From Candidatus Woesearchaeota archaeon (GTDB taxonomy: Archaea > Nanobdellota > Nanobdellia > Woesearchaeales > JAFGLG01), in the NCBI GenBank assembly GCA_016928155.1, contig JAFGLG010000011.1, forward strand, positions 1-52,639: a stretch of DNA of 52,639 nt, read 5' to 3'. The position numbers were made by a program, and so were the translations under genes. Position 1 is the first letter of the stretch, and the number at the start of each line of letters is the position of its first letter. Shown here one piece after another: positions 1 to 52,639 of the stretch. The notes under the pieces are model-generated. The model made no database searches. It was not told the DNA's origin and saw nothing but the letters and a program-made list of their open reading frames with translations.

Positions 1-549
1 ATTCTTATGGCATCTATATTGAAATCAAAAAATATTCCTTGCAGGGTTCGTTCTGGATTTGCGCATTATTTTAATAACTATAGCGGTGACCACTGGATAA
101 ATCAGTATTGGGACAATAAAAAAGAAAAGTGGGTCACCTTTGACGCTGATGGATTTTTTGATAAGTCCATTGGGTTTGATCAATATAATATGCCTGAAAA
201 TAAATTTGATTGGGCGGCAAATACTTGGCTTGGAATTAGAAACAGCAAGTTAGATGCCAATAATTTTAAAAACGCAGATGGTTCTGTCGGGCTGATGCCA
301 GTTCTTTGGGCAATATTTTATGATTTTCATAGTTTGATGAACAATGAAATTCTTTACAATCAACAGCCCAGCTATATTTACTTCAAATTTGATAAATTGA
401 CTGAAAAAGATTTTGAAGAAATTGATGAATTAGCCAAATTGATGTTAGAACCAGATAAAAACTTTGATGAATTAGTCAAGATTTGGAATACAAAAAAGAA
501 ATTCAGAATTTTAAATGGTCCACTTATTGGCGATAATGATCACTTTTAG
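1..549 (+). CDS. Transglutaminase-like domain protein, C-terminal part
   Basis: The frame is open to the left window edge, so only the C-terminal part of the protein is present; the first ATG, at base 7, is probably internal. The visible part carries the second half of a transglutaminase-like (papain-fold) core: a 'Gly-Asp-His-Trp' stretch with the likely catalytic His, followed about 15 residues later by 'Thr-Phe-Asp-Ala-Asp' with the likely catalytic Asp. The catalytic Cys would lie upstream of the window. The rest (about 130 residues) is rich in Phe, Asn and Lys and matches no family I know. Base composition is AT-rich compared with the genes beyond 7 kb. It is followed by a GC-rich palindromic spacer that may be a recombination site. 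The fold assignment is moderately sure; substrate and role are unknown. Confidence 0.6.
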   Translation: MLMASILKSKNIPCRVRSGFAHYFNNYSGDHWINQYWDNKKEKWVTFDADGFFDKSIGFDQYNMPENKFDWAANTWLGIRNSKLDANNFKNADGSVGLMPVLWAIFYDFHSLMNNEILYNQQPSYIYFKFDKLTEKDFEEIDELAKLMLEPDKNFDELVKIWNTKKKFRILNGPLIGDNDHF

Positions 550-597
550 TGGAAATAAATTTTTGCCCCTTTATTTAATAAAATGTTCCTGACTCAA

Positions 598-790
598 ACT
601 CACTCCGCTATGCTCCGTGCCACGCTGCGCTCTCCTCCCTTCGGCCGTAGGGGGATTTAACAGGGCTTATGCGGAAACCTTGTTGCAATTCGGTTTCCCA
701 AATTGCTCGCCAGGAGGTCGGAATTTTCTGGGTTGCCTGAAAATTCCTCCACTCGGCTCGCAACTTCGCATAAGCCCAATGTTAGTTTCA
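598..790. repeat. GC-rich imperfect palindrome, integron attC-like
   Basis: This spacer is much richer in GC than its two neighbours and folds back on itself. The outer arms at 659-673 and 767-784 pair over 11 bases (GGGCTTATGCG with CGCATAAGCCC), flanked by AAC...GTT with two unpaired bases on the right arm only. A second, inner hairpin pairs 713-728 with 739-750. The left end (655-661) reads ATTTAAC, which fits the RYYYAAC inverse core of integron attC sites; the right end (781-787, GTTAGTT) fits GTTRRRY except at one base. The one-sided extrahelical bases are also attC-like. No integrase is in the window. It could instead be a MITE remnant or a terminator. Confidence 0.45.
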
Positions 791-791
791 A

Positions 792-829
792 TTGAGAAAA
801 CGGCCAAAAAAACTTACGAAAATCTTATA
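792..829. repeat. Left copy of inverted repeat flanking methyltransferase gene
   Basis: This segment begins TTGAGAAAAC and ends with ACGAAAATCTTATA. Its reverse complement recurs at 1516-1548 with a few mismatches and a small indel. The two copies point toward each other and bracket the methyltransferase gene. The right copy overlaps that gene's TATA box, so the pair may be either the ends of a mobile cassette or a duplicated promoter. Confidence 0.5.
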
Positions 830-833
830 GCTC

Positions 834-1487
834 TTATTTTATGATGCTCCACTTAGAACAACAAATGTATAAATTATGTCTTACAGCTTCACAATTAGCA
901 AAAAAAGTTTCTTTAATTAACTTTTTTCCTGTAACTTTAAATCCTTCTTTTTCTAAGCATGAAATATAAAATTCTTCATCCCTAAATAAAATTGGATTTC
1001 CTGAATCTTTTAATATTGCTTTTGGATCAAAAATTTCTTTGCCATCAACAAGCTTATAATCGCCAGTTATTACTTGAAATAAGAATTTACCATCAGCTGT
1101 CAATGTTTCTTTTACTTCATTTAGACATTGCAGCAATTCTTCTTCTTTCAGATAATATAACATATCTTCACTAAATATAAAATCAAATGATTCGTTTAAA
1201 TTTTTGATATCTGTTGCGATATTTCCATGTAAGACAATCGGAAACTTACTATTCCCTTTTAATTTATTTATATCATCAACTTTTCTTTTATCAATATCAA
1301 TTCCATACGTTTTTGCTCCTCTCTTTTGCATTTCAAGCAAATCAGCACCAATGCCAAAACCAAGATCTAGAACTTTTTTATTTTCTATGTTAATTCCTGC
1401 ATGAAACATAAATCTAAATAAACATGGATTTGGACACGCAAAAACCGACCATTGCACTTTATTCCAATATTCAACAGTTTCATTCAT
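834..1487 (-). CDS. Class I SAM-dependent methyltransferase
   Basis: A 217-residue protein with a standard Rossmann-fold methyltransferase core. Motif I is 'Val-Leu-Asp-Leu-Gly-Phe-Gly-Ile-Gly' near residue 40, the acidic end of strand 2 is 'Gly-Ile-Asp-Ile-Asp', and a motif IV-like segment 'Phe-Asp-Phe-Ile-Phe-Ser-Glu-Asp' follows. This is the layout of small-molecule (UbiE/Methyltransf_11-like) enzymes; the substrate cannot be told. The C-terminal 30 residues hold three cysteines. The start fits a TATA box 28 bases upstream, giving a nearly leaderless transcript. The gene is AT-rich, lies on the opposite strand to its neighbours and is bracketed by a short inverted repeat, which suggests it was acquired as a unit. 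Confidence 0.8.
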   Translation of the reverse strand: MNETVEYWNKVQWSVFACPNPCLFRFMFHAGINIENKKVLDLGFGIGADLLEMQKRGAKTYGIDIDKRKVDDINKLKGNSKFPIVLHGNIATDIKNLNESFDFIFSEDMLYYLKEEELLQCLNEVKETLTADGKFLFQVITGDYKLVDGKEIFDPKAILKDSGNPILFRDEEFYISCLEKEGFKVTGKKLIKETFFANCEAVRHNLYICCSKWSIIK

Positions 1488-1510
1488 CTTAAAAGAATTG
1501 ATAAGTTAAA

Positions 1511-1520
1511 TTATATATAA
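1511..1520 (-). promoter_or_regulatory. TATA box of the methyltransferase gene
   Basis: On the minus strand TTATATATAA lies about 28 bases before the ATG at 1487, the usual distance for a leaderless archaeal promoter. It is embedded at the inner edge of the right inverted-repeat copy. Confidence 0.6.
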
Positions 1521-1548
1521 GATTTTCGTTAAATGGCAGTTTTCTCAA
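1516..1548. repeat. Right copy of inverted repeat flanking methyltransferase gene
   Basis: Reverse-complement partner of 792-829. Matching blocks are TATAAGATTTTCGT and GTTTTCTCAA with a 4-base indel between them. A separate 12-base direct repeat, GGATTTAACAGG, occurs at 653-664 (left palindrome) and again at 1588-1599, about 935 bases apart, on either side of the same gene. Confidence 0.5.
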
Positions 1549-1641
1549 CTTTTCGGACGCCATTTCCCCACAATTTGCACCAAAAAAGGATTTAACAGGA
1601 ACATATGCTATGTGTGATGATCTTAAGATCCTAACATTACA

Positions 1642-1649
1642 TTTATATA
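1642..1649 (+). promoter_or_regulatory. TATA box of pterin dehydratase gene
   Basis: TTTATATA is centred about 26 bases before the ATG at 1672, consistent with leaderless transcription. A perfect 12-base palindrome, GATCTTAAGATC, lies just upstream at about 1619-1630. Confidence 0.6.
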
Positions 1650-1671
1650 TTTTAATCCCTCGCTTACTGGA

Positions 1672-1905
1672 ATGGACTGGAAAATAGAAGAAAAATATTT
1701 AGTAAAAGAATTTGAATTTGCTGATTATTCTGAAGCAGTAAAATTTGTTGACAAAATCCTTCCCTTGGCAGAGGAAGCGAATCATCACCCCGATATTTTA
1801 ATCCATGGATGCAAAAAAGTAAAAATAATGATATATACCCATAATGAGGATAAGATTACAGACAAAGACTATTCCTTGGCAACCCAGATAGATGAAATTT
1901 TGTAG
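1672..1905 (+). CDS. phhB: 4a-hydroxytetrahydrobiopterin dehydratase (PCD/DCoH family)
   Basis: A short, 77-residue member of the pterin-4a-carbinolamine dehydratase family, which dehydrates 4a-hydroxy-tetrahydropterins formed by aromatic amino acid hydroxylases; many archaeal members have no known pterin-hydroxylase partner. The signature 'Glu-Ala-Asn-His-His-Pro-Asp' (residues about 34-40) and the later 'Thr-His' plus 'Leu-Thr/Ile-Thr-Asp-Lys-Asp' helix start are where the family places its catalytic histidines. It is about 20 residues shorter than usual, lacking part of the N-terminal helix. The start is fixed by the TATA box. The family call is firm; the physiological substrate is not. 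Confidence 0.85.
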   Translation: MDWKIEEKYLVKEFEFADYSEAVKFVDKILPLAEEANHHPDILIHGCKKVKIMIYTHNEDKITDKDYSLATQIDEIL

Positions 1906-1988
1906 GATGGATTTTATGATTCCTGGCTCCGCTCCGAGAGCTTATCTGAATCGCGATGTTGGATTCCTATCTCGGGACAACCATAATC

Positions 1989-1996
1989 TTTATTAA
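1989..1996 (+). promoter_or_regulatory. TATA-like box before the small DMT-like gene
   Basis: TTTATTAA lies about 26 bases before an ATG at 2019. That ATG is in frame with the downstream membrane protein but is followed by an amber stop at its third codon, so the promoter points at an original start that is now blocked. Confidence 0.4.
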
Positions 1997-2054
1997 CCTC
2001 TTTCAAGATTAATCATATATGAACTAGCCGCTTATCGTAATCATCGGGACTCAA

Positions 2055-2357
2055 TTGCTTTTTACAGCAAGCGATTTGTTGGCAAGGAATTATATGCCCA
2101 AACAGGGTTTTGCTTTAGCGACTTTTCTAAGCGGTTGGTTCCTGGCATATTTTTCAATAAGGATTGTCGCCATGTTTGGTCAGCTGTATGTATTTACCGC
2201 AATTGAGTTAGGGAGAACAATGGCTCTATTCGGGGCAGTTTCGATAATGCTGGCCAATCTGCTGGGATTCCTGGTTCTGAAAGAGGTTTTGAACCCCTGG
2301 GCATATGTTGGGGTGACATTGGCTGTTGTCGCTTTCATTGTCTTGGCTCTGACATGA
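2055..2357 (+). CDS. Small multidrug/EamA-like membrane protein, 5' end disrupted
   Basis: The reading frame encodes a small hydrophobic protein with about three to four membrane segments. It has the feel of half an EamA/DMT transporter: 'Glu-Leu-Gly-Arg-Thr-Met-Ala-Leu-Phe-Gly-Ala', then a 'Leu-Lys-Glu' turn and a final helix. Half-length, dual-topology DMT proteins are known. The only start the open frame allows is TTG at 2055. However, an ATG at 2019, correctly placed after a TATA-like box, is in frame and reads ATG-AAC-TAG, and translation past the TAG continues as a plausible first membrane helix. So the gene probably once began at 2019 and carries a nonsense codon at position 3; reinitiation at 2055, readthrough or a sequencing error are all possible. 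Confidence 0.55.
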   Translation: MLFTASDLLARNYMPKQGFALATFLSGWFLAYFSIRIVAMFGQLYVFTAIELGRTMALFGAVSIMLANLLGFLVLKEVLNPWAYVGVTLAVVAFIVLALT

Positions 2358-2500
2358 TGAAAAGGTGTTCTTCGGTAAAGAAGCTTGAACATGGAAGAAA
2401 GGTATTCTCATCTGATCTAGAATGATGCATAATCATGAGTATATCATGGGGTTTCGACTTAGGATATTAGGAAATTCTGATTGAGAACATGAGAAAAGCA

Positions 2501-3256
2501 TCATCTCCTGAACTTCACAAACCCTTTCTCATCTACAATAGGTCCGCGTAAGAAGAACTCTCCTGGCTTGAGCTTCTTTAGCTCATCTGCCTCCTTCTGC
2601 TCCACCCCTAGATACTTTCGCAGCACATCGACATCGCTCTTCCATTCAGTGCGGCCAATGATGATATTCACGCATTGTGAGATCACATTCTTGGAAAGAT
2701 ATGTCAGTCTCTGGGTCGCAAACATCATGCCGATGCCGCGCTTTCGGCCCTTCTTAACCAGTTTTATTATAGCATTCAGGCATTTTGACTTGTTGAACCC
2801 TTTCTCAGGCACATATTCGTCTGCTTCATCAAAGACAAGGAGATAAGATATCTTCCTGGAAGTCTCCAGATCCAGGAATGCCTCGCAGAACAGCCCGACA
2901 AATTCCTGCATGTCTGCATCATCTGTTGTGCTGAAATCAAGGACCGCGCTTTTCTTCTCAGAGATTATCTTCTTTGCCAGCGTCTCAGGATCGCTTCCTT
3001 CTGTTATCCTCTCGATGCCGAGTCCGGAATACTCCCCTTCGAGATCGAAGATGATGATCGGGATCATGTCTTTGATCTCGCGGATCATCTTCTTGATTGT
3101 ATAGCTCTTGCCGTATCCTGTTATCGAAGCCACAAGGGTCCTGTTAGCCACAAGCCCTTCGAATGATATCTTCTTTGTGTGCGTCACTTCAAGGTCTTTT
3201 GGTTCCGAAAAAACCCTCTCTTTCTTCTCCTTCTTGAAAAGGTCGAAAAATCCCAT
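2501..3256 (-). CDS. HerA/FtsK-like P-loop ATPase
   Basis: A 251-residue ATPase of the HerA-FtsK superfamily (DUF87-like), the group of DNA-pumping or translocating ATPases that in archaea includes HerA and various stand-alone proteins. It is much shorter than HerA (about 500 residues) and lacks the HAS barrel. Visible features are a P-loop 'Thr-Gly-Tyr-Gly-Lys-Ser' (residues 46-51), an 'Asp-Leu-Glu-Gly-Glu-Tyr' segment after strand 2 as in HerA, a Walker B 'Leu-Leu-Val-Phe-Asp-Glu-Ala-Asp' near residue 140, a sensor-like 'Ala-Thr-Gln-Arg' (GMMFATQR) and an arginine-rich patch 'Lys-Lys-Gly-Arg-Lys-Arg-Gly'. The N-terminus is short and basic. It stands alone, so its DNA or protein substrate is unknown. 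Confidence 0.8.
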   Translation of the reverse strand: MGFFDLFKKEKKERVFSEPKDLEVTHTKKISFEGLVANRTLVASITGYGKSYTIKKMIREIKDMIPIIIFDLEGEYSGLGIERITEGSDPETLAKKIISEKKSAVLDFSTTDDADMQEFVGLFCEAFLDLETSRKISYLLVFDEADEYVPEKGFNKSKCLNAIIKLVKKGRKRGIGMMFATQRLTYLSKNVISQCVNIIIGRTEWKSDVDVLRKYLGVEQKEADELKKLKPGEFFLRGPIVDEKGFVKFRR

Positions 3257-3591
3257 AGGATATCATTTTGTCAGGCTCTTTTTAAATATTATCACAGCTT
3301 CAGCTTGATTTGCAGTCTTCTGCTGATTATAAATAAATCCATGATTATCCATGGTATTGATTAAAGGGAATATAGCGCATATTAGTGTATTAAGCGTGGG
3401 TTCAGTGCCAATTTTAGTATCAATAATACTCAAAGGATTGAGATTTATATATGAAAATAAATGAAGAAAAACAAAACATTTATATACAAATCATTAACCA
3501 CTGAGTAATAGTCTAAAGACGTTTTTCCCGAGGTTCTGATCCTCGAAGAGGGGTGGTATGATATTCATCAAATACTTGGCAAGGTGATAAA
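3257..3591. other. Intergenic region with promoters and structured leader
   Basis: This 335-base AT-rich gap lies between divergent genes and has no convincing gene. It holds two TATA-like boxes on the plus strand (about 3450-3459 and 3479-3487). The second predicts a start site near 3510 and a leader of about 80 bases for the surface-protein gene. Within the leader, CGAGG (3529-3533) can pair with CCTCG (3541-3545), while CCTC of the same segment can instead pair with GAGG (3548-3551). A GGTG Shine-Dalgarno-like sequence directly precedes the ATG, unlike the leaderless genes nearby. Confidence 0.5.
3479..3487 (+). promoter_or_regulatory. TATA box of the 857-residue surface protein gene
   Basis: TTTATATAC lies roughly 105 bases before the ATG. 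Transcription would start near 3510, leaving a long leader with two mutually exclusive short hairpins. Confidence 0.5.
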
Positions 3592-6165
3592 ATGAGAAAT
3601 AAGATTTTTTTGGGAGCAATCTTCATGATTTGCTTGCTGCTCACCATAGTCGCAGCCAGCGCAACAGCTCCCCAGGTCGCATTGATAAGTCCGGGGAACA
3701 ATACCCGTGACATAGACGGCAATGTTCTGTTCCTTTTTTCAGCAGCAGATGATTCTAATCTGACAACATGCTCATTGTACACGAGCGCATCAGGCACATT
3801 CTCCCTTGAGCAGACCCAGACAATAAGCAAGCAGTCTGTGCAGGGAAATTTCACATCCCTTGGCTACGCGCCGGGGCTGTCATTCCAGTGGAATGTCCTG
3901 TGCACTGATGATTCAGGCAACCAGAGCTTTGCCCCTTCGAACAGGGCTCTCAAGATCAACTCAAATCCTGTCTTCACACTGACTTCCTTGCCGGCAGTGG
4001 CTGAGGACTCAGGAGCCCACACAATGAACCTTTCGCTGTATGCATCAGATGCTGATGGGGACTCTGTTGGTTTTGCCAAGACAACAGCTTGTGATTCTTC
4101 AATCGCTGCATTCTCTGTCTATCAGGGCATCCTGACATACACACCCCAGCCGGACATGTCCGGCTCCACATGGTGCAAGATAGCTTACACAGACAGCTTT
4201 GTTACTCTGGAAAAGAACCTGACACTGGAAGTCACTCCTGTCAATGATGCTCCTGAGCTCGCAATACCCTCACTGACAGTCGTTCAGGGCATGAGCGCTC
4301 AGGTTAATCTCTCATTGTACACCTCAGACGCAGAGAACGACCCGATAACTTATGCGGTTCTCAGCGAGAACACGGCCCAGGTCGATTGCTCTGTCAGCGG
4401 CAGTATCCTTGAGATAGAAGCTGCTGCTGGATTCCAGGGAACAGCTAAATGCGAGATAATGGCTTCTGACGGATCTGCAACAGACATCCAGAATGTCACG
4501 ATAACATCCCAGCCTGCTGTCGAATCCATCTCTGTCGCAAAGGCAGACGGCCAGATAAAGACTGACGGCACAACCATATGGGTCAACACACCTATAACAT
4601 TGACGATTGTCAACAGCGGGAATGTGCCGACCACAGCAACTGTGAATATCCCTGTCCTGAAGCTGGCTGCTGATCCAAGCAAGACCATCAGCGCTCTGAG
4701 CTATTCTCCTTCGCAGTCTGTTAGCCTTGCTGTCGGTGAGACAAAGCAGATAACTGCGACTGCAATGGGTATCCCTGCCGATAAGGACTTGGGCACTTAC
4801 AGCGCTTCAATGAATGTTACTTATGGCGCTTCTGGCATCTACACTAACACGGTGTCTTATGTCGTCGCCCAGGCAACGACTTCGATGACAGTCGCTCCGG
4901 CAAGCGCATCCCATACAACTGGAGGTGCATTTTCAGGCAACTTCACGATAAAGAACACCGGGGATGTGACCATAACAGGCATTGAGATAAGCCAGCTGGC
5001 ATTCAGCGGTTATAATATTGTCTTCACTCCTGCGAATATTGCATCTTTGGTTCATAATCAGGAGGTCACCGTCTCTTACAGCGGAACAGCGCCTTCCGGT
5101 GCAGGCTCAAAGACCGGCACTGTCTACATTGACTCAAATCAGATAAACAAGACTTTCAGCCTGACAGTCAGGCCTGAATCTAAGCTTAAGATTGTTGAAG
5201 TCGATGCCAAGGTGGGCAGCAAGACAGATGACAATCTCCAGGATGGTGCCACAATAGATCAGGAGGCCAAGCCCGGGGACAAGGTCGAGCTCAAGATAAA
5301 TATTGAGAACCAGTTCACTGACAATGACGACGAGATAAAGGACATCATGGTAGAGGTCACTGTTGTTGACCTTGAGGATCTTGGGGATGATGACATTGAG
5401 ATTGATGTGGATGAGTTCGATTTGAGCGGGGACCGTGACACTACAAAGACTGTGAGCTTCACTGTCCCTTACAGGGTCCTTGAAGGCAGTTATGAGATCA
5501 GGATCCATGTGGAAGGAGAAGATGAGGACGACAATGTCCATGAGGATGACTGGACCCTGAATCTTGAGGTCGAGAAGGACAGCAGCTCTGTGATCATCTC
5601 GAGCTTTTCTATTGAGGATGAGGAGCTCACATGCCAGAGGGACACTATCATCAAGGTCACAGCCACTAATATTGGCTCAGACACCGAGGACAAGGTCAAG
5701 CTTAACATAATCAGCTCCCCTCTTGGCCTGAATGAGGTCAAGAATTTTGAGCTTGATGATGACCCTGAGGATGATGACAGCGAGCAGACATTCTCATTCC
5801 CGATAAGCCTGGAAGATGATCTCCCGCCTGGGAATTATCAGATAATCATAAGGCTCTATGTCGACAATGACAAGGAGGATGAGGAGAGTCTTTTCCTGAA
5901 TGTCAAGGCCTGCACAACAGGCAACGGCAATGACGATGATGACGATGGTACAGGAGACGATGACAATGGCACAGGAGATGATGATGGAGGATTTGATGTG
6001 GATGGCGATGATGATACCGGATCTGATTATGGTTATCCTCCGACATCAATAAAGGATTCGACTGGCTTCATGGATTCAGATTTGTATATCATACTTCTGA
6101 TTGTCCTGAACGCGGTCTTTGTCGCTGTGCTCATCTGGCTGTTGGTCCTGTTCCTTGCCAAATAA
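3592..6165 (+). CDS. Membrane-anchored surface protein with cadherin-like and CARDB-like repeats
   Basis: An 857-residue cell-surface protein. An N-terminal signal peptide (about residues 1-23, ending Ala-Ser-Ala-Thr-Ala) is followed by an Ig-like domain. Two tandem cadherin-like domains come next, with acidic 'Asp-Ala-Asp-Gly-Asp' and 'Val-Asn-Asp-Ala-Pro-Glu' calcium-site motifs. Several CARDB/NEW3-type beta domains follow, then a highly acidic segment ('Gly-Glu-Asp-Glu-Asp-Asp') and an Asp/Gly-rich linker of about 40 residues, and the protein ends in a single membrane helix with a very short cytoplasmic tail (Ala-Lys). This is the layout of an archaeal envelope protein or adhesin held by its C-terminus. 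The Asp-rich stalk probably binds divalent cations or spans the glycocalyx. A GGTGA ribosome-binding site 7 bases upstream supports the start. It is monocistronic. The exact ligand is unknown. Confidence 0.75.
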   Translation: MRNKIFLGAIFMICLLLTIVAASATAPQVALISPGNNTRDIDGNVLFLFSAADDSNLTTCSLYTSASGTFSLEQTQTISKQSVQGNFTSLGYAPGLSFQWNVLCTDDSGNQSFAPSNRALKINSNPVFTLTSLPAVAEDSGAHTMNLSLYASDADGDSVGFAKTTACDSSIAAFSVYQGILTYTPQPDMSGSTWCKIAYTDSFVTLEKNLTLEVTPVNDAPELAIPSLTVVQGMSAQVNLSLYTSDAENDPITYAVLSENTAQVDCSVSGSILEIEAAAGFQGTAKCEIMASDGSATDIQNVTITSQPAVESISVAKADGQIKTDGTTIWVNTPITLTIVNSGNVPTTATVNIPVLKLAADPSKTISALSYSPSQSVSLAVGETKQITATAMGIPADKDLGTYSASMNVTYGASGIYTNTVSYVVAQATTSMTVAPASASHTTGGAFSGNFTIKNTGDVTITGIEISQLAFSGYNIVFTPANIASLVHNQEVTVSYSGTAPSGAGSKTGTVYIDSNQINKTFSLTVRPESKLKIVEVDAKVGSKTDDNLQDGATIDQEAKPGDKVELKINIENQFTDNDDEIKDIMVEVTVVDLEDLGDDDIEIDVDEFDLSGDRDTTKTVSFTVPYRVLEGSYEIRIHVEGEDEDDNVHEDDWTLNLEVEKDSSSVIISSFSIEDEELTCQRDTIIKVTATNIGSDTEDKVKLNIISSPLGLNEVKNFELDDDPEDDDSEQTFSFPISLEDDLPPGNYQIIIRLYVDNDKEDEESLFLNVKACTTGNGNDDDDDGTGDDDNGTGDDDGGFDVDGDDDTGSDYGYPPTSIKDSTGFMDSDLYIILLIVLNAVFVAVLIWLLVLFLAK

Positions 6166-6690
6166 GAGCTCTAATTTTTTTATTTTCTCTTTATTATGCT
6201 TTATTTTCTGGTTTGCTATTCCTGTTAATGACACGATTTGCGCATATGTATGATCCGTGCCCAGCGGAGTTTCCAGGAGATCGTTCCCGATAATCTCTCG
6301 ACAATTGTCTTCGGAGACAATGACACTGCACCTGCCCTCTTTAGGCCTATGGAATTCGCTTTCTTGACCAGTCTGTCAGCTGCCGGGATTGATCTGCATG
6401 CGACATGCAGTATCAGCGGCTCCATCTTGAGCCATACTTCACAGGATGCGCCTCTGGATGCCTGCCAGACTTCATCGGCATGCACGGTCCATGCCTCTTG
6501 AACAGCCATTTCGATTCCTGCTTTGCTTCTTTCCTGTCAAGCAGCACTATCCTGCCTGCGCATGAGCTTGTGGTGTAATAGTCCGGATCAGAGTTTATGG
6601 CTGTGCACAGCCTTAGGATGCCTTCATCTATCCTTCCTTTGACTTGTCCTTCTTCGCCAGTGCCTGCTTCTTCTCATTGTCGAATGTCAT
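6165..6690 (-). pseudogene. taw3: Broken taw3 (TYW3-like wybutosine-synthesis methyltransferase)
   Basis: Pieces of a Taw3/TYW3 protein, the SAM-dependent enzyme that modifies G37 of tRNA-Phe in wyosine synthesis, lie in three different minus-strand frames. Piece 1 starts at ATG 6690 ('Met-Thr-Phe-Asp-Asn-Glu-Lys-Lys') and stops at TAG 6630-6628. A shift near 6640 restores 'Lys-Gly-Arg-Ile-Asp-Glu' and the hallmark 'Tyr-Tyr-Thr-Thr-Ser-Ser-Cys-Ala-Gly-Arg'. A second shift near 6490 leads into 'Trp-Leu-Lys-Met-Glu-Pro...Ile-Leu-His-Val-Ala-Cys-Arg' and 'Gly-Leu-Lys-Arg-Ala-Gly'. A third near 6300 is needed for 'Leu-Leu-Glu-Thr-Pro-Leu-Gly' and the C-terminal helix, which runs into the end of the neighbouring gene. 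The TATA box survives. Neighbouring genes are intact, so decay is likelier than poor sequence. Confidence 0.75.
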
Positions 6691-6710
6691 CAGAGGCAAT
6701 TATCGGCAAT

Positions 6711-6720
6711 GATTTAATAA
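6711..6720 (-). promoter_or_regulatory. TATA box of the taw3 pseudogene
   Basis: On the minus strand TTATTAAATC lies about 25 bases before the original ATG at 6690, a normal leaderless spacing, indicating that the promoter is still in place although the reading frame is not. Confidence 0.45.
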
Positions 6721-6798
6721 ATCTTTTTGTGGTTCTGCCACTGCTGTGCCTGGTTTTCTCAATAGAAAGAGATATTACATAAGTCCGTAATGTTATAT

Positions 6799-6817
6799 CC
6801 TGCACCAAAGGTGCAGG
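6799..6817. other. Perfect 8-base-pair hairpin
   Basis: CCTGCACC, AAA and GGTGCAGG form a perfect stem with a three-base loop in the gap before the next methyltransferase gene. No T-run follows on either strand, so it does not look like a standard terminator. Function unknown. Confidence 0.4.
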
Positions 6818-6940
6818 TCAGGAATTATCAGCCCGGTTTGCACAGCAAATCGGATAAAAATATTATTTCTCTTATGGTATATTTCAATATGTATTCACTG
6901 CATGGCAAAGAAGCCTGCAAAAGAACAGAAATTTTCAAAA

Positions 6941-6949
6941 TATTTATAA
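6941..6949 (+). promoter_or_regulatory. TATA box of the Dot1-like methyltransferase gene
   Basis: TATTTATAA is centred about 27 bases before the ATG at 6972, implying a leaderless mRNA. Confidence 0.55.
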
Positions 6950-6971
6950 CCCAGACAACCAATCAAGGGAT

Positions 6972-7499
6972 ATGCACAAAAAAATCAAAGAGATATCTGA
7001 TCTATATGATGAATTTGTGAGGGATCTTCTCAGGTCTGGAAAGCTCCCTGCATGGGATACTGGAGAGGGTTATTATAGCTCTTCAGAGACTGAGGATATG
7101 ATCATGCTTTTCCAGAAGATAGACTGGTCGAAAGTGAGATCTTTCCTTGACTTGGGCTCTGGTGATGGCAAGTTAGCTCTCATGGCCTCTTTATTCACAG
7201 ACTCTACCGGCATTGAGATTGACAAAGAGCTCCACAATAAGGCAGAAGAATTCAGAAGGAAGCTCAGGCTGAAGTGCACTTTTATCTGCGGCAATTATAT
7301 GGAGCATGACATCTCAGGGTATGATTTGATCTTCCTCAATCCTGACAAGCCTTTCTATCGTGGACTCGAGGCAAAGATGAAGAAAGAACTGAAGGGAAAG
7401 CTCCTCGTCTACAGTCCCGTATATCACCCGCAGACTCTCAAGAAGACCAAGGAGTTCAACATAAACTCCAGGATCATCCCCCAGTATGAGAACAAGTGA
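6972..7499 (+). CDS. Class I SAM methyltransferase, Dot1/aKMT-like
   Basis: A 175-residue methyltransferase. The order of motifs fits the small archaeal Dot1/aKMT-like protein methyltransferases: an N-terminal helix pair with 'Tyr-Tyr-Ser-Ser-Ser-Glu-Thr' before motif I, motif I 'Phe-Leu-Asp-Leu-Gly-Ser-Gly-Asp-Gly-Lys' (about residues 57-66), acidic strand 2 'Gly-Ile-Glu-Ile-Asp', and a motif IV 'Phe-Leu-Asn-Pro-Asp-Lys-Pro'. aKMT-type enzymes methylate many lysines in archaeal proteins; that this one does is an inference. Motif IV 'Asn-Pro' would also suit an N-methyltransferase acting on nucleic acid or small molecules. Leaderless start set by the TATA box. No operon partners. Confidence 0.7.
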   Translation: MHKKIKEISDLYDEFVRDLLRSGKLPAWDTGEGYYSSSETEDMIMLFQKIDWSKVRSFLDLGSGDGKLALMASLFTDSTGIEIDKELHNKAEEFRRKLRLKCTFICGNYMEHDISGYDLIFLNPDKPFYRGLEAKMKKELKGKLLVYSPVYHPQTLKKTKEFNINSRIIPQYENK

Positions 7500-7613
7500 T
7501 TTTTCTACAGCCACAGGACGGTGGTTGCGGGATGGGCAGCCGACTGAATAAACCAGACCGCAGGTCAGTCAGAGAAAAGATGTTCTCAGAAAGAATGGAT
7601 CAAAGAAAAATAA

Positions 7614-7958
7614 TCAGCAATTCCCGCATCCGTATTTTGGTAGAGGGGTGGAATCCTGATAATCAAAATTAGGCGCATCTGTCCTTGATGCTTTGCTATA
7701 CATCTGGAGAGGCGTAATTGTATGATACATATCTTTTGAAGGATTCACCGGCGTCTTCATATCACCTAATGGTATCAGAAGATAAGCTTGTTTTTGCTGC
7801 ATGCCTGTATATCCCCCATAATTCTCTCCCATTGCCAGAAAAGCCACAGCTATCGGTTTTGGGAACAGGTCCTTCATCGGATCTCCGCCTGCTCTTAGTC
7901 CTGCGCCTATTGATTCTGCCATATAATGGTCATACATCGCTTTCTGAGGGTCTATCAT
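7614..7958 (-). CDS. Unrecognised 114-residue protein ending in Cys-Gly-Asn-Cys
   Basis: I do not recognise a family. The protein is soluble, with no signal peptide or membrane segment, is rich in Met, Tyr and Gly in its centre, and ends 'Tyr-Gly-Cys-Gly-Asn-Cys', a terminal pair of cysteines that could bind metal, form a disulphide or accept a modification. Its ATG overlaps the TGA of the preceding 59-residue gene (ATGA), so the two are translationally coupled and probably act together. The downstream 110 bases toward the neighbouring convergent gene hold nothing I can name. Confidence 0.55.
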   Translation of the reverse strand: MIDPQKAMYDHYMAESIGAGLRAGGDPMKDLFPKPIAVAFLAMGENYGGYTGMQQKQAYLLIPLGDMKTPVNPSKDMYHTITPLQMYSKASRTDAPNFDYQDSTPLPKYGCGNC

Positions 7959-8134
7959 TCTAATACCTCCTCGAGTTTCCGCTCATTCAGGCGGAAATCA
8001 TATCCCTGCTCTTTCATCCCATCGATGTGCATCTGGATAAGTTGGTCGACTACCTGTTTCATCTTTGCTATCTGCTCCCTCTCTTTGATCAGCACTGATA
8101 GCGCCCCTTTGTGGAACGCCAGTTTCTCGTCCAT
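7955..8134 (-). CDS. Unrecognised 59-residue helical protein
   Basis: A short reading frame encoding mostly charged, helix-forming sequence (starts Met-Asp-Glu-Lys-Leu-Ala-Phe-His) with a heptad-like middle part (Val-Val-Asp-Gln-Leu-Ile-Gln-Met), suggesting a small coiled-coil or helical-bundle protein. An AGGTG ribosome-binding-like sequence precedes the ATG at about 7 bases. Its stop codon overlaps the start of the next gene (ATGA), which is the main reason to believe it is real. No known family. Confidence 0.55.
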   Translation of the reverse strand: MDEKLAFHKGALSVLIKEREQIAKMKQVVDQLIQMHIDGMKEQGYDFRLNERKLEEVLE

Positions 8135-8230
8135 CTTGCACCTGTGACTGTATTATCAGTATGAGGTATGGTGGATTTCAGGGTTTTTAAAGAAATTTAA
8201 GCTTTCATTTATGGATGTGGGACATAAATA

Positions 8231-8899
8231 TCATGCCAGCCCGAGCTTCTTGACTTTCCTGTGCAGTGTCTCATATCGGAGCCCTATCCTTTTTGCTGCT
8301 ATGGCGACATTGTAGATGCTCTCTTCAAGGGCTTTCTTGATATACGCTTTTTCCCATTCCTTCTCAGCCTCATCCAGGGGAAGCTGCTCCTCATGCAGCT
8401 CTTTCACTATGTCCTTGGAAAGCTCTGTCACATTCTTGTACATCTGATTGAGTTTTTCTGGGTGTATCACATTCTCATAATTCTTCAGCACATCGCCGAT
8501 GATGTCAGTCACCATGATCTCCTTGACATAGCTCGGCTTGAGCATGTCATTCCTGATCTTGGCAACATTCAATCCTGTCTCTTTTATTATCCTGTGCACA
8601 GAACGCCTGTCTGTCCCTGCAATCTTAGCAGCCTCTGAGATGTTTCCGTATTTTGTCTGGAGTATCTTCTTAAGATATTCTTTCCTGAACAGCTTCTTCG
8701 CCCTCTTGAACGGTATCTCTGTGTTGATGTTGAACTGCGGCTTTGTCAGTTTTTCGCCTATGTCCTTGTTCAGTTCGTCTATCGTCACCCCGAGGATCTT
8801 CTGCGTCGCCTGCTCGACTATCGGCACTATGACATCAAGTTTCTTCTCGAGCTCTTTCTCGAGGTTCTCACTCTCCTTTTTTTCGTCATTCTCAGGCAT
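8231..8899 (-). CDS. DNA-binding protein with two Fis-type helix-turn-helix domains
   Basis: A 222-residue probable transcription regulator. Two segments resemble the Fis/NtrC C-terminal HTH (HTH_8). One, at about residues 73-112, has 'Asn-Ile-Ser-Glu-Ala-Ala-Lys-Ile-Ala-Gly-Thr' with recognition helix 'Arg-Arg-Ser-Val-His-Arg-Ile-Ile'. The other, at about 183-222, has 'Asn-Val-Ala-Ile-Ala-Ala-Lys-Arg-Ile-Gly-Leu' then 'Thr-Leu-His-Arg-Lys-Val-Lys-Lys-Leu-Gly-Leu'. The N-terminal 40 residues are highly charged and the segment between the two HTHs is helical. There is no AAA+ or receiver domain, so it is not a sigma-54 activator; archaea have no sigma-54. With two HTHs in one chain it may bind paired half-sites as a monomer. 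Leaderless promoter. Confidence 0.7.
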   Translation of the reverse strand: MPENDEKKESENLEKELEKKLDVIVPIVEQATQKILGVTIDELNKDIGEKLTKPQFNINTEIPFKRAKKLFRKEYLKKILQTKYGNISEAAKIAGTDRRSVHRIIKETGLNVAKIRNDMLKPSYVKEIMVTDIIGDVLKNYENVIHPEKLNQMYKNVTELSKDIVKELHEEQLPLDEAEKEWEKAYIKKALEESIYNVAIAAKRIGLRYETLHRKVKKLGLA

Positions 8900-8920
8900 A
8901 TCATGACCTTTCTGTCACAG

Positions 8921-8930
8921 GTATTTTTAA
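8921..8930 (-). promoter_or_regulatory. TATA box of the Fis-type regulator gene
   Basis: On the minus strand TTAAAAATAC lies about 27 bases before the ATG at 8899. The 145-base gap also carries a promoter for the divergent nucleotidyltransferase gene. Confidence 0.5.
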
Positions 8931-9022
8931 GATTTCTTATTTTGGAGCTTTTCACTATTACACAAAAGTAAAAGTCTGGATGCAAGGTGATTACATGCTC
9001 TTTTTCCTTGTTTTCAACGTAA

Positions 9023-9033
9023 TATTTTTAAAT
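9023..9033 (+). promoter_or_regulatory. TATA box of the nucleotidyltransferase-HEPN gene
   Basis: TATTTTTAAAT is centred about 28 bases before the ATG at 9056. It supports that ATG rather than the TTG at 9044 as the start. Confidence 0.5.
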
Positions 9034-9055
9034 TGGGTTCCTTTTGATAGATGCC

Positions 9056-9850
9056 ATGGAGTTCAAGCTTGAGAAAAAGGGGAAACCGACAAGTGACCTA
9101 TATCCTAAGGAGGCCCTTGACATAGCCTATGACTTCTCGAAGAAGGCATATAAGGAGTTCGGCCGCTTCATCAGGGCCATAGTCCTTTTCGGCTCCACCA
9201 CCAAGAAGCACAATGCTGGAGGGGATATTGATATCCTGATTGTCATCGATGACCTCTCTGTGAGCATAAAGCCAGAGGTTGTTGAGACCTATAGGATCAT
9301 TGTCGAGAAGATAATCTCTGAGACAAGCGACAGGATCCATATAACATCTTTGAGATTCACGAGCTTCTGGGAATATGTGAGATCCGGCGATCCGATAGCG
9401 ATCAATATCCTGCGGGATGGCATGGCTCTCCTTGATACAGGTTTCTTCAATCCGCTTCAGATACTCCTTTACCAGGGCAGGATAAGGCCGACTGCCGAAT
9501 CCATCTATGTCTATTATGAGAAAGCCCCGCGCACTTTGTTCAATGCTAAGTGGCATCTTCTCCAGGCGACAATCGACCTCTACTGGGCTGTCATGGATGC
9601 AGCGCATGCTGTCCTCATGAAGCACGGCGAAGCCCCTCCGAGCCCGAGCCATATAGCTGACCTCATGGAAGAGAAGCTTGTGAGGTCAGGCATGATCAAC
9701 GAGAAATATGCCAGGACTGTCAGGGAATTCTATAATCTCTCGAAGATGATCCAGCACCGTGAGATAAAGGACATCAGCGGTGAGGAATTCGACCGTTATT
9801 TCAAGGAAGCTGATGAGTTTGTCCAGCACATGCGTGAATTATTGGTATGA
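9056..9850 (+). CDS. Nucleotidyltransferase-HEPN fusion protein
   Basis: A 264-residue protein. The N-terminal domain is a minimal nucleotidyltransferase with 'Leu-Phe-Gly-Ser-Thr...Gly-Gly-Asp-Ile-Asp-Ile-Leu' (the GSx10-12DxD signature, complete). The C-terminal half is an all-helical HEPN-like domain ('Leu-Tyr-Trp-Ala-Val-Met-Asp-Ala-Ala-His-Ala-Val-Leu-Met'). In two-gene MNT-HEPN toxin-antitoxin pairs the nucleotidyltransferase adds AMP to the HEPN RNase; here both are in one chain. I cannot see the usual Rx4-6H RNase motif clearly, so the HEPN part may be catalytically dead and act in substrate binding, as in kanamycin nucleotidyltransferase-like enzymes. The start chosen follows the TATA box; the frame also allows a TTG four codons upstream. 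Confidence 0.75.
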   Translation: MEFKLEKKGKPTSDLYPKEALDIAYDFSKKAYKEFGRFIRAIVLFGSTTKKHNAGGDIDILIVIDDLSVSIKPEVVETYRIIVEKIISETSDRIHITSLRFTSFWEYVRSGDPIAINILRDGMALLDTGFFNPLQILLYQGRIRPTAESIYVYYEKAPRTLFNAKWHLLQATIDLYWAVMDAAHAVLMKHGEAPPSPSHIADLMEEKLVRSGMINEKYARTVREFYNLSKMIQHREIKDISGEEFDRYFKEADEFVQHMRELLV

Positions 9851-9892
9851 TTTGTTATAGTTCTCATGATTCTCTGCCATATATATTGTTCA

Positions 9893-10065
9893 TACCGGAA
9901 AATCTCAAGGAATTTGAAATTTTTTATCCTCTGCTGTACAGAGGTCATCAAATTGCAGACAAATTCGCACCTCGAATGCATGATTTGAAGTGAGACACGA
10001 GAATATCTGCAGAGCGAATTTGATTTATCACATCTAGTCCCTTGAGATTTACATCAGAACCGGTG
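9893..10065. repeat. Large imperfect palindrome between convergent genes
   Basis: The gap between two convergent genes folds on itself. AAATCTCAAGG (9900-9910) matches CCTTGAGATTT (10040-10050) perfectly. CAAATTCGC (9960-9968) matches GCGAATTTG (10014-10022), and CCGG is present outside both arms. A separate small hairpin, CCTCTG-loop-CAGAGG, lies at about 9929-9945 within the left arm. It could be a bidirectional terminator, a MITE, or another member of the fold-back class seen at 598-790, though the arms share no sequence with it. Confidence 0.5.
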
Positions 10066-10116
10066 AGCGAGGCAAAGCATTAAGCGAGTTAGCAGAAAAA
10101 AAGAGAATACACCTAT

Positions 10117-11214
10117 CTAAGCGGACTTTGTTATGAAGTCATGCACAGTGAGATAGTATGGCATCACTGATTTCAGCTCCAGATACTCTTTTGTGGTATG
10201 ATGACCTTTCCCTGATGGCCCGAAGTTGACTGCAGGTATGCCACGTTTATAGAAAAACCTTGTATCACTGCCTCCTGAGCTACGTATGAGTTTCACCCTC
10301 CGGCCGATCCTGCGTGTTGCTATCTTTCGCAGCTCCTGGACATGCTTGTTGCGAGGCTTTGTATCCAGGATGTCTGCCTCAAGCAGTTTCTTGTATCTTA
10401 TCTTGTTCTTGCGCAGCACAGCCAACACTTTTTTGCTGTCAAAGTCTGGTGTTGTCCTTATGTCAAGTATCATCTCTGCTTTTGATGGCGTCACATTAGG
10501 AGGGTTCTGGCTGATGAAATTTGTGACATTCACTGTCGGCAGCCATTGATTATTATTTTTCGCCTGCGGTATCTCATCCATTATCTTCTGGTACTGCCTG
10601 ATCAGTATGTCAATCGCATTTCTTCCCAGCCAAGGACGGGACCCATGGCTGGCCCTCCCATACGCCTTCAAAAGGACCTGCAGGCTCCCTTTATGCTTCA
10701 CTTCAATATTGCCTTTGCTTGTCTCACCAGTCAGCCCGAAATCTGATCTATACCCTTTCCTGATGAGATACTTTGTTCCATCATGCCCGCCGATTTCCTC
10801 GTCTGCAACAACCATCAGCCCGATCCCTGGCTTCTTTTTCATCCTTGAGAAGTGCTTCATGAGGTGCATGAATATTGCCACTGCCCCTTTCATGTCAGAG
10901 CTTCCTCTGCCGAACAGCTTGCCTTCCTTGACCTCTGCATTGAATTGTGTACTCTGGCCTTCGACAACATCCATATGGCAGTTGAGTATCACTTTCTGCT
11001 TCTTGCGCTTGTTGAATGCGACCCACAGTATTGGCCTCTGCTTTGATTCGAATCTCTTCACGAAGAAATCTGGGCCTTCAAAGTATGATTGGATGAAGTC
11101 CATGCACTTCCCAAGCTCTTCTATCTTGTCTTCAGTGGTCCTGTATGATATGAGCTGGCTCGCCAACCCGACTATCTCTTTCAGTGTCTCCTTATCGTCG
11201 ATGTGATCGCTCAT
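10117..11214 (-). CDS. M20 family metallopeptidase/deacylase (ArgE/DapE-like)
   Basis: A 365-residue zinc-dependent amidohydrolase of peptidase family M20. Metal and catalytic positions are present in order: 'Asn-Cys-His-Met-Asp-Val-Val' (His ligand and Asp), 'Gly-Arg-Gly-Ser-Ser-Asp-Met-Lys-Gly' (bridging Asp), 'Ala-Asp-Glu-Glu-Ile-Gly-Gly' (general-base Glu and ligand Glu), a 'Gly-Glu-Thr' ligand region, and a C-terminal 'Gly-Lys-Gly-His-His-Thr' His ligand. The dimerisation domain with 'His-Gly-Ser-Arg-Pro' lies between them. Family members remove acyl or aminoacyl groups (ArgE, DapE, LysK, carboxypeptidase G2). Its ATG overlaps the TGA of the GCS2-type ligase upstream, so the two enzymes very probably act in one pathway: a ligase that forms an amide bond and a hydrolase that cleaves one. 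Confidence 0.85.
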   Translation of the reverse strand: MSDHIDDKETLKEIVGLASQLISYRTTEDKIEELGKCMDFIQSYFEGPDFFVKRFESKQRPILWVAFNKRKKQKVILNCHMDVVEGQSTQFNAEVKEGKLFGRGSSDMKGAVAIFMHLMKHFSRMKKKPGIGLMVVADEEIGGHDGTKYLIRKGYRSDFGLTGETSKGNIEVKHKGSLQVLLKAYGRASHGSRPWLGRNAIDILIRQYQKIMDEIPQAKNNNQWLPTVNVTNFISQNPPNVTPSKAEMILDIRTTPDFDSKKVLAVLRKNKIRYKKLLEADILDTKPRNKHVQELRKIATRRIGRRVKLIRSSGGSDTRFFYKRGIPAVNFGPSGKGHHTTKEYLELKSVMPYYLTVHDFITKSA

Positions 11215-12545
11215 AGTTCCAGACCCTCGACTGTCTTCCTTGTCTTATAGACTTCCTTGAGGAGCCTTGTGGTGCTGTCCAGCATCACATCTGAGCACAC
11301 ATCATTAGGTATCTTGTCCTTCTTCCCGAATCCTTTTTTCTTGAATTTCGCTATCAGCACATCAGACACTGTCTTCTTCCTGTCGACAATAGAGGATAAG
11401 GACTTTACCGCAGGATAATATTCCTTATCAGTGAATCTCCTGGCCATGCTCATGAATCTCTTGCTGTAATTATATATCTCTTTGGAGTCAAATCCCTCAT
11501 ATGCGCTGAGGTACTGCAATGTCTTCCTGACATGCGTGTGCGGCGGGATATAGATCTTCTCTCCCTCTATCCTGAAAGGCTCTTCAATCCCGATATCAGA
11601 AGGGATGACATCATAGTTGTAGAGATTCACTGCACGATTTATGAACTTGAGCAGCACTGTTGCAGCTGTCACATACTTCGGATGATTGACATCCATTGAT
11701 CTCAGCTCCATCGTCCCTATCTTGTTCACACGTACAGAATGCCATGAATATTGGAGTATCTTACCATATCTATAGACAAGATTTGGGCTGAGTCCTGCCT
11801 TGACAAGCAGGGATTTCACCGAGCTGTGCCTGTTCTCTATGACTTGGAGGAGATCTGTTAGTGTATGTTTATAGATGGGGAGCCCGGCCAGCTTCGGAGC
11901 TGTTGAATATATGCCTTGGAACGGGAAAACTCTGCCTGTCCTCTGGATGAGAACTCTTGTGTCTTTTGCAACATATCTGCCATCAAGATAAGGGGAGCTC
12001 TGCATCAATGTGACCATTGCAGGATCCATCGATATCGCGAGATTATAGCTGTTCAGCATGTTCTGCGCTGCTCGTGACCTGAATAGCCTCTTTGGGAATC
12101 TCTTTTTCCAGTCAAATATCCCTTTCGGCAATGTGTAATGGAAGTGGAATGCAGCTGTCTTTCCTGCCATCTCATACTTGCTCTTGCCCCCGAATATCAG
12201 TCTCTCTTGCAGGGCATACCATTTCTTATGTCTCATCTTGGGATGATAAGAGAGCGGTGGCACAGAAAGGGGATAGATCAGGTTATCATGCATTGCAGCC
12301 ACATCGATCAGAAGCTGTATATTGTCTAGGTAATCAACGCAGGTATTCTTGACCTTGACTGAAGGGTATGCACCAAGCTCGACCATTGAGGTTGCGCATT
12401 CCTTCACCACAGTGGCATCTTTCTTATGCGCTTTGCAGTCTGCAATTATCTTGTCGCTGTCATTTGATATCCTTCCATCCATGTCAAGAAGGATGTGCTC
12501 GACCTCTAGGCCTGTGAGCAGCTTCTTTGTTGTCTTCTTTTTCAT
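11211..12545 (-). CDS. Glutamate-cysteine ligase family 2 (GCS2)-type carboxylate-amine ligase
   Basis: A 444-residue protein with the hallmarks of the GCS2/YbdK family of ATP-dependent carboxylate-amine ligases: N-terminal 'Gly-Leu-Glu-Val-Glu-His' (the nucleotide/glutamate-binding 'G-x-E-x-E' start), a central 'Ala-Ala-Phe-His-Phe-His-Tyr' strand and 'Gly-Thr-Met-Glu-Leu-Arg-Ser-Met-Asp' (metal/ATP-binding Glu and Arg). Members join an amino acid (usually glutamate) to an amine. Whether this makes gamma-glutamylcysteine is doubtful: DPANN archaea are not known as glutathione makers and no glutathione synthetase is nearby. A TATA-like A-rich stretch lies in the 43-base gap upstream. The 4-base overlap with the M20 hydrolase indicates coupling. 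Confidence 0.75.
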   Translation of the reverse strand: MKKKTTKKLLTGLEVEHILLDMDGRISNDSDKIIADCKAHKKDATVVKECATSMVELGAYPSVKVKNTCVDYLDNIQLLIDVAAMHDNLIYPLSVPPLSYHPKMRHKKWYALQERLIFGGKSKYEMAGKTAAFHFHYTLPKGIFDWKKRFPKRLFRSRAAQNMLNSYNLAISMDPAMVTLMQSSPYLDGRYVAKDTRVLIQRTGRVFPFQGIYSTAPKLAGLPIYKHTLTDLLQVIENRHSSVKSLLVKAGLSPNLVYRYGKILQYSWHSVRVNKIGTMELRSMDVNHPKYVTAATVLLKFINRAVNLYNYDVIPSDIGIEEPFRIEGEKIYIPPHTHVRKTLQYLSAYEGFDSKEIYNYSKRFMSMARRFTDKEYYPAVKSLSSIVDRKKTVSDVLIAKFKKKGFGKKDKIPNDVCSDVMLDSTTRLLKEVYKTRKTVEGLEL

Positions 12546-12588
12546 ATGGAGAACGTGGAGATCCTATCTTTTTTAACTTTTTCGGCGT

Positions 12589-14706
12589 TTATTCCATGCG
12601 GACGCCAGACCACAGTGTCCAGTCCTCTGACGGGGAATAGCCCCCGAACACATAGTATGGCGTCTGAGGTCTTCCGAAATAGCTCTGGTAGACATCTGTC
12701 CATCCTCTCGGGCCTCCGCCCATCATCGATGGCGGCCTCATGCTGGGTCCTGTGAAGATTGGGCTCCCTAATGCTTCCCATGTCTTTGTGAGTATCCTGT
12801 CTGCTGGCTGCTCTTCATGGCCTTCGGATATTATAGTGCCTGCGAAGCCTTTCTGCTTCAGCTTCTTGAGCGCATCCACGACAGGAAGTGTTCCTTGCCC
12901 TGCCGGGAGGTGATGATGGCCTGCGCCCATCGCATCGACGAGATGGACATGCCCGATCACTCCTGATTCCTGGAGCATCTCGACCTGTTCCAGATACCAT
13001 TTGTCGAATCTCTTGTTGTACTGCTCTATGCTCTCCCCTTGGTTCCTGACAAAGTGCTTTTTCCACATGCCCAGGTGCTGCGTGTCGAATGTCGCCTGGA
13101 TATGGTCTGTGGCCCTCTTGTATGCCTCTCCCGGGCTCATGCCCCTTTTGTTCATGAGCTCCTCTGCCATTGCCTTTCGTCCTGCGAGTACCAGCTCTTT
13201 CAGCTCTTCAGGATGGCTGCCATATCCCATCTCAGGGAATATGTTCTCCGGAGCCACAAATATCGGTCGCGGAAGCTGTTTCTCTTTTGTCACATCCATT
13301 GCATGGATGCCGCTCTCGACCATGGATTTTATGCTCTGCTTCATGGCATATTTTCCTATGGATTCTGCATGCTCCCTCAGTATCTTCTGCTCTTCTGCTG
13401 ACTGCATCTGACCAGTCACCATCTCGCGGTTTGCGCGGATGTTGTCCCTGAGGTCCTGGAGTGCATCGTCGATTATCTGTGTTGTCATCTTATATTCAGG
13501 AGGGAGGAGCTCTCCGCCTGGTATGTATCCTCTAAGCCCGCTGGCCTGCCTGAGTAGGAGGTCTTTCTCTTCTTCTGGCAACCCTGCTTCGATCCGCTCA
13601 TACATCTTCCTTAGCTTCTTCAGCTTCTCTATCCCCTCAAAATACTTGTCTGTCCTCAGTGCATACTGCAGTGCCCAGCCCCTTGCAACTCTCTCCTGTG
13701 TCTCGGTCGTCGCTATAAGGAACGCCTCTTCAGGTGTCTTATATGCGATAGGGTCCTGGACCTTGAGCTGCTCCACAGTTATCCCTCTTCTGCTTGCTTC
13801 CAGCTTGTTCCTCTCATCAGCCTCCTTGACAAAGTCATCCCAGGTCATCTGCTTTACATCGAACATGCCTGTCTCCTTGTTGTAGACAGGCACTCTCTGC
13901 TCGAACTGCAGCTTGTGGCCTTCATAATCCACATAATCCCCCGGATCCACGTGGATTTTGTCCCCTTTCTTGATGCCCAGCTCAGGATTGTCGACGTCAG
14001 ACACATAGTCATATCCCTTGTCTGACCTGTTCCAGTCTGCTCGCGCAACTATCTGGTTCTTCCTGACCTGTGTTAGTATCTGTCCTGTCCTGTTGTCGAC
14101 AATGGGTATTATGGCCCTCTCAGCCTCTTCTGCATATCCGAGGAACTGGCCCTTGTTCCACTCTGCTTCTGAGATGGGCCTCTGCCATTCTCCTGTATGG
14201 ACAACTACAGCCCCTCCTTGCGCCACATCTGCAGCGAAGTCAATTGCCTTCTTGATCTCCTCGACCTGTGTCTTCCTCTGCTGGTCTGAGAACCCCTGCT
14301 GCGGTCCTGCGTATCCTGAGAGGTTTCCGATGTTTGTCGGCGCATGGACACTCGTGAAGGTTATCTCATTGGCCTGTGCCATCTCGCGGAGCTCTTCTCT
14401 CGCTTCTGTCCCGTAGGATTCTGCCCCGACTGCCCTGTCTGATCCTTCCATCTGTGTGGCGAGCTCCACCATGCCTGCTCCCATCCTTATCGCAGACTGC
14501 ACGCTCTGCCTGAATGTGCCGAACTGCCTCCCTTCTGTGACGCTCATCCCTACCTGGTTGATGTCATAGACAGGTTCCTTGAACGGCGTGATCTCACCTG
14601 ACTGCGCTGCCCTGAGGCTGTAGTCCATCATCGCCTGTTTCTTCGGCTCGAATGCGCTGTAATATCCCCTGTCCATTGCGCTGTAGTATCCGCTGTCGAA
14701 AATCAT
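12589..14706 (-). CDS. Endonuclease IV/xylose isomerase-like TIM-barrel protein with large insertion
   Basis: A 705-residue protein. The TIM barrel of the AP endonuclease 2/sugar isomerase superfamily is split: strands 1-3 lie at about residues 50-175 ('Ser-Val-His-Ala-Pro', 'Val-Val-Val-His-Thr-Gly'), then come about 240 residues of unrelated, mostly helical insertion (about 195-435), then strands 4-8. Likely metal ligands are Glu487 ('Ala-Pro-Glu-Asn'), Asp541 and His544 ('Asp-Thr-Gln-His'), His586/588, the His597-599 cluster and Glu628 ('Ser-Glu-Gly-His'), the same order as in endonuclease IV. It could therefore be a trinuclear-zinc nuclease or a sugar epimerase; DNA-binding loops cannot be judged. 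The N-terminus repeats 'Gly-Tyr-Tyr-Ser-Ala' twice; the C-terminal 55 residues are Gly/Pro/Tyr-rich. Last gene of a three-gene operon, 13 bases after the 188-residue gene. Confidence 0.75.
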   Translation of the reverse strand: MIFDSGYYSAMDRGYYSAFEPKKQAMMDYSLRAAQSGEITPFKEPVYDINQVGMSVTEGRQFGTFRQSVQSAIRMGAGMVELATQMEGSDRAVGAESYGTEAREELREMAQANEITFTSVHAPTNIGNLSGYAGPQQGFSDQQRKTQVEEIKKAIDFAADVAQGGAVVVHTGEWQRPISEAEWNKGQFLGYAEEAERAIIPIVDNRTGQILTQVRKNQIVARADWNRSDKGYDYVSDVDNPELGIKKGDKIHVDPGDYVDYEGHKLQFEQRVPVYNKETGMFDVKQMTWDDFVKEADERNKLEASRRGITVEQLKVQDPIAYKTPEEAFLIATTETQERVARGWALQYALRTDKYFEGIEKLKKLRKMYERIEAGLPEEEKDLLLRQASGLRGYIPGGELLPPEYKMTTQIIDDALQDLRDNIRANREMVTGQMQSAEEQKILREHAESIGKYAMKQSIKSMVESGIHAMDVTKEKQLPRPIFVAPENIFPEMGYGSHPEELKELVLAGRKAMAEELMNKRGMSPGEAYKRATDHIQATFDTQHLGMWKKHFVRNQGESIEQYNKRFDKWYLEQVEMLQESGVIGHVHLVDAMGAGHHHLPAGQGTLPVVDALKKLKQKGFAGTIISEGHEEQPADRILTKTWEALGSPIFTGPSMRPPSMMGGGPRGWTDVYQSYFGRPQTPYYVFGGYSPSEDWTLWSGVRME

Positions 14707-14719
14707 TTCATTCCGCTCT

Positions 14720-15286
14720 TCATTGCTTGTATTTCCTTATGTTGTCCACGATGCTCTGGCTGACATTGACCTGTTCCTGCACATCGCTTGACAATGACCT
14801 GTATCTTGCTATTTTTTCCAGGTTCTTCTCTATCGCATAAAATTCCTCTACATCCTTTGATGACCAGCTGTCGGCATATTTGAGCCTGTTGAGCTCATAC
14901 TGCGCCCCCTGGACCCATTCCTGGGGAGGCTTTGAACCCATGTCTTTGATGAATGAATAGGTCTGGGATGGTCCGGCAGTGAGTTCAGCCGGTGTCTGGT
15001 ACTGCCTTTGCTCTCCTTCGGGCGCCGGGGCCTCTGCAACTTTTTTCTCGAGATCATTCTCTGCCTCAAAGAGCCTGTCCACATCCACTCTTATCGGAGC
15101 AGGCATCTCGACTCTCTGGGTGAGCTTGGTTATCCTCTGCTCATCCTCTATCTCGCGGATTGAGTCGCTTATCAGCTTCTCTGCCTCGGTGAGCTCCTTC
15201 TTTCTTGTCTCCTCAAGCTTCCTTAGCTTCTCTATCCTCTCTCTCGGGCTGAGCTTCCGTATCTCGTCTATCTCGTCTTTTGCCAT
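14720..15286 (-). CDS. Unrecognised 188-residue coiled-coil protein
   Basis: No known family. Residues 1-60 are a strongly charged helix ('Ser-Pro-Arg-Glu-Arg-Ile-Glu-Lys-Leu-Arg-Lys-Leu-Glu-Glu') likely to form a coiled coil. A flexible Pro/Gln/Ala-rich linker follows (about 85-110), and the C-terminal half is again helical. No signal peptide or membrane segment. It sits 6 bases after the 482-residue gene and 13 bases before the TIM-barrel gene, so the three are almost certainly co-transcribed; it may be a structural or adaptor subunit of a complex with them. Confidence 0.65.
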   Translation of the reverse strand: MAKDEIDEIRKLSPRERIEKLRKLEETRKKELTEAEKLISDSIREIEDEQRITKLTQRVEMPAPIRVDVDRLFEAENDLEKKVAEAPAPEGEQRQYQTPAELTAGPSQTYSFIKDMGSKPPQEWVQGAQYELNRLKYADSWSSKDVEEFYAIEKNLEKIARYRSLSSDVQEQVNVSQSIVDNIRKYKQ

Positions 15287-15292
15287 GATTCT

Positions 15293-16741
15293 TTACCAGG
15301 ATAGCATCCCGTTGTGCTTCTTGAAGTTCTTGTAGCATTGGTAGGTCTGTGTCCTGATCGTCTTGGTGATCTTGGCTGACGCTTTGCCTTTGAGGTATTT
15401 CTGCTTTGATGATTCGGCAGGTGCATCGCTCTTCGGCGCAGGCCCTTTGAATATGGACACGAACGGGTCAAGTATCCCTCTTACTATGGTCTGTTCGACT
15501 GGCTTCTTCTCTGCTTTCTTGGCCCTGGCCTCTTCCGCTGATCCCAGATTCTCGCCTGATTCCACGAGGTATCCTCTCAGGTCCTCTCCCAGCGACTCCA
15601 TGGCTGCCTTGACTGACTGGTCTATGGAGACAAGCAGGTCCAGGTTCTCCTCATTCCTGTATTTTATGTAGTTCTTTATCTGCTTGTCTTCCCACACATA
15701 TCCTCTCCAGACTATCTCCAGCCTTCCGACATGTATCGGGCCCTTGTGGGCGTATGAATCCTTCTGGAAGTCCAGCTTCGGCTGTGACCTGAAATGGAAG
15801 TTGAGCAGTATCACCGCATTCAGCCCCTGGCTTTCCTTCCTGTGGGCGAGCAGCTCTACCTCGACGACATTTCCCTCGAATGCACCGATGAGGTCTACGC
15901 TGTTTATGTGGTCTTCGAACATGGTGAGCCTCCTGACATTCCTCAGGTATGGCTTGACCCAGCTCATGTACATGTTTATGACATCGAAATGCTGCCTGAG
16001 ATATTTCAGGGTGAATTTCCTCCTGTTCTCGAGCTCATTCTGGGTCGCTTCCCTCCATGTTATGTATGAGAAAAGCTTCCTCTTGAGGACTTCCTTTATC
16101 TTCCTGTTGAATTTCAGAGCATCGATAACTTCATTTACCTCTTTGTGGGCCTTCGGGTGGACTGAGAAGAACAGGTCTGGCAGTGTGGCGAATCCGACCT
16201 GGGATGACATGCCGTAGACTGATGCCGGGTTCTTTGTCCCGCCTTCCACAAGGTCTATCCATACCCCTTTGAGGGATATCTCTGCTGCCTCATCTCCGGT
16301 CAGGCTTCGCTTGTAGTATATCAGCTTCTCGTCGAGGACTCTCAGCTCCCTCACAAGCTGGAACAGCTCTTTTACCATCTTGCCTATCAGGCCGAGGTAG
16401 TTGCTTATCTGGCTCTGCTGGAGCTGCAGCCTCTGTTGCGCTGCTCCCCAGAATGAGCTGTGCTCTGATGCTGCATATATGTCCATGACCTTGGTCATGT
16501 AGGCGAAGTCCTGGTCATATCTCAGCTGGTGTATTATCCAGTAATAATGCTCCTCGAGTGATAGGTTGTCCTCTTCGAATATTATATTGAGCCGCCCGGC
16601 CGGCTGCGGATAGCTTGTAGGCTCTTTCTTGCCTTTCCTCGACTTCTGTATCATCTCCACATCCCCCAGTCCGAGCTCCTCGAATTTATTCTTCAGGACC
16701 TCCTGGTTCGGTATTGATGATGGCACGGGTAGCGGGCTCAT
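15293..16741 (-). CDS. Unrecognised 482-residue cytoplasmic protein
   Basis: No family recognised. It is soluble and mainly helical up to about residue 270, with a Gln-rich stretch 'Gln-Gln-Arg-Leu-Gln-Leu-Gln-Gln-Ser' near residue 105 and several Trp/Tyr-rich segments ('Glu-Glu-His-Tyr-Tyr-Trp-Ile-Ile-His'). A beta-rich part follows ('Val-Glu-Val-Glu-Leu-Leu-Ala-His', 'Ala-Val-Ile-Leu-Leu-Asn-Phe-His-Phe'). It ends in a basic tail rich in Lys and Thr that could bind nucleic acid. First gene of the operon: a TATA box at 16791-16800 and a GAGG ribosome-binding site 7 bases before the ATG. Paired with a coiled-coil protein and a TIM-barrel putative metalloenzyme downstream. Confidence 0.65.
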   Translation of the reverse strand: MSPLPVPSSIPNQEVLKNKFEELGLGDVEMIQKSRKGKKEPTSYPQPAGRLNIIFEEDNLSLEEHYYWIIHQLRYDQDFAYMTKVMDIYAASEHSSFWGAAQQRLQLQQSQISNYLGLIGKMVKELFQLVRELRVLDEKLIYYKRSLTGDEAAEISLKGVWIDLVEGGTKNPASVYGMSSQVGFATLPDLFFSVHPKAHKEVNEVIDALKFNRKIKEVLKRKLFSYITWREATQNELENRRKFTLKYLRQHFDVINMYMSWVKPYLRNVRRLTMFEDHINSVDLIGAFEGNVVEVELLAHRKESQGLNAVILLNFHFRSQPKLDFQKDSYAHKGPIHVGRLEIVWRGYVWEDKQIKNYIKYRNEENLDLLVSIDQSVKAAMESLGEDLRGYLVESGENLGSAEEARAKKAEKKPVEQTIVRGILDPFVSIFKGPAPKSDAPAESSKQKYLKGKASAKITKTIRTQTYQCYKNFKKHNGMLSW

Positions 16742-16790
16742 TTTTCCTCTTTTTTTCCTTGTTTGGTATGTCTGTCTTCAGTTTCTGTGT

Positions 16791-16800
16791 ATTTAAATAT
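16791..16800 (-). promoter_or_regulatory. TATA box of the 482/188/705 operon
   Basis: On the minus strand ATATTTAAAT lies 54 bases before the ATG, giving a leader of about 25-30 bases that includes a GAGG ribosome-binding site. This is one of the few genes here with a leadered transcript. Confidence 0.5.
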
Positions 16801-16865
16801 TTGCGCTGTTTTTCACACGCAAAGCCTGTTGATTACTGCAAAGTGAAAATTATTCCTGTTTTTTC

Positions 16866-16950
16866 TGGTTATTCTGCGTAATGGTTATTCTGTGTACTCT
16901 GGTTATTCTTTGTATTGAATATTCTTTGTATTGAATATTATTTTTATTGT
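16866..16950. repeat. Degenerate tandem repeat downstream of yhbY
   Basis: About five copies of a 16-19 base unit resembling TGGTTATTCTKTGTATTGA follow each other in the gap between the yhbY-type gene and the divergent operon (clear copies begin near 16866, 16882, 16900 and 16919; a last one overlaps the gene's end). On the minus strand the unit is A-rich, so it is not a U-run terminator. Probably slipped-strand sequence. Confidence 0.55.
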
Positions 16951-17214
16951 TTATTCTTTGTATATCAGCACTGTGAAACCGACTCTCTGGACAAGCTGTG
17001 CTCCTGTCTTTGCGCAGATCTCATCTGCCATCATGTCCTTGATCCCGGTGCCCTTGTCTTCGATGAGCGCCTTCAGCATCTTGATCTTGACCAGCTTCCT
17101 CTTCTGCAGGTGCTTCTTTATCTCTATTACCTGCATATCTGTAAGCCCGTTCTTGCCTATCCGGACTATAGGCTTGAGAGTCTGGCCTTTTGATTTGAGC
17201 TCTTTGATATCCAT
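16951..17214 (-). CDS. yhbY: YhbY/CRM-domain RNA-binding protein
   Basis: An 87-residue single CRM (CRS1-YhbY) domain. The family start 'Leu-Lys-Ser-Lys-Gly-Gln-Thr-Leu-Lys-Pro-Ile-Val-Arg-Ile-Gly-Lys-Asn-Gly-Leu-Thr' contains the conserved 'Gly-Lys-x-Gly' loop. The C-terminal strand 'Gly-Ala-Gln-Leu-Val-Gln-Arg-Val-Gly' matches the usual 'Gly-...-Gln-x-Ile-Gly' end. Such proteins associate with pre-50S ribosomes. It follows the NFACT-R and GNAT genes on the same strand after 62 bases, so it may belong to a translation-related tail of the pilus operon. Confidence 0.85.
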   Translation of the reverse strand: MDIKELKSKGQTLKPIVRIGKNGLTDMQVIEIKKHLQKRKLVKIKMLKALIEDKGTGIKDMMADEICAKTGAQLVQRVGFTVLIYKE

Positions 17215-17276
17215 TTTTCATCTGCACCTTTGCCATGATGATGTTATTTTTGTGTGAAGAGGCATGGGTCTGGCCT

Positions 17277-17765
17277 TCATAATATCATCCTGTATTCGTC
17301 TATGTAATCCTCGAATCCCTGGGATTTCCAGAATTCCTTTGATGGGTTGTTGCCTGTGTATATCATCACTTTCACCCACTTTATTTTCTTCTTCTTGAAC
17401 CAGTCCAATATCGCATTTGACAGCTCTGTGCCTGTGCCTGTCCCCCGGTATGCCCCTTTTACATATAGGTCCCCGATTATGCCCATCCTCCTGAGCTTGA
17501 ATATCGGCGGCGTGCTCTCCACCCATCCGCTGACGAAACCTATGACCCTCCTGTCTGCCTCAGCGACATAGAACTTGAAATCCTTGTTGAAGAAGCTCAT
17601 CTTGTTGTATATGTTGTCGTACATCCTCGCTTTCCTGTCTTTCGCGAGCAGGTTGTCTATCCTCGACTCGTACTTGAACAGCTCTGATTTCAGCTTTATT
17701 ATCATGCTGAGGTCATTTTTGTCTGCTTCGCGTATGCTTAGTTCCGCTCTTCCCATTGGTCTCAT
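17277..17765 (-). CDS. GNAT family N-acetyltransferase
   Basis: A 162-residue acetyl-CoA-dependent acetyltransferase. Motif A is 'Gly-Asp-Leu-Tyr-Val-Lys-Gly-Ala-Tyr-Arg-Gly-Thr-Gly-Thr-Gly' (the R-G-x-G-x-G acetyl-CoA loop, about residues 98-112), followed by the helix 'Leu-Ser-Asn-Ala-Ile-Leu-Asp-Trp' and motif B 'Tyr-Thr-Gly-Asn-Asn-Pro-Ser-Lys-Glu-Phe-Trp-Lys-Ser-Gln-Gly-Phe', typical of RimI-like enzymes acting on proteins or small molecules. The substrate is unknown. Its ATG overlaps the stop of the NFACT-R gene (ATGA), which hints at a ribosome- or RNA-linked role. A second in-frame ATG lies three codons in. Confidence 0.8.
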   Translation of the reverse strand: MRPMGRAELSIREADKNDLSMIIKLKSELFKYESRIDNLLAKDRKARMYDNIYNKMSFFNKDFKFYVAEADRRVIGFVSGWVESTPPIFKLRRMGIIGDLYVKGAYRGTGTGTELSNAILDWFKKKKIKWVKVMIYTGNNPSKEFWKSQGFEDYIDEYRMIL

Positions 17766-18568
17766 CTCACATCGCAGCTTCCTGGAGGCAGTGCCCTTAT
17801 GATCTCGTCAAGGTCTCCGCCGATCCTCTTCTTTATTATCTTGGCTGCATCGCTTGGTTTCATGCCACCCTGGATGATGTGCACCTGACTATCGCAGTAT
17901 CTTGACACCTGCCCCATCCTGCCGGAGATTATCTTCCCCTTGAATTCACCTATATCCTCATCAGCAAGCTTGCCCTTGCTTATCACGCCGATGAAGCATT
18001 CCAGGCTCGCATTCACATTCTGCCTTTTGCCGTAGACCATGAAGCTTCCTTTGCTCATGTATTCGCCTGCTTTCGCTTCCTTGGTGACCTGGCTTGGCGC
18101 CACATGGAACACTTCCAGGCTCCCGAGCCCCATCCTCCATGCCCTTGAGTTTGTGGCTGTGAATGCGGCTGCCTCGGCTATGGATGGCTCTGATGCCTTT
18201 TTCTTGTGGGTCTTTATGACAGTGAACGGGCTTCCTGAGAGCGACGCGTGGAAGACGACATCATCTGGTTCTGTGTGCTTCTTTATCAGGATCTCGTTTG
18301 TGGTTGCATCCCTTCCTGCGATTATGAGGTATCCGTCTGTGGTCAGGCTCCACCTGAATTTCTCGAACCACTTCCTCTCTGTCTTCAGGACCTTTCTGCC
18401 CATCTCTTTCTTCTCCTGCTCCTTCTTCTCCTCGGTCTTGTATCTTCCCTCGAATTTCCTGATGGCCTCTTCAGCGCCTGCGATCTTCTTCTTTGATTTC
18501 TTTGCCTTCTCAAAATATGCTGTTGCGTTCTCTTCCACTGTTTTGGTGATATCTAGTGTTATTTTCAT
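17762..18568 (-). CDS. Stand-alone NFACT-R (DUF814) RNA-binding protein
   Basis: A 268-residue protein that corresponds to only the C-terminal half of RqcH/NEMF/Tae2-type ribosome quality-control factors. A short coiled coil (about residues 18-55) leads into NFACT-R: 'Trp-Phe-Glu-Lys-Phe-Arg-Trp', 'Gly-Tyr-Leu-Ile-Ile-Ala-Gly-Arg-Asp-Ala-Thr-Thr-Asn-Glu' and 'Val-Val-Phe-His-Ala-Ser', all matching the family. The NFACT-N and HhH domains that bind tRNA and drive C-terminal tailing are missing. The frame is open 82 codons further upstream, but that stretch is low-complexity His-rich shadow of the neighbouring gene. The ATG at 18568 begins a natural protein, so I use it. Either another gene elsewhere supplies NFACT-N, or this is a separate RNA/ribosome-binding factor. 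Confidence 0.8.
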   Translation of the reverse strand: MKITLDITKTVEENATAYFEKAKKSKKKIAGAEEAIRKFEGRYKTEEKKEQEKKEMGRKVLKTERKWFEKFRWSLTTDGYLIIAGRDATTNEILIKKHTEPDDVVFHASLSGSPFTVIKTHKKKASEPSIAEAAAFTATNSRAWRMGLGSLEVFHVAPSQVTKEAKAGEYMSKGSFMVYGKRQNVNASLECFIGVISKGKLADEDIGEFKGKIISGRMGQVSRYCDSQVHIIQGGMKPSDAAKIIKKRIGGDLDEIIRALPPGSCDVR

Positions 18569-18639
18569 TTTAGGAGCTGGAGTGATCTGCGGATCTTGGG
18601 CAATCAGCCCGGGATCATGATGGTCTATATGATGATGGA

Positions 18640-19554
18640 TTACAGTATCCCCTGTGATATGCTGATGGTCACGAATGCCACTGTCATGAGCACCAGCGAG
18701 TGCTTGAGCCCGGATGCGAACTCTCCCTCCGCCATCTTGCCCAGGACTATGCCTGCAAAGAATCCCTGTATGAGTGATATCATCATGAGTATCCCGTATA
18801 GGCTCATGCCCCATGCGACCACAGATGAGATGAATGCTGTCGGTGTGGTGAGTTCTATGGAGACTTTCTGCGTCAGCGAGCTGGAGGCTGCAACACCTTC
18901 GAAGCCTTCTCCTCCAGCCACAAAACCTAACCCTTCCCCGCCCATTATGGCAGGTATCACGATGTTCTGGACCACTATCATGGTGGCAAGGAATACGAAG
19001 AATATTATGTAGCTCTGCACTATCTGGCTCTGCACTGTGGCTTTTCGCCTGTCTTTTATCTCTTTTATCTTGAGGAGAGATTCTGTTATGGTGTTGAGGA
19101 CATCCTCCATGTTTCCGCCGGATTCCTCTGCCTCGATGACTGTGGATATCGCCCTCTTGATCACAGTGCTCCTTGTTGAATTGGAGAACCTGATCAATGA
19201 ATCATGTACTGAAAGCCCCCATTCTATCTGGTTTGCCATCTTCCTTATGTATGGCGTCAGTTTTCCGTAATCCCTCTTGGAGATGTGAGTGATGGCTTTT
19301 GAGAAGGGCATGCCTGACTTGACAGCTGCCACGAGGTTCCTTACGAAGTCAGGGAAGCTCCTCTCGACATCCTTCAGCCTCTGCTTCTCGACGAAATAGT
19401 CCAGCCATTTCAGAGACCATGCCAACAAGAATGATATCACTATGATGGGCAGGAACCAGGGCGTGTCATACAGGAAGAGGAAGTCCATGAGTATCAGGGC
19501 CATGGCTATTATTATCATCACGATGTACTTTTTCTTCATCTCTTCTTTCGGCAT
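18640..19554 (-). CDS. Type II secretion F-domain pilus platform protein (TadC/FlaJ-like)
   Basis: A 304-residue inner-membrane protein of the GspF/TadC/FlaJ superfamily, the integral membrane platform on which the ATPase drives pilus assembly. Two N-terminal helices are followed by the cytoplasmic T2SSF four-helix domain ('Phe-Pro-Asp-Phe-Val-Arg-Asn-Leu-Val-Ala-Ala-Val-Lys-Ser-Gly-Met-Pro', then 'Glu-Ala-Glu-Glu-Ser-Gly-Gly-Asn'). Three more helices follow, separated by a 45-residue Gly-rich outer loop. The start is taken as ATG 19554: an AGGTG sequence lies 8-9 bases before it, overlapping the stop of the 628-residue partner. A GTG three codons upstream is possible. The two T2SSF proteins would form the TadB/TadC pair. 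Confidence 0.8.
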   Translation of the reverse strand: MPKEEMKKKYIVMIIIAMALILMDFLFLYDTPWFLPIIVISFLLAWSLKWLDYFVEKQRLKDVERSFPDFVRNLVAAVKSGMPFSKAITHISKRDYGKLTPYIRKMANQIEWGLSVHDSLIRFSNSTRSTVIKRAISTVIEAEESGGNMEDVLNTITESLLKIKEIKDRRKATVQSQIVQSYIIFFVFLATMIVVQNIVIPAIMGGEGLGFVAGGEGFEGVAASSSLTQKVSIELTTPTAFISSVVAWGMSLYGILMMISLIQGFFAGIVLGKMAEGEFASGLKHSLVLMTVAFVTISISQGIL

Positions 19555-19555
19555 A

Positions 19556-21442
19556 TTAGACACCTGGTTGGCTTAGTGAGAAGAATACGATGAACATGAG
19601 ATTCAGCACTGGTATGAGCACATAGGTCCCGAGAGCTATCATCACATTGGCATCGAAGCCTAGCACCTTCCCTCCGAGCATGCTCACCAGCGTGAGTGTG
19701 ACGATGAAGAAGAGCGGTGCTGCCAGCAGTATCCCTGTGTATATGTCTGAGGCAGTCGAGATTATCTCGTTGTATTTCTGCCTTGTTATCTCATAGTTTG
19801 TCATCTGCTCCTCTGATTCCTGCCTGAGGTAGTTCAGTATGTCTCCTCCTGACTCTATCGTGCTCACGAATCCTTCGAAGAATTCCCTGAGTGCCCTGCT
19901 TGGCGTTGTGGAGCTGACTGATTTCATTGCTGTGAGCAGGTCATAGCCGAGCAGGTCTGTGAATTCCACGATCTTTGAGAACTCCACGCTTATCTCGCCG
20001 TATTCCTCGCTCTCTGAGATTAGCCTGAACATCCTTATCGGGGGCACGCCTGATGTGGCCACAGCGCTTACGTGGTTGATTGCAAACGGGAGGTTCTTCT
20101 CTATATTGTGCCTTCTCCCCTTGAGCTTGATTCCTGGGTATGCGTAGAAGCTGAAGAACACTATCCCAGTGGTCAGTATCGTCATCACCACAGACTTGAC
20201 CAGTATCATGAGAGGGTTGTTGCCTGTGATCGTGAATAGGAAAGAATATGCTGGGACTGAGATGATGAAGGAGAGTGTGGATAAGAATATCATTATGTTC
20301 GTGTATGTGTTGGACAGTATGTTCATGTTGGAGAGCCTTATTGAGCTGTAGAGGTTCCTGAATGTGTCAGGGAAATTCTCCAGGAGGTATGATGTTATCT
20401 TCTTGATGGTTATTGTGGAGATGTAGCCGAGTTTCGAGGGCTGGTGTATCTTGAGCAGCTCCTTGTTCTCTATCACATGCTCTATCTGCCTGGCCTCTTC
20501 GAGTATGAGCGTGTCCTTCAGCCCGTAGTCCTCGATCTCCAGCTTCTCTTCAGGCAGCCAGGACTTGAACTCTTCTTCTCCTTTTCCCTGCTTCTTCTTC
20601 GAGATGAACTTCTTGAGGATATACCTGAAGTAGGATCTGTCCCAGAGGGTCCCGAAGAGAGTGACCTGATCGGGTTTGGAGTATTCTGTGTTCTTTGGCA
20701 TTGAGGCGTAATGTGCGGCCTTCTCAGGATCAGGTGTCCTTGCCTTCTCCAGTATCTTCCTTGCTGCGCTGTCCTTGTGCACATAGACCGGCTCTTCTTC
20801 TTCTGAATGGACTGCCACATAATCCCTGATTTTTTGCGGGGCAGCCGCAGGCCTTTCATGGATCTCTTCCCTTTTCACAATGCGCTTTATCTTTTCGAAT
20901 GTCTTGGGAGCGACCTTCACTTCAGCCTCTGCCTTGTGCGGCTTGGGCTCCTCTGATTTAGGCATCCTCTCCCTGGAGAAGACCGGTTTCTGGAAGACTG
21001 TCCTCTTTGTAGGCTTCCTTGCAGGCTCATGTTTCTTGATCTCGCTCAGTGGCACCTCTTTCAGAGGCCCGGTGAGCTGTTTCCCTCTCATGACGACTGG
21101 TGCCGGCAGCTTGGACATTATCTCCTCTGATTCCTTGCTTATCCCGGCCTCCATCATATCCTTCGATACCATGTAAGCCATCTGTGAGTTCAGCGCCCTG
21201 GCTTCTGCTATCAGGGAGTTTATGGTCGAGGTATAGTATCCCTGCCAGTATCTCTTCGGATTCCCCCTTAGGAGGTGCTTGAGCCTGAACGTGTATGTCT
21301 CATGGTCTATGGATTTTTCCTGATACTCATTGAATATCCTCTTCTGCTCGAGCTCTATCCTGTTCCTGAGAGTCATGTGCTGCTCTATCTCGTCTGACAG
21401 TTCCAGTATCCTGCGCGCAATCTCTCTTAGGTCATTGTTCAT
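19556..21442 (-). CDS. Type II secretion F-domain platform protein with long charged N-terminal region (TadB/FlaJ-like)
   Basis: A 628-residue protein. Residues 1 to about 370 are soluble: a helical region, then a Lys/Glu/Pro-rich linker (about 130-230) and a further helical segment. From about 380 on come two membrane helices, the T2SSF domain ('Asn-Leu-Pro-Phe-Ala-Ile-Asn-His-Val-Ser-Ala-Val-Ala-Thr-Ser-Gly-Val-Pro-Pro' and 'Thr-Ile-Glu-Ser-Gly-Gly-Asp') and three C-terminal helices. Archaeal FlaJ/PilC proteins have two such domains in one chain; here they are split across two genes, as in Tad systems, but with an unusually long cytoplasmic extension likely to contact the ATPase. Sits immediately upstream of the second T2SSF gene and 95 bases after the 59-residue gene. 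Confidence 0.8.
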   Translation of the reverse strand: MNNDLREIARRILELSDEIEQHMTLRNRIELEQKRIFNEYQEKSIDHETYTFRLKHLLRGNPKRYWQGYYTSTINSLIAEARALNSQMAYMVSKDMMEAGISKESEEIMSKLPAPVVMRGKQLTGPLKEVPLSEIKKHEPARKPTKRTVFQKPVFSRERMPKSEEPKPHKAEAEVKVAPKTFEKIKRIVKREEIHERPAAAPQKIRDYVAVHSEEEEPVYVHKDSAARKILEKARTPDPEKAAHYASMPKNTEYSKPDQVTLFGTLWDRSYFRYILKKFISKKKQGKGEEEFKSWLPEEKLEIEDYGLKDTLILEEARQIEHVIENKELLKIHQPSKLGYISTITIKKITSYLLENFPDTFRNLYSSIRLSNMNILSNTYTNIMIFLSTLSFIISVPAYSFLFTITGNNPLMILVKSVVMTILTTGIVFFSFYAYPGIKLKGRRHNIEKNLPFAINHVSAVATSGVPPIRMFRLISESEEYGEISVEFSKIVEFTDLLGYDLLTAMKSVSSTTPSRALREFFEGFVSTIESGGDILNYLRQESEEQMTNYEITRQKYNEIISTASDIYTGILLAAPLFFIVTLTLVSMLGGKVLGFDANVMIALGTYVLIPVLNLMFIVFFSLSQPGV

Positions 21443-21480
21443 GGTATCATTCGTGTCCTGTTGTGGTTATCTTCTTTTTT

Positions 21481-21530
21481 AATGGTCTTCTGCAATGGTC
21501 TTCCGCAATGGTCTTTTGCGATGGTCTTCC
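21481..21530. repeat. 13-base tandem repeat in pilus operon
   Basis: Nearly four copies of AATGGTCTTCYGC follow each other (from 21481, 21494, 21507 and 21520) between the stop of the 59-residue gene and the start of the 628-residue platform gene. In the mRNA this is a purine-rich repeat just upstream of the start codon, so copy number changes could alter spacing and translation of the platform protein. Confidence 0.75.
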
Positions 21531-21537
21531 CATCTTA

Positions 21538-21717
21538 TTATCTTATCATTCTTTTGAGATTGATCTCGTTCTCGTATATTATCCTGAGCAGCTTGTCCTT
21601 AGCGAACCTTATTTTCGCATGTGTCGGCAGGCTTGAATCACGCGGTGATTTCTCAAGTATGTCTAGAAGTCTCATGACCTGCTGTGTATTCTGCCGTATT
21701 TTTTCCAGATGTGCCAT
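21538..21717 (-). CDS. Small basic 59-residue protein of the pilus operon
   Basis: A short reading frame between the ATPase and the platform genes, 9 bases after the ATPase stop. The protein (starts Met-Ala-His-Leu-Glu-Lys-Ile-Arg) is helical and basic, with two amphipathic helices joined by a Ser/Pro turn (Lys-Ser-Pro-Arg-Asp-Ser-Ser-Leu-Pro), ending Lys-Arg-Met-Ile-Arg. No membrane segment and no known family. Position and tight spacing suggest a cytoplasmic accessory of the ATPase-platform complex. Confidence 0.6.
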   Translation of the reverse strand: MAHLEKIRQNTQQVMRLLDILEKSPRDSSLPTHAKIRFAKDKLLRIIYENEINLKRMIR

Positions 21718-21726
21718 GATAACACG

Positions 21727-23724
21727 CTATAATTTCTTCAGCCTGTCACTGAGGTCCTGAAGCTTTCGTGCAATCTCATTCAATCTCTCCTCTTCATCTG
21801 AGAGCTTCCTTATCAGTTCTGGATAGGCCATGCTTGGCCTTGCTTCGGCTGCTCTGGAAGGTGACTGAACTTGATGCCCCTGGGCTTCAGGCTGCTGGTT
21901 TTGCCGGATGTTCTCTCGCTCGGCTGCCTCTCTTTCTATGACGACATGATGCTGCCCGGATTGCTGCCCGGATTGCTCTGCATGCCCGGTAAAGGATCCC
22001 CTTTCATCATATTCCTTGCCTGTGAACCCATCCATAGGCATGATTTCCTCTTCTTTGATGTCCAGCTGCTGCAGCACCAATGAAGGGTTCTTGTAGTACA
22101 GGTTGATCATCTTGGTGAATTCCTTGAAATTGATTATGTGCCTCTTCAGCATCCTGCCGAGGACTTCTGCCCTGATGGCCATCTCCTTGGACAGCTTCTC
22201 GACAGGTATCCCTGATCTCTCTGTTATCCTGTTCAGGACCACTGAGGCATTGCTGAATCCGAAAGTGTCATTTGCGGGGTCCCATTCGACAAACGTGTTG
22301 TATTTGACCTCACCGTTTGGTTTCACGTCAATTATCTCATTCAGCTGGGTCATCCTCCTGAAGTTCTTCTCCCTGCCCTTGACATGCGTGGTCACGCAGA
22401 CTATGTCGAGTGATTTTACCAGTGATGCGCTGAGGTTTATCGGCGGTGTCTGGAGCCTCTGTGTCAGTGTCTCCACAGATGCTGCGTGGAATGTTCCGAA
22501 AGAGGGGTGTCCTGATGCCATCCCCTGGAACAGGACCGACGCTTCCTGCCCCCTGATCTCTCCGACTATCACATAGTCAGGGTTCTGCCTGAAGCTCTCC
22601 TTGAGCAGGTCGAATAATGATACGCCGCCGTATGTCTCTCCGAGTATGTTCGGTATGCCGTATCCCAGCCTCACGACTGCAGGGAGCCAGTTCTCGTGCG
22701 CCAGGTTTATCTCTCTTGTGTCCTCTATGGAGCAGACCCTCGATTCTGGGGGTATGAAATACATGAATGAGTTGAGGAAGGTCGTCTTTCCCGATCCTGT
22801 CTCTCCGACCACGATTATGTTGAACTTGTGCTCTATTGCGAGCCAGATGTATGCGAAGACAAGCGGCGTCGATGTGCCGTAGTTTATCAGGTGTATGGGA
22901 GTCCATGGGTTCTTCGTGAATTTCCTTATCGTGAATGTGGGCCCTCTTGTTGTCACATCCTCGGAATATGTGGCATTCACCCTGGACCCGTCTGGCAGTG
23001 TGCCGTCGAGCAGGGGCCTTGCGAAGCTCACATACCTTCCGCATTTCTGCGCAAGCTTCTCCACGAAATTTGTGGCCTCGTCAAGTGTCTGGAGGGTGAC
23101 ATTTGTCCTGATGTTCTCATATTTCCTGTGGACTATGTATATCGGCGTCTTTATTCCGTTGCACTCTATGTCCTCTATGAAGTAATCCTTGAGCAATGGC
23201 TCGATGAGGTTGAGCCCGACATAGTCCCTGTAGATGTAGTACATGGCCTTGAGGTATGTCTTTTTGGTCACTTTCGTGCCGAGCTCTGTGAGTATTGACT
23301 GCACATTCTTCTCCAGATAGGATATGACCTTGTGCTCCATCAGGGAGTTGATGAAGCTCACGTTTATCATCTCCTCGAGGGCGAGCTTGATGAGTTTCAG
23401 GAGCTGCTGTTCTGTGTCGCTCAGCTGGGGCTCCTCCACCTCGTATAAGAGCTCGTTCTGCGTATTGTCCCAGTAGATGTGGGCATATGCATATGGCGCT
23501 ATGAGGGGATATCTTATGTCTATCTCTTTCTTGTTCTCGAAAGGAGGTATGGAGATGAGCTTTGGCCTTAGGTCAATCTTGAAGAATGTGTGGAAAGTCT
23601 GTATCCCTTCTTCTTTCTTCTTCTCCTTGGATGTTATTATCATCTCTGCTGCTTTGGGGCCTACCTGCTGTTCCAGTTCCTCCTGCTCTTTCGGTTTCTT
23701 GTCCTTGAAGAGGATTTTGCTCAC
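21727..23724 (-). CDS. tadA: Type II/IV secretion ATPase (TadA/VirB11/FlaI-like) with coiled-coil tail
   Basis: The 665-residue motor of the pilus system. The N-terminal domain (about 1-270) precedes a VirB11-type core: Walker A 'Gly-Glu-Thr-Gly-Ser-Gly-Lys-Thr' (307-314), an Asp-box 'Cys-Ser-Ile-Glu-Asp-Thr-Arg-Glu', Walker B 'Val-Ile-Val-Gly-Glu-Ile-Arg-Gly' (about 385-392) and His-box 'Gly-His-Pro-Ser-Phe-Gly-Thr-Phe-His-Ala' (about 405-414). All catalytic positions are intact. Beyond about residue 560 is an extra tail: a Gln/His/Gly-rich flexible stretch and then a Leu-based heptad region to the C-terminus, not usual in this family. GTG start, overlapping the upstream stop (TGA) region. 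Energises assembly of the pilins encoded just upstream with the two T2SSF proteins downstream. Confidence 0.9.
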   Translation of the reverse strand: MSKILFKDKKPKEQEELEQQVGPKAAEMIITSKEKKKEEGIQTFHTFFKIDLRPKLISIPPFENKKEIDIRYPLIAPYAYAHIYWDNTQNELLYEVEEPQLSDTEQQLLKLIKLALEEMINVSFINSLMEHKVISYLEKNVQSILTELGTKVTKKTYLKAMYYIYRDYVGLNLIEPLLKDYFIEDIECNGIKTPIYIVHRKYENIRTNVTLQTLDEATNFVEKLAQKCGRYVSFARPLLDGTLPDGSRVNATYSEDVTTRGPTFTIRKFTKNPWTPIHLINYGTSTPLVFAYIWLAIEHKFNIIVVGETGSGKTTFLNSFMYFIPPESRVCSIEDTREINLAHENWLPAVVRLGYGIPNILGETYGGVSLFDLLKESFRQNPDYVIVGEIRGQEASVLFQGMASGHPSFGTFHAASVETLTQRLQTPPINLSASLVKSLDIVCVTTHVKGREKNFRRMTQLNEIIDVKPNGEVKYNTFVEWDPANDTFGFSNASVVLNRITERSGIPVEKLSKEMAIRAEVLGRMLKRHIINFKEFTKMINLYYKNPSLVLQQLDIKEEEIMPMDGFTGKEYDERGSFTGHAEQSGQQSGQHHVVIEREAAERENIRQNQQPEAQGHQVQSPSRAAEARPSMAYPELIRKLSDEEERLNEIARKLQDLSDRLKKL

Positions 23725-23725
23725 C

Positions 23726-24445
23726 TCATTGCATCACAGCCTTGACCCTGACGAAATCCGTGTTCGATTCGAGTGTGAATGAGAGCTCGTATTGTTTTGT
23801 GGCATTTTCGTCTGTTGGATCGTCTGTGGTGTTGATGAACGCTGTCACAGTGGCCTCTGCCAGCGTGTCTCCTATCTCTGATATCCGCACATATCCGTTG
23901 CCTTCCCCGAACTGTTCTTCTCCCAGTATGTAGAAGTCGAATTCCCCGTCAGTCTTCTCTCCTGTCGGCAGGTACTCGGCATATTCTATCAGGTCTGATG
24001 TGTTCAGGCTTCCCCATTCCTCCTGGGATCCGATTTTCCTGAAGGCGAACTTCACATTGCTGTTCTCCATGAAGTAATGCGTCCCGTTCTCCCATGTCTC
24101 GACATCTGCGCAGGATAATATCCTCAGGTTGCCCAGCCTTATCTCTGATCTTGGCTCTATTATCTCTGCATCTGTCTCCATGGTCCATTTGAGCACATCA
24201 TTCTCCACGCTCAGCTCACCTGCCCTTATCTCCAGAGGTATGGCCCTCTGGGTTCCGACCTCTGCCTGGGCCACCTCTATGATGTGCTGGTCCAGGTTGA
24301 TGAAGTTGTCCCTTGTTCGGGTGAATGTTGCTTTGTCGCTCATCTTGCTGAGCAGGGGCAGACCTCCTTCAAGTATCAGCACTACGACTACTGCTGTGAT
24401 CAGCAGGTACAGTACAGCTGATACCCAGATCTGTCCTTTCTTCAT
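23726..24445 (-). CDS. Pilin-like secreted protein with class III signal peptide
   Basis: A 239-residue protein beginning 'Met-Lys-Lys-Gly-Gln-Ile-Trp' followed by a hydrophobic helix, the layout of archaeal type IV pilins cut after Gly by the prepilin peptidase so that Gln becomes residue +1. The remaining 210 residues are beta-rich, acidic and contain several N-glycosylation sequons (for example Asn-Gly-Thr). It lies 2 bases before the ATPase gene and 4 bases after the preceding pilin gene. Larger than a typical major pilin, so it may be a minor or tip pilin. Confidence 0.75.
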   Translation of the reverse strand: MKKGQIWVSAVLYLLITAVVVVLILEGGLPLLSKMSDKATFTRTRDNFINLDQHIIEVAQAEVGTQRAIPLEIRAGELSVENDVLKWTMETDAEIIEPRSEIRLGNLRILSCADVETWENGTHYFMENSNVKFAFRKIGSQEEWGSLNTSDLIEYAEYLPTGEKTDGEFDFYILGEEQFGEGNGYVRISEIGDTLAEATVTAFINTTDDPTDENATKQYELSFTLESNTDFVRVKAVMQ

Positions 24446-24449
24446 TGCC

Positions 24450-25025
24450 TTAGCAGTATTTCCAGTATCTCACATCGATATAATTGTCAGTGCAGACCAC
24501 AGGCTTATCGATGTCAGATGTCTTCACCATCGCATAGATCCTTAAAAAATCAAGCTCAGTGATATCGTGGGCCTCTGAAACAAGAGCTAGACTATCGCAT
24601 CCTTCTGGGAGGTCTGCATCAAAATCCAAGGGTATGCTTATTTTTAGTGCTCCTCCGGTATCAACTTCTTCTATATGGGGCAGGTCGCATACATTCCCGT
24701 CATTATCTACAAACCTTACCTTGAATCCTTCCAGTTTCTTGTACTGTCCGTTTTCGACTGTGAAGGTCACATTCCACACATTCTCTGTAGAGTTGTCTAT
24801 GCAGAATTTTGTATCGCCATCTATCTGCATGAAATTCCATTTCACATCCTGTCCGCAGGCTATCTCGCCGGCTGTCCTCTCTTCGGCTCCGCCGACCTGT
24901 TCTTTTACATATCTGTTTACCCAGTTCATGATGAGCGCTCCCACTACAACAGTCAGCACCATGAGGAGCACTGCTGCGATGAGCGGGGACACACCACGCT
25001 TGTTCATCCTTTGTTTTGTTTTCAT
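24450..25025 (-). CDS. Archaeal type IV pilin (DUF1628-type N-terminus)
   Basis: A 191-residue pilin. The N-terminus 'Asn-Lys-Arg-Gly-Val-Ser-Pro-Leu-Ile-Ala-Ala-Val-Leu-Leu' is the classic archaeal pilin/archaellin signature, with cleavage expected after Gly. The body is beta-rich with three to four cysteines. The start is taken as ATG 25025 because GAGGTGA lies about 9 bases upstream; a GTG at 25037 is also in frame but overlaps that ribosome-binding site. Member of a run of four pilin-like genes ahead of the ATPase. Confidence 0.8.
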   Translation of the reverse strand: MKTKQRMNKRGVSPLIAAVLLMVLTVVVGALIMNWVNRYVKEQVGGAEERTAGEIACGQDVKWNFMQIDGDTKFCIDNSTENVWNVTFTVENGQYKKLEGFKVRFVDNDGNVCDLPHIEEVDTGGALKISIPLDFDADLPEGCDSLALVSEAHDITELDFLRIYAMVKTSDIDKPVVCTDNYIDVRYWKYC

Positions 25026-25074
25026 TCTCTCATTCACCTCGTTATTGATATTATTTTGATATTATGATATTTCA

Positions 25075-25590
25075 TCATCTGCAGGGCAGGAAATCACCCT
25101 GCTCTATGGTGAGCGCCTTTTCCTTGCAGATTATGTCCTCATCATTTATCTTGACAATGGGGCTGAGTTTTATCTGCAATAGGTCATCATTGAGTATTAT
25201 GTGGTTGTAGGTGTAGTTGATGTGTTTAACTCCTGCTTTCGGTATCCCGCTGTCAGGCAGTGTTATCACATCTATATTGTCTGATTCATCCACGATTATC
25301 ATGTGCAGCCCTTGTATGTCCACATTCGGCCCGTTCTCCACCATGAGATCCAGGAGATGCTCTGTGCTGTTGATGCATATCTTCTTCCTCCCGTTGACTT
25401 CATAGAGCCTTATGCCGACATCGAGCTTGCATTTGTATTGTGTCTCTGTTGTGATGTCTGTCCTCTCTATGCTGCTTTTCGTGTACTGCCTTCCCCAGTT
25501 CATGACTATCGCGCCTAGTGCTATTGCGAATGCTATGAGAAGTACTGTTGCTATCAGCGGGCTGATTCCTCTTTTTTTCATGTTTTGCAT
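25075..25590 (-). CDS. Archaeal type IV pilin
   Basis: A 171-residue pilin with N-terminus 'Lys-Lys-Arg-Gly-Ile-Ser-Pro-Leu-Ile-Ala-Thr-Val-Leu-Leu-Ile', nearly the same as its downstream neighbour, then a unique C-terminal beta domain with cysteines. GGGTG about 8 bases before the ATG supports the start. It probably arose by duplication with the 191-residue pilin: the signal and helix are conserved while the exposed domains differ. Confidence 0.8.
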   Translation of the reverse strand: MQNMKKRGISPLIATVLLIAFAIALGAIVMNWGRQYTKSSIERTDITTETQYKCKLDVGIRLYEVNGRKKICINSTEHLLDLMVENGPNVDIQGLHMIIVDESDNIDVITLPDSGIPKAGVKHINYTYNHIILNDDLLQIKLSPIVKINDEDIICKEKALTIEQGDFLPCR

Positions 25591-25599
25591 ATTGGCACC

Positions 25600-26082
25600 C
25601 TATCTGCAGCTGGCTTCCTTGCTCATGTTCTTTGACACGAGCCTGTTCCTGCATATTATGACCTCGCCTGCTGTCCTGTCGATATAGACAGGTATGGCCT
25701 CGAGGGTTATGATTGTGTCATTGGCCTTCTCGAAGTGCACTGATTTCGTGAGGCTGGGCTTGATGGTCTCATTGATTTCTGTGATATCAGGCGGCGATTC
25801 ATTGTAGTATTTCCTGAATATGATCTGGTCTATGCGCAGGTTGTTCCTATTTGTTATCTGGGTTTCTATGCTCGAGCTGTTCTTGCATATCGCGTGGTCC
25901 ATGCTTATTGATATCTGCTCACACCTGTCTGAGTCGAACACCCTTTTCTGTGCTCCTGTGAGAGCTTCTCTTGAATAGTTCTTCATCCATGTCATCATCA
26001 GCGCGCTCAGGCCGATGATCATTGCCATGAGGAGTATCCATGAAAGCCAGATTTCTATGCCTCTTTTGTTCATGGGTCTCAT
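25600..26082 (-). CDS. Pilin-like protein
   Basis: First gene of the pilin block, about 160 residues. The N-terminus 'Asn-Lys-Arg-Gly-Ile-Glu-Ile-Trp-Leu-Ser-Trp-Ile-Leu-Leu' carries Glu at +2 of the mature protein after the expected Gly cleavage; the hydrophobic helix continues with unusual Met and Trp content. The beta domain contains four cysteines and ends Glu-Ala-Ser-Cys-Arg. ATGs at 26082 and 26073 and a TTG at 26091 are possible starts; I use the first ATG. Preceded by two TATA boxes, so the pilin-ATPase-platform genes have their own promoter separate from the giant-protein operon. Confidence 0.7.
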   Translation of the reverse strand: MRPMNKRGIEIWLSWILLMAMIIGLSALMMTWMKNYSREALTGAQKRVFDSDRCEQISISMDHAICKNSSSIETQITNRNNLRIDQIIFRKYYNESPPDITEINETIKPSLTKSVHFEKANDTIITLEAIPVYIDRTAGEVIICRNRLVSKNMSKEASCR

Positions 26083-26114
26083 GTGTACCAATTTGAGGTT
26101 CCTCTGCAGTCCCC

Positions 26115-26177
26115 ATTATTATATATAGGTCTGCTACAAATTACTATACTATTTTCGTATATAGGTATATAAATTTT
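26115..26177 (-). promoter_or_regulatory. Promoter region of the pilin-ATPase operon
   Basis: Two TATA-like boxes on the minus strand: TATATATAATAA-like sequence at about 26116-26128 and AAATTTATATA at about 26166-26176. The nearer would give a leader of roughly 14 bases. This 150-base gap separates the giant-protein genes from the pilin genes. Confidence 0.5.
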
Positions 26178-26247
26178 TTGTATTATTCCACTTTTTTGTG
26201 ACATTTTTGACCTTTTTTTCATTTTTAAGATGGATTATTTCTGCTTA

Positions 26248-29200
26248 TCATTCATATTTGATTATTTTCTGTGCTTCTTCGCTTCCTGATGTCTTTAATT
26301 TTACATAAACAAGATTTTTACCATCAATTTTTCCTTTTTTCTGGAATATAAGGTCAAATCTTCCTGTATATAACTTAAGGTCATCTGATTGAAGCACGAT
26401 ATCCTCATATTTCAGCAGTGTCGTCATTGGGCAGATGTTCTGGTCAAGGGGAAGCCCGAATGATGGATATGGAAGGTCCATGAAGCTTTTGTCCATGAGA
26501 TAGCTGGCACGCTTGATTATGTTCGAATTCGGGTTGCTCATTAGTATGAATGAATTGTCAAGGCCATCTGTCTCTATTCGTATGTTTTTACCTTCTGGTT
26601 TGCCTGCTGCATCCTGGGTCTCGCTTGCCAACCCGACCTGGTATCCGCTGTATTTCAGGACAGCTATCTGCCCGCAGGGTTCCTCAGTGCATGGCGGCAG
26701 TGGTGTCCCTTGAATTATGGAACTGTATCCTATGTTCAGCTTAAGCACCTGGAGTTCGCTGATCCCGCAATGCTCATTTTCTGATGGATCATAATTCACA
26801 GTCTCAGTGCCGGGATATGACACAGTGATTTCAAGTTCTCCCTCTTCTTCAGGCATGCTGAATCTCAGCATGTAAAGGCCGAGCCCAAGGTCAGTCACTT
26901 TCACAGGCACTGCCTGCCCGTTGATAGCTACATTGAAACTCTTCAGGCCTCCGAGCCCGACATTCTCTCCATTGTAGAACGCAGTCACATTTATCATGAT
27001 CTCCAGGGACTGTCCGGTGTAGTAATCGCCCTCGCTGTCCGGGCAGAATACTGTTATGTCTGTCGGCGAAGCATCAGGCATTATCGTGAAATTTGTTTTT
27101 TCTGTATCATTGTACATGCCCACATAGTCTGTGCAGTTGACCTGGTATTCATAGCTCCCCTGCTCAAGGAAAAGCTTGTCCCTGTGGTCCCTGTTCCCTG
27201 TTATGCTGAATGGGGTGAGATTCTCCTCATCAGGCTCGATCTGCCTGAACTCGCAGATCGCAGGTTCGTTTGTTGTGACCCAGAATTCCGGGTTCTCGTC
27301 CACAACAAGGCCGCGCGGTGTTATTATCGTCACAGCAGGCGGGCCTTTGTAGATGTCGATGTTCACCCTGAAATGCGCTGTGCCTCCCCAGTTTCCTGCC
27401 TTGTCCTGCGTCTTTATGTGGAAATACCATATCCCGTTCCTTAGTGTGTATGTGGCATTCCTCTTCTTGTCATATTCCCCCTGCTGGCCTTCATGGATAT
27501 TGTCAGGTATCGTGTCATTGTATCCGTCAAGTGTATAGCTGTAACCATATATCCCGCTGAGTTCATCCTGACCTGTCCAGTTGATTGTGACTGTGGCATC
27601 CTCATACCATTCAGACTGGTCAGGGTGTGTGGTGCTGCTCACATTGACATAAGGATTCACTATGTCCAGGATGATGCCGTCGCTTTTTCCAAGGGTCTCG
27701 AGTGATGCTGAGTTGACTGATTTCACATGGAATGTGTAATTGTGCCCGTGATCGAGCTCGAATGGGCTTGCTGATGAGTTAACTACTGTGACCTCTGTGC
27801 TCTGCCCGACATAAACCCAGTTGGTTATATTGAGTCCCTCTGTCACATCCCATACCCTGAACATGTACACCAGGGGTATATGGAGGAGCTCTGATTCCCT
27901 GTCAGTCGAGTTGTACCAGTATGCATGGAGCATGGTGGCATTGTTTGTGTAGTCCCCGTCATCGACGACAACAGGCGGTGTCGGGGGTGTCGGGTCAAGG
28001 CCTGCTCCGCTGAAGTTGTACCATATCGTATCGCTCGTCTCTCTGACATTGCCTGCCCTGTCGCGCACATATAGGAACACTGTCTTCTCTCCGCCGCCTT
28101 CGCTAAGCTGCCAGAGCTTTGTGTTTGTGCATTGCTCCCAGCTCGATGTGCTTGAATGCAGGATTATGTTGGTGCTGTTCGGTGAAGCGACAGATGCGTC
28201 TGATCTTGAGATATCGCCCCTGAATCTCAGGTCTGTGCCCATTGTGTCGAAGATGAGTGTCTGTCCTGGCACAATAGGTTTCCAGTCTGCTCCGTCATTG
28301 TTTGATACATGATAGTCTATCTTCCCTGCCGGCTCTGTGTACTCGACTTCAAGATCCTCGAATATGATGTCTCCTGCAGTTTCTGAATATGCGAAAAGCG
28401 GTATGTCGCATGGGTCGAATGCACAGTCACGCAGATATCTCTGGAGATTATATGAGATGTCCTCTCTTTCGCTGCCCTCATATGGTCCTGTCTTGGTCCA
28501 GATTATGCGCTTGTCATATTCATAACCCATCTCTATATGGGGATTTGTCGGTGTCCTTGTCTGGTAGAGCCTGAATGCCATGTCATGTGTCGCATTCTCT
28601 ATCTGATCGCTCCCGTTAATGTAGAATAGCCTTGTGTTCGTATTGTTGTCGTTGACGATACGGGGAGGCTGTTTAAGTCCGGTATCTTTATCAGGTGTTG
28701 CATTGTTGACTATATGATAGAACTTTCCCTTTGCCAGTGCTATGCTTTTTGGGAATTCAATCTCGCACCAGTTTGATTTGCTGCAGTAGTAGTCGCTGAT
28801 TTCGATGATTTTCATGTTGACATCCCTTATGCTGATAGTGCCCTGTCCTCCTTCATTAGGCCCATCTTCAAGATAGAGGCTTACTCCGTTTATCTCTGTA
28901 TCGCTTGTGATATATATCCGCTCTGCCACAGCATCCCAGTCATCTGCATTCACTGTGCCATTTTGGGTATCGCCGGTCTGCACCCATATCTTGTATTCTC
29001 CATTGTTGTTGTTTGCCCCGGTTATGTTCACTTCTGCGCGGTCTATCACTATCTCTTTGGGAAGCCTTATGTAGCCTGTCAGCTTTCCTGACCTGTGGAA
29101 CCTAAGCGTTTCCGCAGTTCCGCCGTCTGCAAATCTTGTCTCTATCCCCAGGGCCCCTGGTATGTATTGGTCTGCCGACAGCTTGACTGATGCCACCCCT

Positions 29201-32200
29201 TCAGGGATGATTATCGTGGATGATGTGAAATTCCCGCTTATGTAGCCGTTATTTAGCCTGAGAGTGTCTCCTATCATTGACACATTCTCTCCTGTGAGGT
29301 TATCATGTCCGAGATGGATGCTGTATTCCCTGGTTATCCGGGAATTGCTTACCCTGCAGTCTCTTACTCCGCTCATGACTGAATTGTTCTCGACATCCTC
29401 GAAGTCCATCTCCAGTATCACGCTTCTTGTGGCTGTGACATTGGGGTTTGTGGATTCGAAACCAGGCACTCCGAGGTTTGATATCGTTATCCAGCCGTTG
29501 GGCCTTGTGTTGTCGAGCATGACTTCAGCAGTGCTTAGTATATAATTACCCATCGTGTCTGACACATTTGCAGTGAGTGTCTTGATGCCGTCAGGCTGTG
29601 TGTTGTTGAGGCTTATTGTGTGGTTGCCTTTGTAGACTGAATTCCTGTCAGGGTCAGTGAGAAGTACAATCGGCGCAGGCCCTGATTCAGGCGCATCTGC
29701 ATCGCTCACATTCACAAGGACGCTGTAGTCCAGTCCATTGCCCCTGTATGTCATGTTCATCCTGGTGCCGTCCATGACATAGTATGGCTCGACAATGAGC
29801 TCTCCGAGCGGGAATGAATTGTCTGTCCTCACGAGTATCTGCCTTGAGTATCCTAAATTGCCAAGATGGTCATATGCGCGGACCTGCAGTGTATGTGCGC
29901 CGTCATTGGCCAATGTTGTGTTCCATACATGATAAGCACCTATATTGAAGAATGTGTCTCCATCTATTGAGAGCTGGACACGTGCCACATCACCTGGACC
30001 TGCATCTGTTGCATTATAGGTTATATTGACAAGCCTGCTCAGGTACTGATCAGGGAAAGGATAGGTTATATTGATTTCAGGCGGTGTATTGTCCACATAG
30101 CATGGGATAGAATGGTCGCTGTATGTGTTTCCCATGGCATCTTTTGCTGTTGCGCGGACCTGCATGAGTCCGTCATAGACTGTTTTTGTATCGAGATTCA
30201 AGCTCCAGTTGTTTGCCTCTTTTGTCGTGTACCCGAGTGTGCTGTATTCCAGCTGGTCCTGTGTGTATTCGAAGAGTATTGATTCTGTGTCTGATGCAGT
30301 GCCGTTCACATTGACTGATACTGTGCCTGTTATTGTGCACAGGAGAGGTGAGCCGAGAAGATGGATCGGTTCAAGGCTCACATTTGAGAAAGAGGGGTCT
30401 GTCCTGTCTATTGTTACCGGATGCTCAGTATCATTTCCGATGTAACCGCCGAGCTCGTCAAATCCATCTGCCTGTATTGTATAATCTCCGTCTGGGAATC
30501 CTGATATGTCCCAGAAGAACTCCCAGTTGGGCTCATGCAGCCACCAGGTGACATTCTGCAGGCCTGTGATGTTCAGCGATACATTGTTTGTGTTGCCCGG
30601 ACCTATCACTGTGACGGTTATATTATCATTCATGACAATCCCGGATAATGGATAGATTATTGTTATTGCCTCTGGTGTATTATCTACTGTAAATCCGAAT
30701 ATTTCTGAATATGCCTGATTGTCCTCAGTGTCATTTACCCGGAGCTGAAGTGTGTGCCAGCCATCACCATAGTTTCTTGTATCCCAGGGGTTTGTCTCAT
30801 TTGGTATTGGTATCCACCCTGTTGAGTCGATATTCCATTCCCATGTATCCCAATCCACTCCCGCTATGTTGTCTGTTGCGGAATATTCTGCTGAAATCTG
30901 CCCTGCAATCAGTGTTCCCGGGACAGGATTTGTCAGTGTTATCTGAGGTGGTGTGTTGTCGATTGCCAGGTCTGTCGCGTTGCTCTCCCCCATGTTCCCT
31001 GCGCTGTCATAGAGCAGCGCTCTTAATGTGTAAAAGTTTCCGTCAGGCGCTTCTGTCGTGTCCCACATCACCTGGAATGGCGCTGCATAGTCTGTCTCGA
31101 TAGGCAGCCAGTTTCCTAATCCTTGCCTGTATTCGAAAACTGCCATCTGCGTGTCTGGACTTGCTTCGCTGACTGCTATTGATTCAGTATGGGACAATAT
31201 AGGACCGTCAACATTCAATGATCCTGTTGGATCGGTCGTGTCCTTTATCACAATCACTGAATCCTCGCCGAGCTTGCATGGCCATATGGGCTGATACAGG
31301 CAATACCATGGATAATTTCCTGGAAGGAAGCGGTATGCTTTTGCAGTTATCTCATAGCTCCCGTCTTCTAGGCTTGTTGTATAATGAATATATTCCCAGA
31401 TGTCCCCTGATGTATATAGCTCTATTGAAGCCATATGGGTGGTGTTTATGGTGAGGTTTATCCATGCTGCATCATGCGCAATCATCTTGATGAGGACCTC
31501 ATCCTCGATATAAGAATGATCACCTGGCTGTACAATCAGGACTCCGGGAGGGGTATTATCTATCAGGACCTCGACGCTGTCATATCCATAGTTGCCTGCT
31601 GCATCCTTGACTCTCATTGTCACCTGTAAGGTCATGTCAGGCCATTCTGTGGTGTTCCATTCATGCCTTGACTGGGGTATGTTGTTTGCTGGCTTCCATT
31701 CTGCTCCCTCGCCTATCCTTATTTCTGCAGAATTTGAAAGTGCATCCCAGGAAAGCTCATAGGTTATGTTTATCACACCGAACACTATCTCAGTGGCACC
31801 AGGGCTTGTTATGTTGATTTCAGGCGGCCCTGAATCAAGTATTATATCATATATCGTGATGTTTGTGTTGTTTGCGATGTCCCTGACTTGGTAGTGTATC
31901 TCCTTGGCACCGTCATCAGGTCCGAGATACCATACTCTCTGGGATTCGCACGGCTCCCAAGCCCATCCTTCAAGCTCTGTTGCATTATGCCCGTATCTGC
32001 ATCTCTTCTCATCTGTCCTGTCAGGGAAGATTGTATCCAGATTATCAGAGAAGTCAAGCTCAAGATTCACGAACTCTGTGTTGGAGTAAGAAATTCCGAG
32101 ATACACCAAGGCAGATGGCACTTCTATTGATGCATTTGGTTTTATGTTATCAAGATATATCTGTTTTTGGATGTTTAACCCGCTCCCGAATCCTGTATCT

Positions 32201-32931
32201 GCAAGGACATTTACGGTTTTCCATTCGTCAGGCGATCCAAGCCCAGATGAACCCTGTGTATATACCGCATCATGTGCAGCCTGATCATATCCTGTTCCCT
32301 CATCATTGAATTGGAGGGGTTCGGTTCTGGAACCGGACCATTGGATTGTGCCTGTGACATCATATCCGATATCTGCTCCATAATATCTCTTGAGCAGGAA
32401 AGTGTTGTTGTTGAACACATCAGGCTCGATGACGAGCTGGCCTACTGAGACAGGAGGTGCCTCTGCGCATATCTGCCCTATCTGGTATGGCCCGAAATAT
32501 GTCTGCCCCTTGTGTCTTACCCTTCCTGATATGAGCATCCCGTCTTTCATGTATGCTCCGTAGATCTCCAGCGATGTGCATGGAGGTGAATATGATGTGA
32601 AATCAGTGTTCTCGATTGTCGAGAAGGATATGTTTGATCCTCCGGGTATGACTGAATTGTTTATGAAAGAATCAAGGCCGTAGGTTGTATCGCCTGGATT
32701 CGTGATAGCAGAGCTGAATATCTCGACATTCATCATGTGTGCCATGTTGACATCAGATGACCCATTGCAGTAGCATCCGTGAGGATACAGCTCCGATATG
32801 TCCATGTTATCAGTATAGATGCATGAATCATCTATATGGCACTCTCTTACCCAGGGCTGGGCTTCTGTAGGTCTGGCTGAGATGAGCAGTATTGCGATGA
32901 TGCATGTCCAGAATATCATCCTCTTTTTCAT
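26248..32931 (-). CDS. Giant (2227-residue) secreted Ig-repeat protein, putative pilus-associated adhesin
   Basis: Starts with a signal peptide ('Lys-Lys-Arg-Met-Ile-Phe-Trp-Thr', a hydrophobic core, then Ala-Gln). The ATG at 32931 has GAGG 5-6 bases upstream and follows the previous stop by 7 bases; an ATG 19 codons earlier is less likely. Residues about 20-130 hold a Cys/Asn-rich segment ('Cys-Tyr-Cys-Asn-Gly-Ser'). After that come many Ig-like beta domains whose joints read 'Asp-Asn-Thr-Pro-Pro-Glu-Ile-Asn-Ile-Thr'. One domain is interrupted by an insert of about 400 residues (about 1195-1597, bases 28140-29345). FN3-like domains and a conserved C-terminal block ('Pro-Ser-Phe-Gly-Leu-Pro-Leu-Asp-Gln') follow. 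Many Asn-x-Ser/Thr sites. No C-terminal membrane helix, so it is probably held by the pilus or by its partner. Confidence 0.8.
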   Translation of the reverse strand: MKKRMIFWTCIIAILLISARPTEAQPWVRECHIDDSCIYTDNMDISELYPHGCYCNGSSDVNMAHMMNVEIFSSAITNPGDTTYGLDSFINNSVIPGGSNISFSTIENTDFTSYSPPCTSLEIYGAYMKDGMLISGRVRHKGQTYFGPYQIGQICAEAPPVSVGQLVIEPDVFNNNTFLLKRYYGADIGYDVTGTIQWSGSRTEPLQFNDEGTGYDQAAHDAVYTQGSSGLGSPDEWKTVNVLADTGFGSGLNIQKQIYLDNIKPNASIEVPSALVYLGISYSNTEFVNLELDFSDNLDTIFPDRTDEKRCRYGHNATELEGWAWEPCESQRVWYLGPDDGAKEIHYQVRDIANNTNITIYDIILDSGPPEINITSPGATEIVFGVINITYELSWDALSNSAEIRIGEGAEWKPANNIPQSRHEWNTTEWPDMTLQVTMRVKDAAGNYGYDSVEVLIDNTPPGVLIVQPGDHSYIEDEVLIKMIAHDAAWINLTINTTHMASIELYTSGDIWEYIHYTTSLEDGSYEITAKAYRFLPGNYPWYCLYQPIWPCKLGEDSVIVIKDTTDPTGSLNVDGPILSHTESIAVSEASPDTQMAVFEYRQGLGNWLPIETDYAAPFQVMWDTTEAPDGNFYTLRALLYDSAGNMGESNATDLAIDNTPPQITLTNPVPGTLIAGQISAEYSATDNIAGVDWDTWEWNIDSTGWIPIPNETNPWDTRNYGDGWHTLQLRVNDTEDNQAYSEIFGFTVDNTPEAITIIYPLSGIVMNDNITVTVIGPGNTNNVSLNITGLQNVTWWLHEPNWEFFWDISGFPDGDYTIQADGFDELGGYIGNDTEHPVTIDRTDPSFSNVSLEPIHLLGSPLLCTITGTVSVNVNGTASDTESILFEYTQDQLEYSTLGYTTKEANNWSLNLDTKTVYDGLMQVRATAKDAMGNTYSDHSIPCYVDNTPPEINITYPFPDQYLSRLVNITYNATDAGPGDVARVQLSIDGDTFFNIGAYHVWNTTLANDGAHTLQVRAYDHLGNLGYSRQILVRTDNSFPLGELIVEPYYVMDGTRMNMTYRGNGLDYSVLVNVSDADAPESGPAPIVLLTDPDRNSVYKGNHTISLNNTQPDGIKTLTANVSDTMGNYILSTAEVMLDNTRPNGWITISNLGVPGFESTNPNVTATRSVILEMDFEDVENNSVMSGVRDCRVSNSRITREYSIHLGHDNLTGENVSMIGDTLRLNNGYISGNFTSSTIIIPEGVASVKLSADQYIPGALGIETRFADGGTAETLRFHRSGKLTGYIRLPKEIVIDRAEVNITGANNNNGEYKIWVQTGDTQNGTVNADDWDAVAERIYITSDTEINGVSLYLEDGPNEGGQGTISIRDVNMKIIEISDYYCSKSNWCEIEFPKSIALAKGKFYHIVNNATPDKDTGLKQPPRIVNDNNTNTRLFYINGSDQIENATHDMAFRLYQTRTPTNPHIEMGYEYDKRIIWTKTGPYEGSEREDISYNLQRYLRDCAFDPCDIPLFAYSETAGDIIFEDLEVEYTEPAGKIDYHVSNNDGADWKPIVPGQTLIFDTMGTDLRFRGDISRSDASVASPNSTNIILHSSTSSWEQCTNTKLWQLSEGGGEKTVFLYVRDRAGNVRETSDTIWYNFSGAGLDPTPPTPPVVVDDGDYTNNATMLHAYWYNSTDRESELLHIPLVYMFRVWDVTEGLNITNWVYVGQSTEVTVVNSSASPFELDHGHNYTFHVKSVNSASLETLGKSDGIILDIVNPYVNVSSTTHPDQSEWYEDATVTINWTGQDELSGIYGYSYTLDGYNDTIPDNIHEGQQGEYDKKRNATYTLRNGIWYFHIKTQDKAGNWGGTAHFRVNIDIYKGPPAVTIITPRGLVVDENPEFWVTTNEPAICEFRQIEPDEENLTPFSITGNRDHRDKLFLEQGSYEYQVNCTDYVGMYNDTEKTNFTIMPDASPTDITVFCPDSEGDYYTGQSLEIMINVTAFYNGENVGLGGLKSFNVAINGQAVPVKVTDLGLGLYMLRFSMPEEEGELEITVSYPGTETVNYDPSENEHCGISELQVLKLNIGYSSIIQGTPLPPCTEEPCGQIAVLKYSGYQVGLASETQDAAGKPEGKNIRIETDGLDNSFILMSNPNSNIIKRASYLMDKSFMDLPYPSFGLPLDQNICPMTTLLKYEDIVLQSDDLKLYTGRFDLIFQKKGKIDGKNLVYVKLKTSGSEEAQKIIKYE

Positions 32932-32938
32932 TTTTTCC

Positions 32939-33457
32939 TCATGATATGAACAGCGCCTTGACCTTGTATTTCTCTTCAGGCATCTCAAATCTGTATTCCA
33001 CGTCGTCCTTGACGAGTTTTACATACCCTGTTCTTTTTATAGTTTTTGAATCTGTCGGAGCCATGACCCCGCATTCTATATCATTGAATCTGTCATCTTG
33101 GTTCTCCTGGTACACTGTGAATTTCCCGGCATTGTAGTTGCGGATGATCACCACATCAGGTGTGAACAGCAGGTACACCATCTCGAGGTTTGTCTCTTTC
33201 TGCCTTGCGAAATCCAGGAACTGCCCTGTGAAATTCTGCAGTCTCTCATCCGGATCCTCTTCTTCTATCAGCGCTGTGTCGACAGCATATGCTGCTTCTG
33301 TGACATAATTGTCAGCCACATGTTTGATGTCAACTCGGGGCTTTGTGACTTTGATCATGGGATAGGCGAGTGCAAAGAGGACACCTACGAGTATGACTGA
33401 CATGAGTATGTAGAACTGCCCTTTTCTGTTGGATGTTCCTGTCAGGGATCCCATCAT
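32939..33457 (-). CDS. Pilin-like protein between the two giant genes
   Basis: A 172-residue protein whose N-terminus reads 'Asn-Arg-Lys-Gly-Gln-Phe-Tyr-Ile-Leu-Met' followed by a hydrophobic helix, a class III (prepilin) signal with Gln at +1. The body is mixed alpha/beta with a single cysteine and an acidic 'Glu-Glu-Glu-Asp-Pro-Asp-Glu' loop. Its ATG overlaps the TGA of the 4168-residue gene and its own TGA lies 7 bases before the 2227-residue gene, so all three are translated as one unit. A natural reading is a minor pilin that connects the giant proteins to the fibre. An ATG one codon further in is an alternative start. Confidence 0.75.
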   Translation of the reverse strand: MMGSLTGTSNRKGQFYILMSVILVGVLFALAYPMIKVTKPRVDIKHVADNYVTEAAYAVDTALIEEEDPDERLQNFTGQFLDFARQKETNLEMVYLLFTPDVVIIRNYNAGKFTVYQENQDDRFNDIECGVMAPTDSKTIKRTGYVKLVKDDVEYRFEMPEEKYKVKALFIS

Positions 33458-36400
33458 ATTATCCTCACGCTCATGTTGATTGTCCCGTTGCCTGTGATGC
33501 CTTCATTCCTCACTATGATTGTGTATATGCCCTCTGGCGCTTCCTGGTCCCCGGACATCTCTGTGCCTGCATAGCTCAGGGTTGCCACGATCATGCATGT
33601 GTCCTGGTTAAGCGGAAGCCCGAATGAGGGGAAGATGAGCCCCTCGAATGTCTTCTCATTTATGTAAGCCATCCTCCTCGGTATGCTGGCTGATGGGTTT
33701 GTCATGAATATGTAGTTGTTGTCCAGCGCACCTGATGTCAGCTCGAAATTAGCATTGGCTGCATTGTCGTCGTCTGTGGCAAATCCGAGTATGGCATAAT
33801 TCTCTTTGCCGTATACATAATTGTCTATCTCTTCAGGATCAAAGTCATCTGGAAGTTCGAAATCATCCCCTGTATAGGCCATTGTCAGGGAGAAATCATC
33901 CACCTCAAATTCCTCCTCGAGATCGCCTGTGCCTCTAACTGATATGTTGAGGTAATATGTCCCTTCTTCTTCTGGTGCAGTGAAAAAAACATCATAATAG
34001 CCACCGCCGAGGTCCTTGTATGTGTTATGGTACCTTGTGCCGCTCACTGTCACTAATATGTCATCTCCCAATCCCCCTATGCCGATGAACCCGTAGTCTG
34101 TGCTGTATCTCACAAGGAGCTTCAGTTTCATCCTCTGTTGGACATAGTACGGTGGGTCGAAGTTGAGTATCTCCACAAGTGTCGGCACAACATCTGATAT
34201 GACGCTGAAATTCGTGTAGTTCCAGTCATTGTGATGGCCGGCATAGTCTGTGCAGTTGAACCAGAACTGGTAGTCATCATCATCCATTTCCCCCAATTGG
34301 GACTCGTGTATCCTCCCTCCTGTTGTCAGGAACTCCTGATAAGCATACCCCCCGACAGGCAGTGTCTGGTTGAATGAGCAGACCGCATCCTCATTTGTCT
34401 CGATATGCAATAGCGGTGTCTCGTCTGCTGTGACCCCTATGGGCGAGATGAGTGTGATTATCGGTGGCCCGAGCTCTGAATCTGCCATCACCCTGAAGTG
34501 CTTTGTATCGCTCCACCTGCCTACATTGTCCTGTGTCTTTATGTGGAAATAGTATATCCCATCATCCATGTCATATGTTGCATTTGTCTTGAGATGGAAC
34601 TGTCCCATTTCTCCTTCAGGTATGTCATCAGGCTCTGTGTCATTCGTATGGTCGAATCTGTAGCTGTATGCATATATTCCTGACTCAAGGTCATTCCCCT
34701 GCCAGTGCATCAACACTGTTGTGCTGCTGTAATATTGGCTCGGGTCAGGATGCGTTGTGCTCCAGAGTGAGATGTCAGGATTCCTCTGGTCAGAGACTAT
34801 GCCGTCTGAGAATCCGGATATGCTCTCAAGCCCTGCTGCATTGACTGCCTTGACCTCGAATGTGTATTCATGGTTGTTCTCGAGATCCAGTCCTGAGACT
34901 GTCACCTCATTCTCAAGCGTATCTGTCCAGTCCACGATAGCATCAGGCACAGTCGATGTTCTCTTCAGCACCACATTGTCGATGAAGACCTGTTCATTGT
35001 TCGGATTTTCAAGCAATATCCTATAATATGTTTCCGAATCTGTTGAGAATATCATCTCGACTGTCTCCCAATCAGTATTATGCCCAATCTCATATTCAGA
35101 TATGGGCGAACTGCATCCTGTGTCTAGAGGGTTGCAGATTTTCAGTCTGAGATCCTGGATTGGTGATTCATTGTACTTGTAGGTTATTGATATGCTATGC
35201 TCCTCTTCTTTGAGCTCTACATCCTGATATATCTCGCCTTGGGTGAGCATCTGGCTGAATTTTCCATTGGAAGAATCGCCTGATCTTGTTGCATTGGTGC
35301 CTGGGCTCTTTGCCCAGCCATCCATCACCCCATTCAGGTCTGAATCAAAGGTCTCAAAGCCGGGGTTGAGAATGAGATTCTCAGTTGTGTCATGTATCCT
35401 GAACCTGTAGCTCAGTGGCAGATGCAGCAGTTCCTGCTCCCTGTCAGTAGAGTTATACCAGTATGCATGCAGTGTGTCTGATGAGTTCGTGTAATCGCCG
35501 TCATCCACCACAATCGGCTGTGTCGGTGGTGTCATGTCCATGCATGCGCCGCTTGGGTCATAGTAGATTGTGTCTGATGTTGTGTAAATATTGCCGGAGA
35601 CATCTTTTATCTGGTAGTACACTATCTTGAGTCCGGTACTGTTGCTCAGCTGCCATGCTTTTGTGTCAGTGCATGCTGACCATACATTGAGCATATTATT
35701 GTATCCGACATAGACTCCGTGAAAACCGACCAGGTCTGCTGAACCGTCTCCATCAAGGTCACCTAATCCCATGTTTCCATATATATTGTTTAATCTCGCT
35801 TCATCATACCTCGGCCAGCTTGAAACCTCATCACCATTGTTGAAAAAGAATATGTAAGCTGGACTGAGTGGAAAAGAATAAAGTATGATGTCTTTTCTCT
35901 TGTCATTGTTCAGATCTGCAAAGGATACTGATCTGGTTTCGCTGGGTATATTGATGTTGTATATAGTCCAATCCTTTGGATTGGGAAAGCCATTATTTTT
36001 ATAGACTCTCAGATAATAATCATAACACGTGTATGGAAGAGTATGTGAGGTTACAGCAAATATATCACTTGATCCGTCGTTATCGTAATCCTCAAACTGG
36101 TGTTCATACCACATTCGACTGGCAAAAGGAAGGGTATCTATGAGCATATGATGATAATTCACTGGATTCAGGCTATCTATTATTGTGTAATATTTTAATT
36201 TATCTCTATTATGTCCTTGGATGATGTTTATCTTTCCATTCTCTTTTGTTATGTCAAGATTTGACATGTACCAGCCCCGCCAGCTAGATTCAGCAAAGGG
36301 TAAACATTCAGAATCTGTCATACCAGTGAGGATATTTATCAGAGAATCTATCTGGTTTCTTTTCATGCTGACCAATGGATTCTTGATGGCAATCCTCTGC

Positions 36401-39400
36401 CAGTTTGAGGGATTACTGTCGCCGTTATTGATTAGGTAGTAATCTGAATCATTCACTACCAAATATTTTATGTATGCTGATGTATTGACATAGATTCCGG
36501 CATGGGCTCTTGCATAGATATCAAGATATCCATCATCGTTCTTGACGAATTTTGCCTTGTAAAGGAAGTTCGAGCCGCTGTCCAGGCATGTCCCGATTGA
36601 AAAGTTGTAATAAGCATATGAAACCCAGAAAACATAGCCATTATCCACATTGTATTCATGGCATCCTCCGAAAGAGTGTTTTTCCCAGCTGACTCCATCA
36701 TAGGATTTCCCTTTGTTTTCAAGCAGCACCAAGGAATCATTTCTTGTTGAGAATGAGAATCTTGAGGTTTTTGCATACAATACGTCAGTTTTCCCGTCAT
36801 TGTTGTAATCGCCGATATCAAGGGAGGATATATGCCCTCCGAAATTCTGGTTGACCCTGTCAATTCCTGGCCATGATGGCAGTGTGATGTTCGCAAAGTA
36901 TAGTTCCTGCTTTGGCCATGTCCTGATATCAAGTTCTCCATTGTTGTAAATTATATACAGGCCGACCAGGTCATAAAGATAATCAAAGAAGAGGGGAGGT
37001 TTCTTTTCGTTATGGAAAACATTTAACAATACATCATTCTTCCCGTCATTGTTGAAGTCATGCACAAAAACATCATATATGTTCACATCAGTCATGTTCC
37101 AGAACATTCCGCTCATGTTGTATAGCGTGACTGTGATTGCGTTTTGGCCGCTTCCCATCACGACTTGTGTGGCATTCTCATCCTGGAAGGGTCCGTTGCT
37201 GTACCTGCACATATCAACTCCGCTCATGCCATTGTTGTCTATGTCATGATAATCCATCTCAAGGTTGACTGTGGGTATTGCAGTGCATTCTTTCTGCCCC
37301 GCCATCCCGATGATATCAATGGGATTTATTGTGATTGTGCCATTTGGCTCTGTATTGTCAAGGAAGGCCTTGGCTGAGAATGTGTTTGATATTGGATCAT
37401 AACCTGTTGAATCATCACCATACCACATATAGTTTGTGACAGTGGCATAGACTGTTTTTTCTCCGTCAGGATTCACATTTTTGGTTGATATGGAATGGTG
37501 GGCCTCGTATATGCCCCTGTTTTCTGGATCAGAAAGAATGATAGGGTTATTGGCGATGCTGTCCAGGGCTGAAATGTTGGCCTCGACTTCAAGCCCCAGC
37601 CTGTCCCCTATGAACCTGAGTTTTATCATCATTCTGTTCTTCACATAATATGGCTCTATTGTGAATTCGCCGATCGACATCTCATTATCCACTCTTCTTG
37701 TTATTATCTGTGAATACCCTTCATTTCCGAGCTTGTCCTTTACTTTCATCTGTATCTGGTGCTCTCCGTTGCTTGACAGGTTTGTGTCCCATGGATGATA
37801 ATAGTGCCATCCGAGGAGTACACTGATCTCTGTGTCATTCAAGAGGAAGTATTCGGTGACATCAATGAAATCCCCACCATCAAATGATATCATGTATGTT
37901 GTATTGTCTATGCCCACACCCGGATCTGTGCTGTTCTCGACAACATGGACTAATCCCCTCAGGAGATAACCGAATCTGTAGACTCTGGATGATTCATAAA
38001 AGTATACATCAATCCCTATCTCAGGCGCAGTATTGTCAACATTAAACCGGTTTGAATATGCAGTGAACGTTGCTCCTGCCGGATTCTTCGCAGTCGCTCT
38101 TAGCATGTATGCACCATCATCTACAGTATTGGTATCAAATGCAATCCTCCACTCCCGCCCATCCTTTGTCATGTAGCCTATTGTCCTGTATTGGATGTCA
38201 TCTTCTGTGATCTCAATGAGTATTGAATCAACAGTGTCCTCGACATTCTCTGCAGTTATGTTTATGATGCCTGCAACCCAGCTATCGATGGTGCTTATGC
38301 TGAAGTTTGGATGTAAGTCAATCCTCACATTTGTTATTGTATCATTCCCTATATACCTCCTGAGTGAATCATAACCCACTGCAGTGAGATTATAGAGGCC
38401 ATCCCCACACACATCGACATCCCACATTGTCTCCCATGGTGCATCCTCAAGCTCTGTGTCAAGTGCAGGGCATCCGTCAAATGCGAGTGTCACATTCTTC
38501 ATGTCATCCGGTCCCAAGACCTGGATAAGCGCATCCTCAGATAACACATCATTTGAATGGGGCTGTGTGATTGTGACGCTCTCTGGTGTATTATCCACCA
38601 TGAAGGGTGTAATGTCTGATTCTCCGATGTTGCCCATCCAGTCTCTTGCAGTGACCTTGACATGGTGGTCGCCCTCTCTCATCAGTCTTGTGTCTATCTC
38701 ATATTTTCCGAGGTCATCGCTGAATATCTTTTTCACTTCATCTGCTGTCAGCGACCTGTTGTATAACCTGACATTGTCTATTGACCCTTTGAAGAAGCTG
38801 TGGATCCCGCTGTTGGCGCCTGCCCCGATGACTGCCTGGTCAAGCAGGTCTGCATTCACATACTCGGCTCTGGTCACATTTTCATTCATTTCTCCGTCTA
38901 CATACATTGATATGTGCGTGGAATTCCAGACTCCGACAAAATGATGCCATGCATCATTGTATAGTGAACTAGGATCTGATCGTGCAGTGTAATCGACCCC
39001 ATTTACATTGTGCCTGATCACTATCCTGTTGCTTATGGTCTTCCTGAGCGCGATATAATTCTGCAGGCTGCCGGATATTCCTGCCTCAAATATCCCGTGT
39101 ATCGAGCTGTCTGAGGATATGCTTGAGGAAAGATAGACCCATGCTTCCATGCTTCCGTTTATTGTGTTGATGGAAGGCACAGGTGATATGTTGATATACG
39201 ATGTCCCGTCGAATCCGTATGCGCCCATGCTGTCATGTCCTCCGTCTGTGGCATATGATGCATTGATGACTGTTCCATGATATTCATTTCCTGAGAGATC
39301 ATTTGTTGCCCTGCCTGTTGACCACCCATTGAAAGGCATGTTCAGCACAAGTGACTCAGCAGGAAGCCCCTGGCTCACTCCGTCGATGTAGAACTCATAG

Positions 39401-42400
39401 GATCCCGGATCAATACCTATGCCTGCATCAGTCGAGGATGCTGTGATTGTTATATCCCCATGCAGGATATCATTCAGTCCAGGATAATTTATGTCGACTT
39501 GTGGCCCGGAATTGTCCACGTTTGTCTCCCTGATCTCTGTATTGACCTGTCCGCCGAACTCTGTGCCATTGCCTCTTATATAATAATGGCCATCATCATA
39601 TTCTCTTGTGTCCCATGGCACCATGAATGGATCATTCCCATCTCTTCCGATTGCATAATAATCAATATTGTTGTGGGACGCTTCAAAGGACACTTCATCA
39701 AGGTCTGTCTCAAGTACTTCTATATCATAAACTTTGTTTATCCAGGATGGCATCTCAAATGATAGGTTCGCATGGTTATCAACAGTCACTTCCACTGTAT
39801 CTTCTCCTATCTTCCATGCCAGGAGTCCTCCAAGCAGTCTTGCCCAGGCAACTGCTCTTATATTATGTGGCCCGTCATTCACGCTTGTGGTGTCCCATGT
39901 GTAGTTCCAGCCTCCATTGCTGTCATAATCCTGATAGACAGGTCCGCCGCTGTCAATGAAGAAATCAACCCTCACAGCATCCCCGTCCACATCTACGAGT
40001 ATCTCCTGCTCTCCTGACAGTGTGGATCCGTTTTCAGGCCTTATTATCGTAACAGCTTGTGGGACATTATCCACAAGAACATAGACTGTGTTTGAGTACA
40101 CATAATCTCCCCGCGGATCAATGTCTCTTGCCTGTATCGTGTGTGTGCCGTCCCAGAGAAGGGTTGTGTTCCATGTGTATTCTGCAGTTTCAGATTGGGG
40201 CAATATGCTTGCGTCTGCCGGCATCCACTCCCCTTCATCTATGCTGACCATGGCATCTTCAAGTATATCATCTGAAGAGATGTTCACAACATATGTGCCG
40301 TTTATCTTCTGCCCCGGCACCGGATCGTTTATCCATATCTCCTCAAGCAGATGTGTGTAGTTTATTGTGTCATTTGTTACATTGATGTTCCCGACATTGT
40401 CCTTGACAAGATACCAGACTGTCTTGATGCCTTCTCCCTGCTCAAGCCACCACACCTTGTTTTGTGTGCATGGCTCCCAGGATACTCGCTCATCGATCTT
40501 GGAATTCCCGTACCTGCATTCCTTGACTCCATTTTCGTCTGAGTATGCCAGCTCGAGATTCACCATGAGGCTTGTTGTGTGCTCATCACCGCCATTGATT
40601 ATTATCCCGGCGCTGGGGTTGGTATTGTCTATTGTGAGTGATGCATTCGCTGTGTATGGATTGCCGTGGATATCGTTTATATTCGCTCTTATCGTGACTT
40701 GGCCGTCGTCGGTTTTTGTGACTTGTGCTTCTGATGTGTATATGGCATCATCCTCGGTCTCATCTGGTGCGATTCCGTTGTCCGAGAGTATTATGGGAGA
40801 ATTGGCGAATACCTTGCTGGCTTGGTCAGCCTTTATCTGCACTGAATGATTGAGTCCTGTGCCGAAATAGTATATTGTCACATTATCATCATGCTTCGCT
40901 AGGTCTGGAACAAACGCCAGCTGGCCGGAAGCTCCGGGTGGCATGCCCTCGCATATGCTGTCGATGCTGTAAGGGCCAATGTATGTTGTTTTGTTATATA
41001 TCACTCTGCCGGATATCAGCTGCCAATCCTGTATCTTTGCTCCGTATACATCGAATGACCCGCAGAAGTCTGTGTCCTCTGTCAGCGAGAATCTCAGGTT
41101 TGAGTCATTGATGTCTGAATTATTGATGAATGAGTCTGTTGCTGTGGTGTTGATGATGACAGAATCTATGACATGCACATTTGTCAGTGTGGAATTGTAT
41201 ATCACTGAATTCAGGCACACGCAGTCATGCGGGTAATAGTCATTCTCCTTGAACAGGAATGAATCGAGTATAGTGCAGTTCTGGATGTGGCATCCGATTA
41301 TTGTCGAGTTGTCGCAGTATGTCTCATTTATTATGTCTGTGTCTATGAAGCAGTCTTTTATCCTCTCATCGCAGTGCCACTTGTCGCCATTGTAGACGCA
41401 TCTTCCCGGCCAGCTTGTTCCGCTTGCCCCTGATGAGGTCCATAGCTCCCTCAGGCCATCTCCTTCGTTTTTTGGATCCTCGATGCAGTAATCCCCTTCT
41501 GAAGACTTGACGCATCCGCAGTCTTCATCCTGATCAAATAGGGTTAGACCCTCCAAACCCGTGTTGTATGGATATGGAAGGTTGCTCCACCTGCTGCCCC
41601 TGTCTCCAGCTGAATAATCCTGAAGGCAGCAGATAGGGCCGTCAGGCTTGTTCTGAATGACACTGTCAGGTTCGATCACCCACATGAACCACCTGTTGTG
41701 CCAGTCATCTATGTAGATATTCCCTGATGTCGCTGTGTACACCCCCGACCATGGCCCGGTCTCTGATGTGTCTTCGTCAGAGTATTCCAATATCAGTTCT
41801 CCGTCGGCATAGAATTCTATTCTTTTCCCGTATACATACCCATAATGGTCTGTCAGGAGGCTGACTGCCAGCCTTCCCTGGGTAAGGTTCATCTTGTCTG
41901 TGATGTCTATGCCTGATGTTGTGCTTGTCAGCACTATGCCTTGTTTTCTTAGGCTGATAGTGAACGGATTTGATGATGATGTCTTCCTGAATGCGAGCAG
42001 GTATCCGCTGGTTAATGGCCAATCATCTTTTGCTGCCCTGTTGAATGTTATCCCGCTCGGTGTTGAGGGGTTGCATGGATCCATTGCAAACTTGAAATCT
42101 ATCACAAAAGTGCTTCCTGTATTACGCTGAGACACCATCCTTTGATTCTGCATGTGGAGAACTCCGTGCCCCTCTCCTCTTATCTGCAGTATCTCAGCTG
42201 TCCCTGTACCTGTATGATTCCATTCGCTGAGGTTCAGATTATCGAAATTCTGATAGAATACTCCGCTAGGTGGCACATCATAGATGCATGCGCCATTCTC
42301 TGTATAATCCCCGCCATGGTTTGCCTGCCAGTCGCACGAGTCTCCTGGATGGTCAGTACAGTCCAGGTTCAGATTAGAAGTGCCTGATCCTGATTCCCAA

Positions 42401-45400
42401 TAAGTATCATATGATGTCTCAGAGAAATTATCGCATACAATACTATTTATGCACACCCCGTCCTGGAAGAAATGATTGCCGTCCTGCCATGTGATGTCGC
42501 ATGCATCGCTTGGATTGCACCCTGATATCACTTCATCTATTGTTATCTCGCATTCATTGATGTCATACCTGTCTGAAGCCATATCATTATCGCAGTCCAT
42601 GCTTGTCATTCCAGTATAGCAGATATTCTTGTCATTATTGACGCAGTATCCTTCATGGTCAAAGTCCCCGCCTGTTGCAGGATTTCCTTCGCATATCTCT
42701 CCCCCGAACACACTTGCCTGCACGCAGGATACCTCGAACCTGTGCTGGATCATGTCATAAGCGACATGCCCTGTCCCCTTGCAGACTGATTGGCCTGAAC
42801 TCTCATCATACGCGCAGGTGCCTGTCTGCCATGGCATTGACCCATTGTAGCTTCCGGAAAGTGCCCTGTTGCATGCATCCCCGTCTCCGCCTTTATTATT
42901 TGGATAATCTGACTGGTACCATGCCCCTAATTCGCAGGTGGAATAGACAAGATCAGGAGGAACTGATATATTATTGATGTCTGTGTAGTTCATGATTACT
43001 GAAAGATTATCATTTATTATATTGAAATAAGGATTGCTGTCTCCGTCTATTACAACCATTCCTGTATCGCAGTATTTGTTCCCGTCTGAGCGGTTTATTG
43101 CGCAGTAGCCATTCTGTTCGAAGTCTCCTCCTGATGTCGCATCTGAGTCGCACGGGCTTCCGGCCATTGCATCCTGGCAGCTTTCCACGAATTGTTTTGT
43201 GGTCCAGTCATATGCGACTTCTCCGCTCTCATCGCAGTAATACCCTGATATGCTGTTTACGCATGTCCCATTCTGTCTCCAGAAATATCCGTCGTCATTA
43301 TGTGTTGTGCATGCATCCCCTGGCCTGTATGAACAGTTCACATAGACATTATCCTCGCCGATCCGGCATTCTCCTCCTTCTTTGAGGTCCCTCACATCAG
43401 GAGTGGGTCCTGCTGCACTGTTATTGTATTCATCCTCATTATAGTCGCAGTCCATGACTGTTTCATCTGCATCATCGCATAATTTGCTTCCCACACCTTC
43501 TATTATTTGCCATGCGCAGAATCCATTGTGCTCAAAGTCCCCTCCTGTTTCCGGATGGTTTTCGCACATGCTTCCCGACACTGAATTTAAGCATTTGGAC
43601 TTGAAGGTATAGTTTGATGGGTCTCCATCTTGGTAATCATAAGAAACAGGATATCCTGCGCCTATGCAGTACAGGCGCCAATTATTATAGTCATCAACTC
43701 CATAAGCCACTGTCCCTGTCTGCTCCCAATAGCCATGATTTGCATTCCAGTCCCCATCATCTTCTCCTGCCCATGCACCTACAAAATGATCGCAGGCATC
43801 TCCTGCATTGTGGCCGACTCCGAATGTCCTGTCGTTTTTATATGCTATATCTGTCCCGACCTGACATACTCCTCCGTCAGTCAGCTGTGGATTGCCTTCT
43901 GAGGGGTGCTGGTCTTGCATACTATTGCAGTCCATCACTATATAATATGCTTCTGTGTTCTGGTAGCTGTGGCAGTCAAACAGCACTGAATTCCGTGCAT
44001 TCCTCGCGCAATATCCTGAGTAGAAGAAATTGCCGTAATCATCATCATGAGTATCTGCATTCCCGTCTGAATAATCGCACATGTATCCATATCTTGCATC
44101 TGTGCATCCGACAGAGAATACTCCATTATGCAGGACTGCATCATTCGATCTGCATACTCCATTCACCCATATGCCGTCCTGCTTGAATCCCTTGTCAGTG
44201 TTGCAGTCAGGATTTGTATCTATTCCTGCTTCGCAGGCCATTCCATCTGCTCCTGTACCGCAGTCATAGACATGACCATCATAAAGAGATGGTCCATTTA
44301 CCTCACTGAGCTGCAGGCAGGTGCTCGGGTCTCGCTGCCAATACTGGATGCCTGCTCCATTGCAGTCTATCGTGACACTGTTTGAGTGAGAACAGCAATT
44401 ATCAGAGATGCAGATCCCGTCTGAGCCCCATATAGGGCTGCCGAGGTCTGGAGAGAAGCAGACCCATCCATCCTCACCACCGCTGCATGTCGCACCGCAA
44501 GTCCGGGCCATGCATCCTGTATAATCCTCAGAAGTATACATAGCACCATAATCTATTGGACAGCATTCACCGCCTACGCACATATCATTCGCATTGTAAT
44601 TACATTCACCCGTGGGATCACCCCCCATATAAGCCATACATGGCTCTCCGTCCCTGATGCAATAATCGCGAGTAGCATATCCATCGACACATTCTCCGCC
44701 CTGGCATGTCTGGTCTGGACCGCAAGAATCTACCTTATAGCAATCTTGTATTCCGTTGCATACACAATTTTCATACCATCTTTCTGTTCCACTGCAGAAG
44801 TAATATGGTCCAAATTCCATGCAACCAGGGCCTGAACCGCAATGATGACAAGTTGTGTCAGCATCCCATTCTTGTCCGAAAAGATTTTCGTTAGAGCAGG
44901 TATACCCGCCGCTTTCATCTGCAACGCATATCCCATTGCAGTATTCGTTGCTTGTCTCGCTTTGCGGGTAGATCTGGCAGGCTCCGCCGTATGAATCAGT
45001 ACAGCCGCAGTTGCCATCGATGCTCCAAGAGCCTGTCGGAGATGTCATACAATCGTCAACATCACTGCACGAATCAAGCACCACATCATCTTCGCAGTAA
45101 TCATCGCCTCCTGATCCGATCATGCAGAACACTTTGTCATCTTCACCACTGTTCTGGCCAGGGGTCCTGTAATTTAAGAGACTGCAATAAGTAATCCCAT
45201 CATAATCTGTTGTCCAGCATTGTGTCGTGTCAAATACATCTGAACCGGTATCATCGCCGAGGCAGTTGGCTTCTGAGCTGTACGCTGCAGCACCCGCACG
45301 CCAGCACCATTGGCCTGGAAATGGAGCGCAGTTGTTGCACACTCCTTGTGAAGCATCTGGAGCTACACAACTGCCTCCTCCAGTATTACAATAGGTTCCA

Positions 45401-45960
45401 AGTCCACATTCAGTTGTATCACATCGATCTCTGTCCTCACAATTACCAGAAGAACAGTAGGTGCATTGTGCATAGCAACCAGGACCATTAACACCATCTC
45501 GGACAGCCTTACATTCGCAGGTATCAAAATCATATTCCTGACATGGTGGGCATGATGTGTCCTCACAGCTTCCTCCACAGCAAAAACCATATTCACAAAT
45601 AGCTTCATTTCCATCGCCATCAAGCCATTTGTGTGTATCATAGTCACAAAAATAATCGTCTCCATATACATTTATTACAGTACAGGCTGGATTTCCTGGA
45701 TCGACATCATGGCCTGAACAACTCCATGATGGAAATGGATTAATGCAAGAGTGCCACTTGCTATACGCGCAGATGAATCTTTCGTCGACAATATTATAAC
45801 AGGCATCATCTAAACCGAGCCCTACTTGTCCTTCTGCACCCCAATAGGTATCAGTACATTCGCAGTCCCCACATGCAGCTTGGGAAAAAGGTAGGGTGAA
45901 AATAAGAGACATGGAGAGCAGAAACAATACTCGCAGCCTTCCTGCTTTTCCGATCCTCAT
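33454..45960 (-). CDS. Giant (4168-residue) secreted multidomain protein, putative pilus adhesin
   Basis: One unbroken frame of 12.5 kb. A signal peptide ends 'Phe-Ser-Gln-Ala-Ala'. Residues up to about 1500 are very rich in Cys, with repeated short modules such as 'Gly-Gly-Asp-Phe-Glu-x-Asn-Gly-Tyr-Cys'. At about 1530 begins a part homologous to the whole 2227-residue protein: a Cys/Asn segment, Ig-like domains joined by 'Asp-Asn-Thr-Pro', FN3-like domains and the C-terminal block 'Pro-Ser-Phe-Gly-Leu-Pro-Leu-Asn-Gln'. Two extra modules are inserted: a LamG/ConA-like domain at about 2200-2410 ('Ala-Trp-His-His-Phe-Val-Gly-Val-Trp') and an FG-GAP/VCBS-like block at about 2920-3420 ('Asp-Phe-Asn-Asn-Asp-Gly-Lys-Asn-Asp', 'Asp-Tyr-Asn-Asn-Asp-Gly-Lys-Thr-Asp', 'Asp-Leu-Asp-Gly-Asp-Gly-Ser'). 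No membrane anchor. Its start overlaps the regulator gene's stop. Confidence 0.8.
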   Translation of the reverse strand: MRIGKAGRLRVLFLLSMSLIFTLPFSQAACGDCECTDTYWGAEGQVGLGLDDACYNIVDERFICAYSKWHSCINPFPSWSCSGHDVDPGNPACTVINVYGDDYFCDYDTHKWLDGDGNEAICEYGFCCGGSCEDTSCPPCQEYDFDTCECKAVRDGVNGPGCYAQCTYCSSGNCEDRDRCDTTECGLGTYCNTGGGSCVAPDASQGVCNNCAPFPGQWCWRAGAAAYSSEANCLGDDTGSDVFDTTQCWTTDYDGITYCSLLNYRTPGQNSGEDDKVFCMIGSGGDDYCEDDVVLDSCSDVDDCMTSPTGSWSIDGNCGCTDSYGGACQIYPQSETSNEYCNGICVADESGGYTCSNENLFGQEWDADTTCHHCGSGPGCMEFGPYYFCSGTERWYENCVCNGIQDCYKVDSCGPDQTCQGGECVDGYATRDYCIRDGEPCMAYMGGDPTGECNYNANDMCVGGECCPIDYGAMYTSEDYTGCMARTCGATCSGGEDGWVCFSPDLGSPIWGSDGICISDNCCSHSNSVTIDCNGAGIQYWQRDPSTCLQLSEVNGPSLYDGHVYDCGTGADGMACEAGIDTNPDCNTDKGFKQDGIWVNGVCRSNDAVLHNGVFSVGCTDARYGYMCDYSDGNADTHDDDYGNFFYSGYCARNARNSVLFDCHSYQNTEAYYIVMDCNSMQDQHPSEGNPQLTDGGVCQVGTDIAYKNDRTFGVGHNAGDACDHFVGAWAGEDDGDWNANHGYWEQTGTVAYGVDDYNNWRLYCIGAGYPVSYDYQDGDPSNYTFKSKCLNSVSGSMCENHPETGGDFEHNGFCAWQIIEGVGSKLCDDADETVMDCDYNEDEYNNSAAGPTPDVRDLKEGGECRIGEDNVYVNCSYRPGDACTTHNDDGYFWRQNGTCVNSISGYYCDESGEVAYDWTTKQFVESCQDAMAGSPCDSDATSGGDFEQNGYCAINRSDGNKYCDTGMVVIDGDSNPYFNIINDNLSVIMNYTDINNISVPPDLVYSTCELGAWYQSDYPNNKGGDGDACNRALSGSYNGSMPWQTGTCAYDESSGQSVCKGTGHVAYDMIQHRFEVSCVQASVFGGEICEGNPATGGDFDHEGYCVNNDKNICYTGMTSMDCDNDMASDRYDINECEITIDEVISGCNPSDACDITWQDGNHFFQDGVCINSIVCDNFSETSYDTYWESGSGTSNLNLDCTDHPGDSCDWQANHGGDYTENGACIYDVPPSGVFYQNFDNLNLSEWNHTGTGTAEILQIRGEGHGVLHMQNQRMVSQRNTGSTFVIDFKFAMDPCNPSTPSGITFNRAAKDDWPLTSGYLLAFRKTSSSNPFTISLRKQGIVLTSTTSGIDITDKMNLTQGRLAVSLLTDHYGYVYGKRIEFYADGELILEYSDEDTSETGPWSGVYTATSGNIYIDDWHNRWFMWVIEPDSVIQNKPDGPICCLQDYSAGDRGSRWSNLPYPYNTGLEGLTLFDQDEDCGCVKSSEGDYCIEDPKNEGDGLRELWTSSGASGTSWPGRCVYNGDKWHCDERIKDCFIDTDIINETYCDNSTIIGCHIQNCTILDSFLFKENDYYPHDCVCLNSVIYNSTLTNVHVIDSVIINTTATDSFINNSDINDSNLRFSLTEDTDFCGSFDVYGAKIQDWQLISGRVIYNKTTYIGPYSIDSICEGMPPGASGQLAFVPDLAKHDDNVTIYYFGTGLNHSVQIKADQASKVFANSPIILSDNGIAPDETEDDAIYTSEAQVTKTDDGQVTIRANINDIHGNPYTANASLTIDNTNPSAGIIINGGDEHTTSLMVNLELAYSDENGVKECRYGNSKIDERVSWEPCTQNKVWWLEQGEGIKTVWYLVKDNVGNINVTNDTINYTHLLEEIWINDPVPGQKINGTYVVNISSDDILEDAMVSIDEGEWMPADASILPQSETAEYTWNTTLLWDGTHTIQARDIDPRGDYVYSNTVYVLVDNVPQAVTIIRPENGSTLSGEQEILVDVDGDAVRVDFFIDSGGPVYQDYDSNGGWNYTWDTTSVNDGPHNIRAVAWARLLGGLLAWKIGEDTVEVTVDNHANLSFEMPSWINKVYDIEVLETDLDEVSFEASHNNIDYYAIGRDGNDPFMVPWDTREYDDGHYYIRGNGTEFGGQVNTEIRETNVDNSGPQVDINYPGLNDILHGDITITASSTDAGIGIDPGSYEFYIDGVSQGLPAESLVLNMPFNGWSTGRATNDLSGNEYHGTVINASYATDGGHDSMGAYGFDGTSYINISPVPSINTINGSMEAWVYLSSSISSDSSIHGIFEAGISGSLQNYIALRKTISNRIVIRHNVNGVDYTARSDPSSLYNDAWHHFVGVWNSTHISMYVDGEMNENVTRAEYVNADLLDQAVIGAGANSGIHSFFKGSIDNVRLYNRSLTADEVKKIFSDDLGKYEIDTRLMREGDHHVKVTARDWMGNIGESDITPFMVDNTPESVTITQPHSNDVLSEDALIQVLGPDDMKNVTLAFDGCPALDTELEDAPWETMWDVDVCGDGLYNLTAVGYDSLRRYIGNDTITNVRIDLHPNFSISTIDSWVAGIINITAENVEDTVDSILIEITEDDIQYRTIGYMTKDGREWRIAFDTNTVDDGAYMLRATAKNPAGATFTAYSNRFNVDNTAPEIGIDVYFYESSRVYRFGYLLRGLVHVVENSTDPGVGIDNTTYMISFDGGDFIDVTEYFLLNDTEISVLLGWHYYHPWDTNLSSNGEHQIQMKVKDKLGNEGYSQIITRRVDNEMSIGEFTIEPYYVKNRMMIKLRFIGDRLGLEVEANISALDSIANNPIILSDPENRGIYEAHHSISTKNVNPDGEKTVYATVTNYMWYGDDSTGYDPISNTFSAKAFLDNTEPNGTITINPIDIIGMAGQKECTAIPTVNLEMDYHDIDNNGMSGVDMCRYSNGPFQDENATQVVMGSGQNAITVTLYNMSGMFWNMTDVNIYDVFVHDFNNDGKNDVLLNVFHNEKKPPLFFDYLYDLVGLYIIYNNGELDIRTWPKQELYFANITLPSWPGIDRVNQNFGGHISSLDIGDYNNDGKTDVLYAKTSRFSFSTRNDSLVLLENKGKSYDGVSWEKHSFGGCHEYNVDNGYVFWVSYAYYNFSIGTCLDSGSNFLYKAKFVKNDDGYLDIYARAHAGIYVNTSAYIKYLVVNDSDYYLINNGDSNPSNWQRIAIKNPLVSMKRNQIDSLINILTGMTDSECLPFAESSWRGWYMSNLDITKENGKINIIQGHNRDKLKYYTIIDSLNPVNYHHMLIDTLPFASRMWYEHQFEDYDNDGSSDIFAVTSHTLPYTCYDYYLRVYKNNGFPNPKDWTIYNINIPSETRSVSFADLNNDKRKDIILYSFPLSPAYIFFFNNGDEVSSWPRYDEARLNNIYGNMGLGDLDGDGSADLVGFHGVYVGYNNMLNVWSACTDTKAWQLSNSTGLKIVYYQIKDVSGNIYTTSDTIYYDPSGACMDMTPPTQPIVVDDGDYTNSSDTLHAYWYNSTDREQELLHLPLSYRFRIHDTTENLILNPGFETFDSDLNGVMDGWAKSPGTNATRSGDSSNGKFSQMLTQGEIYQDVELKEEEHSISITYKYNESPIQDLRLKICNPLDTGCSSPISEYEIGHNTDWETVEMIFSTDSETYYRILLENPNNEQVFIDNVVLKRTSTVPDAIVDWTDTLENEVTVSGLDLENNHEYTFEVKAVNAAGLESISGFSDGIVSDQRNPDISLWSTTHPDPSQYYSSTTVLMHWQGNDLESGIYAYSYRFDHTNDTEPDDIPEGEMGQFHLKTNATYDMDDGIYYFHIKTQDNVGRWSDTKHFRVMADSELGPPIITLISPIGVTADETPLLHIETNEDAVCSFNQTLPVGGYAYQEFLTTGGRIHESQLGEMDDDDYQFWFNCTDYAGHHNDWNYTNFSVISDVVPTLVEILNFDPPYYVQQRMKLKLLVRYSTDYGFIGIGGLGDDILVTVSGTRYHNTYKDLGGGYYDVFFTAPEEEGTYYLNISVRGTGDLEEEFEVDDFSLTMAYTGDDFELPDDFDPEEIDNYVYGKENYAILGFATDDDNAANANFELTSGALDNNYIFMTNPSASIPRRMAYINEKTFEGLIFPSFGLPLNQDTCMIVATLSYAGTEMSGDQEAPEGIYTIIVRNEGITGNGTINMSVRII

Positions 45961-46439
45961 CTCCCCATCACCGTCCGCCAGAACATCTCAGGGTAGAGCA
46001 GGACTGTGGCCTTCAGCGCTTTCTCCTTGTATTTGGGTTTCAGAAGCATCCTTTCGAACTCTGCAAGTGTGATAGATGTGTCATGCTTCTCATCAGACAC
46101 AATGACTAATCCGTCCATGAATATTAGGAAATGGCATCTCTTCCTGTAGTGGTTCATGTAGTCATGGTATTTCGGGTTCTTCTTGAGGAATTCATCCCGT
46201 CTGTCAATTGACATGAGTGAGATGTATGACATCACTCTCTCATTGTCAAGGTTCAGCCCGATGTTGAAGGAATTGCCTACATTTATCCTGACGATTATCC
46301 CTTCTTCTATCATCTCCTCGACTGCGAGGTAGCATGATGTGTAGTGCATCTTTGCCTGCTGCGCGACATATCTGATGGAGAAGTGGCTGTATGGGTTGCT
46401 GAATACAGATAATATCCTCTTTAGGGTGTCTAGCTTCAA
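45957..46439 (-). CDS. Winged-helix protein, likely regulator of the adhesin operon
   Basis: A 160-residue protein with an N-terminal winged-helix-like fold (about 1-60: 'Ile-Arg-Tyr-Val-Ala-Gln-Gln-Ala-Lys-Met-His-Tyr' as helix-turn-helix, then a wing ending 'Val-Asn-Val-Gly-Asn'). A C-terminal alpha/beta domain with 'Phe-Leu-Ile-Phe-Met-Asp-Gly' follows, resembling MarR/nucleotidyltransferase-associated HTH proteins. The only in-frame start is TTG at 46439, since a stop lies five codons upstream; a TATA-like box about 31 bases before it fits. Its TGA overlaps the ATG of the 4168-residue gene, so regulator and adhesin are translated together, consistent with autoregulation. Confidence 0.65.
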   Translation of the reverse strand: MKLDTLKRILSVFSNPYSHFSIRYVAQQAKMHYTSCYLAVEEMIEEGIIVRINVGNSFNIGLNLDNERVMSYISLMSIDRRDEFLKKNPKYHDYMNHYRKRCHFLIFMDGLVIVSDEKHDTSITLAEFERMLLKPKYKEKALKATVLLYPEMFWRTVMGR

Positions 46440-46463
46440 ATGTGTCCCTTCTTATGCTATTGA

Positions 46464-46475
46464 CATATTTTTAAG
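46464..46475 (-). promoter_or_regulatory. TATA-like box before the winged-helix/giant-protein operon
   Basis: On the minus strand CTTAAAAATATG lies about 31 bases before the TTG start. The 212-base gap between this gene and the divergent HIT gene is very AT-rich and also holds a second TATA-like sequence (TTTATAAAAT, about 46493-46502). Confidence 0.45.
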
Positions 46476-46620
46476 TGAATCATGACACATTATTTTATAA
46501 AGATTTCGTTTTTTTGTATATTCTGCTCAAAAATTATGATAATATCATACAATTTTTAATTAATATCAACAAAATAAGATATAACATTAACAAAAAACTA
46601 TATAATTTTGGAATGGAATT

Positions 46621-46628
46621 ATTTAAAT
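46621..46628 (+). promoter_or_regulatory. TATA box of the tandem HIT gene
   Basis: ATTTAAAT lies about 27 bases before the ATG at 46652, giving a leaderless transcript. Confidence 0.55.
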
Positions 46629-46651
46629 AGCCAATCCCTAACAGCCCCTGC

Positions 46652-47716
46652 ATGGTCACAGAAGAGGAACTCAAGAACATGTCTCCGGAGCAGATTGCAG
46701 AGCTCCAGAAGCAGAACTGCATCTTCTGCCATATAGTTAGCGGCAGGGTCTCCTCGAAGAAGATCTACGAGGATGATAAAGCCATTGCTGTGCTTGACAT
46801 AAATCCCGCGAATCCGGGCCATATCCTTCTGATGCCGAAAGAGCATCACATGATCATGCCCCAGATGCCTGATGATCTCATAAATCATATCGGCATGCTG
46901 GCCAAGCAGCTCTCTCATGCTGCATTGAAGGCCCTGAAAGTGGAAGGAACTGATATTTTTGTGGCCAATGGCGCCATCGCAGGCCAGAAGAGCCCTCATT
47001 TCATGGTCCATATCATCCCGAGGAAAGAGAATGACGGCCTCAGGCTGATCCTGCCAGAGAATCAGATTGACACTTCCCAGCTCAGGCAGCTTGCTGCGAT
47101 CCTGAAGCAGAAGCTCAGGTCAGCAGACAGGGAGTCCTCTTTCATCAGCAGGGAGCTCACCAAGTCTTCAGCCAGCTGCCAGTATTGCTCAGAGATAAAG
47201 TCAGCTGAGAATATCGTATTTTCAGATGATGAGGTCTGCGCTTTCCTCTCGCCAGCACCGGCCTCTGCAGGCCATGTCATCGTATCCCCGCTTGAGCACA
47301 CCCCGATCATTGAGAATGTGCCTGATTTTGTCGTGGGCAGGATGTTCCAGATTGCCAACCGCGTCTCTGTCGCTGCTTTCGAGGCTTTCGGAGCCCAGGG
47401 CACTAACCTCCTTATTACAAATGGCGTCCCTGCCGGGCAGAAGGTCCCTCATGTCGGCCTCCATGTCCTGCCCAGGAAGCAGGGTGATAATCTTGATTTA
47501 AGCTGGACCCCGAGACAGCTGAATGAGGAGGAGATGTCCACTATTGAGCTCCAGCTGAAGGAGCAGACAAGGAACACTGGTTTCTTTGAGAAGAAGAAGC
47601 CTGCCCCTATTGAGCTGGATCTGGGCAATGAAGAACCAGAGATTGATGATTCTGATATCGCACCGGGCAGGCAGGAGACGAATTATATGCTGAGGCACAT
47701 CAGGAGGATCCCTTGA
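46652..47716 (+). CDS. Tandem HIT-domain protein with substituted active-site histidines
   Basis: A 354-residue protein with two HIT (histidine triad) domains. Each begins with a CxxC zinc knuckle (Cys23/Cys26 and Cys176/Cys179) and ends with a 'Gly-Gln-Lys-x-Pro-His...His...Pro-Arg-Lys' block. The canonical motif is His-x-His-x-His, where the middle His is the nucleophile. Here the first domain reads His116-Phe-Met118-Val-His120 and the second His267-Val-Gly269-Leu-His271, so both lack the nucleophile. The outer histidines and the rest of the nucleotide pocket remain. It may bind nucleotides without hydrolysing them, or use another mechanism. The C-terminal 60 residues are acidic and probably disordered. 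The 3' end overlaps the convergent pilin-like gene by 17 bases. Confidence 0.85.
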   Translation: MVTEEELKNMSPEQIAELQKQNCIFCHIVSGRVSSKKIYEDDKAIAVLDINPANPGHILLMPKEHHMIMPQMPDDLINHIGMLAKQLSHAALKALKVEGTDIFVANGAIAGQKSPHFMVHIIPRKENDGLRLILPENQIDTSQLRQLAAILKQKLRSADRESSFISRELTKSSASCQYCSEIKSAENIVFSDDEVCAFLSPAPASAGHVIVSPLEHTPIIENVPDFVVGRMFQIANRVSVAAFEAFGAQGTNLLITNGVPAGQKVPHVGLHVLPRKQGDNLDLSWTPRQLNEEEMSTIELQLKEQTRNTGFFEKKKPAPIELDLGNEEPEIDDSDIAPGRQETNYMLRHIRRIP

Positions 47717-48602
47717 CATCAGAGGAATCAGCCAGCACATAATAGCCGAGTTCCTGGATGGATACTGAGATCTCTCTCATGGTCTCGTCATGATGATAAT
47801 CCTCATCTGACTTCTCCCAGCCTGAGTCTGTCATGTGGTATATTGCCATCTCTCCTTGTTGCTCTGGAGGGTATTTGAATATTATCTTGGCTTCTGATGA
47901 TAGTCTCCCATCCCTTGGGAGTATGGCATATGTGTCGCTTATTTTTGTCCTGCTCAGGTCTATGAATTCCGGCGCAAGTGATATCTCCCTGACTATGATT
48001 CCTGAGCTTGTCACGCTCGTTCCCGGAAGTATCCTGAGCCTTGCGCTGAGGTCATAGCTCTCAAGTTCCTGAAGGCTTTTTGTCGGGGTCTCGAGCTTCA
48101 GGCTCTTCTTTATGCCAGCCATCAGCAGGGCATTCCTTCCTCTTGCCTCAAGATATATGTCTATCCTGCCGTCAGTCGGCTGGCAGTAGAAGTATGGGTA
48201 CTGGTCCATTATTATCTCAGGATATGAGTATATTCTTTCAAGCCTGTCTGACAGGAAGAAGATGTTCTGCGTGGAATTCGATCCTATGCTGTCCTTGATA
48301 TAGGGATACTCTTTTATCTTGGGGCTGGAGAAGATGAATTCTGTCTTTGTGGGGTCGACAAAGCATATCTCTTTGATGTGGCTTGGTATGTTGGCTTTCA
48401 CTTCATGTGTGGCTCTGAACTTGTTCTTCAGCACTGCGATGCCTTCATCCATGGCCTTCTCGAAGTCCATGTACATCGTCTCTTCTCCGCTCTTCTGGAA
48501 GTTCTTGATGACCTTGTAGCCGAACAGCATTGCAGAGACAGCGATCACCCCGACAATGAGCCACAGTATCACCATTCCCTGTATCTGGCTTCTTTTTCTC
48601 AT
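47700..48602 (-). CDS. Pilin-like membrane-anchored protein
   Basis: About 300 residues. The frame is open further upstream, but that part runs through the tRNA-Ser gene; the ATG at 48602 gives a sensible N-terminus 'Met-Arg-Lys-Arg-Ser-Gln-Ile-Gln-Gly-Met-Val-Ile-Leu-Trp', like the class III signals of the pilus cluster (Gln-Ile/Gln-Phe after a basic stretch) followed by a 20-residue membrane helix. The exposed part is mixed, with a few cysteines, and has no family I recognise. It starts 23 bases downstream of the tRNA-Ser gene on the same strand. Could be another minor pilin of the system to its left or simply a signal-anchored protein. Confidence 0.65.
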   Translation of the reverse strand: MRKRSQIQGMVILWLIVGVIAVSAMLFGYKVIKNFQKSGEETMYMDFEKAMDEGIAVLKNKFRATHEVKANIPSHIKEICFVDPTKTEFIFSSPKIKEYPYIKDSIGSNSTQNIFFLSDRLERIYSYPEIIMDQYPYFYCQPTDGRIDIYLEARGRNALLMAGIKKSLKLETPTKSLQELESYDLSARLRILPGTSVTSSGIIVREISLAPEFIDLSRTKISDTYAILPRDGRLSSEAKIIFKYPPEQQGEMAIYHMTDSGWEKSDEDYHHDETMREISVSIQELGYYVLADSSDVKGSS

Positions 48603-48624
48603 TTTTTCATTCAGTGTATTAAAA

Positions 48625-48742
48625 CGCCAGCGCCCGGATTTGAACCGGGATATCCCGAAGGAAACAAGCTGTCTTGCGTCTGGTTCCAGGCTTACGCTCA
48701 ATTTTAGTTGATTTGCGCAGTACCAGGTTGTGCCACGCTGGC
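48625..48742 (-). tRNA. tRNA-Ser (GGA), 118 bases, with apparent introns
   Basis: The ends pair as a 7-base-pair acceptor stem (GCCAGCG with CGCTGGC) plus discriminator G, typical of serine. The T arm is CCCGG-TTCAAAT-CCGGG and is preceded by a long variable arm (TTCC-TTC-GGGA), which only Ser and Leu tRNAs have. The anticodon arm that fits best pairs TAAGC with GCTTG around a loop reading C-T-GGA-A. This leaves about 13 bases between positions 37 and 38 (the usual archaeal intron site) and about 21 bases between the D arm (GCA...TGC) and the anticodon stem. Removing both leaves 84 bases, normal for tRNA-Ser. The tRNA itself is certain; anticodon and splice sites are inferred by hand. Confidence 0.8.
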
Positions 48743-48767
48743 AGTATAGTTGAGGGTTCCAATTCAG

Positions 48768-48777
48768 ATTTATAAAT
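48768..48777 (-). promoter_or_regulatory. tRNA-Ser TATA box overlapping the stop codon of the LAGLIDADG gene
   Basis: ATTTATAAAT lies about 30 bases before the 5' end of the tRNA. Its TAA is at the same time the stop codon of the upstream endonuclease gene, so the endonuclease gene abuts the tRNA promoter exactly. Confidence 0.55.
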
Positions 48778-49450
48778 CTAATGCTTTCCGGAGAGCATTT
48801 TGTTTTTTTGAATGCCAGATGCCGATTTTTGTTGCAAAAACATATTTTGCTTTCTTTTTATTTATGTGAATGATGGCAACCAGGTTATGATTCTGGTTTT
48901 TAGGAGCATATTCATAATATCTGTTTTCAATTCCCATTGAATCCAACAATATAGATAACCTTCTCATGCTATTATGATTCACAGTCTGTACTTTGATTGA
49001 TTGTGGACCAATATAGGCTTCAGATGCAAAAAAAGCGTTTACCCAAGCTTCTTTTGCCCCCTCAACCTTAAACAATTTTTCAGGAAAATTCCAAGTATAT
49101 AATCCAAAATCAGCATGTTGTATTAAATCCTTGACTATTGTTTTCGAGGAGACTCTAACAGTGCTAAATCCATTCACTTGTTTTATTTTTGGCCTCTTTT
49201 TATAGACAGAATATAAAAATTCACAATATTTTCTTAACATTAAAGGATCATCAGGAAAGAAATCAAGTTGATGATGAAGAAAATCCTTCTCCTTCCTGAT
49301 TTGAACACTCCCATCACCAGCTAGAAAACCGCAAAGAGCAGATTTCATAATAGTATGTTGGTCAGTCTGTCCAATAATTCTTCTCTCTCGCTCATGAATT
49401 CTTTTCCACCTGTTTATTGCAACATTCCTATTTCGTTCTGCAAAATCCAT
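48770..49450 (-). CDS. LAGLIDADG homing endonuclease, free-standing
   Basis: A 226-residue protein with two LAGLIDADG-type motifs. The first, 'Ala-Leu-Cys-Gly-Phe-Leu-Ala-Gly-Asp-Gly-Ser-Val' (about residues 38-49), has the catalytic Asp in place. The second, 'Trp-Val-Asn-Ala-Phe-Phe-Ala-Ser-Glu-Ala-Tyr-Ile-Gly' (about 135-147), has Glu in place of Asp. It therefore looks like an active single-chain enzyme. It is not inside an intron or intein: it has its own TATA box and ends 27 bases before an intron-containing tRNA-Ser gene. It is clearly richer in AT than its neighbours, a sign of recent arrival. Relatives move archaeal rRNA and tRNA introns; the tRNA gene is the obvious candidate target. 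Confidence 0.8.
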   Translation of the reverse strand: MDFAERNRNVAINRWKRIHERERRIIGQTDQHTIMKSALCGFLAGDGSVQIRKEKDFLHHQLDFFPDDPLMLRKYCEFLYSVYKKRPKIKQVNGFSTVRVSSKTIVKDLIQHADFGLYTWNFPEKLFKVEGAKEAWVNAFFASEAYIGPQSIKVQTVNHNSMRRLSILLDSMGIENRYYEYAPKNQNHNLVAIIHINKKKAKYVFATKIGIWHSKKQNALRKALDL

Positions 49451-49470
49451 AATAGTGATTTGCTATTAGT

Positions 49471-49480
49471 TTTATATAAA
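49471..49480 (-). promoter_or_regulatory. TATA box of the LAGLIDADG gene
   Basis: On the minus strand TTTATATAAA lies about 26 bases before the ATG at 49450, so the endonuclease is expressed independently of the tRNA. Confidence 0.55.
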
Positions 49481-49549
49481 TATTTCTATATATACGCAGT
49501 ACCAGAAAATATCCGGCAAAAATACATAGAAATTCCGGGCGTCGGCGTT

Positions 49550-50143
49550 TTATTCTATCTTCATGATATAAGAATTCTCAAGCTTGTCCATGAGGTTGAA
49601 GCACCATTTGGAACGCATCTCCTCTGATTCGATCGGCACCATCCATAGCTCTTCGAAACCGGAGTATCTGGATTTGTCTGCTGTGTTGAACAAAGCCTTT
49701 GGCTGATAGTAGATGCGTATCTGTTTCACTGTTCTGCTCGGCACTTCTATGTTCTTTATGATCTCTGATCCTGGCTTGATCATCTCCTCATCCTGCCCCG
49801 GGATCGTGACTGAATACAGGGAGTTCACAGGCTCTGGGTTCATCGTGTCCTCTGTATCCTTTATGCAGAATATCGGCTCATTGAATTCATAGTATCTTGT
49901 CTCTTCAAGCGTGTTGTTGAGCGTTATTGTCTGTACAGGATATTTCTGGCTTGGATCATACTGGTCTGTGTACAGCAGTGAAGACAGCACAGTGCTTTCT
50001 GTCTTTATGTCGACGATGAAATCCCCGGGATCCTTGGCTTCAGGGACTGGCTCATCAGCTTGGGGAGCTGGCCTGAGGAAGAACCATATGAGGACAGCTA
50101 GAGCGATCAGGATCAGGGGTATCAGGATATATCTCTTTTTCAT
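49550..50143 (-). CDS. Signal-anchored extracytoplasmic protein of unknown function
   Basis: A 197-residue protein: 'Met-Lys-Lys-Arg-Tyr', one hydrophobic helix (about 6-23), then a Pro/Ala/Glu-rich spacer and an exterior beta-rich domain of about 160 residues with two cysteines ('Phe-Cys-Ile' and 'Trp-Cys-Phe') that could form a disulphide. 'Asn-Asn-Thr' and similar sites could be glycosylated. No known family. The gap to the YgiQ-type gene upstream (50 bases) is short and the two genes share a strand, so they may be co-transcribed, though the functions suggest no link. Confidence 0.6.
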   Translation of the reverse strand: MKKRYILIPLILIALAVLIWFFLRPAPQADEPVPEAKDPGDFIVDIKTESTVLSSLLYTDQYDPSQKYPVQTITLNNTLEETRYYEFNEPIFCIKDTEDTMNPEPVNSLYSVTIPGQDEEMIKPGSEIIKNIEVPSRTVKQIRIYYQPKALFNTADKSRYSGFEELWMVPIESEEMRSKWCFNLMDKLENSYIMKIE

Positions 50144-50193
50144 GCTGATGAGAAATCAAAGTTTGCTTATAAATTTTTTCCTGCATCCCTGCA

Positions 50194-51720
50194 TCAGAAG
50201 CTGTTCATCCTGTCTTTCTGCCCCAATATCAGTCTTTTCTGCTTCTTTTTTTCATTGTATGTGTAAGGCACATATATCTTCCTCTTAGAAAGGTCCATCC
50301 CTGTGTAGTACATGCATGTCGATGCTGTCATCGGTGTCGGCGTGAACACCTGGAATGATTCTGCATTCGGGAGTTTCCGCACGAAGTCCGCAAGCTCCTC
50401 TGCCTCCTTGATGGTCGATCCTGGATGCGCTGTCATGAAATAGAATGAGAGCTTGTCCATCTTCTGGTGTTTCTTGAATTCCGCAAAGAATTCCTGCAGA
50501 TTTCCCTTGTTCTTGTTCATGAGATCCAGTATCCTCTTGTTCACATGCTCTGGTGAGACCCGGAGTGTGTCGAAGATGTGGTGCTCTGCTATCTCCTTTA
50601 TGAGCTCTGGTGTTGCCAGGTCATATCGGATTCCGCTCCTTATGAACACATTGTTCACTCCTTTGATCTTCCTGACTTTCTTCAGCAGGTCAAGGTATCT
50701 CCTGTTGCTCCTGTCGAGCTTTTTGCATTCCAGGCAGCTTCCTTCGCAGAGCCCGCAGTCCATGCCGTACATGTTCACTGATGGCCCGCCGAGGTCATCT
50801 ACATTGCCTCGGAATTTAGGATGCTTTGTCATCTGCTCTATCTCGCGTATTATCGAATCCTCGCTCCTGGATATTATCTTGTCGCCCTGCGTCAGCGTTA
50901 TCGAGCAGAAATTGCATCTCCCGATGCATCCTCTGTGTGTCACGACGCTGAACTGGAAGCCTGTCATCTCTTTTGGTATCTGTCTTGTGAAGGGCAGCTC
51001 ATAGTACTCGTCAAGATCCTTTGAAGTGTATTTTGGCATCTTGTATTGCAGCACATGCCAGCCTTTGTCTTTCTGTGCAAGATTTTTTGTATTCGTCAGC
51101 ATCAGCTGCATATCCACGAATCTTTCTTTTGATTCACTGACTTCTTCATGGCTTGGCAATTCCATAAAACCGGATGGGACTTCCTTGCTCAGTATGCATG
51201 TCCCTTCTATGCCTGGAAGCTCTTCCCCTTTTTTTGTCCGGTCAGCTATGATCAGTATCTGTTTCTCGCATGATCCGTATGCTAGGATGTCTGCCCGTGT
51301 GTCAAATAATATGCTTCTCCTTAGCCTGTTCTCCCAGTAATCAAAGTGAGTGAATCTCCTGAGGCTGGCTTCTGTGCCTCCGAGCACGATCAGGGAATCC
51401 TTATAGTGCTTCTTTATCCAGTTTGAGTAGACGATTGTTGCCCTGTCCGGCACTTTCTCATGATAATCAAGATTGGGGTCCTCATCTCTTCTTTTCTTGA
51501 GTGGTGTATAATTTCGCACCATCGAGTCCATTGATCCTGAGCTGACTGCGAAGAATAGCTTTGGCTTGCCGAGCTCTGTTATCTCCTTGTCTGATTGGGG
51601 CTCCTCGACCACTCCCACAGTATACCCATGCTTTTCCAGGAGCCTTTTGAGTATTGCTGCCCCGCAGAGGGGATGGTCAAAATACGCTTCTCCAAGCACA
51701 AAGATGATGTCATATTCCAT
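50194..51720 (-). CDS. YgiQ-family radical SAM protein
   Basis: A 508-residue protein with the YgiQ architecture: an N-terminal cobalamin-binding-like Rossmann domain ('Asp-His-Pro-Leu-Cys-Gly-Ala-Ala-Ile-Leu'), 'Ala-Val-Ser-Ser-Gly-Ser-Met-Asp-Ser-Met-Val-Arg-Asn-Tyr-Thr' and 'Leu-Gly-Gly-Thr-Glu-Ala-Ser-Leu-Arg-Arg', then the radical SAM core. The iron-sulphur cluster motif is Cys265-x3-Cys269-x2-Cys272. A Cys-rich loop near residue 320 ('Asp-Cys-Gly-Leu-Cys-Glu-Gly-Ser-Cys-Leu-Glu-Cys') may bind a second cluster. Somewhat shorter than bacterial YgiQ (about 600-700) as it lacks the C-terminal extension. The reaction catalysed by the family is not established. Confidence 0.85.
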   Translation of the reverse strand: MEYDIIFVLGEAYFDHPLCGAAILKRLLEKHGYTVGVVEEPQSDKEITELGKPKLFFAVSSGSMDSMVRNYTPLKKRRDEDPNLDYHEKVPDRATIVYSNWIKKHYKDSLIVLGGTEASLRRFTHFDYWENRLRRSILFDTRADILAYGSCEKQILIIADRTKKGEELPGIEGTCILSKEVPSGFMELPSHEEVSESKERFVDMQLMLTNTKNLAQKDKGWHVLQYKMPKYTSKDLDEYYELPFTRQIPKEMTGFQFSVVTHRGCIGRCNFCSITLTQGDKIISRSEDSIIREIEQMTKHPKFRGNVDDLGGPSVNMYGMDCGLCEGSCLECKKLDRSNRRYLDLLKKVRKIKGVNNVFIRSGIRYDLATPELIKEIAEHHIFDTLRVSPEHVNKRILDLMNKNKGNLQEFFAEFKKHQKMDKLSFYFMTAHPGSTIKEAEELADFVRKLPNAESFQVFTPTPMTASTCMYYTGMDLSKRKIYVPYTYNEKKKQKRLILGQKDRMNSF

Positions 51721-51794
51721 GTTATTATGTGATTCCCGGCCATTTATAAAAGCTTAGGCTGGAATTGGCCTTTTTCCTATATAAGAACAATAAA

Positions 51795-51804
51795 ATTTTT
51801 AAAA
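51795..51804 (+). promoter_or_regulatory. TATA box of the tRNA-Lys gene
   Basis: ATTTTTAAAA lies about 29 bases before the 5' end of the tRNA. Confidence 0.5.
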
Positions 51805-51828
51805 GGGGGCTTTTGATGAAGGTCTCAT

Positions 51829-51921
51829 GGGCTCGTAGCTCAGCCTGGTCGGAGCATCTGGCTCTTAGCTGATATCAGGAAAGAAACCAGAGAGTCGGGG
51901 GTTCAAATCCCCTCGGGCCCA
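51829..51921 (+). tRNA. tRNA-Lys (CTT) with an 18-base intron
   Basis: A complete cloverleaf. The acceptor GGGCTCG pairs with CGGGCCC (one G-T pair) with discriminator A; the D arm is GCTC...GAGC; the anticodon stem TCTGG pairs with CCAGA; the T arm is GGGGG-TTCAAAT-CCCCT. The anticodon loop reads C-T-CTT-A and is then interrupted, between positions 37 and 38, by about 18 bases (GCTGATATCAGGAAAGAA), the standard archaeal intron position. Removing them leaves 75 bases. The CCA end is not encoded. Confidence 0.92.
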
Positions 51922-51951
51922 TTTTTTCTCAATATTCTTTGCATGAAAAAG

Positions 51952-51960
51952 TTATTAAAT
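51952..51960 (+). promoter_or_regulatory. TATA box of pdaD
   Basis: TTATTAAAT is centred about 28 bases before the ATG at 51984, giving a leaderless transcript separate from the tRNA-Lys gene. Confidence 0.5.
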
Positions 51961-51983
51961 GAAATAAGATTCTGGGTTTTAAA

Positions 51984-52547
51984 ATGATCCCGAAAAAAAT
52001 ATTCCTGACAAAAGGTGTAGGTGTAAACAAGGATAAATTGGCATCTTTCGAGGCTGCTTTGAGGAATGCTGGCATTGAGAAGTGCAACCTGGTTTCTGTC
52101 TCAAGCATCATGCCGCCTGAATGCAAGGTCATATCGAGGGAAGATGGCCTCAAATGCTTGCGGCCTGGTCAGATAACTTACTGTGTCATGGCAAGGAATG
52201 AGACTAATGAGCCTAACAGGCTGGTCTCTGCTGCTATCGGATTGGCTGTTCCTAAGGATACTAATCATCATGGTTATATCTCAGAGCATCACAGCTATGG
52301 TGAAGTGGCGAAGAGATCAGGGGAATATGCTGAGGATCTGGCAGCCACCATGCTTGCCACCACCATCGGGATTGAATTCGATTCAAATACTGCCTGGGAG
52401 GAGAGGGAGCAGATCTACAAGGCAAGCGGCCATATCTTCAAGACAACCCATATCTGCCAGTCAGCAGAGGGCAACAAGGATGGCTTATGGACCTGTGTCA
52501 TCTCTGCTGTTGTTTTCCTGTTTGAGGATTCCCAAACACTTGCCTGA
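51984..52547 (+). CDS. pdaD: Pyruvoyl-dependent arginine decarboxylase
   Basis: A 187-residue PvlArgDC, which converts arginine to agmatine, the first step of polyamine synthesis in archaea. It is made as a proenzyme that cuts itself before a serine to create the pyruvoyl group; the expected site is in '[11 protein letters not shown]' (about residues 35-45), where Ser-Ser precedes Ile as in characterised enzymes. Other matches are 'Phe-Leu-Thr-Lys-Gly-Val-Gly' at the start, 'Ile-Gly-Leu-Ala-Val-Pro', 'Tyr-Ile-Ser-Glu-His-His' and the C-terminal '[10 protein letters not shown]'. Length is as expected (about 160-195). Agmatine also serves wobble modification of tRNA-Ile (agmatidine) in archaea. 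Confidence 0.92.
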
Positions 52548-52639
52548 TTTATCGGCTCTGTCATGGATGTAGGTTAGTGGCATCAGGTCAAAGTCCGGAT
52601 GAGTGATTTTCTGGCTGACAAAGGGGATGCTCTCTGATA
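52485..52639 (-). CDS. Possible C-terminal end of a convergent gene
   Basis: Only one minus-strand frame is open to the right window edge; it ends at TAA 52487-52485 and would overlap the 3' end of pdaD by about 60 bases. The 50 codons (including '[14 protein letters not shown]') read like protein sequence but match nothing I recognise. It may be the tail of a gene that lies outside the window, or chance. Confidence 0.25.

Follow-up and report, generated by a model that had tools for sequence, protein, structure and literature searches.

A split Ig-like domain carries different inserts at one loop in two paralogous giant archaeal proteins

We identify an Ig-like domain interrupted by a complete other domain in two giant stalk proteins, P0001 and P0002, encoded on the 52,639-nucleotide stretch of Candidatus Woesearchaeota DNA analysed here (the window). 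The interruption falls in the same loop of both, and by sequence comparison the two inserts are unrelated. Among homologues in the order, this loop is mostly empty or holds one of several kinds of domain. We propose that the split Ig-like domain presents exchangeable binding modules from a pilus-linked archaeal adhesin, a reading that we regard as fairly probable.

Results

The source genome (1.48 Mb, 99.7% complete) was the sole member of its family in the family search. Archaellin/type IV pilin N-terminal domains, FlaI/FlaJ-type proteins, and an archaeal RqcH mark it as archaeal, and its size together with its one named ATPase relative suggests a place among small-genome (DPANN-like) archaea. 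Both giants are encoded on the minus strand: P0001 at 26248..32988 (2227 aa counted from an internal Met at 32931), with a Sec-type signal peptide recognized by eye, and P0002 at 33454..45960 (4168 aa). They are paralogues. Their alignment spans the entire P0001, and a tree built from the domain flanks (207 columns, 63 proteins) pairs them as sisters with a bootstrap of 99. P0002 has an extra N-terminal Cys-rich third that is not in P0001; long Cys-rich repeats and a possible concanavalin-like stretch lie there (41500-45960), again with no counterpart in P0001. Two further modules of P0002 are missing from its paralogue. A LamG domain (Laminin_G_3; 38701..39375, minus strand; Pfam and paralogue alignment) interrupts another Ig-like domain, and the FN3 domain holds a CBM_4_9-like module (34996..35388, minus strand; paralogue alignment), whose Pfam E-value of 0.005 is below the cut-off.

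A sequence-only reading of this DNA had proposed that an Ig-like frame recurs uninterrupted in both proteins and is opened at the same place in one copy of each. Profile searches recover the intact copies, of the same type as the split one, at about 31783..32091 in P0001 and about 40291..40602 in P0002 (both minus strand). The opened copies, at 28009-29502 and 35551-37359 on the minus strand, lie directly before an FN3 domain in both giants. In P0001, the N-terminal half ends in CRVSNSRI (29335..29502), the insert of 398 aa follows (28141..29334), and the C-terminal half runs from WEQC to TSDTIWYN (28009..28140). In P0002, the corresponding pieces are an N-terminal half ending in CRYSNGP (37189..37359), an insert of 502 aa (35683..37188), and a C-terminal half from WSAC to TSDTIYYD (35551..35682). 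The insert positions agree with the coordinates given in that reading. The four halves are supported by AlphaFold2 (AF2) models, and the P0002 insert by Pfam, AF2, and a fold search. Both inserts occupy an identical alignment position, the loop between the two cysteines of the 'CRxxN...WxxC' frame ('CRxSN' before it, 'WxxC' after it).

The AF2 models place three strands before the insert and three after it at matching positions in both proteins, with pLDDT mostly about 83-95 for the N-terminal half in P0001 and 84-96 for the best Ig blocks of both proteins. Because this strand layout matches on either side of the insert, the two insertion points are equivalent, as a structure-based check of the site had been asked to decide. 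The flanks were said to be alike and the inserts unrelated, and both parts hold: flank identity between P0001 and P0002 is 45% on the N-terminal side and 62% on the C-terminal side, whereas the comparison of the two inserts gives z = 1.1 relative to shuffled sequence, and BLAST of one against the other finds no match better than E = 1.8.

The two inserts differ in character much as first described. The P0002 insert, which had been read as about 500 residues of FG-GAP/VCBS-like repeats, matches the FG-GAP families PF13517 and PF01839 above the Pfam cut-off and contains about seven repeats by eye, probably forming a beta-propeller. AF2 models its outer blades mostly at pLDDT 70-90 and its middle blades below 50. 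A fold search with it returns beta-propellers on top, integrin alpha among them, with low TM-scores. Its GC content is 39.5%, compared with a mean of 47.4% in equally long windows, and is below that of every equally long window elsewhere in both giant genes; part of this may stem from amino-acid composition. The GC content of the P0001 insert is not deviant, and no repeats that could be recombination marks were found at the insert borders. We count the GC deviation of the P0002 insert in favor of the reading proposed here and the lack of border repeats against it. Within the order, the P0002 insert has no relative with an E-value under 1e-12.

The same fold search also returns propeller enzymes, aldos-2-ulose dehydratase and sialidase, and these hits favor the notion that the inserts are catalytic, degrading glycan or protein rather than binding it. 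We consider this very unlikely: no catalytic family reached its cut-off in the domain scans, and both FG-GAP and LamG are domains characteristic of adhesion proteins.

The P0001 insert had been called an unrecognised beta-rich block of about 400 residues, and it retains that description: Pfam offers no credible match for it, and PDB sequences no match at all. Across 371 genomes of the phylum it has no close relative and yields short weak matches only. Some of these, at insert residues about 58-105 and 262-336, resemble the two halves of a jelly-roll that recurs in archaea; the jelly-roll seems itself to be interrupted by about 150 aa, which would make it a nested insertion. Since AF2 gives the P0001 insert a pLDDT below 50, a fold search with it was uninformative; the P0002 insert is partly modelled.

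To survey the loop more widely, we built a profile from the intact Ig-FN3 junction, searched all 353 genomes of the order with it, and then measured loop lengths. Giant proteins of the P0001/P0002 family are present in 44 of the 353. The loop is intact (5-19 aa) in about 60 homologues and opened (229-575 aa) in seven; the 60 is approximate, as the protein of genome G207 is counted twice, from two stretches, and a few entries represent additional Ig copies of the same protein. Model-based distances across the opened loops are 229 aa in G014a, 356 in G236, 358 in G172, 401 in P0001, 504 in P0002, 571 in G014c, and 575 in G014b. Pfam assigns LamG to G014a, LamG with a DUF5122 propeller to G014c, and FG-GAP to G172 and G236; the G014b insert has no Pfam match and is 38% identical to that of G014c. 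By type, the seven are three FG-GAP inserts (P0002 and two f70 family members), a single LamG, two cases of LamG with nested DUF5122, and the P0001 block. In the nested cases, a DUF5122-type propeller sits within a LamG domain that itself sits in the Ig loop (L100:10782-12506 and L108:1371-3077). In G115, a kelch propeller lies one loop earlier, before 'CRYRNE' (L112:7718-10087), so the distance measured there is not that of the loop considered here; a second kelch stretch starts in the following FN3 domain. An alignment of orthologues had been suggested as a check on whether flanks persist while the insert changes type. Across families they do: the flanks are kept, and the loop is empty or holds FG-GAP, LamG, LamG with a propeller, or the P0001 block. 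As most homologues have an empty loop, the module is optional. The Ig-FN3 profile had no match among PDB chains, and scanning named genomes for the pattern of the flank alignment turned up no relative.

A second count, covering 92 Ig copies of this type, finds 59 of 66 intact and 7 of 66 opened at this position, and 26 of 26 intact at other positions. The opening at this position would not be a matter of chance, with numbers (7/66 vs 0/26) too small to be conclusive. The reading that any Ig domain of this type can open was set aside on the 26 intact copies elsewhere, under the same limit on the numbers. The two cysteines at the loop root (Cys1211 and Cys1620 in the P0001 translation, Cys2918 and Cys3430 in that of P0002) are co-conserved: with a misaligned opened copy (G236) set aside, 86 copies have both, none has a single one, and one (G062) has neither, carrying F and P instead. 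This pattern suggests a disulfide clamp between them.

The flank tree places the opened copies among intact ones. G172 and G236 pair with each other (bootstrap 93) inside the otherwise intact family f70 (100), and the three G014 paralogues group together (90) beside the intact G112 (85). By this branching there would be at least three independently opened lineages, or a larger number of losses. The sister relation of P0001 and P0002, combined with their unrelated inserts, means that their own lineage either saw at least one exchange or gained an insert twice. A single ancient insertion, mostly lost and otherwise diverged beyond recognition, would require no repeated gain or exchange, and the presence of FG-GAP inserts in two separate lineages (the window, and G172 with G236) is in its favor. 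However, the insert types are different folds, the opened lineages are nested among intact ones, and the P0002 insert resembles the G172 and G236 inserts weakly (z = 3.3), whereas those two, true sisters, score z = 33.8 with each other. We regard one ancient insertion as very improbable.

Not every insert in these proteins behaves in this way. A second insertion loop, in the C-terminal Ig domain, holds about 190 aa in every measured member of families f37 and f70 and 375-394 aa in G014, and is empty in P0001 and P0002 (examples at L084:3168-3740, L104:5901-6533, and L100:13104-14246). The stable length in two families indicates that inserts can also pass down unchanged and that exchange is not general; some inserts may be structural. 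The proposal of a swappable module is therefore upheld in part: insert type varies between families, with at least three opened lineages, but most homologues are empty and the second loop is stable.

These observations bear on another reading, in which a permissive loop takes up neutral or structural embellishments: the inserts would be spacers or stiffeners, drifting in and out and binding nothing. The many homologues without an insert are compatible with such a role, as is the constant insert length of the second loop across two families. Yet the inserts are complete domains of types used for binding, namely LamG and propellers, and it is at one loop that large inserts recur, copies of the same Ig domain elsewhere being intact. 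We judge embellishment without binding to be unlikely, and still the weightiest of the alternatives to a binding role.

The giants belong to the same cluster as archaellum/type IV pilus-type genes, in which a FlaI/PilB-type ATPase, FlaJ-type membrane proteins, and pilins with class III signal peptides occur together. Domain scans identify a T2SSE/FlaI-type pilus ATPase (21727..23724) and two T2SSF/FlaJ-type membrane proteins (18640..21442); two archaellin/type IV pilin-like genes (24450..25590) both match TIGR02537, all on the minus strand. Small pilin-like genes were recognized by eye at 23726-24445, 25600-26091, and 32939-33457. The window ATPase has close homologues in 64 genomes, including 41 of the 44 with giants (hypergeometric 2e-33, ignoring relatedness); ATPase and giants share a contig in 30 genomes and lie within 15 kb in 28. 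The only relative of this ATPase in a pattern scan of named genomes is distant (46% identity), on an Aenigmatarchaeota contig where no such Ig domain was found. A related beta-rich C-terminal domain with a 'PSFG' motif occurs in 41 of 65 proteins by a simple pattern, some of the 65 being ended by contig edges; we would guess that it holds the stalk to the pilus. Linkage to pilus genes is no proof that the giants attach to a pilus.

Several other features were noted. Frames of about 10,500-10,900 aa with the same scaffold lie near pilus genes in two genomes (G280:C29 and G350:C30; L074 and L109). In the window, an RqcH-like frame of archaeal type (17762-18814) aligns to the family model over its final 265 positions only. 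The N-terminus of this frame looks non-native and overlaps the FlaJ-type gene, so that we may be dealing with a truncated or split gene. An apparent fusion of two HIT domains (46652-47716) and a small LAGLIDADG-like frame (48770-49450) were recognized by eye.

Discussion

We propose that the split Ig-like domain offers a tolerant docking site in its central hairpin loop, which is probably clamped at its root by a disulfide. A whole foreign domain seated in this loop would keep its two chain ends on the stalk, with its body projecting sideways. The hosts are secreted giant Ig/FN3 stalks and are probably adhesins, displayed by or together with the neighboring pilus. Different lineages appear to have filled the loop independently, with an FG-GAP propeller, LamG, LamG with a nested propeller, or the beta-rich block of P0001, and in the source genome a tandem duplication would have yielded two stalks with different modules at one place. 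The likeliest role of the modules is to bind ligands carried by other cells or by surfaces, which would give the stalks a function in cell attachment.

A more far-reaching version is possible, and we put it forward tentatively: the clamped loop may be a dedicated exchange site at which pilus-linked adhesins of small-genome archaea repeatedly swap binding heads, nested capture included, and thereby set the choice of host cell. We hold it to be clearly less probable than the presentation of binding modules as such. For the question of how host-dependent small archaea recognize their partners, our data locate the exact loop of candidate recognition heads in a pilus-linked family found in 44 of 353 genomes of one order, with a single insertion point that appears to have been used repeatedly and independently.

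We found no description of this giant-protein family in the literature searched, which is weak evidence of novelty. Among known giant surface proteins, the SPEAREs of Nanohaloarchaeota combine laminin-G and other adhesion domains with protease and restriction-enzyme domains (PMC6642349). The proteins described here resemble them in giant size, in coming from a small-genome archaeon, and in LamG, present in P0002 only of the two. They differ in ending in a beta-rich domain and in being tied to pilus genes; Pfam and NCBIfam scans of the giants matched neither the SPEARE serine protease nor the type III restriction-enzyme domain. The P0002 insert is also comparable to the integrin propeller, with FG-GAP repeats bearing Ca-binding-like motifs and integrin alpha chains among its fold matches. 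Unlike that propeller, it is housed in the loop of an Ig-like domain in an archaeal stalk protein, and its TM-scores are low.

The closest parallel is with bacterial RTX adhesins, in which split Ig-like domains carry ligand-binding modules off the stalk, as in A. hydrophila AhLap, V. cholerae FrhA, and M. primoryensis MpIBP; the inserted module is often lectin-like, its ends meet at the stalk, and nested inserts have been described (PMC12077191, PMC10865825). Both systems share a stalk Ig domain interrupted by a complete module, and different modules on one stalk. We rejected an RTX adhesin identity for the giants, given that Pfam and NCBIfam scans matched no RTX families or repeats, the N-terminus is Sec-type by eye, and the operon context is archaeal. 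In contrast to RTX adhesins, the giants are unrelated archaeal proteins that adjoin an archaellum/type IV pilus-type operon, the two cysteines at the root of their loop are co-conserved, their inserts include FG-GAP, DUF5122, and kelch propellers, and one homologous loop appears to have been filled independently in several lineages. The RTX split-domain precedent, together with the lectin-like and propeller folds of the inserts, counts in favor of the binding-module reading, and the split-domain rule for spotting ligand-binding modules would thereby extend from bacterial RTX adhesins to archaea.
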